Source of the DNA: Rhodobiaceae bacterium
Lineage (GTDB): Bacteria > Pseudomonadota > Alphaproteobacteria > MED-G09
Assembly: GCA_002731945.1 (NCBI GenBank)
Contig: PCCF01000014.1
Span: 1 to 33,189, forward strand
Reading direction: 5' to 3'
DNA: 33,189 bases
A program made the translations under genes and the position numbers. This document shows positions 1-33,189 of this stretch, in pieces. Under the pieces are notes generated by a model. That model searched no databases. It saw only the letters and a program-made list of their open reading frames with translations, and had not been told where the DNA came from. Every line of letters starts with the position of its first letter. Within the stretch, counting starts at the first letter, position 1.

Positions 1-414
1 GTAGTAGATGCAATAGAAAAAGTAATAGATGAAGGAGGTACACCATTAATTTCCACCTCAAGACGTACACCAGAAAAACTCTCGACTCAAATTAAAGAAA
101 CTATCAAAGACAAACCTCATTATTATTATGACAATTTGGGAAGAAATCCTTATTTTGCATTTTTAAGATTTTCTGATGTAATTGTTTGTACACCTGACTC
201 AGCCAACATGATTAGCGAAGCTTTATCTGTTCCAAAACCTACATACGTTATAAAAATGAAAACTAGATCAAAAAGATTCCAGAATTTTATAGAATCTCTA
301 AAAAGTAGCGGACATATAAGGGAATTTGAAGGAAGAATAGACAAATTTCAATGCAGTCAACTCAATCCCACTAAAGAAATAGCAGATCTTATTAATAAGG
401 AATTTTCTTTCTAA
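1..414 (+). CDS. ELM1-family (DUF1022-like) protein, 3' part
   Basis: The reading frame is open from base 1 to the stop at 412-414, so this is the C-terminal 137 residues of a gene that starts upstream of the window. It resembles the mitochondrial-fission ELM1/DUF1022 family, common in alphaproteobacteria and with a fold like glycosyltransferases. Visible family features are an S-R-R-T-P stretch, an N-P-Y-F-A-F-L segment, and 'VCTPDSANMISEA' followed by a K-P-x-Y-V strand, which looks like a nucleotide-sugar-binding half-domain. The bacterial function is not established. The TTG at 136 is only an internal codon, not a start. It is followed 71 bases downstream by trxB on the same strand, a pairing I recall from other alphaproteobacteria. 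Family assignment is good; function is unknown. Confidence 0.75.
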   Translation, partial: VVDAIEKVIDEGGTPLISTSRRTPEKLSTQIKETIKDKPHYYYDNLGRNPYFAFLRFSDVIVCTPDSANMISEALSVPKPTYVIKMKTRSKRFQNFIESLKSSGHIREFEGRIDKFQCSQLNPTKEIADLINKEFSF

Positions 415-485
415 GAACTAATTAGTTGATTTGTTAAAAAGCGAATCCCATATAAAGTACATACAAATTAGATAAAGATTTAGCT

Positions 486-1424
486 ATGCATGAAAAAAAA
501 CATTCTAGATTAATTATATTGGGATCAGGACCAGCGGGTTATACGGCAGCAATTTATGCCTCAAGAGCTATGCTCGAACCCACCCTATTAACGGGAATTG
601 AACCCGGTGGGCAAATGACAATCACGACTGATGTGGAAAATTACCCCGGTTTTTCGGAAATAATACAAGGCCCCTGGCTTATGGAGCAGATGAAAGAGCA
701 AGCAGTAAATGTCGGTACTGAGGTAGTTTTTGATACCATTGTAAAAGTTAATCTTTCTGATAAACCATTTGAACTTATTTCTGATTCTGGATCAGAATAT
801 ACATGCGACGCGTTAATCATTTCAACAGGGGCACAAGCAAAGTGGTTAGGTTTAGATTCTGAAGAAAAATTTAAAGGTTACGGAGTGTCTGCTTGCGCAA
901 CTTGTGATGGCTTCTTTTTTAAAGATAAAAGAGTCCTAGTCGTAGGCGGAGGAAACACAGCAGCAGAAGAGGCATTATTCTTAACAAACTTTGCTTCCAA
1001 AGTTACTCTTATCCATAGAAGAGATAGCTTAAGGTCAGAGAAGATTTTGCAGGAAAGATTATTCATAAATGAAAAGATTGAAATAATGTGGAATTCGGAA
1101 ATCAAAAAAGTTATTGGAAAGGAAGAACCTCTGATGGTAGAGGGTGCTATTGTAAATGACAAAGTTACTGACCAAAATAAAAAGATAGAAGCTGATGGGA
1201 TTTTTATAGCTATTGGGCACAGTCCCTCCTCTCAAATCTTTAAAGATCAATTAGAAATTAATCAAAATGGGTATATCAATACCAAACCAGACTCTACGGT
1301 AACTTCTATAGAAGGTGTTTTTGCTGCAGGTGATGTAACTGATGAAAAATATAGGCAAGCAGTTACTGCTGCAGGAATGGGATGCATGGCTGCTCTTGAA
1401 GCCGAAGATTATTTATCTAAATAA
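486..1424 (+). CDS. trxB: Thioredoxin-disulfide reductase
   Basis: FAD enzyme that passes electrons from NADPH to thioredoxin in the cytoplasm. At 312 residues it has the normal length of the low-Mr reductase. The N-terminal FAD motif G-S-G-P-A-G is at about residues 13-18. The redox-active disulfide is C137-A-T-C140, inside the typical S-A-C-A-T-C-D-G context. The NADPH domain shows G-G-G-N-T-A-A-E-E and the phosphate-binding H-R-R-D-S-L-R. The C-terminal FAD motif is G-V-F-A-A-G-D-V. It starts at an ATG 71 bases after the ELM1-like gene and ends 55 bases before the MutL-like gene, so co-transcription is possible. No anomalies seen. Confidence 0.97.
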   Translation: MHEKKHSRLIILGSGPAGYTAAIYASRAMLEPTLLTGIEPGGQMTITTDVENYPGFSEIIQGPWLMEQMKEQAVNVGTEVVFDTIVKVNLSDKPFELISDSGSEYTCDALIISTGAQAKWLGLDSEEKFKGYGVSACATCDGFFFKDKRVLVVGGGNTAAEEALFLTNFASKVTLIHRRDSLRSEKILQERLFINEKIEIMWNSEIKKVIGKEEPLMVEGAIVNDKVTDQNKKIEADGIFIAIGHSPSSQIFKDQLEINQNGYINTKPDSTVTSIEGVFAAGDVTDEKYRQAVTAAGMGCMAALEAEDYLSK

Positions 1425-1479
1425 TAAAATCTTTCAATAGATGCGAGAATCCCTTTAAGAATTTAGTGATTAGAGGAAG

Positions 1480-2661
1480 ATGATTCTGAATAAAATCTCA
1501 TATATGAGTCAAAATGCTATTAATCTTATGAATGCTGATAGCTGTATTTTAGATGCTTCATGCGTATTGAAAGAATTAATTGAGAATTCAATAGATGCAG
1601 GCGCAAGCAAGATAACTATAAAGATAGAAAAAGAAGGCTTACAACTTATTCAGATTGTTGATAATGGCAAGGGAATGTCACCACAGGATATGTTATTATC
1701 AATTGAAAAACATACATCTTCAAAAAATGATGAGAAAGATGAATTAGAAAAATCTGAAAGTTTAGGGTTTAGGGGACTTGCCCTTCAACAAATCTGCAAC
1801 CTTGGTCAGACAGAAATCACCAGCAGACAAAAAAATCGCTCTAGAGGATTTTATTTAAGACTAACAGATGGAAAATACGAACCAGTTAAGGAATGCTATT
1901 CTGAGATTGGCACAAAAATAATAATTAGGAATCTTTTTTATAACTCACCAAGTCATAAAAAAAATTCTAAATCTGGAAGACAAGAATTAACTAAAATCTT
2001 AAAAATTATCAATCAATACGCTATTGGGTATCCCTTCATAGGTTTCAAAACTTCTATAGATGGGAAAAAAGATTTTATTTTTGAAAAAGAATCAAAAGAA
2101 ACAATTAATCCTTTATTATCAAGGATAAAGAAAATCCACAGTAAGAAAATATCTGAAGATCTAATTTATTATAATGGTGTGAAAGGGGAAACAACATTCA
2201 ATTTGTTTTACTCAAATAAGAAAAATCTGTTCAAAGCTGAAAAAAACCAGTCTTATTATATAAACAACAGACCTTTCTTTAACGAAAAGGTTCAAAAGAT
2301 ATTAAATAAAATCTACAGTGACACTTTTTCAACTTCTCGATATCCAGCTTTTTTTCTATTCATCTCTTTGCCAAATTCAGAAATCAACTATAGATTGGAT
2401 CCAAGCAAGTTTAATATTCACTTTCATAATGAAAAAGAGACGCTTGAAAAACTAACTAGTTTTCTTGATGAAGCATTTCATGATAATCAAAAAATTAATA
2501 AAAATGACGAAAAAAAAGAGATTATATTAAACGGTTCATTTGTTAATTTTCACAAGAATTTTATATTGGAACAAACTAATTCTGGAATTTCTATAACAAA
2601 TACAGAAAAGAATAAAAAAATAGAAATCAGCATAGAAAGCCTAACTAAACTTTTTGAGTAA
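1480..2661 (+). CDS. mutL: Divergent, shortened DNA mismatch repair protein MutL
   Basis: GHKL-ATPase N-terminal half of MutL, the mismatch-repair coordinator. Seen: ATPase motif I (E32-L-I-E-N36-S-I-D-A-G-A, keeping the general-base Glu and the Mg-binding Asn), motif II (D-N-G-K-G-M, about 61-66), H-T-S-S-K, and G-T-K with N-L-F-Y-N-S-P from the transducer domain. Odd: the normal A-A-G-E-V box before motif I has decayed to A-D-S-C in the same register. The G-F-R-G-E-A-L motif reads G-F-R-G-L-A-L, with Leu100 for Glu. The protein is 393 residues against about 600. It stops just after a segment like the start of the C-terminal dimerisation domain (F-H-K-N-F-I-L-E-Q-T), where D-Q-H-A-A-H-E-R would follow. 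The AGGAAG lies almost against the ATG, so the start is uncertain. It converges on the next gene with 4 bases between stops. Confidence 0.82.
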   Translation: MILNKISYMSQNAINLMNADSCILDASCVLKELIENSIDAGASKITIKIEKEGLQLIQIVDNGKGMSPQDMLLSIEKHTSSKNDEKDELEKSESLGFRGLALQQICNLGQTEITSRQKNRSRGFYLRLTDGKYEPVKECYSEIGTKIIIRNLFYNSPSHKKNSKSGRQELTKILKIINQYAIGYPFIGFKTSIDGKKDFIFEKESKETINPLLSRIKKIHSKKISEDLIYYNGVKGETTFNLFYSNKKNLFKAEKNQSYYINNRPFFNEKVQKILNKIYSDTFSTSRYPAFFLFISLPNSEINYRLDPSKFNIHFHNEKETLEKLTSFLDEAFHDNQKINKNDEKKEIILNGSFVNFHKNFILEQTNSGISITNTEKNKKIEISIESLTKLFE

Positions 2662-2665
2662 AGTT

Positions 2666-3085
2666 CTAATTTAAAGGTTTAGAGCCACTATTTAATATCT
2701 GGGCCTTAACTGATTCATCAACATCCTCTACATCTCTCATTTCGGAATCTAGAACTTCTCTGATATTAGGAATTGACTCCCCTACCCCAGATCCAGTCAT
2801 GGCATTAAGCTCGCTTGTACTAAATTGATTAGAAGCCGAAGAATTACCAAATAAGATAGCTTGTAGATCTCTGCTAGATTGTTGTGGCTCTGGTCGTATT
2901 TCACCTTCTGCTGGAGGACGTAAATTATACTCAGGGGGAATGATAAGCGGAGGTTTAGTTAAAATTGTAAACTCATCAGGAGGCATTTTATCGGTTCCAA
3001 GAACTTTAGCTAACTCACTTCCGCAACCCATTAATGAAATTGAAATAATTGATAAGACTAGAATTGTATGAAACTTAGTAAACAT
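2666..3085 (-). CDS. DUF3035 (BamF-like) outer-membrane lipoprotein
   Basis: A 139-residue lipoprotein. The N-terminus has a basic-hydrophobic signal peptide ending in a lipobox, S-L-M-G-C21, predicting signal peptidase II cleavage and lipid attachment at Cys21. It is followed by the proline-rich signature of DUF3035 (P-P-D-E-F, then P-P-L-I-I-P-P-E-Y-N-L-R-P-P). This family is largely alphaproteobacterial and has been linked to the BAM outer-membrane assembly complex (BamF). It is the last gene of the ribF-ileS-lspA run, 19 bases after lspA, which encodes the peptidase that would mature it. The rest is low-complexity and Ser/Glu/Asn-rich. Family is confident; the BAM role is from family knowledge. 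Confidence 0.85.
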   Translation of the reverse strand: MFTKFHTILVLSIISISLMGCGSELAKVLGTDKMPPDEFTILTKPPLIIPPEYNLRPPAEGEIRPEPQQSSRDLQAILFGNSSASNQFSTSELNAMTGSGVGESIPNIREVLDSEMRDVEDVDESVKAQILNSGSKPLN

Positions 3086-3104
3086 TTGTATAACCTCACT
3101 TAAT

Positions 3105-3587
3105 TTAGGTAAATCTTTCCATCAAAATTTTAATTAGAAACAAAATAACTCCAAAAACTATAAATACGTCAGCTATATTAAAAATATACCAATAATATCC
3201 ATAAGCATGAAGAGAAATAAAATCAATAACTCCACCATAAAGAATCCTATCAAGGATATTACCCAAAGCTCCACCTGTTATAAAAGAAAATGAAATGTTA
3301 ACAAGCCTAGAAGTTGAATCTTTCACCCAAAGTAGAAGAAAGGCAACTATAGATACTGAAACAATGATCAGGAGCCATTTCTGAAAACTACTTTCTCCAC
3401 CCAAAAGACCGTAAGATATCCCTGTGTTGAAGACTAAAAAAAGATCTAAAAAAGGATTAATAAATATTTTTTCTAAATTATTTTCTTCAAAGATAGATAA
3501 AATTTCATTTTTAGAGATACGATCGATAAAAAAAGTAACCAAGGAAAACGCGAATACGAACAAATAATTTTTAAGATTTGTTTTCAC
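3105..3587 (-). CDS. lspA: Lipoprotein signal peptidase (signal peptidase II)
   Basis: Inner-membrane aspartyl protease that removes signal peptides from prolipoproteins. It has 160 residues and four hydrophobic spans. Family motifs are present: N-T-G-I-S-Y-G (usual form N-x-G-x-A-F-G), G-N-I-L-D-R with the first catalytic Asp, and F-N-I-A-D-V with the second. Its ATG lies inside the end of ileS, overlapping by 17 bases, so the two are probably translationally coupled. The next gene encodes a lipoprotein that is a plausible substrate. Complete and normal in length. Confidence 0.96.
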   Translation of the reverse strand: MKTNLKNYLFVFAFSLVTFFIDRISKNEILSIFEENNLEKIFINPFLDLFLVFNTGISYGLLGGESSFQKWLLIIVSVSIVAFLLLWVKDSTSRLVNISFSFITGGALGNILDRILYGGVIDFISLHAYGYYWYIFNIADVFIVFGVILFLIKILMERFT

Positions 3588-6414
3588 TAATTTCCCTCAT
3601 TACATCTGCATCTCTTATACTAAGATCTGGATAATCTGGGTCGGAGCCTACCTCGGGTAATATTTTCCAAGATCTTTGGCATTTCTTTCCAACCGCTAAG
3701 TCAATTAAAACTGAAACAAAAGGAAAATCATCAAGTCTAAAAGAATCTTCTTGACCTTCTCCGTCAATTATTGACGCCTGAGAAGTAATGAATATTTCAT
3801 CGGTCTTTACGCTAGAAAGAATATTGAAGTGATCTTTATCGGAAATATAAACTTTTGGAAAAGCCTCTAAACTGGAACCAATTATCTTCTCTTTTCTTTT
3901 TAATTCTATAGCCCCAGTTACAACTTTCCTAACCGAACGGATTTTTTCCCACTTTTCATGCAATTCTTTGTCTATCCAGTCCTTATTTGGTTTCTCAAAT
4001 GTAAACTCATGGACAGATTTTCTGTCATTAGGATATCTTGATATCCACACCTCCTCGCATGTAAAACATAATATTGGAGCAAACCACTTAATGAGGTACT
4101 TAAAGAGAATATCAAGAACTGTTCTACACGATTTCCTGGATAAACTATTCTTGCTGTCGCAATAAAGAGAATCTTTTCTAATATCAAAATAAAAAGAGGA
4201 TAAATCTAGGTTTGAAAAATTTAAAAGATTTTGAAAAACGATCTTTAAATCATATTTATCATAACCATCCAAGATGGAATCATTTACTTCTGAAAGCCTA
4301 TGCAATATGTACCTCTCCAATTCTGGTAAATCTTTGTATTCAACAATTTCATCATCTGAAAAATTGCTGAGATTTCCAAGTAGGAATCGAAAGGTATTTC
4401 TTATTTTACGGTACGCTTCAATATTTGACTGCATAACTTCTTGACCAATTTTCATATCTTCAGTGAAATCGACTGATACTGCCCATAATCTAACAACATC
4501 AGCACCATATTTATCAACTAACTCGTCAGGCGATACGTAGTTTCCTTCGGATTTAGACATTTTCCTACCATTCTTATCTACAACAAAACCATGAGTGAGA
4601 ACACTTTCATATGGTGCCTCTCCTCTTGTTCCACACGATTCTAATAGAGAAGATTGAAACCACCCTCTATGTTGATCGGAACCCTCAAGATAAAGCTGAG
4701 CCGGCCAACCCAACCCTTTTTCACCCTCAAGAACAAAGGAATGGGTAGAGCCTGAATCAAACCAAACATCCAGAATATCATTAACTTTTTCCCAATCTTT
4801 AGGATTATATTTTTCACCTAAAAAATCCTTATCTTCTCTGATGAACCAACTATCAGATCCTTCAGACTTGAAAAGTTCAAAGATTCTAGAGTTAACCGCA
4901 TTATCCTTTAATAATGTTCCAGATTTTTTATTTACAAATAAAGCCAGTGGGACACCCCAGGCCCTTTGCCTTGAAATTACCCAATCCGGTCTAGTCTCAA
5001 TCATTGATTTAATTCTATTTTTTCCTCTCTCAGGTATCCACTTCACTTTATCAATGGCATCTAAAGATTTTTTCCGTAGATCATTATTTTCCATAGAAAT
5101 AAACCATTGAGGGGTATTTCGAAAAATTAATGGCGCCTTAGATCTCCAGCTATGAGGGTACTGATGTCTAAGTTTCCCCTTCGAGAACAGATTATTTTGA
5201 TTAATTAATTCTCCAATAACCGACCCGTTAGCATCTCCGCTTGTTCCGTCTTCATTATAAACTCTCTTTCCCGCTAAGACACCCATACTTTGAAGATAAA
5301 TTCCTTCATCATCGATGGTGAAAGGAATATCAATATTGTTTTTTATTGCAAGTTCATAATCATCTTGACCATGACTAGGAGCAACATGAACAAATCCTGT
5401 TCCCGTATCATCTGCAACGAAGTCTGCCTCTAACAAAGGCACTTTAAAATCATACCCAATAGAGTGAAAAGGATGTAGACAACTTATTTTCCCTAAATCC
5501 TTAATTTCTCTAATGAACTTCAATTCAGAATTTGAAGCTTTTTCAACCGACTCTGATAAGGACATATTGACAATTATCTTTTCACCTATTGTGGTAAGAC
5601 TATCTTCCTCTGAAGACTTTACCTCATATAAACCATAATCAAATTCTGAAGAAAATGCGATTGCCCTATTGGCAGGAATAGTCCAAGGAGTCGTAGTCCA
5701 TATTAAAACACTTACATTTTCAAATTCTTCAATATTATCAATGGGAAAACGTACCCATATGGTTGGTGATGTGTATTCTAAATACTCTACTTCAGCTTCT
5801 GCCAAAGCAGTTTTCTCAACTACTGACCACATGACAGGTTTTGACCCCTTGTACAAATCATCACTCATTAGAAACTTGTGAAATTCTTTTACGATGGAGG
5901 CTTCCGCATCATAGGACATAGTGGTGTAAGGCTCATCCCAGTCTCCCAAAACTCCCAATCTTTTGAATTGTATTTTTTGTATTTCAATCCATTTTTCTGC
6001 AAATTTTCTACATTCACTTCGAAAACTGTTGATAGGTATCTGGTCTTTATTTTTACCTTTTTTCCTAAAATTTTCTTCTACCTTCCATTCAATCGGCAAA
6101 CCATGGCAATCCCAACCCGGTCTATATTCGCAATCATAGCCCTCCATCTGTTTTGAACGGACTATCACATCTTTAAGTATTTTATTTAAAGCGGTTCCCA
6201 TGTGAAGATTCCCATTTGCATATGGGGGGCCATCATGAAGAACAAATTTATCTTTATCTTGCGAGGATTCTCGGATTCTTGAAAATAAGGATTTCTTCGC
6301 CCAATCTTTTAAAATCTCAGGTTCTTTCTCTGGTAATTTTGCTCTCATTGGAAGATCTGTGTCCGGTAAGAGTAAGGTATCCCTATAATCAGTATTTTCT
6401 TTGTTTTTCGACAT
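3571..6414 (-). CDS. ileS: Isoleucyl-tRNA synthetase
   Basis: Class I aminoacyl-tRNA synthetase that charges tRNA-Ile; 947 residues, full length. Motifs: P-P-Y-A-N-G-N-L-H71-M-G-T74 (the HIGH box, with Thr in the last position), W-T-T-T-P-W-T-I-P-A-N in the editing domain, G-S-D-Q-H-R-G-W-F, and K-M-S-K-S at G-R-K-M-S-K-S-E-G-N. The C-terminal zinc module is eroded. Its four Cys positions, spaced C-x2-C-x16-C-x2-C, read C912, S915, S932, D935, although the surrounding W-K-I-L-P-E-V-G framework is intact. It lies between ribF (9 bases upstream) and lspA (17-base overlap), the common order ribF-ileS-lspA. ATG start with a weak Shine-Dalgarno. Confidence 0.97.
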   Translation of the reverse strand: MSKNKENTDYRDTLLLPDTDLPMRAKLPEKEPEILKDWAKKSLFSRIRESSQDKDKFVLHDGPPYANGNLHMGTALNKILKDVIVRSKQMEGYDCEYRPGWDCHGLPIEWKVEENFRKKGKNKDQIPINSFRSECRKFAEKWIEIQKIQFKRLGVLGDWDEPYTTMSYDAEASIVKEFHKFLMSDDLYKGSKPVMWSVVEKTALAEAEVEYLEYTSPTIWVRFPIDNIEEFENVSVLIWTTTPWTIPANRAIAFSSEFDYGLYEVKSSEEDSLTTIGEKIIVNMSLSESVEKASNSELKFIREIKDLGKISCLHPFHSIGYDFKVPLLEADFVADDTGTGFVHVAPSHGQDDYELAIKNNIDIPFTIDDEGIYLQSMGVLAGKRVYNEDGTSGDANGSVIGELINQNNLFSKGKLRHQYPHSWRSKAPLIFRNTPQWFISMENNDLRKKSLDAIDKVKWIPERGKNRIKSMIETRPDWVISRQRAWGVPLALFVNKKSGTLLKDNAVNSRIFELFKSEGSDSWFIREDKDFLGEKYNPKDWEKVNDILDVWFDSGSTHSFVLEGEKGLGWPAQLYLEGSDQHRGWFQSSLLESCGTRGEAPYESVLTHGFVVDKNGRKMSKSEGNYVSPDELVDKYGADVVRLWAVSVDFTEDMKIGQEVMQSNIEAYRKIRNTFRFLLGNLSNFSDDEIVEYKDLPELERYILHRLSEVNDSILDGYDKYDLKIVFQNLLNFSNLDLSSFYFDIRKDSLYCDSKNSLSRKSCRTVLDILFKYLIKWFAPILCFTCEEVWISRYPNDRKSVHEFTFEKPNKDWIDKELHEKWEKIRSVRKVVTGAIELKRKEKIIGSSLEAFPKVYISDKDHFNILSSVKTDEIFITSQASIIDGEGQEDSFRLDDFPFVSVLIDLAVGKKCQRSWKILPEVGSDPDYPDLSIRDADVMREISENKS

Positions 6415-6423
6415 AAATTAATA

Positions 6424-7362
6424 TTAATCTTTGAGTTTAATCATTGATAAGATTTTTTTTGCTTTTATTGAATCCTCCTCAATCTGACTCCTTAAAGAAT
6501 CTATTCCATCAAATTTTTTTTCTTCTCTAATAAAATCTACGAAAGAAACAATAATATCCTTGTCATATAAATCACCCGAAAAATCAAATAGGTAAGTTTC
6601 TAACATAGGTTCAGTTTCATCAAAAGTTGGTCTTATTCCTAAATTTGAGATGCCTTTATAAATTTTTCCATTAAACTCTACAATAACAGCATAAACACCA
6701 TATTTTGGCTGGATCCAATCTTTCATTGGAATATTAGCGGTAGGAAAACCTATTTCTCTTCCTCGCTTATCTCCTGAAACTACTGTACTTTTAACCACCC
6801 ATCTATGACCCAACATTTCTTCTGCTAATCCAATCTTCCCTTCGGAGAGGTAATTTCTTATTATAGAAGAGGATAAAATTTTATCTCCCTTTTTTTGCTT
6901 TTCTATAATTGAGACACCAATATCTAGTGAAGAACAAATCTCCTGTAAGCTATCGGCGTTTCCAATTCTTCCCGAACCAAAACGAAAATCATATCCAACC
7001 ACCACGTGAGAAGCTTGGAAAGAATTTACGATAATATCCTTCACAAATTCCTCTGGGGTACGCTGCGCCATTTCATTATCAAATTCCAACACAATAAAAA
7101 AATCGATATCAAATGGTTTTAGTAAGTATTGTTTGGTCTCAAGATTAGAAAGATAAAATCCGTCTAAATCCGTTTTAAAAAATTTTTGTGGATGTGGCTC
7201 AAACATAATAATGCCACAAGGTTTATTATTTTCAGAGGAAATTCTTTTAGTATTCTCAAGGATTTCTTTATGACCGAGATGAATTCCATCAAAATTACCT
7301 ATCGCATACACCCCATTAGGTTTGATCTTATGGCCGCCCTTTATGTTTTTTATAATAATCAT
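6424..7362 (-). CDS. ribF: Bifunctional riboflavin kinase / FAD synthetase
   Basis: Makes FMN and then FAD from riboflavin. It has 312 residues, the family's usual size. The N-terminal nucleotidyltransferase domain has G-N-F-D-G-I-H-L-G-H (HxGH box) and S-S-S-I-I-R (ISSTxIR-like). The C-terminal riboflavin kinase domain has G-R-E-I-G-F-P-T-A-N-I, carrying the PTAN motif for ATP and Mg binding. It lies 9 bases after the HAD hydrolase stop and 9 bases before ileS, so it sits inside one transcription unit. No anomalies. Confidence 0.96.
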   Translation of the reverse strand: MIIIKNIKGGHKIKPNGVYAIGNFDGIHLGHKEILENTKRISSENNKPCGIIMFEPHPQKFFKTDLDGFYLSNLETKQYLLKPFDIDFFIVLEFDNEMAQRTPEEFVKDIIVNSFQASHVVVGYDFRFGSGRIGNADSLQEICSSLDIGVSIIEKQKKGDKILSSSIIRNYLSEGKIGLAEEMLGHRWVVKSTVVSGDKRGREIGFPTANIPMKDWIQPKYGVYAVIVEFNGKIYKGISNLGIRPTFDETEPMLETYLFDFSGDLYDKDIIVSFVDFIREEKKFDGIDSLRSQIEEDSIKAKKILSMIKLKD

Positions 7363-7371
7363 TTCATAAAC

Positions 7372-8223
7372 TCACCATTTCAGTTTTTCTGTATAGTAGG
7401 ATGGGAAAATATTCTTCTTTTTCAAAACTTCGATTATATTTCTTTCACTTTCTGAAGCAAATAAACCACCTAAGACCAATAAGGAGTCCATTTTAAGGAT
7501 ATTTGCTCCCTTTATGTCTGTTTCAAGACCATCGCCAATCACTATAGTACGTGGATTCTGATCCTCATTAATACCTTTAATTAAATTAACCGCCTTATCG
7601 AATATAGGTGGAAAAGGCTTACCAATATTGATTACCTTACCACCTATTTCCTCATATTTTTTTGATATTGCTCCCGCGCAAGGTATTAATTTCTCCCCTC
7701 TTTGCACCAAGATATCAGGGTTAGCACAAATCAGTTTGAGATTTCTCTTTTTAGCCTCATCTAGAATAGAAGAATAACTGTTTTCATCCTCTGTCTCATC
7801 ATCAAATAGGCCTGTTACAAACAAAAAATCTGCCTCTTCAAAACTGACTCTACTAACATTCACTCCATCAAAGATATTTAAGTCACGATCAGGGCCAATA
7901 TGATAACATTTTGATCCGTAATGACTCTCATTTAGTGCCGACATTGTCAAATCACCGGATGTTACTATTTCATTAAAAGATTTTCTATCCAATCCTAATT
8001 GATTAAGCATTCTTTCTATATACTTCGAAGGCCTTGGAGCATTAGATAAAAGAACAACAGGTTTTTGTTTTGATCGAAAGTTAACTAGGCAATCGTTAAC
8101 GCCTTCAAATAATTCTCTTCCATTATGTATTACTCCCCAGACGTCGCATATTAAAGAATCATAGTTGTCTTCTATGTCTTGGAAATTATTTATTTTCTTT
8201 ATCTCTTGCAAATTTTTATTCAT
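7372..8223 (-). CDS. TIGR01459-type HAD superfamily class IIA hydrolase
   Basis: A 283-residue HAD phosphatase of the NagD/pyridoxal-phosphatase class. Motif I is D27-V-W-G-V-I-H-N-G: the nucleophile Asp is present and Trp takes the place of the second Asp, as I recall for this subfamily. Motif II is V-L-L-S-N-A. The Lys/cap region includes N-I-G-K-P-F-P-P. Motif IV is V-I-G-D-G-L-E-T-D-I-K-G-A. The substrate is unknown. The family is typical of alphaproteobacteria, where it usually sits directly upstream of ribF as here. It is the first gene of the minus-strand run and is divergent from an SDR gene across a 100-base gap. Confidence 0.9.
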   Translation of the reverse strand: MNKNLQEIKKINNFQDIEDNYDSLICDVWGVIHNGRELFEGVNDCLVNFRSKQKPVVLLSNAPRPSKYIERMLNQLGLDRKSFNEIVTSGDLTMSALNESHYGSKCYHIGPDRDLNIFDGVNVSRVSFEEADFLFVTGLFDDETEDENSYSSILDEAKKRNLKLICANPDILVQRGEKLIPCAGAISKKYEEIGGKVINIGKPFPPIFDKAVNLIKGINEDQNPRTIVIGDGLETDIKGANILKMDSLLVLGGLFASESERNIIEVLKKKNIFPSYYTEKLKW

Positions 8224-8255
8224 TTAAGAATGTCACTAATGTAATGACTAGATTC

Positions 8256-8303
8256 AGTCAACTATTCGGTTCATTAACTTAACAAGCTCTGTTATCTTAA
8301 AAT
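8256..8303. promoter_or_regulatory. Divergent promoter region between HAD hydrolase and SDR genes
   Basis: On the plus strand, TTAACT at 8274-8279 and TAAAAT at 8298-8303 are separated by 18 bases and lie just upstream of an AGGAGAG Shine-Dalgarno (8311-8317) and the ATG at 8324. On the minus strand, TTGACT (8256-8261) could be the -35 for the HAD hydrolase, but its -10 is poor. An imperfect 17-base palindrome, GTCA...TGAC with 6 of 8 pairs, spans 8232-8248 and could be an operator. Pattern only; untested. Confidence 0.35.
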
Positions 8304-8323
8304 GAATATTAGGAGAGAGAATT

Positions 8324-9088
8324 ATGAATTTATTTGATCTTACAGGGAAAAAAGCTCTTGTAACTGGTTCAACCAAAGGTATTGGCGAAGCGATAGTTAA
8401 ACAATTCGCAAATCATGGAGCTAAAGTTGTTGTTTCAAGCAGAAAGGAGGATATGTGCGAAAAGATAAGAGATGAAATAAATTCAGAAAATCCAGAAAGT
8501 GCAATATCAATTCCTTGTAATATTAATTACAAAGAAGAACTAGAAAAACTTGTAAATGAAACAAATGAAAAGTTAGGGGGGATAGATATCTTAGTCTGTA
8601 ATGCTGCTATAAATCCTTTTTTCGGTTCTTCCATGGATATACCTGATGATGCTTTTGATAAAATATTAAGTTCGAATATTAAGTCTAATCATTGGTTATC
8701 GAATCTTGTATTACCTCAAATGATTGAAAGAAAAGATGGCGTAATAATCATTATTTCTTCCATTGGTGGATTAAGAGGCTCAGAAATGCTCGGAGCGTAT
8801 GGTATTTCTAAAGCTGCAGACATGCAATTGGCAAGGAATCTTGCTATGGAACACGGCCCAAACAATATTCGAGCTAATTGTATTTCTCCTGGCCTAGTAA
8901 AGACTTACTTTGCTAAAGCCTTATGGGATAATCCAGAAATATTAGAAAAAACCACCTCTAATGCGCCGTTAAGACGAATAGGAATGCCAGATGAAATTGC
9001 AGGAGCAGCGGTTTTTCTGGCTAGCAAAGCTGGTGCTTTTACGACAGGTCAAAATATTGTCATAGATGGTGGAGTAACAGCGTCATAA
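8324..9088 (+). CDS. SDR-family oxidoreductase (FabG/DHRS4-like)
   Basis: NAD(P)-dependent short-chain dehydrogenase of 254 residues, the classical length. The cofactor motif is T-G-S-T-K-G-I-G (14-21), followed by a strand ending in S-S-R40-K, which favours NADP. Other motifs are N-A-A, I-S-S (Ser145/146), the active-site Y159-G-I-S-K163, and a C-terminal G-Q-N-I-V-I-D-G-G. Overall it looks like DHRS4/FabG-type ketone reductases, but the substrate cannot be read. The start is supported by AGGAGAG 6-7 bases upstream. It is the first of a plus-strand group with a diiron protein and a hydroxyacid dehydrogenase. Confidence 0.9.
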   Translation: MNLFDLTGKKALVTGSTKGIGEAIVKQFANHGAKVVVSSRKEDMCEKIRDEINSENPESAISIPCNINYKEELEKLVNETNEKLGGIDILVCNAAINPFFGSSMDIPDDAFDKILSSNIKSNHWLSNLVLPQMIERKDGVIIIISSIGGLRGSEMLGAYGISKAADMQLARNLAMEHGPNNIRANCISPGLVKTYFAKALWDNPEILEKTTSNAPLRRIGMPDEIAGAAVFLASKAGAFTTGQNIVIDGGVTAS

Positions 9089-9112
9089 AATTGCCTAATT
9101 TTTTTTTTATGG

Positions 9113-9126
9113 TGACGTTTACGTCA
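9113..9126. promoter_or_regulatory. TGACGT-TT-ACGTCA palindrome, candidate operator
   Basis: A perfect inverted repeat with 6-base arms and a 2-base centre lies in the 78-base gap between the SDR gene and the TTG-started diiron gene, about 40 bases before the latter's Shine-Dalgarno. The arms are too short for a terminator and no T-run follows closely enough. ACGT-centred palindromes of this shape are bound by several dimeric regulators, including MerR-type regulators of acyl-CoA catabolism. No regulator gene is visible in the window. Confidence 0.4.
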
Positions 9127-9155
9127 TTTTTTATGATATTTAATTCAAAAGATAA

Positions 9156-9161
9156 CGGAGG
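9156..9161 (+). promoter_or_regulatory. Strong Shine-Dalgarno for a TTG start
   Basis: CGGAGG lies 5 bases before the TTG at 9167 and decides the start of the diiron protein. The first in-frame ATG is more than 20 codons further in and has no such site. Confidence 0.75.
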
Positions 9162-9166
9162 CTATT

Positions 9167-10291
9167 TTGAAAGATAACATTACAACTGATCCAGTATATG
9201 ATGCTGTCGATCCAAAAGACTTTAGAGCTATGATGGATGTAGACAGATATGGAAGTCGTTCTGATTCTTTTGATAAAATAATTTCTGCAACACATACTCA
9301 TTTTTGGGATCCTTTGGACAAAAAATACATTGATTTCTCATTACCTTTTGATTTAGAAAATGAATATTTGACGGATCCAGAAATGTATCCTGAGCTAAAA
9401 TCTCCTATTGGCGAAAAACTTAATGAAAAAGATAAAATCCGACTGGTTAATCTTGATGTTTATTGGTCTCTTTCTACTATATTGCATGGAGAGCAAGGAG
9501 CATTAAATTTATCTTCAAGTCTGTGTCATATTTTTATAGATCCCGGAGCACAAGAATATGTAGCAAATCAAACGAGAGAGGAAGCACGTCATGTAAGTGC
9601 CTTTTCACAATACATCAAAAAAAGATGGGGTAAACCCATGCAAGTTGGAGATACTTTAGGAAACCTCCTTGATGATCTTGTCCAGACTCCCGTCGTCTGG
9701 AAAAAAATAGTTGGAATGCAAATGCTTGTTGAAGGTCTTGCAATGGGTGCATTCTCTTCCTTTTACAAATTTAGCAATGATCCTTTGTTGATAAAATTAA
9801 TGCAGTTGGTCATGACTGATGAGGCCTTTCATCATAAATTTGGTAAGATTTGGGCAGATAAAACGATTCCAAAATTAAATAAGGAAGAAAGAGATTCGAT
9901 TGAGGATTGGGCTTGGGAAGTTTTTCATGTTCTTCTCTTTAATTTAGTAAGCCCGGATCAGAAAAAACATATCTATGCAGAGGTTGGGATTGACTGGCAA
10001 TGGGCACAGTCGATAATGATGGAAGCTGCAACAGATGAAAATCTAAGAGAAGAAATGTTAGAAGCAACAAACATTTTCAGAGTTCTTGTAAAAACCCTTT
10101 TAAAAGCAGGTATTATAACTGAAAGAACCGCAGGAAATTACGCAGCCTTCGTCGATATTCAAGAGCTTTACAAAGAAGGTGACTGGATGGTTGGTGATGA
10201 CATTGCAGAAGAGGGAATCAAACAATTAATTCGTATTAATGGTGGCTCAGATAAATTCTTAGGTCTTGATAGTTTAGTGGCCGCTGAATAG
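9167..10291 (+). CDS. Ferritin-like non-haem diiron oxygenase-type protein
   Basis: A 374-residue helical protein with a complete ferritin-like diiron ligand set in the right order: E109 (H-G-E-Q), E139-x-x-H142 (R-E-E-A-R-H), E189 (L-V-E-G-L) and E219-x-x-H222 (T-D-E-A-F-H-H). This four-Glu, two-His pattern is shared by ribonucleotide reductase R2, acyl-ACP desaturase, AurF-type N-oxygenases and R2-like oxidases, so oxygen activation is likely. The substrate is unknown, and I see no sign that it is the true R2 subunit. Starts at TTG behind CGGAGG. It is followed 14 bases later by a D-2-hydroxyacid dehydrogenase gene and preceded by an SDR gene, which suggests a small oxidative pathway. Confidence 0.75.
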   Translation: MKDNITTDPVYDAVDPKDFRAMMDVDRYGSRSDSFDKIISATHTHFWDPLDKKYIDFSLPFDLENEYLTDPEMYPELKSPIGEKLNEKDKIRLVNLDVYWSLSTILHGEQGALNLSSSLCHIFIDPGAQEYVANQTREEARHVSAFSQYIKKRWGKPMQVGDTLGNLLDDLVQTPVVWKKIVGMQMLVEGLAMGAFSSFYKFSNDPLLIKLMQLVMTDEAFHHKFGKIWADKTIPKLNKEERDSIEDWAWEVFHVLLFNLVSPDQKKHIYAEVGIDWQWAQSIMMEAATDENLREEMLEATNIFRVLVKTLLKAGIITERTAGNYAAFVDIQELYKEGDWMVGDDIAEEGIKQLIRINGGSDKFLGLDSLVAAE

Positions 10292-10305
10292 ATAGTATTT
10301 ATATT

Positions 10306-11328
10306 ATGAAACTTCTTCTTCTTGGCGAAAAATGTAATCCTTTACTTCCTGGACTAAAAAAGGGCTTGGAAGAATCTTGGAACATAAGCAAATGGCAACC
10401 TTCAGAAGGTCCAGCAAAACTTTCGGAACTCATTAAAAACGCTGACGTTATAATACTAGCAGGAGATGCTTTGATGTATGGTAACGTTTTTAGTCACTTA
10501 CATGAAGCAAAAAATCTTCAACTTATCCAAGTACCTTTTGCTGGTACAGAATGGATTGATAAAAACTTAATACCATCAGGAATAATGATAGCAAATTGTG
10601 CAGGACATGAAATTCCGATTTCTGAATATATTATAAGCACTGTTATTGCTCTTACTTTAGACCTATTAAGAACTGAAACAGGTTTTCGAAATGGTTCATG
10701 GGAAAGAACAGGGACATTGTCAGATCCTGACACCATGCATGGTGAAGTTTTTGGGAAAACCCTAGGTATAATTGGTTACGGCCTAATAGGAATAGAAACA
10801 GCCAAAAGAGCAAAATCTCTTGGAATGAAGGTCTACGGTATAAACAGGAAAGCTAAAGCGGATATACCTAAATTCTTAGATTGGCACGGTTCCATAGACG
10901 AATTAGATAAATTACTAAAAGAAAGTGATTATATTGTTCTGGCCTGTGATTTAAATGAAAGCTCACAAAACCTGATAAATAAAGATACACTGAAAAAAAT
11001 GAAAAAAACATCTTATCTAATTAATGTTTCCAGAGGAAACGTCTGCAATGAAGAAGATCTTTATAACCATTTAAAAGAGAGTAAAATAGCTGGTGCAGCT
11101 ATAGATACTTGGTGGGTTTATCCTTATACAAATAAGGATATTAAAAACCCAAGACCCTCAAAATTTCCTTTCCAAGATCTTAAAAACATTATAATGACAC
11201 CGCATAATTCTGCGCATACAATGGAATCAGATGAAAGAAGAGCTATATCTATAGTTAATAATTTGAAGGATTTCGAAAACGGTATTGAACCCCCTGGTTT
11301 CGTTTTCTATGGAAATGCAGGAAAATAG
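10306..11328 (+). CDS. D-isomer-specific 2-hydroxyacid dehydrogenase
   Basis: NAD-dependent dehydrogenase of 340 residues. The nucleotide-binding motif is G157-Y-G-L-I-G162 in G-K-T-L-G-I-I-G-Y-G. The family's third signature appears around 238-268 (L-I-N-V-S-R243-G ... A-A-I-D), with the catalytic Arg. The catalytic His is at T-P-H300-N-S. The usual Glu of the Arg-Glu-His triad is not obvious: after A-I-D the sequence is T-W-W-V-Y-P-Y rather than V-F-x-x-E-P, so the relay may differ. An oxidase or reductase role on a 2-hydroxy or 2-keto acid is expected but the substrate is unknown. It lies 14 bases after the diiron gene. Confidence 0.88.
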   Translation: MKLLLLGEKCNPLLPGLKKGLEESWNISKWQPSEGPAKLSELIKNADVIILAGDALMYGNVFSHLHEAKNLQLIQVPFAGTEWIDKNLIPSGIMIANCAGHEIPISEYIISTVIALTLDLLRTETGFRNGSWERTGTLSDPDTMHGEVFGKTLGIIGYGLIGIETAKRAKSLGMKVYGINRKAKADIPKFLDWHGSIDELDKLLKESDYIVLACDLNESSQNLINKDTLKKMKKTSYLINVSRGNVCNEEDLYNHLKESKIAGAAIDTWWVYPYTNKDIKNPRPSKFPFQDLKNIIMTPHNSAHTMESDERRAISIVNNLKDFENGIEPPGFVFYGNAGK

Positions 11329-11346
11329 TTTAAGAATGAGATTAAA

Positions 11347-11565
11347 ATGAGTAAAGAAGACAAAAAAACAGATAGAATTACCGTCCTTGCCAAAGAATTT
11401 ACCCCTGCTGCAATGGAGTTTCATAAAAAAAATATGAGCGCTAGGGGCTATCGAATGGAAGGGACAATAGTTCCAAGGAGATTTCAGATTATTGAGGATG
11501 TTGACGGTGCAAAAGATCTATTCGATGGAGAAGAGTATTATGCTGTTACATTCGTAAAAGAATAG
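11347..11565 (+). CDS. Small conserved-looking hypothetical protein, 72 aa
   Basis: I do not recognise this protein. It is short, charged and soluble, with no signal peptide or membrane span: a Lys/Asp-rich start, a central G-Y-R-M-E-G-T-I strand, and a terminal Y-Y-A-V-T-F-V-K strand. The pattern suggests a small alpha-beta domain vaguely like DUF4177, which I cannot confirm. It starts at an ATG 18 bases after the hydroxyacid dehydrogenase on the same strand, so it is probably the last gene of that group. Its stop is 6 bases from the convergent phosphatase gene. Coding is supported by position, codon use like its neighbours, and filling the gap exactly. Confidence 0.6.
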   Translation: MSKEDKKTDRITVLAKEFTPAAMEFHKKNMSARGYRMEGTIVPRRFQIIEDVDGAKDLFDGEEYYAVTFVKE

Positions 11566-11571
11566 CAACGT

Positions 11572-12315
11572 CTACTCCAAATATCTATCTTTGATCAAAG
11601 TAATAGTATCACTACCAATTTCCAATTCTTTCAAAACGTATTGTTCAACATTTTCATGTCTTCCTTCAATCTCATTGAAGGCCGCATCAATATAATCGGT
11701 TCTCGCTTCTAGTAGAGGTCGAATAACATCAGATGTTATTTCTCTCCAGTCGTTAATCTTCGGTCCCTTGTAAAAAACATTGGTTAACAAATAATCCTCA
11801 ATAATCAATTCTTTACTTACTCCCAAAATACTTAAAAAGAGCAACGCTCCAAATCCGGTTCTATCCTTACCTGCAAAACAATGAAAGACTATTGGAATAT
11901 CTTTGTATGCAAGAGTATTTAAGAAAGATTTATAGCGTTCTTTGTGTTGATTTACGTAGAGAACATAGTGCTCTTGCAACGCAATCGCTAATTCTTGGCT
12001 CGTAACGTTCTCTTTTTCGGCTAACCTTTGTAGGTCTTGATTTCCTAAAGTTTTAATGGGAATACGATGCAAGTATGGTTCAGAGTCCTCATCAAACACA
12101 GAAGGGAAAATCTCAACCTCCTCATCGCTTCGAAAATCACACACAGTTTTAATCCCTAATGCTTTTACTTTTTCTAAATCTTCGTTGGTAAGGTGTGAAA
12201 GGTGATCTGATCTAAATATGTAACCCTTTTTAACAATCTTACCATTACTTGTAAGATAACCACCTAAATCTCTAAAATTACTTGCTCCATCAAGTACTAT
12301 ATATTTATCATTCAT
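11572..12315 (-). CDS. Tyrosine-protein phosphatase-like protein (PF13350 type)
   Basis: Cysteine-based phosphatase of 247 residues. The N-terminal N-F-R-D-L-G-G signature is typical of the bacterial Tyr/Ser phosphatase family that includes MptpB. The P-loop is H-C146-F-A-G-K-D-R152-T-G, an intact C-x5-R. A C-D-F-R-S-D-E-E-V motif precedes it. I place the start at the ATG at 12313-12315, behind AGGGAAAA. A longer frame to 12363 exists but its extra 16 codons run through the tRNA-Met gene and give the classic 'GVQIPPP' tRNA-derived artefact. The start codon is only 15 bases from the tRNA 3' CCA on the same strand, so the gene may be co-transcribed with the tRNA. The substrate may be protein phosphotyrosine or phosphoinositide. 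Confidence 0.88.
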   Translation of the reverse strand: MNDKYIVLDGASNFRDLGGYLTSNGKIVKKGYIFRSDHLSHLTNEDLEKVKALGIKTVCDFRSDEEVEIFPSVFDEDSEPYLHRIPIKTLGNQDLQRLAEKENVTSQELAIALQEHYVLYVNQHKERYKSFLNTLAYKDIPIVFHCFAGKDRTGFGALLFLSILGVSKELIIEDYLLTNVFYKGPKINDWREITSDVIRPLLEARTDYIDAAFNEIEGRHENVEQYVLKELEIGSDTITLIKDRYLE

Positions 12316-12330
12316 TCTATTTTTCCCTGA

Positions 12331-12407
12331 TGGTAGCGGGGGAGGGATTTGAACCCCCGACACGCGGATTATGATTCCGCCGCTCTAACCAACTGAGCTA
12401 CCCCGCC
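12331..12407 (-). tRNA. tRNA-Met (anticodon CAT)
   Basis: A 77-base cloverleaf on the minus strand with encoded CCA (12331-12333). The acceptor stem GGCGGGG pairs with CCCCGCT through one terminal G-U. The D-arm is GCTC/GAGC with loop AGTTGGTTA. The anticodon stem is GCGGA/TCCGC with loop ATCATAA, giving CAT. The T-arm holds TTCAAAT. The body resembles alphaproteobacterial elongator tRNA-Met. Initiator tRNA is excluded by the first base pair and D-arm. A lysidine-type tRNA-Ile2 is less likely but is not excluded by anticodon alone. Confidence 0.95.
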
Positions 12408-12421
12408 ATCGCTCTATCTTC

Positions 12422-12450
12422 CTTTAATCCTTAGGGGTCATAAATGTCAA
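12422..12450 (-). promoter_or_regulatory. Candidate promoter for tRNA-Met
   Basis: On the minus strand a perfect TTGACA (-35, at 12445-12450) is followed after 17 bases by TTAAAG (weak -10, 12422-12427), placing the start site just before the mature tRNA 5' end at 12407. It sits in the 50 bases between the mnmA stop and the tRNA, so the tRNA and the phosphatase after it can be transcribed without mnmA. Confidence 0.5.
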
Positions 12451-12457
12451 CATAACA

Positions 12458-13582
12458 TTAAGAAGTTATCCATCCTCCTCCAAGAACACGAGTTGAATTC
12501 TTAAAATCATAAAAAACACATGCTTGCCCTGGTGAGACTCCTTCTACATGATCATCAAAATTAACATGTACTTTGCCATACTCAAAACAGAGTCTTGCTG
12601 GCTCCGGTTCTTGTGTCGAACGTATCTTCGCTTTAATCTTTATTTCTTTAATTGAATTATTTCCTAATTTTTCATCCCCAATCCAGTTCATATCTCGTAT
12701 CTTGATGTTTCTTTTCTTTAGATCTTCTTTAGACCCAACCACTACATTTTGATTTTCTGCATCAATCTTCACTACATATAGGGGATCACATGAAGAGATA
12801 CCTAATCCCTTCCTCTGCCCTATGGTAAAATTAACTATACCTTCATGATTACCTAGAACATTTCCAATGGTATCTAATAATAACCCTGGTTTTAGGTTAT
12901 CCGGATTAATCTTTTTAAGAACCTCAGAATATTTCCCATTTGGTACAAAACAAATGTCTTGGCTATCCGGTTTATCCGAAACTGTAAGACCAATTTCTCT
13001 TGCAATCTCTCTTATTTCATCTTTTTTAAAAGACCCAAGAGGGAAACGTAAAAAATCAAGTTGTTCTTTGGTAGTTTTGAATAAAAAATAACTTTGATCT
13101 TTTTCAATATCTTTTGCCCTAAACATTTGTCTTCCATTCTTACCTTCATTGGTGAGAATATAATGACCTGTAACTAAGGCATCGGCCCCTAGGTCTTTAG
13201 CTGTTTTGTATAGGTCATCAAATTTCACTTTTTCATTACACAATACACAAGGAATAGGAGTTTCACCAATCCGATACGAATTAGCAAAATCATCTATAAC
13301 CTTTCTTTTAAATAAGTCTTGATAATCAAGAACATAGTGTGGGATGCCAAGATCAGAAGCTACCTCTCTGGCATCGTATATATCTTGACCAGAACAACAA
13401 CTTCCTTTTTTATTAACCGCAGCGCCGTGATTATATAATTGAAGCGTTATTCCAATAACGGAATAACCTGAAGCTTTGACTAAAGCAGCCGAGGTAGATG
13501 AGTCCACTCCTCCAGACATTGCAACCACTACCTTAGACTTTTCAGGTCCTTTAGGTAAATCAAGATTAATTTTAGGTATCAT
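12458..13582 (-). CDS. mnmA: tRNA-specific 2-thiouridylase
   Basis: Thiolates U34 of tRNA-Lys, -Glu and -Gln using sulfur relayed from a sulfur carrier. The ATP-pyrophosphatase P-loop is S-G-G-V-D-S (23-28). The alphaproteobacterial-type insert L-Y-N-H-G-A-A-V-N-K-K-G-S-C-C follows. The catalytic Cys lies in P-C112-V-L-C115-N-E-K-V-K-F, and the second Cys in D-S-Q-D-I-C-F-V-P. I choose the ATG at 13580-13582 (374 residues), preceded by AGGA and starting where homologues do. A longer frame to 13654 adds 24 unrelated Phe/Lys-rich codons that run into the divergent promoter region. It is followed by tRNA-Met on the same strand. Confidence 0.95.
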   Translation of the reverse strand: MIPKINLDLPKGPEKSKVVVAMSGGVDSSTSAALVKASGYSVIGITLQLYNHGAAVNKKGSCCSGQDIYDAREVASDLGIPHYVLDYQDLFKRKVIDDFANSYRIGETPIPCVLCNEKVKFDDLYKTAKDLGADALVTGHYILTNEGKNGRQMFRAKDIEKDQSYFLFKTTKEQLDFLRFPLGSFKKDEIREIAREIGLTVSDKPDSQDICFVPNGKYSEVLKKINPDNLKPGLLLDTIGNVLGNHEGIVNFTIGQRKGLGISSCDPLYVVKIDAENQNVVVGSKEDLKKRNIKIRDMNWIGDEKLGNNSIKEIKIKAKIRSTQEPEPARLCFEYGKVHVNFDDHVEGVSPGQACVFYDFKNSTRVLGGGWITS

Positions 13583-13701
13583 TCCATTCCTATTATTTTT
13601 TTCCTTATAGAACAATATAGTCTTATCTTTCAATCGATATATGAAAAAGAACAAAAGTTTATTTTATGTTAAACCGCCTTTAAAATTGATACTATCTTTT
13701 T

Positions 13702-14493
13702 ATGTCTGAAAAAACTCCAATTATTAAGGGCCTTGTTTCCCTTGCACACAAAGCTGGAAAGGAAGTTATGAACATATATGAAGGAGAAATTCAAACTCAA
13801 CTTAAAGAAGATAGGTCTCCCTTAACCCAGGCTGACATCAAGGCCGATAATATAATATTGGCGGGCCTTTGCGAGGATTACCCAAAAATTCCTACCATAT
13901 CTGAAGAGTCTTATAAAATAGGAAAAATTCCTAATCTTGAAGATTCTTTTTTCTTGGTTGATCCAATAGATGGAACCAATGAATTCATAAATAAAAACGA
14001 TGAATTCACAATAAATATTGCCTTCATAAAAAATAAAATACCCAAAGCAGGAGTGATTTATGCTCCCGCAAAGAAGAAGATGTATTATTCAGGTTTAGAA
14101 AATAAAGCTTATGAAATTGAATGTAGTCATGACGTTGAAGAAGTTCCATTCCAAAATAAAAGGCAAATATCTGTTAGTCCCGTATCTAAAAACCCTTTAA
14201 CAGTTACCATAAGCCGGTCACATAATAATGAAAAGACAGACGAATTTCTAAAAAATTATAATATTAAAAATACTATTATAACGGGATCCTCCATCAAATT
14301 TTGTCTCATTGCTTCTGGTTTAGCGGAGTTATATCCACGTTTGGGTCCAACACGTGAATGGGACGTTGCAGCAGGTCACGCTATACTCAAGGCTGCTGGT
14401 GGAAATGTTAGAATGATGGATAAATCCGAACTTCAATATGGAAAAGAAGAAGAAGATTTTTTAAACCCAGATTTTATTGCAACAAATTTTTAA
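13702..14493 (+). CDS. cysQ: 3'(2'),5'-bisphosphate nucleotidase
   Basis: Mg-dependent, Li-sensitive-type phosphatase that removes the 3'-phosphate from PAP/PAPS, linked to sulfate assimilation. It has 263 residues. The metal site is E68-E-S plus D87-P-I-D90-G-T-N-E-F, and the C-terminal signature is W-D-V-A-A-G-H-A-I-L-K-A-A-G-G. Inositol-monophosphatase relatives share these motifs, but the spacing and the N-E-F after D-G-T fit CysQ. No Shine-Dalgarno precedes the ATG, while TACTAT at 13690-13695 would start a transcript right at the ATG, so a leaderless mRNA is possible. Confidence 0.9.
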   Translation: MSEKTPIIKGLVSLAHKAGKEVMNIYEGEIQTQLKEDRSPLTQADIKADNIILAGLCEDYPKIPTISEESYKIGKIPNLEDSFFLVDPIDGTNEFINKNDEFTINIAFIKNKIPKAGVIYAPAKKKMYYSGLENKAYEIECSHDVEEVPFQNKRQISVSPVSKNPLTVTISRSHNNEKTDEFLKNYNIKNTIITGSSIKFCLIASGLAELYPRLGPTREWDVAAGHAILKAAGGNVRMMDKSELQYGKEEEDFLNPDFIATNF

Positions 14494-14534
14494 GTCATAT
14501 AGTATTTTTAGGCTGGTTACATGGGAGAATTGAA

Positions 14535-16754
14535 TTGAAATTAAGAAACTACTTTCTAATCTTTATTATCATTCTGATAGGAATTTTTATTTTTCAGAAT
14601 CTTACAATAGATGAAACTGAGACTGAAAATAATTTCGTCGAAACAAGTGATTCAATATTAGAAACATCCATTGAAATTAGTGAAGAAGTTAAATTTGCTA
14701 ATATAACTCAAGATAGAATCGTTAATGCTGATAACGAACCAGCTAATTGGTTATCTTACGGAAGAAATTACGAAGAACAGAGATTCTCTCCTCTAACACA
14801 GATCAACAAAGAAACAATAAAAGATCTTGAATTGGCCTGGTCCTTTGATATGAACAGTTCAAGAGCCCTTGAATCTACACCTATAGTTGAAAATGGGGTC
14901 ATGTTCCTTACCAGCGAATGGAGTATTGTGTACGCTATAGATGCTCGAACGGGCACTGAGATTTGGAGCTATGATCCTGAAGTTCCAAAAGATTGGGGAA
15001 GAAAGGCCTGCTGTGATGTTGTAAATAGAGGTGTAGCGGTTTGGAAAGGTCATGTTTTCTCTGCTACTTTGGATGGGAGATTAATAAAGCTTGACGCCAA
15101 AACAGGTGAGCTTGTTTGGGAAATCAATACTCTAATCGATCGATCGAGTGATTATACCATAACAGGCGCACCAAGAATTTCTAATAATAAAGTCTTTATA
15201 GGTAACGGGGGAGCGGAATATGGTGTAAGGGGTTATGTTTCGGCTTATGATACTGAAACAAGTGAGTTGGTTTGGAGGTTTTATACTGTACCAGGAAATC
15301 CTTCACTTCCCTTTGAGCATCCTGAAATGGAGTTGGCTGCAGAAACATGGAAAGGCGGTGAATGGTGGAAAATAGGTGGAGGAGGAACAGTTTGGAACTC
15401 GATTGTTTATGATCCAGATTTTAATCAATTGTATCTAGGAGTTGGAAATGGTTCTCCTTGGACTAGAGTAATTAGATCTCCTGGTGGAGGTGATAATCTT
15501 TTCCTTTCGTCAATAGTCGCTCTTGATGCAGATACAGGCAAAATGAAATGGTATTACCAGACAACTCCTGGTGATAATTGGGATTACACAGCTGTTCAAG
15601 ATATGATGTTAGCTGATATGGAGGTAGATGGAATTAAGAGAAAAATTCTTATGCAAGCCCCCAAAAATGGTTTCTTTTATGTGTTGGATAGAAAAGACGG
15701 TAAATTATTGAGAGCCCACAATTATGTTTCAGTCAATTGGGCCACCCATGTCGATATGGAAACCGGAAGACCTGTTGAAAATATGGAAAAAGATTACCTT
15801 AAAGAAAAACAGGTGATGACTCCAGGTCCACTAGGAGGTCACAACTGGCAAGCTATGTCGTATGATCCCAACTTAGGTCTGGTTTATATTCCTGCTCTTG
15901 AAGCTCCGTTGGTTTTTAAAATGACAGAAGAGTGGCAGAAGACTGGTAAACTCAAATACGAACCAAGAACCTGGAATCTTGGAATTGAATTAGCAAAATA
16001 TATAGAACTTGCTCTTGATACTCCTGAATTGCCAGCTCCCCATGGATTTCTAAAAGCTTTTGATCCTTTAACTGGTAAAACTAGATGGGTGGTAGATCAT
16101 CCCAATCATTGGAATGGAGGAACTTTGGCTACTAAATCTGGAATTGTTTTTCAGGGAAATGGTATGGGAACTTTTGATGCATATGATTCTGAAACCGGTC
16201 AACTGTTATGGTCTAAAAATATCCAAACAAGCATTATTGCACCACCTGTTACTTTTGAAGTAGACGGAGAACAGTACCTAGCTATTTTGGCTGGAACTGG
16301 AGGTGCAGATACTTTTGGTGGAGATCAACTTGGATTATCAACGGATTATATGGCATCCCTAAAGTATGGAAATTTAGGTAGGTTGCTCGCTTTTAAATTG
16401 GGAGGAACTGCAAAATTACCGAAACTTGAATTAATTGATAGGACTATTCCTGAGCAACCGATTTTGATATCAACCGATTACGATATTCAAAGAGGTACAG
16501 AATTATATGGGCAATATTGTGCTATGTGTCATGGATCTGCGGTAAGAGCGGGTTCTAATATTCCTGATCTAAGAATGATGAGTGAGGAAAGTCATAAACT
16601 TTTTAAGGAAATTGTTTATAACGGGATGTTAAAAGAAAACGGCATGTCGTCATTTTCTGATGTTTTATCGGAAAAAGATGTAGAAAGTATTTACCATTAT
16701 ATTATTAATATCGCGACGTCTGACAGAGTAGTTCAAATAGAATCCGGCGAATAA
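14535..16754 (+). CDS. PQQ-dependent dehydrogenase with C-terminal cytochrome c domain (copy 1)
   Basis: Quinohaemoprotein alcohol-dehydrogenase type, periplasmic and probably anchored by one N-terminal span (about 5-22). The eight-bladed propeller shows repeated W-motifs. The vicinal disulfide is C159-C160 (K-A-C-C-D-V-V-N-R-G). The catalytic Asp is D350 in N-W-D-Y-T. The residue two after it is Thr, not the extra Asp of lanthanide XoxF-type enzymes, so calcium is expected. The haem c site is C662-A-M-C665-H666, with a downstream Met (M-S-S-F) as probable axial ligand. At 739 residues it is a full type II enzyme. It starts at TTG behind GGGAG (14523-14527). It is followed 18 bases later by a close paralogue. 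No pqq synthesis genes are in the window and the substrate is unknown. Confidence 0.92.
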   Translation: MKLRNYFLIFIIILIGIFIFQNLTIDETETENNFVETSDSILETSIEISEEVKFANITQDRIVNADNEPANWLSYGRNYEEQRFSPLTQINKETIKDLELAWSFDMNSSRALESTPIVENGVMFLTSEWSIVYAIDARTGTEIWSYDPEVPKDWGRKACCDVVNRGVAVWKGHVFSATLDGRLIKLDAKTGELVWEINTLIDRSSDYTITGAPRISNNKVFIGNGGAEYGVRGYVSAYDTETSELVWRFYTVPGNPSLPFEHPEMELAAETWKGGEWWKIGGGGTVWNSIVYDPDFNQLYLGVGNGSPWTRVIRSPGGGDNLFLSSIVALDADTGKMKWYYQTTPGDNWDYTAVQDMMLADMEVDGIKRKILMQAPKNGFFYVLDRKDGKLLRAHNYVSVNWATHVDMETGRPVENMEKDYLKEKQVMTPGPLGGHNWQAMSYDPNLGLVYIPALEAPLVFKMTEEWQKTGKLKYEPRTWNLGIELAKYIELALDTPELPAPHGFLKAFDPLTGKTRWVVDHPNHWNGGTLATKSGIVFQGNGMGTFDAYDSETGQLLWSKNIQTSIIAPPVTFEVDGEQYLAILAGTGGADTFGGDQLGLSTDYMASLKYGNLGRLLAFKLGGTAKLPKLELIDRTIPEQPILISTDYDIQRGTELYGQYCAMCHGSAVRAGSNIPDLRMMSEESHKLFKEIVYNGMLKENGMSSFSDVLSEKDVESIYHYIINIATSDRVVQIESGE

Positions 16755-16772
16755 TTTATATGGTAAAAGAAA

Positions 16773-18995
16773 ATGCGACATCCTAGTTTTGGTAGAAACT
16801 TAGCCACTTTTATAAACCTTACATTAATTCTAACGCTCGCAATTTCTGTCTTCTACAAAACTTCAATGATAACCAGTCCTAAGATTATGAAAGAGATATC
16901 CATACCTGAGAAAGAGTTAGACAAGCAACTAAATAAGGTCGGAAATATTGATACAAACAGAATAATAAATGCTGACAGTGAGCCTGGTAATTGGCTTTCT
17001 CATGGAAGAAATTATGAAGAACAACGATATTCTCATCTAGATCAGATTAATCAGCAAACAGTTAAAGATCTTGAGCTTGAGTGGTCGTTAGAGATGGGGA
17101 CTACTCGAGGTCTAGAGGCTACTCCTATAGTGGATAATGGGATTATGTTTGTGACTAGCGCATGGAGCGTCGTTCATGCTGTAGATGCCCGTACCGGTAA
17201 AGAATTATGGGTTTATGATCCTGAAGTTCCAAGGAATTGGGCAAGAAAGGTGTGTTGCGACGTAGTAAATAGAGGTGCAGCATTATGGAAAGGTAAAGTT
17301 TATTTTGGAACTATTGACGGAAGATTAATTAGTTTGGAAGCAAAGACTGGTGAAGTAATTTGGGAAATTAATACCTTAATTGATAGTTCAAAAGATTACA
17401 CAATTACAGGTGCCCCCAGAGTAGCAAATAATAAAGTCTTCATTGGAAACGGTGGGGCAGATATGGGTGGTGTACGAGGTTATGTATCAGCATATGATAC
17501 AGACACAGGACAATTGGTATGGAGATTTTATACTGTTCCTGGCGACCCCTCTCTTCCCTTTGAACATCCAGAGTTGGTAGAAGCAGCAAAGACTTGGAAT
17601 GGTCAATGGTGGACAATGGGAGGAGGTGGAACAGTCTGGAATTCGATAGTCTACGATCCCAAATTTAATCAAATATACATTGGAACTGGGAACGGATCTC
17701 CTTGGAATCAGCAAATACGTTCGCCTGGAGGTGGTGACAATTTATTCCTTTCCTCAATTGTTGCGCTTGATGCTGATAATGGAAAAATGAATTGGCACTA
17801 CCAAACTACCCCGGAAGAGAGATGGGATTATACAGCTACACAAGACATTATGTTGAGCGAAATGGAAATAGACGGAGAAAATAGAAAGGTTCTTATGCAA
17901 GCACCAAAAAATGGTTTCTTTTATGTTCTTGATCGCGAAACCGGAGAATTATTAAGGGCAAATAATTTCGTTCACACGAATTGGGCAACACATGTTGATA
18001 TGGAAACTGGAAGGCCTGTTCTAAATCCTAATAAAGATTATTACGAAAAAGCGGTATGGATCGTTCCGGGAACTTATGGAGCTCACGGATGGCAAGCAAT
18101 GTCGTACGACCCCAAACAGAATTTAGTCTTTATACCAACAATGGAAGTTCCTGCTGTCCATAGAGTCAAAAAAACCTTTGCTGAAACTGGATTGTACAAA
18201 ATGTTACCAGAGACGGTAAATACTGGAACTGAATTCAATTTATTTGATACTGTTCCAGATATGGTTGAGGGTGAACTAATGCCCCCGATTACCGGAGAGC
18301 TAAAAGCTTTTGACCCGATAACTGGTGAAACCAAATGGTCTGTTAAACATCAACAGTTCTGGAATGGCGGTCCATTAACTACTGCTGGTGGATTAGTATT
18401 TCAAGGCAATGGATCAGGATTTTTGGAAGCCTATAATGTAGAAAATGGTGAAGTTATCTGGTCAAAAAATGTCAGAATTGGAATTATGGCACCGCCTGTA
18501 ACTTATTTAATAGACGGTGAGCAATATATATCAGTTCTCGCTGGAGACGGTGGAGCAAGCAACTTCCTTGGAGATAACCTTGGAGAATGGGAAGGAAAAG
18601 TAGCATCCATAAAATACGGCAATGACGGAAGGTTGCTTACTTTCAAGTTAAATGGGAAATCTGAAATAGAAGAGATACCAGAAAAAATCCTAAAGATACC
18701 GGAACAACCAATAATTAATGCAAGTATGGAAGATGTAAGAGCAGGAGAAGATATTTATGCTAATTATTGCGCCATTTGTCATGGCACTGGAGTGCACGGA
18801 AGAACGATCTCGGATTTGAGGTTAATGAGTCATGATACACACGAATTATTTAACGAAATAGTTCTTTATGGATTATTCGAGGAAAACGGTATGAAAGGAT
18901 TTTCGGATATATTGACAGAAAAAAGTGCTTTCCAAGTTTACTCTTTTATTGTAGACACTGCGACAAAAGAAAGATTGGCTCAACAAAATAATTAA
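16773..18995 (+). CDS. PQQ-dependent dehydrogenase with C-terminal cytochrome c domain (copy 2)
   Basis: Tandem paralogue of the preceding gene, 740 residues, same architecture: N-terminal anchor (about 12-28), vicinal C161-C162, catalytic D352 in R-W-D-Y-T with Thr two positions later (calcium type), and haem c site C666-A-I-C669-H670. The two copies match almost without gaps through the propeller (for example F-Y-T-V-P-G-x-P-S-L-P-F-E-H-P). They differ most in the N-terminal linker and around 'VPGTYGAHGW' versus 'TPGPLGGHNW', near where substrate access is expected, so they may differ in specificity. ATG start, probably in one transcript with copy 1. Its stop abuts the convergent three-gene cassette. 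Confidence 0.92.
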   Translation: MRHPSFGRNLATFINLTLILTLAISVFYKTSMITSPKIMKEISIPEKELDKQLNKVGNIDTNRIINADSEPGNWLSHGRNYEEQRYSHLDQINQQTVKDLELEWSLEMGTTRGLEATPIVDNGIMFVTSAWSVVHAVDARTGKELWVYDPEVPRNWARKVCCDVVNRGAALWKGKVYFGTIDGRLISLEAKTGEVIWEINTLIDSSKDYTITGAPRVANNKVFIGNGGADMGGVRGYVSAYDTDTGQLVWRFYTVPGDPSLPFEHPELVEAAKTWNGQWWTMGGGGTVWNSIVYDPKFNQIYIGTGNGSPWNQQIRSPGGGDNLFLSSIVALDADNGKMNWHYQTTPEERWDYTATQDIMLSEMEIDGENRKVLMQAPKNGFFYVLDRETGELLRANNFVHTNWATHVDMETGRPVLNPNKDYYEKAVWIVPGTYGAHGWQAMSYDPKQNLVFIPTMEVPAVHRVKKTFAETGLYKMLPETVNTGTEFNLFDTVPDMVEGELMPPITGELKAFDPITGETKWSVKHQQFWNGGPLTTAGGLVFQGNGSGFLEAYNVENGEVIWSKNVRIGIMAPPVTYLIDGEQYISVLAGDGGASNFLGDNLGEWEGKVASIKYGNDGRLLTFKLNGKSEIEEIPEKILKIPEQPIINASMEDVRAGEDIYANYCAICHGTGVHGRTISDLRLMSHDTHELFNEIVLYGLFEENGMKGFSDILTEKSAFQVYSFIVDTATKERLAQQNN

Positions 18996-18998
18996 CAA

Positions 18999-19556
18999 TT
19001 ACTTAGGTGGTAGACTGGGTTTAGCAATTTCATTAAATTCTAGATCTATGTCACCTGAAAGGGAATTATAGATATCAAAGTTCTTATCCATTTGAGGAAT
19101 TTCTTCTCCTTCATAAGACTTAAGTTCGAGATAAGTAAAACGCGCAGATATTGGCGTGCCTTTCTTTACTTTTTCCATAGCATCTTCTAATTTTTCGTTA
19201 ATAAGTGAATCATAAGGTATTTGTAATAATCTTGGTTCTGAAAGGATTAAACCTTGTTCACTAATCATCTGAACAAGAATATAAATTTTTCCTTTACTAG
19301 TAGTGCTCTTATCGGGATCTTCAGTTTTATGCCATAATAGTTGGAACGATTTATTATTTTTTAATATATCATCATTTTTGTATGGTCTTCCCTGCAAATC
19401 CTGAATGGCTTCATAGAAAATAATAAAGAATAACAAAGAACCTATAACGAAGAACGTCTTGAGAGTAACGGAAAATCTAGTAAAAAAATTCAAGCTTAAT
19501 AACAGTGCAAATAATGCGGCATAAGAAATTCCTAAAATTACTGGAATTGATAACAT
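18999..19556 (-). CDS. Unknown two-span membrane protein of the ExbB/ExbD-like cassette
   Basis: I do not recognise this 185-residue protein. It has two hydrophobic segments (about 5-25 and 32-49), then a soluble part of about 135 residues with a Q-D-L-Q-G-R-P motif just after the second span, a strand-rich core (K-I-Y-I-L-V-Q-M-I, P-R-L-L-Q-I-P-Y) and a Pro-rich tail. Its ATG overlaps the stop of the ExbD-like gene (TAATG), so it is translationally coupled and very likely part of the same complex. Both termini probably lie on the same side of the membrane. The side of the soluble domain cannot be decided from sequence alone. Confidence 0.65.
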   Translation of the reverse strand: MLSIPVILGISYAALFALLLSLNFFTRFSVTLKTFFVIGSLLFFIIFYEAIQDLQGRPYKNDDILKNNKSFQLLWHKTEDPDKSTTSKGKIYILVQMISEQGLILSEPRLLQIPYDSLINEKLEDAMEKVKKGTPISARFTYLELKSYEGEEIPQMDKNFDIYNSLSGDIDLEFNEIAKPSLPPK

Positions 19557-20176
19557 TATTTTAATACTCCAGATTTAGTTATCAGTAATTTTTGTGAATA
19601 GTTTAAATCCTCAACATTTCCTTTCTCGTCCAAAAAGAAACGGACAGCGGTCAATTCGTCACCGGTTTCTTTAAGAAAATGATTGCCAAAATACACTGTG
19701 TCAACTTCAGGATTAATCTTCTCAACCTTGACTTTGGTTTTTAAAGGAACTGAAAAATGTGCCTTATAATGCAACAGATTAACGACATATTCTCCAGCCA
19801 TAAAACCTCGTATGGTAACGATCTCTTGATTAGCAGGGTTCTCAACATTCACACCGTCAATTATTAATCTATCGGCTAAGGTTCCTCTATCATCTCTATC
19901 TAGGTGCATCAAACCTGCTTGCTGGTTCTGAAAATATACAACATTTCCCCTAGGATCTTCCACTATTAGGTCAATATCGTCAGGATGATAATCCTCCCAT
20001 TCTACAGATATTAGAAATTCTGCCTTTGATTCAATATTACCACCTTCTAGGGGTTTCTGAATAAGCGCAAAAGAAATAAAGAACATAAATGCAAAACCAA
20101 GCAATGCATTAAAAAGAAGATCGGTAAATGCATCTCCACTATTGTCTTCAGTAACTATTAGTTTGTTATTCAACAT
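19556..20176 (-). CDS. ExbD/MotB-like single-span protein with YfaP/DUF2135-like beta domain
   Basis: 206 residues. The N-terminus has the layout of ExbD/TolR/MotB stators: a short cytoplasmic tail, then D15-A-F-T-D19 at the start of one span (about 20-39). D19 is positioned like the proton-carrying Asp of ExbD and MotB. The rest is not an ExbD or OmpA domain. It is a beta-rich region with I-D-L-I-V-E-D-P-R-G-N-V-V-Y-F and then R-G-F-M-A-G-E-Y-V-V-N-L-L-H-Y, a pattern like the YfaP/DUF2135 sandwich. It overlaps the upstream ExbB-like gene by 11 bases and the downstream gene by one. I infer a proton-driven motor subunit with an unusual periplasmic head. Confidence 0.65.
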   Translation of the reverse strand: MLNNKLIVTEDNSGDAFTDLLFNALLGFAFMFFISFALIQKPLEGGNIESKAEFLISVEWEDYHPDDIDLIVEDPRGNVVYFQNQQAGLMHLDRDDRGTLADRLIIDGVNVENPANQEIVTIRGFMAGEYVVNLLHYKAHFSVPLKTKVKVEKINPEVDTVYFGNHFLKETGDELTAVRFFLDEKGNVEDLNYSQKLLITKSGVLK

Positions 20177-20798
20177 TTTTATCTAGATAAAAAGTTATGT
20201 CGTTAAGTAGTGAAGAAACCCTAACAGATAGAATATGAAATTGAATACGAGTGAGAGTACTTCCAATAAGACCAGTTAGAGTCGTATATAAGGCCACAGC
20301 CATACCTGAGCTCATGCCTGCTAATGCTAATTTCAAAGAGTCTGGGCTAGTATCATTTAATTCAGCAATAGGTTGTAACATTAAGATAAAACCTATGATT
20401 GTTCCCAAAAGACCTAATTTTAGAGAAATATCTGCAGCCATCCATCCATAGCTTAATTTTTTCGAATATTCTGCCTCAAAGGCTTTTAAGAGAATATCTT
20501 TTTCCTCACCTTTCTCTAGGGCCATAAAGTATTTAGAAATTGAAAGTTTACTATTTATAAAAGAATTGACGTTGAAAGAATCTCTTTCTTTTGAGATTTC
20601 ATTTGATAAAAATAGCCAGTACGAAGTTGAAATTATCCATAGAAAACCAATAACCTTGGAAATGTGACTTTTATCACCTTCCATAACAATAGAAATCAAT
20701 CCCCGGTCATTAAGAAGCCAAATACCAAAGATTATTAGCATGAGTAGTAACAATGATTTAAGTAGCCCAATGGATCTAAAAGATTGTTTTGTTGACAT
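20166..20798 (-). CDS. MotA/TolQ/ExbB-like proton-channel protein
   Basis: 210-residue integral membrane protein with four probable spans (about 11-29, 46-66, 121-143, 159-183). The last two form the conserved core: L-G-L-L-G-T-I-I-G-F, then A-L-A-G-M-S-S-G-M-A-V-A-L-Y-T-T-L-T-G-L-I-G, the hallmark of the MotA/TolQ/ExbB superfamily. It lacks flagellar features and there is no tonB, tolA, tolB or pal nearby. It is first in a three-gene overlapping cassette with an ExbD-like partner, so the pair probably forms a proton-conducting stator. What it drives is unknown. Confidence 0.75.
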   Translation of the reverse strand: MSTKQSFRSIGLLKSLLLLMLIIFGIWLLNDRGLISIVMEGDKSHISKVIGFLWIISTSYWLFLSNEISKERDSFNVNSFINSKLSISKYFMALEKGEEKDILLKAFEAEYSKKLSYGWMAADISLKLGLLGTIIGFILMLQPIAELNDTSPDSLKLALAGMSSGMAVALYTTLTGLIGSTLTRIQFHILSVRVSSLLNDITFYLDKNVE

Positions 20799-20871
20799 AG
20801 TTTCTTGCCTTTAGTGTATTTTTAACGATATTTTATTATCCCTTTGATATATTAAGGTCGCGAATATAGCT

Positions 20872-20877
20872 TATAAT
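20872..20877 (+). promoter_or_regulatory. Candidate -10 element of the P450 operon
   Basis: A perfect TATAAT lies 28 bases before the ATG at 20906 in the divergent gap facing the ExbB-like gene. The best -35 (TTGATA at 20844-20849) is 22 bases away, too far for a standard promoter, so an activator or a different start may be involved. Confidence 0.4.
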
Positions 20878-20905
20878 TGTTATTATAACGTCTATGGGGG
20901 CAAAA

Positions 20906-22240
20906 ATGGAAGAGAAGACTCTAATAGAAAACGGAAATGTTATTGATGGAACAGGTTCCAATATAAAAAAAGAATCTATTCTTATTGAAAAGAGTAATAT
21001 TTTAGCAACAGGCAAGGAAGCTGATGAGTTGGGTTCGGGAAATGATGTAAGAAGAGTTGATGCTAGCGGTAAAACAGTTATGCCAGGATTGATAGATTCG
21101 CATTGCCATATAACTTTTGATGAGCCCTCTTCAAATGATGAATTGTTCTTTCATAGAAGAGAAGGTTTAGCGGCAATAGTAGCTGCTTGGAATGTAAGAA
21201 AAGTTCTTCTTGCGGGAGTCACAGGATTTTTGGATGCTGACAGTCTCTTTGAAACCGGTATTGATCTTAGAGATGCAATAAACGGTGGTTATGTTGAGGG
21301 ACCTAGAATGTCAACTGGAGGTAATGCTCTATTAACGTCAGTTGGCGGGACAGCAGGAAGATTACTTCCTGATGACGGTCTTAGAGGATATGCTAAAGTT
21401 GTACATAATAATGATGAAATTTCTAAAGAAGTAAGGAAGCAAATAAAGCACGGTGTTGATTGGATCAAGATCCATGTAACTGGCCTAGTTCCAAATCAAA
21501 AAGAGGCAGGAGAGATTTCTGTATGGTCTTATGAAGAACTTAAACTGGTCTGTGATATCTCTCACGATCTTGGTGTCCAAGTAGTAGGTCATTGCAGAAA
21601 CGCCAAAAGTGTGACCGATAGCGTAAGAGCAGGAATGGATATGATACTTCATGCTACCTATATGGATGATGAAGCTATAGATTATGTCTGCTCTAATAAG
21701 ACACCTCTTGTACCAACTTTCACCTTCCAAGCTAATTTGGCTGATTACGGAAAAGCGGTAGGAGCATCTGAAGAATATCGAGAAATTTTTAAGAGAGAAA
21801 TAGACGAAAATTGTGAAATCTTAAAAAAAGTTCATGAGTCTGGGGTACCACTTCTATGCGGAACTGAAAGTGGGTTTTCTCTAACCCCATACGGAGAATG
21901 GCATCACCGAGAATTAGAGGTATTTTCAAATAACATCGGAATGACCAATCTTGAAACTATTGTTTGTGCAACCAAAAATGGAGCTTTGGCTTTACGAAGA
22001 GAAGGTGAGGTAGGGACCTTAGAAAAAGGCATGCTAGCGGATATTCTAGTTGTTGATGGTAATCCTCTGGAAGATATTACTGTATTAGGAGATAAATCCA
22101 AATTAGAATACATCTTTTTGGATGGTAAAGAGATAGATCAATCAATCCAACCATCTCAAGTAAACCCTGTTTCAGGTTGGAGATTATCTCCTTATTCAAA
22201 CAATATCCTTACCCAAGAGGTATCTAAAGAAAAACTCTAG
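20906..22240 (+). CDS. Metal-dependent amidohydrolase (imidazolonepropionase/prolidase-like)
   Basis: TIM-barrel amidohydrolase that should hydrolyse an amide, lactam or similar bond. Metal ligands: H66-x-H68 (D-S-H-C-H), K188 (W-I-K-I-H; candidate carboxylated Lys), H229 (G-H-C-R-N) and H249 (I-L-H-A-T). The position normally Asp (G-T-D-x-G) is E321 in C-G-T-E-S-G, a conservative but unusual change at the catalytic acid. The C-terminal G-M-L-A-D-I-L-V-V-D-G-N-P-L is standard. I choose the ATG at 20906 (444 residues). An upstream in-frame ATG at 20894 has no ribosome site, and its GGGGG acts as one for 20906. It is first in a six-gene operon and P450 copy 1 begins 3 bases after its stop. Confidence 0.87.
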   Translation: MEEKTLIENGNVIDGTGSNIKKESILIEKSNILATGKEADELGSGNDVRRVDASGKTVMPGLIDSHCHITFDEPSSNDELFFHRREGLAAIVAAWNVRKVLLAGVTGFLDADSLFETGIDLRDAINGGYVEGPRMSTGGNALLTSVGGTAGRLLPDDGLRGYAKVVHNNDEISKEVRKQIKHGVDWIKIHVTGLVPNQKEAGEISVWSYEELKLVCDISHDLGVQVVGHCRNAKSVTDSVRAGMDMILHATYMDDEAIDYVCSNKTPLVPTFTFQANLADYGKAVGASEEYREIFKREIDENCEILKKVHESGVPLLCGTESGFSLTPYGEWHHRELEVFSNNIGMTNLETIVCATKNGALALRREGEVGTLEKGMLADILVVDGNPLEDITVLGDKSKLEYIFLDGKEIDQSIQPSQVNPVSGWRLSPYSNNILTQEVSKEKL

Positions 22241-22243
22241 AAA

Positions 22244-23440
22244 ATGAAAGAATTTACTTTCACAAAATACGAAGAAGCTGTGAAGACACTTAGAAATAAT
22301 GATCTTATGCAGGCCTTATACGATGAAGGTGAAGTAATAATGGATAAAGTTCTAGTTTGCCTTCATGGAGAAGAGCATAAACAGAGAAGAAAATTAGAGA
22401 ACAAGATATTTACTCGAGATACATTTAAATTGTACGAAGACAAAATTTTCCCAAAAACTATTGAAGAAACGTTAGAGCCTTTCAAAAGAACAGGGAAACT
22501 AGATTTAGTAGATTTTGGGTTTAGAGTTTTGTTAAATCTCACTGCGGATTTTTCAGGTATTGATAGACCTGAAAAATCCGAAGGGGAAACCGAGATGCTT
22601 CTCGGAATGTTGAAGACATTTGCCTCAGGAGCGACTCTAGCTCATTCAACTCGTGACCATGATGAAGTTAAATTAGAGGTAAAAAAAGCTCTTGAAGAAT
22701 TTGATGTAAGATTTTTAGGTCCTTCAATTGAAACACGAAAATTATTAATCAATAATAATGATGACCCCAACGATTTACCGAAAGATATATTAACAATTCT
22801 TTTGTTGAATGAGGATAAATTGAGTCTACCCCATGATGTCCTTATGAGAGAAGTCGCTTTTTATTTGCTCGCTGGCGCTCAGACATCTATTCATTCTCTA
22901 GTACATGCTTTTCATGAAATCATGGAGTGGCTAAATAAGTATCCTGATGAAAAAAACAACATCTACAAAAATCCGATCTTTTTACAAAGATGCGTGCATG
23001 AAAGCACCAGGCTTCATCCTTCAAGTCCTGTTGCATGGAGGAAACCAATATGTCCCGTAAGTCTACCCAATGATCAAGATGCAAAAGAAGGGGATAAAGT
23101 CATTATTGACCTTTATAATTCAAATAGGGATAAAGAAATCTTCGGAAAAGATGCAAGGGAATTTAATCCAAAGAGAAAAACTCCGGATGGACAAAATATT
23201 TATGGACTATCATTTGGTTTAGGAATGCACTCATGTATAGGAAGAAACTTGGCCGCAGGAATTGTCGCTAAAGAAGATACTGACCCAAATAATCATCAAT
23301 ATGGAACGGTTACAATGATAATGAGAGTTTTACTTAGTTATAACGCTCTTCCAAACCCAGACGACTCACCAAAAATGGATGAAAAGACCAAAAGACCTAA
23401 TTGGGGTTATTATCCAATATTAATTGACGCTGCGGGCTAA
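22244..23440 (+). CDS. Cytochrome P450 (copy 1)
   Basis: Soluble bacterial P450, 398 residues. The haem ligand is C331 in F-G-L-G-M-H-S-C-I-G-R-N-L-A. The K-helix ExxR is E253-S-T-R256 followed by L-H-P-S-S-P-V-A-W-R-K. The C-helix region has H-G-E-E-H-K-Q-R-R-K. The I-helix oxygen-activation motif reads A-G-A-Q213-T214-S: the usual acidic residue is Gln while the Thr is kept. No ferredoxin or reductase gene is nearby, so electrons must come from elsewhere. It lies 3 bases after the amidohydrolase and 4 bases before its paralogue. The product cannot be predicted. Confidence 0.93.
   Translation: MKEFTFTKYEEAVKTLRNNDLMQALYDEGEVIMDKVLVCLHGEEHKQRRKLENKIFTRDTFKLYEDKIFPKTIEETLEPFKRTGKLDLVDFGFRVLLNLTADFSGIDRPEKSEGETEMLLGMLKTFASGATLAHSTRDHDEVKLEVKKALEEFDVRFLGPSIETRKLLINNNDDPNDLPKDILTILLLNEDKLSLPHDVLMREVAFYLLAGAQTSIHSLVHAFHEIMEWLNKYPDEKNNIYKNPIFLQRCVHESTRLHPSSPVAWRKPICPVSLPNDQDAKEGDKVIIDLYNSNRDKEIFGKDAREFNPKRKTPDGQNIYGLSFGLGMHSCIGRNLAAGIVAKEDTDPNNHQYGTVTMIMRVLLSYNALPNPDDSPKMDEKTKRPNWGYYPILIDAAG
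22973..23006 (+). repeat. 34-base near-identical segment shared by the two P450 genes (unit 1)
   Basis: Matches 24186-24219 at 33 of 34 bases, including synonymous positions, and encodes the K-helix region P-I-F-L-Q-R-C-V-H-E-S. Surrounding nucleotides of the two genes are much more diverged. Confidence 0.7.
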
Positions 23441-23444
23441 AATA

Positions 23445-24653
23445 GTGACAACATTTAAGACCTCGAACTACGAAATTATCAAAAAAGCTCTTGTTAATAG
23501 AGATCTCAAACAAGCCCTGTATGATGAAGGTAAAGTTATTATGGAAGGAGTCCTCTTAACACTCCATGGAGAAGAACATCACCAAAGAAGAAAACTAGAA
23601 CATAAAGTATTTCAAAGAGACTTTTTTAAGTATTATGAGCACGAGCTTTTTCCAAAAACCTTAAATGAGACCATATCGCCTTTTCTACGGAAAGGCTCAG
23701 CAGATCTTCTTGATTTTGGATACCGAATAACAATGAATCTTACTGCAGACTTCGCAGGGATAGATCGATTTAAAAAAACTCCTGAAGAGACCGAAAATTT
23801 ATTAACTCTTGTAAAAATTTTTAGTCAGGGTGCCACATTGGTTCATTCTAAGAGACCGCATGACGAAGTTAATATGGAAGTTACGGAAGCCTTAGAAGTA
23901 TTTGAAGAAAAATTTTTAATACCCTCTAAAAACAGAAGATTAAAAATTTTAAAACAATTTAATGAGAACATACTTAATGAGAATGATCTTCCTCGGGATG
24001 TGTTAACTGTACTGCTCAGAAATGTAGATGGAATTAATTTGGATGATGACCTTATTAAGAGGGAGATAGCTTTTTATCTTCAGGCTGGTTCTCATAGCAC
24101 AGCCAATTCAATGGTTCATGCCCTGCATGAGATTTTTGAATGGATGGAAAAACATTCAGAAGATAAAGAAAAAATCTACAACGACCCGATCTTTTTACAA
24201 AGGTGCGTGCATGAAAGCATGAGATTGCACCCCGCCAGTCCCGTTGCATGGAGAAAACCTACATGCCCTCTTGAGCTTGATAAAGAAATCAAAATGAATC
24301 AGGGTGATCTTCTTATCATGGATTTGCATAATGCCAACAGAGATAAAGAAATTTTTGGAAATGATGCAGAGGAATTTAATCCGTATAGAGAACTAGATCC
24401 AAATCAAAGCATATGGGGACTAACTTTTGGCATAGGACTACATTTATGTTTTGGTAGAGATCTAGATGGAGGATTAATAGCGGATGAAAAGACTAAACCT
24501 GAAAAACACCAATATGGAATAGTCACATTACTTGTTAGAAAACTTTTTGAAAACAAAGTAAGGTTAGACCCTGATAACAAACCTTTAAAGGACATGAATA
24601 CCGAAAGACCAAACTGGGGAAATTATCCAGTTCTATTTGGAGAGAAAAAGTGA
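23445..24653 (+). CDS. Cytochrome P450 (copy 2)
   Basis: Tandem paralogue of the preceding P450, 402 residues from the GTG at 23445. An in-frame TTG at 23424 would overlap the previous gene, but the GTG directly follows the previous stop and aligns with the paralogue's N-terminus. The haem ligand is C335 in F-G-I-G-L-H-L-C-F-G-R-D-L. ExxR is E257-S-M-R260, then L-H-P-A-S-P-V-A-W-R-K. The I-helix motif reads A-G-S-H217-S218-T, so both the acid and the Thr of the usual acid-alcohol pair are replaced, by His and Ser. The active site therefore differs from copy 1 and from most P450s. It overlaps the next gene by 4 bases (GTGA). Confidence 0.92.
   Translation: MTTFKTSNYEIIKKALVNRDLKQALYDEGKVIMEGVLLTLHGEEHHQRRKLEHKVFQRDFFKYYEHELFPKTLNETISPFLRKGSADLLDFGYRITMNLTADFAGIDRFKKTPEETENLLTLVKIFSQGATLVHSKRPHDEVNMEVTEALEVFEEKFLIPSKNRRLKILKQFNENILNENDLPRDVLTVLLRNVDGINLDDDLIKREIAFYLQAGSHSTANSMVHALHEIFEWMEKHSEDKEKIYNDPIFLQRCVHESMRLHPASPVAWRKPTCPLELDKEIKMNQGDLLIMDLHNANRDKEIFGNDAEEFNPYRELDPNQSIWGLTFGIGLHLCFGRDLDGGLIADEKTKPEKHQYGIVTLLVRKLFENKVRLDPDNKPLKDMNTERPNWGNYPVLFGEKK
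24186..24219 (+). repeat. 34-base near-identical segment shared by the two P450 genes (unit 2)
   Basis: Partner of 22973-23006, with one mismatch (A/G at a third codon position). It covers the same K-helix residues in copy 2. Confidence 0.7.
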
Positions 24654-25390
24654 AACATGCGATAGTAACCGGCGCTGGCAAAGGTATAGGAAAAGAAATA
24701 TCTGAACATTTAAATAAAAATGGATATAGGGTGGGTATGATTGATATCGATGATGAAGCTCTAGAAAACAATAGTAAAATTTACAAAAACACTATAGCAA
24801 TTAAAGGGGATGTTACGGATGAAGAATCTATTAAAAAAGCCTTTGAAAGATTTGGAGAAACCCCAGATTTGCTGGTGAATAACGCTGGCATCGTAATTTT
24901 TGGAACTTTAGAAGAGCAAGGTGTTCAAGATTTCAAAAAAAGTATAGATATTAGTCTAGTAGGATCCTACATAACCTCACTAACAGCAATAAATAGTATG
25001 ATAAAGAAGGGCTCTGGATCTATTATAAATATGTCATCAATAAACGGTATCCATCCAGGACCTGGAACAGGGGGTTACCCTGCAGCTAAAGCAGGAATTA
25101 TATCTTTAACTCAACAAATGTCCATTGAATGGGGACATTATGGAATTAGGGTAAATTCAATATCACCAGGTTTTATCGATGCTGGTATGTCTAAACCTAT
25201 TTATGCCGATCCAAAAGTTAGGGAGTTAAGAGGAAAATCGGTTCCAACAAAAAGACTGGGTGAGGCTAAAGATATTGCAAATGCGGTTTTGTTTCTTGCC
25301 TCCGAACAAGCCTCGTATATAAACGGTCACAATTTAGTAGTAGATGGAGGAGTTATAAACAGCATTATTGCTCAACTTCCGCGTGAATAA
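24650..25390 (+). CDS. SDR-family oxidoreductase (FabG-like), operon gene 4
   Basis: Classical short-chain dehydrogenase, 246 residues. Cofactor motif T-G-A-G-K-G-I-G (7-14). An acidic end of the second strand (M-I-D32-I-D) points to NAD rather than NADP. N-N-A-G at 77-80, Ser129/130, and Y143-P-A-A-K147 complete the active site. C-terminal N-G-H-N-L-V-V-D-G-G. It starts at a GTG whose bases overlap the P450 stop, so it is translationally coupled. An NAD-linked oxidation of an alcohol formed by the P450s is a reasonable guess but unproven. It overlaps the ThuA-like gene by one base. Confidence 0.9.
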   Translation: MKHAIVTGAGKGIGKEISEHLNKNGYRVGMIDIDDEALENNSKIYKNTIAIKGDVTDEESIKKAFERFGETPDLLVNNAGIVIFGTLEEQGVQDFKKSIDISLVGSYITSLTAINSMIKKGSGSIINMSSINGIHPGPGTGGYPAAKAGIISLTQQMSIEWGHYGIRVNSISPGFIDAGMSKPIYADPKVRELRGKSVPTKRLGEAKDIANAVLFLASEQASYINGHNLVVDGGVINSIIAQLPRE

Positions 25391-26076
25391 TGAAAAAAAA
25401 CTTAATTATCTCGGGGGGTATATTTCACCCTTTTGAAGACTCCTCAAAAACATTATCGACAATCCTCGATGATATTGGTTATGAATCTTTAATAACTATG
25501 GATATCGAGGGAGCATTTAAAAATTTGGAAGATTATGATTTGCTAACAATTAATGCTCTTAGGTGGAGAATGTTAAATCATGAGAAATATTTACCTTATA
25601 TAGATGAATGGGCGTTCAGCTTATCAGATGACGGAAGGAAACATTTGGATAATTACATTAAAAACGGAGGATCCATGATAGCTCTTCATACCTCTTCAAT
25701 ATGTTTTGATGATTGGGATGGGTGGTCAAAAGTTTTAGGTGGTAAATGGAATTGGGATAGGACTTTCCATCCACCTTTAGGGCCTATAAAAGTAACGCCC
25801 ATAGCAAACCATTTTGTAACAGATAATATTCAATCCTTTACTCTAAATGATGAGGTCTATCACAATCTTGAGCTTGAGCCGGAATCAAAACCTTTTTTGA
25901 TAGGGTACACTGAAGAAACAAAAGAAGAGCATATAATTGCCTGGAGTTACGAATATCATCAAGGAAGAGTAATATATAATGCACTCGGACATGACTCGGA
26001 CTCTTTAGTAAATGAGGAATTATCAGAAATAATTAAAAGGTCTGTACTATGGGTAAGTGGAGATAGTGATGCTTGA
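25390..26076 (+). CDS. ThuA-like domain protein, operon gene 5
   Basis: 228 residues with the ThuA-like fold (a class I glutamine-amidotransferase relative, often found in sugar-utilisation loci). Seen: an N-terminal strand L-I-I-S-G-G-I-F-H-P, Y-D-L-L-T-I-N-A, then G-G-S-M-I-A-L-H-T-S, L-G-G-K-W-N-W, H-F-V-T-D-N-I, N-D-E-V-Y-H, and a C-terminal G-R-V-I-Y-N-A-L-G-H-D, all typical of the family. No catalytic triad is obvious and family members have poorly defined activity. The ATG overlaps the preceding SDR stop (TAATG), and its own end overlaps the next SDR start. Confidence 0.82.
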   Translation: MKKNLIISGGIFHPFEDSSKTLSTILDDIGYESLITMDIEGAFKNLEDYDLLTINALRWRMLNHEKYLPYIDEWAFSLSDDGRKHLDNYIKNGGSMIALHTSSICFDDWDGWSKVLGGKWNWDRTFHPPLGPIKVTPIANHFVTDNIQSFTLNDEVYHNLELEPESKPFLIGYTEETKEEHIIAWSYEYHQGRVIYNALGHDSDSLVNEELSEIIKRSVLWVSGDSDA

Positions 26077-26830
26077 TATAAAGTCAATGTCTATGATAAT
26101 AACTGGAGGGTGCACCGGTCTGGGTTATGGTATGGCAAAACAGTTTTCTGAAAAAGGAGCAAGGATAACTATTTGCGGAAGAAGACCAGAAAAAGTTGAA
26201 GAGGCCGGCGCTAGTCTTGGAAAAAATGTAAGGGCCATAGTGGCTGATGTTACAAAAGAAGACGACCGTAACAAGATAGTTAAGGAAGCAATAAATCACG
26301 GAAAAAAAATTGATGTTTTAGTGAATAATGCAGGAAATATGTACCGCGGTAAGATTGATGAGCTCAAAGAAGATAAGCTTATGGAAATCTTTAATTCCAA
26401 CGTTGTTGCTGGAATGATGCTTTTAGGTAAAGTAAAAAATTATCTGAAGGAGTCCAAAGGCGTTAATATTTTTATCGGATCTGTTCATAACAGAAGAGCT
26501 TTTCCTGGTGCTTCACCCTATGCAGCAACAAAAGGAGCTTTGGAAACCTTAACAAAAGTTCTTGCTGCCGAACTTGGTGAAGATAAGATTAGAGTGAATT
26601 GCGTAGTACCAGGAGCAATCTTTACTGAGATCAATCAAAGAGCGGGAATATACGATGATGAAACCGCAAAAAAAAGGCTGGATTCCATGGCTCGAATTCA
26701 TGCTATGGGCAGAATTGGAAAACCCCATGAAATAGCTGAAGCGGTTGAATATTTAATATGCGCCGAATGGACAACAGGAGCGGTATTGGATGTTGATGGT
26801 GGATTAGGGCTTGGAATTACTGAAGACTAA
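26069..26830 (+). CDS. SDR-family oxidoreductase, operon gene 6
   Basis: Short-chain dehydrogenase, 253 residues from the ATG at 26069, behind GGAG (26059-26062). A GTG at 26057 in the same frame has no ribosome site. Cofactor motif T-G-G-C-T-G-L-G (12-19). C-G-R38-R39 at the end of strand two suggests NADP. N-N-A-G at 86-89, Ser138 and Y151-A-A-T-K155 are intact. C-terminal G-A-V-L-D-V-D-G-G. Its start lies inside the ThuA-like gene. It is the last gene of the six-gene operon and its stop directly abuts the stop of a convergent SDR. Together with gene 4 it would supply one NAD- and one NADP-preferring SDR. Confidence 0.9.
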   Translation: MLDIKSMSMIITGGCTGLGYGMAKQFSEKGARITICGRRPEKVEEAGASLGKNVRAIVADVTKEDDRNKIVKEAINHGKKIDVLVNNAGNMYRGKIDELKEDKLMEIFNSNVVAGMMLLGKVKNYLKESKGVNIFIGSVHNRRAFPGASPYAATKGALETLTKVLAAELGEDKIRVNCVVPGAIFTEINQRAGIYDDETAKKRLDSMARIHAMGRIGKPHEIAEAVEYLICAEWTTGAVLDVDGGLGLGITED

Positions 26831-27622
26831 CTATATTGGAAGTCCAGATACTCCGCCATCAACAGCTATTGATTGTCCGGTAATATAGCTTGATTTATCA
26901 GAGGATAAAAAAGCCACTAGTGCTGCTAACTCCTCTGCTTTCCCTACTCTTTTCGCTGGAATGTCACTTGCTATGGAGTTAATAATTTCTTCTTCGGTTT
27001 TTTTTGACGCTTCAGCCTGATGCTTAATTATTCCATCCACTCTTTCCGTATGAGTAAATCCAGGACATACATTATTTATTAAAACATTGTGTTCCGCTAA
27101 TTGATTTGAAAGGGTTTTCGACCAACCATGTACTGACATTCTAACTCCATTAGAAAGGATTAAATTGTCTATAGGTTGTTTTGCTGAAATTGAGCTAATG
27201 TTAGTTATTCTACCCCATCTATTTTTTTTCATAGAGGGTATAACTTTTCTAGTCACTCGAACAGCAGACAGAAAAGTTGATTCAAAAGTTTTCACCCAGT
27301 CACTATCATCCAATTCATCAAAATAGCCAGCCTTGGGACCTCCGGTATTGTTAACCAAAATATCAATATTGCCGAGTTCTTTTTCTACATGACTAACAAG
27401 ATTATCTATATCTTCTTTATTGCTTAGGTCAGCCTGTATACAAAAAACATCTGAATTGGTGAGTTCTTTTATATCATTTGCTGCCTTCTTTATTTTTTCT
27501 TCATCCCTTGAACAAATAGCTAATTTGACTCCTTCTTTTGCTAACTCTATTGCTGAAGCCTTCCCTAGACCTTGACTTGCAGCAGTTACCAATGCCACCT
27601 TATTATTAATTCCTAAGTCCAT
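26831..27622 (-). CDS. SDR-family protein with atypical S-x3-R active site
   Basis: 263 residues with the SDR fold: T-A-A-S-Q-G-L-G (13-20), N-N-T-G-G (91-95), I-S-S (Ser143/144) and C-terminal G-Q-S-I-A-V-D-G-G. At the position of the catalytic Y-x3-K it has S157-N-G-V-R161, and a Lys at 169 (S-K-T-L). I recall an SDR subgroup with this L-S-N-x-x-R pattern, so it is probably a real subfamily rather than decay. The reaction is not predictable. It is transcribed alone on the minus strand, convergent with the operon and divergent from the molybdenum hydroxylase gene. Confidence 0.85.
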   Translation of the reverse strand: MDLGINNKVALVTAASQGLGKASAIELAKEGVKLAICSRDEEKIKKAANDIKELTNSDVFCIQADLSNKEDIDNLVSHVEKELGNIDILVNNTGGPKAGYFDELDDSDWVKTFESTFLSAVRVTRKVIPSMKKNRWGRITNISSISAKQPIDNLILSNGVRMSVHGWSKTLSNQLAEHNVLINNVCPGFTHTERVDGIIKHQAEASKKTEEEIINSIASDIPAKRVGKAEELAALVAFLSSDKSSYITGQSIAVDGGVSGLPI

Positions 27623-27726
27623 TTTATCACCAAAAAAAATTTACTGTTATTAATATATAATGCATCATAAATGAATTAATGTTTTATTTGTATGGTTTTA
27701 TTATTATTTAAGAAAAGGTAGCAAGA

Positions 27727-30084
27727 ATGTCTGATCAGGGAATGGGTAAGTCAGTTCTAAGGAAAGAGGATCATCGTTTCATAACTGGTCAAGGAACTTA
27801 CACTGATGACATAAAACAACCAAACCAATTATATGCATACTTTTTAAGATCTCCTGTTGCTCATGCTATTTTGAAATCTATAAGCACCAAAAAAGCCGAG
27901 GTGAGCAAGGGTGTTGTAGCTGTTTATACTGGAAAGGATACTGATGCAGCTCTTCCTTGTGGTTGGGAAACCCCAACTAAAGCAGGCACGCCTCCAATGG
28001 CAGAACCTCCATGGCCCATTTTTGCTCAAGAAAAAATAAGGTTTGTCGGAGAGTTATTGGCAGTTGTAATTGCTGAAAACGTTAATCAAGCAAAAGATGC
28101 ATGTGAGTTAATAGAATATGATTATGATGAACTTGAAGCAGTTGTTTCACCTTTAAAATCCCAACAAGATGGGGCTCCACAAATATGGGAGGGCATCGCC
28201 AATAATCAATGCTTCGATTGGGAGCTAGGTGATAAAGAGGCAACTGAAAAAGCCTTTAGAGAAGCTAAACATCATGTAAAAATTGAACTGACCAATAATA
28301 GGCTTGTACCAAACGCCATGGAACCCAGATCCTACATTGGAATGTATGACAAGGGTAAAGATGAGTACACGCTTTATACTACAACTCAACTACCCCATAT
28401 TATTCGAATGCTAGTATGTGGGGTTCTTGGTTTGGAAGAACAAAAAGTCCGAGTGATTTCTCTAGATGTTGGTGGTGGTTTTGGGTCAAAAGCCTTCCAT
28501 TACGCAGAAGAGTCCGCGGTTACTTGGATTGCAGGAAAATTAGCACGTCCTATAAAGTGGACATCTGAAAGAAGTGAAGCCTTTATTAGCGATAGACATG
28601 GTAGGGATCATATAACAACAGCAGAAGTAGCTATGGATTCTGATGGAAATTTCTTGGCTATGAGAGTGGATACTCTAGCTGCCCTCGGTGGATATTTGTC
28701 AGGATCTGGTCCCGCTATTCCAACTTTTTTCTATGGTCCACTAATACCTGGTCCTTATAAGACCCCTAATATTTACTGCAACGTAAAAGGTATATTCACA
28801 AATACGGTTCCGGTGGATGCCTACAGAGGCGCAGGCAGGCCTGAGGCTACCTATGTCACTGAGAGGTTAGTTGAGGCTGCAGCCAGAACTATAGGTATTG
28901 ATGCAATAGAATTGCGCAAAAAGAATTTTATCCAACCTGATCAATTTCCCTACGCTTCGCCTGGAACGCTAACATACGACAGCGGTGACTATCAAGCTAC
29001 CCTTGATTCAGCTCTTCAGGCAATTGATTATAAGAATTTCGAAAAAAGAAAAGAGAAGTCACGAAATATAGGAAAATACAGGGGTCTTGGCATCTCATGC
29101 TATATTGAAGCGTGTGGTGTTGCCCCATCAAAGGTAACGCTTGAAGCTGGCGGAAGAGGTGGATATTACGAATCCGCAACAGTAAGAGTAAATCCAACTG
29201 GATCCGTTAGCGTCTTTATTGGCTCCCACTCCCATGGTCAGGGTCATGAAACAGTTTTTGCTCAAATAGTCCATGAGAAACTGGGTGTACCCTTTGAGTC
29301 AGTTGATATCGTTCATGGGGATACAGGGCGAATTCCTTTTGGAGTGGGTACAGTTGGGTCTAGGTCGTTGGCAGTGGGTGGGCCGGCATTAGTTAAATCC
29401 TTGGATAAAATTATCAATAAAGGCAAGGACATTGCTGCTCATTTACTTGAATCATCGGTAGATGAAATTATTTTTGAAAATGGTGAATTTTCAATTGAGA
29501 ATTCCAATAAATTTGTTGCTTTAAGCGATGTTATTGGGGCCGCTTACGTTCCTGGAAATTATCCAATTGAAAGACTTGAACCGGGGCTTGAGGAAACATC
29601 TTTTTATGACCCTCCCAACCTAACTTTCCCCGCAGGCGCCCATATATGTGAAGTTGAAATTGACCCAGAAACGGGACAAACCAAGATAGAAAATTATTGT
29701 GTTTCCGATGACTTCGGTATCGTAATAAATCCTATGATAGTAGAAGGACAAGTTCATGGCGGGGTTGCCCAGGGTATAGGGCAAGCAATGTTGGAGAATT
29801 GTGTTTATGAAGAGAAAACTGCTCAACTCCTTAATGGCTCTTTCATGGATTATACCATGCCAAGGGCTGATAGTGTGCCTCATATGACAGTAAAAACAGA
29901 AGTCACACCATGCGTACATGGCTTGGGAGTCAAGGGTTGTGGTGAAGCTGGCGCAATTGCTGCCCCTCCAGCAGTTATCCATGCAATAATAGATGCTCTT
30001 AAAGATTTAGGAGTTAAAGATTTCGAAATGCCGGCTACCCCAGATAAGGTTTGGAAAGCCATTCAATTAAGTCAGAATAACTAA
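27727..30084 (+). CDS. Molybdenum hydroxylase large subunit (form II CoxL-like aldehyde/xanthine oxidase family)
   Basis: 785 residues, full length for the molybdopterin-cytosine-dinucleotide subunit of the xanthine oxidase/CO dehydrogenase family. Seen: an N-terminal R-K-E-D-H-R-F-I-T-G-Q-G-T-Y segment, the cofactor-binding G-G-G-F-G-S-K (249-255), A-Y-R-G-A-G-R (365-371) and the catalytic G-E740-A-G-A-I-A-A-P-P. A-Y-R-G-A-G-R is the form II motif; true CO dehydrogenases carry A-Y-x-C-S-F-R, so CO oxidation is unlikely. An aldehyde or N-heterocycle is more plausible. The 2Fe-2S and FAD subunits that normally sit beside it are absent here. AAGGT lies 7-8 bases before the ATG. Its stop overlaps the hemJ stop on the other strand. 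Confidence 0.92.
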   Translation: MSDQGMGKSVLRKEDHRFITGQGTYTDDIKQPNQLYAYFLRSPVAHAILKSISTKKAEVSKGVVAVYTGKDTDAALPCGWETPTKAGTPPMAEPPWPIFAQEKIRFVGELLAVVIAENVNQAKDACELIEYDYDELEAVVSPLKSQQDGAPQIWEGIANNQCFDWELGDKEATEKAFREAKHHVKIELTNNRLVPNAMEPRSYIGMYDKGKDEYTLYTTTQLPHIIRMLVCGVLGLEEQKVRVISLDVGGGFGSKAFHYAEESAVTWIAGKLARPIKWTSERSEAFISDRHGRDHITTAEVAMDSDGNFLAMRVDTLAALGGYLSGSGPAIPTFFYGPLIPGPYKTPNIYCNVKGIFTNTVPVDAYRGAGRPEATYVTERLVEAAARTIGIDAIELRKKNFIQPDQFPYASPGTLTYDSGDYQATLDSALQAIDYKNFEKRKEKSRNIGKYRGLGISCYIEACGVAPSKVTLEAGGRGGYYESATVRVNPTGSVSVFIGSHSHGQGHETVFAQIVHEKLGVPFESVDIVHGDTGRIPFGVGTVGSRSLAVGGPALVKSLDKIINKGKDIAAHLLESSVDEIIFENGEFSIENSNKFVALSDVIGAAYVPGNYPIERLEPGLEETSFYDPPNLTFPAGAHICEVEIDPETGQTKIENYCVSDDFGIVINPMIVEGQVHGGVAQGIGQAMLENCVYEEKTAQLLNGSFMDYTMPRADSVPHMTVKTEVTPCVHGLGVKGCGEAGAIAAPPAVIHAIIDALKDLGVKDFEMPATPDKVWKAIQLSQNN

Positions 30085-30494
30085 GGTTGTAACACCGCCA
30101 AAAAAACAATAATTATCATTATAATAGTGGGCACCTCATTAATGATCCTGAAAAATCTTGATGAATATTTATTTGCATCTGCAGAAAAATCTCTAAGACG
30201 TTGACCCAGAAAAATGTGAAAGAATGTCATTAAAATTACAAGTGCTATTTTAACCAATAACCAGGTCTCTATTCCCGAATAATGAAACAAAATTAAACCT
30301 GTAATCCAAACTAATGCCACCGAAGGATTCATGATAAATCTGTAGAGCTTTCTTTCCATAACCTTAAAGGTGTTGCTGGTGTTTTGTTCAATTTCTTTAT
30401 CCGAATGATAAACAAATAATCTCGGAAGATATAACAATCCTGCCATCCAGGCTATTACCGAAATTATGTGGATGGCTTTAATCCATAAAAACAT
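30081..30494 (-). CDS. hemJ: Protoporphyrinogen oxidase HemJ
   Basis: Small haem-binding membrane enzyme that oxidises protoporphyrinogen IX to protoporphyrin IX. 137 residues with about four spans. Seen: the N-terminal W-I-K-A-I-H9-I-I-S-V-I-A-W-M-A-G-L-L-Y-L-P-R-L-F-V (conserved His), L-L-V-K (conserved Lys) and the closing N-E-V-P-T-I-I-M-I-I-I-V stretch, all HemJ hallmarks. I choose the ATG at 30492-30494, 2 bases after the hemF stop. A longer frame to 30587 would add 31 codons inside hemF that do not resemble HemJ. It is the last gene of the haem run. Confidence 0.9.
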   Translation of the reverse strand: MFLWIKAIHIISVIAWMAGLLYLPRLFVYHSDKEIEQNTSNTFKVMERKLYRFIMNPSVALVWITGLILFHYSGIETWLLVKIALVILMTFFHIFLGQRLRDFSADANKYSSRFFRIINEVPTIIMIIIVFLAVLQP

Positions 30495-30496
30495 AT

Positions 30497-31309
30497 CTAA
30501 TCCCACTTCGCTTCGGGTGGCATGGACATTAGGATCGCCTCGGTATTGCCTCCGGTTTTCAACCCAAATTGGGTACCGCGATCCCAAAGCAAATTAAATT
30601 CTACGTATCTCCCTCTTTTTAACAACTGTAGATTTTTTTCATTCTCATCCCAGCCAATATCTTTTCTTTTCTTAATTATGCTGGGAACTACTTTTAGAAA
30701 AGCCATTCCTACTTCTTTGACAAATTCAAAATCCTTTTTCCAATCTCCAGTATTCATGTGGTCAAAAAATATACCCCCCTTTCCTCTTTCCTCATTTCTA
30801 TGTGGAAGGAAGAAATATTTCTCACATTGCTTCCTAAAATTCTGATAATAAGACTTGTCATGATTATTGCATGCGTCTCTAAAAGTATTATGAAATTCCT
30901 CAATATCATCGTCATTTATTATGGTAGGAGTTAGATCTGCTCCCCCGCCAAACCATTGCTCACCAGTAATAATAAACCTTGTATTAAAATGAAAGGCTGG
31001 AATATATGGTGAGTGCATATGGGCAACAATGCTAATTCCACTGGCCCAATAATTTGGGCTATTTTCAGTCCCCGAAACATTTCCCTTAAATTCTTCTTTA
31101 AAAATGCCATTTACGGTTGAGATATTAACGCCTACCTTCTCAAAAACAGAGCCTTTCATAACACTCATCTCACCGCCACCTTCACCAGAATGACTCCATT
31201 TTTTTCTAACAAATTTTTCTCCATCAATGGCTTCAAATTGAGAGCAAAAATTATCCCTTAATTCTCTAAACCACTCACTTGCTAATTGTTTTTTATTTTC
31301 TTGATCCAA
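30497..31309 (-). CDS. hemF: Oxygen-dependent coproporphyrinogen III oxidase
   Basis: Converts coproporphyrinogen III to protoporphyrinogen IX with O2. 270 residues. Seen: G-E-G-G-G-E-M-S-V, H97-M-H99-S-P-Y-I-P-A-F-H-F-N-T-R-F, W-F-G-G-G-A-D-L-T-P (Asp125), F-F-D-H-M-N-T-G-D-W and R-Y-V-E-F-N-L-L-W-D-R-G-T. Starts at TTG (31307-31309) with AGGA about 7 bases upstream. The next in-frame ATG is deep inside conserved sequence, so TTG is well supported. It lies 20 bases after hemE. Choosing HemF over HemN-type enzymes implies haem synthesis under oxygen. Confidence 0.95.
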   Translation of the reverse strand: MDQENKKQLASEWFRELRDNFCSQFEAIDGEKFVRKKWSHSGEGGGEMSVMKGSVFEKVGVNISTVNGIFKEEFKGNVSGTENSPNYWASGISIVAHMHSPYIPAFHFNTRFIITGEQWFGGGADLTPTIINDDDIEEFHNTFRDACNNHDKSYYQNFRKQCEKYFFLPHRNEERGKGGIFFDHMNTGDWKKDFEFVKEVGMAFLKVVPSIIKKRKDIGWDENEKNLQLLKRGRYVEFNLLWDRGTQFGLKTGGNTEAILMSMPPEAKWD

Positions 31310-31329
31310 AACCTTTTCCTTTATTTCAG

Positions 31330-32361
31330 TTATCTGAAAACTTCCCTTATTTTTTTAATAAAGAAATGCACATTCTCCTCTGGTGTTGTTTTAAGAACTC
31401 CATGCCCCAAGCCACACACCCACCCGGTTCTTTCTTCCTCCGATATAGATTCAACTTGCCCTATATATTCGTCAAAATCTCTTTTAAAATCATCAAGAGG
31501 TTTTGAAAGTATCTCCGGGCTAAAGTTCCCTTGTATAAATCCTGTATTGGTATTATTTAACCAATATGAGAGTGTTTTGTTTTGATCAACTCCGATCCCA
31601 GCTAATTTTGTTTCCGAATTATTCATTTCTTGCATAAAAAATTCACTCTCAAAGGGATGTTTTGAGAAATACCCAACTTTCCCATCATGTGGCTCGATTA
31701 AATGCTTGTATATATCTCTTGAGTAGATCTCATAAGCCTCTTTATCAGAAATGCTACCGGCAGAAGTGTCAAATATCATAATTATTTCCGCTCCCGAATT
31801 GAGCTGTAAAGAAATATTCTTTTTTATCAGAGGAAATATTTTCTCATAAAGAGTTTTGTTAAGAAATTCGTTATGAAACCCTTCTTCATAAAATTCACCT
31901 TTATTAATGCCAACAGCGTATGACAAAATAGTCCAAGGTCCGCCCACAAAACCAATTAAACTTTTTTTGTTATCTAGTAGGTCGCGTGTCTGATGTATTG
32001 CCTCACCTTGAAATTCCATATGTCTTATTGCTTCTTCGGGTGAAGTTAGCTCTTGATAATTGTCAGACTTTAAAAAGTTCTTAAAGATTGGACCAGGATT
32101 GAACTCTAATTTCATACCTAATGCTTCCAAAGGAAAAAGAATATCGCTAAAGAGTATAGCAACATCAAAATCAAACTCGTTTATTGGACCTAAAGCAGTT
32201 TCTGCAGCGAGTTTAGGAGTTTTACAAAGTTCTTCAAAAGAATGTCTTTTCTTGAGGGTTTGGTAATGCGAATGATACCTTCCTGCCTGCCTCATAAACC
32301 AAATAGGAGGTGTCTTTTGAGGAATCCTACTAACAGCATTTGTAAATAATTGATTAGACAT
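31330..32361 (-). CDS. hemE: Uroporphyrinogen decarboxylase
   Basis: Removes the four acetate carboxyls of uroporphyrinogen III to give coproporphyrinogen III. 343 residues, normal length. The N-terminal signature P-I-W-F-M-R24-Q-A-G-R28-Y carries both substrate-binding Arg residues. F-S-D73-I-L-F-P holds the key Asp. G-F-V-G-G-P-W-T and the C-terminal G-N-F-S-P and G-L-G-H-G-V segments are standard. It lies 12 bases after the hemC-hemD gene and 20 bases before hemF. Confidence 0.97.
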   Translation of the reverse strand: MSNQLFTNAVSRIPQKTPPIWFMRQAGRYHSHYQTLKKRHSFEELCKTPKLAAETALGPINEFDFDVAILFSDILFPLEALGMKLEFNPGPIFKNFLKSDNYQELTSPEEAIRHMEFQGEAIHQTRDLLDNKKSLIGFVGGPWTILSYAVGINKGEFYEEGFHNEFLNKTLYEKIFPLIKKNISLQLNSGAEIIMIFDTSAGSISDKEAYEIYSRDIYKHLIEPHDGKVGYFSKHPFESEFFMQEMNNSETKLAGIGVDQNKTLSYWLNNTNTGFIQGNFSPEILSKPLDDFKRDFDEYIGQVESISEEERTGWVCGLGHGVLKTTPEENVHFFIKKIREVFR

Positions 32362-32373
32362 ATAAATAATTCC

Positions 32374-33189
32374 TTAATTATTAATCAGATTCTTTGTAAC
32401 CTCATCATATGAAAGAAAAATTGTAATTTTATCTTCTTTAATCTTCTTTTTGATAATTTCATAAGTATTCCCCGGTCCGCATGCGTGAAAACAATCTGAA
32501 ATAGTTGGAAATCTTTCTAATACATACTCAAATGCCGACCCGCTCATCCAATAGAAATGGGTTTTTTGCGAAAGGTCTTCCTTTATATCTAAACGTTTAA
32601 GTTTATAGGTGGCTATCTTTTCATCAAATTCGTTCTTGGGTGAATCCTTGTGGGTTAGCTTTACCCAATTTTTATTTTCCGAGAGATGATCAATTCCTGG
32701 ATTCATATTTTCTCCTAAACTATCTGAAGTGCCGTTAACCCAAAATCCTCTCTCAGATAATTTAAACCAAGTTTTTAGCCCACTAACCCATAATAAATTT
32801 GATTGACGAATTTTGGTCTGATCGGGGACTGCATTAGCCCTGCTTACCCATATATTCTTTTTCTTTAGAGAAGAGACTTCTTCAATACTTTCATTTATCA
32901 CGTGACGACGAAAAAGATTATATTTCTCTAGATCATTCGGAAAAAATGCATCTTTATTGATTTTATGCCATTCTGGAAGATCTTCCCGTTCTATTCTCCT
33001 TTCATTTAGGACAACTTTTTCGTCAGTCAGACCTTTAATAGTAACAACATTTCCAAATTTCATATTTTCAACACTCACCCCAATTTTTTGATGGCATCCT
33101 CCCCCATACTGCGACAAGGTATCTCTTTCCTTTGAGACTGATTGAAATACTTTATTATCGTTTATCTTTTGGACCATATCTATGATTTC
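32374..33189 (-). CDS. Hydroxymethylbilane synthase (C-terminal part) fused to a uroporphyrinogen-III synthase-like domain
   Basis: The frame is open to the window edge, so at least 271 residues of a longer protein are seen; the ATG at 33177 is internal. The first part matches HemC domain 3: E-R-D-T-L, then G-G-G-C-H-Q-K-I-G, whose Cys carries the dipyrromethane cofactor, then strands to about 55-60 residues in. Instead of ending there, it continues about 200 residues with I-W-V-S-R, L-S-E-R-G-F-W-V-N-G, Y-W-M-S-G-S-A-F and A-C-G-P-G-N-T-Y-E, which resembles the very divergent HemD. I infer a HemC-HemD fusion making uroporphyrinogen III. It would feed hemE, which starts 12 bases later. The HemD part is less certain than the HemC part. 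Confidence 0.75.
   Translation of the reverse strand, partial: EIIDMVQKINDNKVFQSVSKERDTLSQYGGGCHQKIGVSVENMKFGNVVTIKGLTDEKVVLNERRIEREDLPEWHKINKDAFFPNDLEKYNLFRRHVINESIEEVSSLKKKNIWVSRANAVPDQTKIRQSNLLWVSGLKTWFKLSERGFWVNGTSDSLGENMNPGIDHLSENKNWVKLTHKDSPKNEFDEKIATYKLKRLDIKEDLSQKTHFYWMSGSAFEYVLERFPTISDCFHACGPGNTYEIIKKKIKEDKITIFLSYDEVTKNLINN

Follow-up and report, generated by a model that had tools for sequence, protein, structure and literature searches.

What does a gene-poor marine bacterium do with six closely packed genes for a hydrolase, two cytochromes P450, two short-chain dehydrogenases and a ThuA-like protein? The genes lie in a stretch of 33,189 nucleotides, called the window here, on contig C13 of a genome of 1.37 Mb that is 95.6% complete. 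Its host belongs to an alphaproteobacterial family akin to 'MED-G09' whose genomes are streamlined (~1.4 Mb); among named records that hold all or some of the operon genes, the nearest are the MAGs alpha proteobacterium MED-G09 and Alphaproteobacteria bacterium SI039_bin91. The operon and its two downstream neighbours are laid out as follows.

20906-22240, plus strand: AH, the opening gene of the operon, an Amidohydro_1 hydrolase of 444 aa (Pfam PF01979, 2.4e-29)
22244-23440, plus strand: P450A, a short cytochrome P450 of 398 aa with I-helix AGAQT (PF00067, 4.5e-19)
23445-24653, plus strand: P450B, a short cytochrome P450 of 402 aa with I-helix AGSHS and LDGG after the heme motif (PF00067, 5e-16)
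24650-25390, plus strand: SDR1, an NAD-type short-chain dehydrogenase with a GTG start (PF13561, adh_short_C2, 4.1e-57)
25390-26076, plus strand: ThuA-like protein of 228 aa (PF06283, 1.7e-21)
26069-26830, plus strand: SDR2, an NADP-type short-chain dehydrogenase (PF13561, adh_short_C2, 2.6e-47)
26831-27622, minus strand: SDR3, a short-chain dehydrogenase without YxxxK, a convergent neighbour adjoining SDR2
27727-30084, plus strand: CoxL-type molybdenum-hydroxylase large subunit with the motif AYRGAGR (MoCoBD_1/2)

A previous sequence-only reading had proposed six co-directional genes with particular spacings. Indeed, all six frames are on the plus strand, and the five gaps from AH to SDR2 are +3, +4, -4, -1 and -8 bases, exactly as claimed, SDR1 overlapping P450B by 4 bases and SDR2 overlapping ThuA by 8. 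P450B starts with GTG, its mechanical ORF beginning at 23424, and AH has an in-frame alternative ATG at 20894. The enzyme set proposed at that time is also confirmed, since every family scores above its Pfam curated cut-off (AH, 103 bits against a gathering threshold of 25; P450A and P450B, 69 and 59 bits against 22.8; ThuA, 77.8 bits against 33.4). The same is true of the division into NAD- and NADP-type SDRs: strand 2 ends in Asp in SDR1 (MIDID) and in Arg-Arg in SDR2 (CGRR), and both proteins have YxxxK.

The operon contains no transporter, regulator or redox partner gene, a promoter scan of the locus was uninformative, and no Rfam family was found near the operon. Three minus-strand genes (18999-20798), one MotA/TolQ/ExbB-like and two without a Pfam match, lie divergently upstream, are conserved in the family, and separate the operon from a tandem of two paralogous PQQ alcohol dehydrogenases that carry cytochrome c domains (14535-18995). 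Elsewhere in the window, a possible diiron protein (9167-10291) has a weak AurF match, below cut-off, and a tRNA gene (12334-12407, minus strand) overlaps the mechanical start of ORF 11572-12363, so that the real start of this ORF is later.

Within the family, the P450 pair is present in all six genomes that are at least 90% complete. P450B has matches of at least 549 bits in 13 of the 18 family genomes; G011 and G013 hold P450B fragments or P450A at contig ends, and the remaining three, G007, G012 and G017, lack P450B and are 61-79% complete. The order AH-P450A-P450B-SDR1-ThuA-SDR2-SDR3(minus strand)-CoxL stands on one contig in ten family genomes, and most members keep the 4-base P450B/SDR1 and 1-base SDR1/ThuA overlaps. 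Because the housekeeping flanks (mnmA, cysQ, hemF and hemE) are also syntenic within the family, this order alone does not prove a functional unit.

Outside the family, the six genes occur in the same order on pTHN, a conjugative megaplasmid of the lake bacterium Novosphingobium sp. THN1 (locus L065), which was located by tblastn against PLSDB plasmids. Identities there are 57% for AH, 43% for P450A, 51% for P450B, 45% for SDR1, 33% for ThuA and 47% for SDR2. The operon is preceded by CoxS-CoxL-CoxM-CoxG and by MFS and OYE genes on the minus strand; it is followed by Amidohydro_2, SDR3 (46%) and limonene-epoxide-hydrolase-like genes, all on the minus strand, then by a hydratase-like gene and a MarR regulator. 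The marine housekeeping flanks and the PQQ genes were not found at this locus. SDR3 of the window lacks YxxxK despite a good SDR score, and its pTHN copy likewise lacks the motif. P450B (13233-14422), CoxM (5869-6798) and the hydratase-like gene (19018-19829) of L065 appear frameshifted, through assembly error or decay.

Among 385 class genomes, the P450 pair was found outside the family only in G242, an unrelated genome, and in G143, with one distant single match in G072. One contig end of G242 carries CoxL (minus strand), AH (62%), P450A (52%), P450B (61%) and SDR1 residues 1-75, and another carries SDR1 residues 78-246, ThuA (50%), SDR2 (64%) and Amidohydro_2, a layout consistent with a contig break inside SDR1. 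A squalene-hopene cyclase gene, scoring above cut-off, lies near this operon in a separate transcription unit (L068, 856-2928). The operon is only partly present in G143 and in G855, one of 397 genomes of another family. In G855, P450B (52%), SDR1 (52%), ThuA (31%) and SDR2 (53%) are followed by a more distant P450 (39%) and then by an FAD enzyme nearest to 3-ketosteroid-delta1-dehydrogenases, below cut-off. A 399-genome phylum sample gave no further member beyond the window's own, and no relative of the operon P450s was found in viral contigs. P450s of Sphingobium TKS and Paracoccus (25-30%) were rejected as the same system, as their neighbours differ. We conclude that the operon is real and conserved and that it is otherwise rare; a search for its gene order, which had been suggested from the sequence, finds that the order is not unique, being shared by ten family genomes, pTHN and G242.

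The flanking genes had been linked to the operon as well. For the molybdenum hydroxylase and SDR3 this link is supported outside the family, but the PQQ dehydrogenases have to be removed from the system: they are absent beside the pTHN operon, and in several relatives the operon stands without the first copy (PQQ1) next to it. The CoxL-type subunit is 50-54% identical to its counterparts beside the pTHN and G242 operons. Its AYRGAGR loop marks a CoxL form that is not a CO dehydrogenase; assignment to aerobic CO dehydrogenase (TIGR02416) was rejected on this loop, which is not AYxCSFR, and on a score of 624.7 bits against 991. The small and FAD subunits (CoxS/CoxM) are grouped with CoxG away from the operon in G001, G002 and G006, and were not found in the window's own assembly. 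Presumed pathway partners are scattered across the marine genomes, where counterparts of the pTHN CoxS, CoxM, CoxG, OYE, Amidohydro_2 and limonene-epoxide-hydrolase-like genes show about 35-65% identity. Those of Amidohydro_2 (46-51%) and OYE (42-44%) stand at other loci, and because both are large families, identities of 44-50% do not prove a shared pathway. The window genome also encodes two small [2Fe-2S] ferredoxins, one beside a reductase-like gene at C21, which could be the electron donors of the P450s.

The two P450s share the ESxR (ExxR) and heme-Cys (FGxGxHxCxG) motifs in all aligned copies. P450B is 69-73% identical within the family and 54% identical to P450A. In a maximum-likelihood tree, the A and B copies form separate clades, supported at 100/99 each, and pTHN, G242 and G143 are represented in both. 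The presence of these distant members in both clades implies that the duplication predates the spread of the operon, and so ancient a split argues for two distinct jobs. The P450 I-helix usually has an acid-alcohol pair; here the acid is replaced, by Gln, His or Phe in P450A and by His in P450B. An AlphaFold model of P450B (six sequences) has a pLDDT of 74 and a P450 fold, with a TM of ~0.6-0.7 to P450 structures. The best profile for both proteins is TIGR04538, at 75.0 and 62.8 bits; membership was rejected against its cut-off of 500. The nearest solved structures by profile are those of CYPX/CYP134A1, 7ow9 (2.2e-16) and 3nc3.

AH has the metal ligands HxH, Lys, His and His, with Glu (residue 321) at the position of the strand-8 Asp. 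This Glu, in the motif GTESGF, is found in all 13 family members, in pTHN and in G143, which reads GSES. A 40% identical Rhodococcus relative keeps the Asp and was rejected as the same system on this residue and on its flavin hydroxylase, RidA and FAH neighbours. The PDB chains nearest to AH are 2qs8, a Xaa-Pro dipeptidase (1.4e-45), and Cc2672; membership of the Xaa-Pro dipeptidase family NF051886 was rejected at 227 bits against a cut-off of 500. At another locus of the same genome (L084, G000:C18), an Amidohydro_1 and Amidohydro_2 pair stands among Rieske oxygenases, transporters and a TonB-receptor-like gene.

Few genomes carry this ThuA subfamily: among the 385 of the class, five non-family ones do (E 1e-25). 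SDR1 adjoins ThuA in all five, and also on pTHN, in G855 and on Azospirillum p3, and an Amidohydro_2 gene lies within a few kilobases of the pair in G242, G241, G293, G370, Azospirillum and pTHN. Counterparts of AH, the P450s and SDR2 were not found in the SDR1-ThuA stretches of Azospirillum, G241, G293 and G370. The existence of this core without P450s suggests that it is apparently fed by different oxygenases in different genomes. From the window genome to Azospirillum and Nonomuraea, 31 ThuA residues are invariant, including H13, H100, D107, H127, D154, E155, H201 and D202; a structure model of ThuA was too poor for use and was discarded. The Azospirillum stretch (L072, 6824-12421) holds SDR1-ThuA, an SDR3 counterpart (45%), Amidohydro_2, a TauD dioxygenase, a QuiC-like TIM barrel and a sulfonate-type ABC transporter.

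Overall, we read the locus, with a probability of about 0.55, as a cytosolic catabolic operon of two modules whose substrate would be a small natural product with a ring, most likely an alicyclic or heterocyclic one. Catabolism is indicated by the mobility of the plasmid and by the MFS transporter, MarR regulator, OYE and hydratase genes nearby, though the route might modify its compound rather than degrade it; two modules are suggested by the recurrence of the SDR1-ThuA unit, usually beside Amidohydro_2, without P450s in other alphaproteobacteria. In the catabolic direction, division of labour and order of steps that we infer, AH of the upper module would use metal-dependent hydrolysis to open or trim the substrate. 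P450A and P450B, with electrons from a ferredoxin and a ferredoxin reductase whose genes lie elsewhere, would each hydroxylate a different position. SDR2 would work at a carbonyl of one product, by oxidation or reduction, and the CoxL-type enzyme may put oxygen from water onto a heterocycle or oxidise an aldehyde. In the lower module, SDR1 would turn a hydroxyl into a ketone with NAD+, and ThuA, together with an Amidohydro_2 enzyme encoded elsewhere in the window genome, would cleave the activated ketone, the fragments presumably passing to central metabolism.

Oxidative breakdown of a cyclic compound, as the sequence-only reading had it, remains the best fit, but its two substrate classes are not borne out: 'cyclic amide' was based only on the name amidohydrolase, and 'terpenoid-like' on neighbouring genes that do not demonstrate it. 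Members of the amidohydrolase superfamily also attack lactones, ureas and C-C bonds. As for mycosporine-like amino acids, their ring type and habitat made them a candidate, but a literature search gave no support for them. The claim that the pathway matches no known one agrees with our literature search, which turned up no characterised pathway that has these genes; the search covered the gene combination, ThuA function and MED-G09 and found no description, which is weak evidence of absence given that subscription papers lay mostly outside it.

A bolder version, which we offer tentatively and think rather doubtful, is a new oxidative catabolic route in which the anciently diverged short P450 pair and the Glu-type amidohydrolase would feed a portable SDR1-ThuA-Amidohydro_2 core. 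ThuA would cleave a ketone, derived from a ring compound other than a sugar that is abundant both in fresh water and at the ocean surface. If true, the ThuA family would gain a new function, and the P450s would found a family of their own. Because a gene-poor, streamlined family keeps the P450 pair in every near-complete genome examined, the substrate is probably a regular component of dissolved organic matter. Since a Novosphingobium strain in culture carries a related operon on its plasmid, the question of the substrate can be put directly to experiment, and the recurring SDR1-ThuA-Amidohydro_2 unit offers a way into the little-known ThuA family.

In a rival reading, the substrate is an alicyclic terpenoid- or steroid-like ring compound, with dehydrogenation and hydration flanking the P450 steps. 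This is suggested by the FAD enzyme of G855, by the OYE and limonene-epoxide-hydrolase-like genes of pTHN and by the cyclase gene near the G242 operon. We nevertheless consider it unlikely: each association stands beside one operon only, the FAD enzyme falls well short of all curated cut-offs, and the clear cyclase belongs to another transcription unit. We know of no role of AH or ThuA in terpenoid or steroid pathways.

CypX-type P450s decorate cyclic dipeptides, and the six genes might similarly form a biosynthetic or tailoring operon in which P450s and SDRs decorate a natural product. The best P450 profile is indeed the cyclodipeptide-synthase-associated TIGR04538, and 7ow9 and 3nc3 are the nearest structures, but the profile scores are far under cut-off and the match to 7ow9 is just 2.2e-16. 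The operon contains no synthase, ligase or exporter, and beside the pTHN operon none was recognised except the MFS transporter. Vertical retention in a streamlined genome and carriage on a plasmid fit catabolism better, which leaves a tailoring role distinctly unlikely.

Breakdown of a lumichrome- or flavin-type N-heterocycle would have a P450 act on a ring methyl, SDRs on the alcohol, amidohydrolases open the heterocycle and the molybdenum hydroxylase hydroxylate it. The lumichrome cluster indeed combines a P450, alcohol and aldehyde oxidation, hydrolases and a xanthine oxidase (PMC12746152). In the Nocardioides simplex cluster, however, the P450 is self-sufficient and the xanthine oxidase is a single chain, and there are also a thiamin-dependent decarboxylase and Rieske and ring-cleavage dioxygenases (PMC12746152). 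The operon P450s (398 and 402 aa) are the P450 domain alone, with no fused ferredoxin/reductase domains. No thiamin-dependent decarboxylase, Rieske or ring-cleavage dioxygenase occurs among the six or adjacent genes, Rieske oxygenases being present elsewhere in the window genome, and the single-chain xanthine oxidase has no match in the operon. No counterpart of ThuA or SDR1-ThuA appears for the lum cluster in the parts of its description covered here (PMC12746152), and we judge this substrate very unlikely. Finally, a chance cluster kept by the general synteny of a streamlined genome, as the syntenic housekeeping flanks within the family might suggest, is refuted by the pTHN and G242 loci, with the same order, overlapping genes and unrelated flanks, and has almost no chance of being correct.

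The two-module catabolic operon that we favour shares parts with several known systems. AH has the fold family and the HxH-Lys-His-His ligands of Xaa-Pro dipeptidase/arginine carboxypeptidase (2qs8, Cc2672), whereas its strand-8 Asp is replaced by Glu. CypX/CYP134A1 and TIGR04538 are the closest P450 structure and profile by sequence, but the operon P450s start ~36 residues later than 7ow9 in the profile alignment, differ in the I-helix and in the stretch that follows the heme Cys, and no cyclodipeptide synthase was recognised near the operon. ThuA/ThuB trehalose utilisation likewise places a ThuA domain next to a dehydrogenase gene; in the operon, however, the partner of ThuA is an SDR, there is no ThuB-type GFO/IDH/MocA dehydrogenase among the six genes, and there is no sugar transporter. 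The SDR1-ThuA-Amidohydro_2 clusters of Azospirillum brasilense p3, G241, G293 and G370 share the adjacency, with 45-52% identity in SDR1, 41-43% in ThuA and 55-56% between their Amidohydro_2 and the pTHN copy, but differ from the operon in having a TauD-type dioxygenase (Azospirillum), TIM-barrel genes and other transporters. Among published pathways, the lumichrome (riboflavin) cluster comes closest in logic, with a P450, dehydrogenases, hydrolases and a molybdenum hydroxylase that act on a ring compound (PMC12746152); in the parts of its description covered here, the lum cluster does not have the paired stand-alone P450s of the operon.
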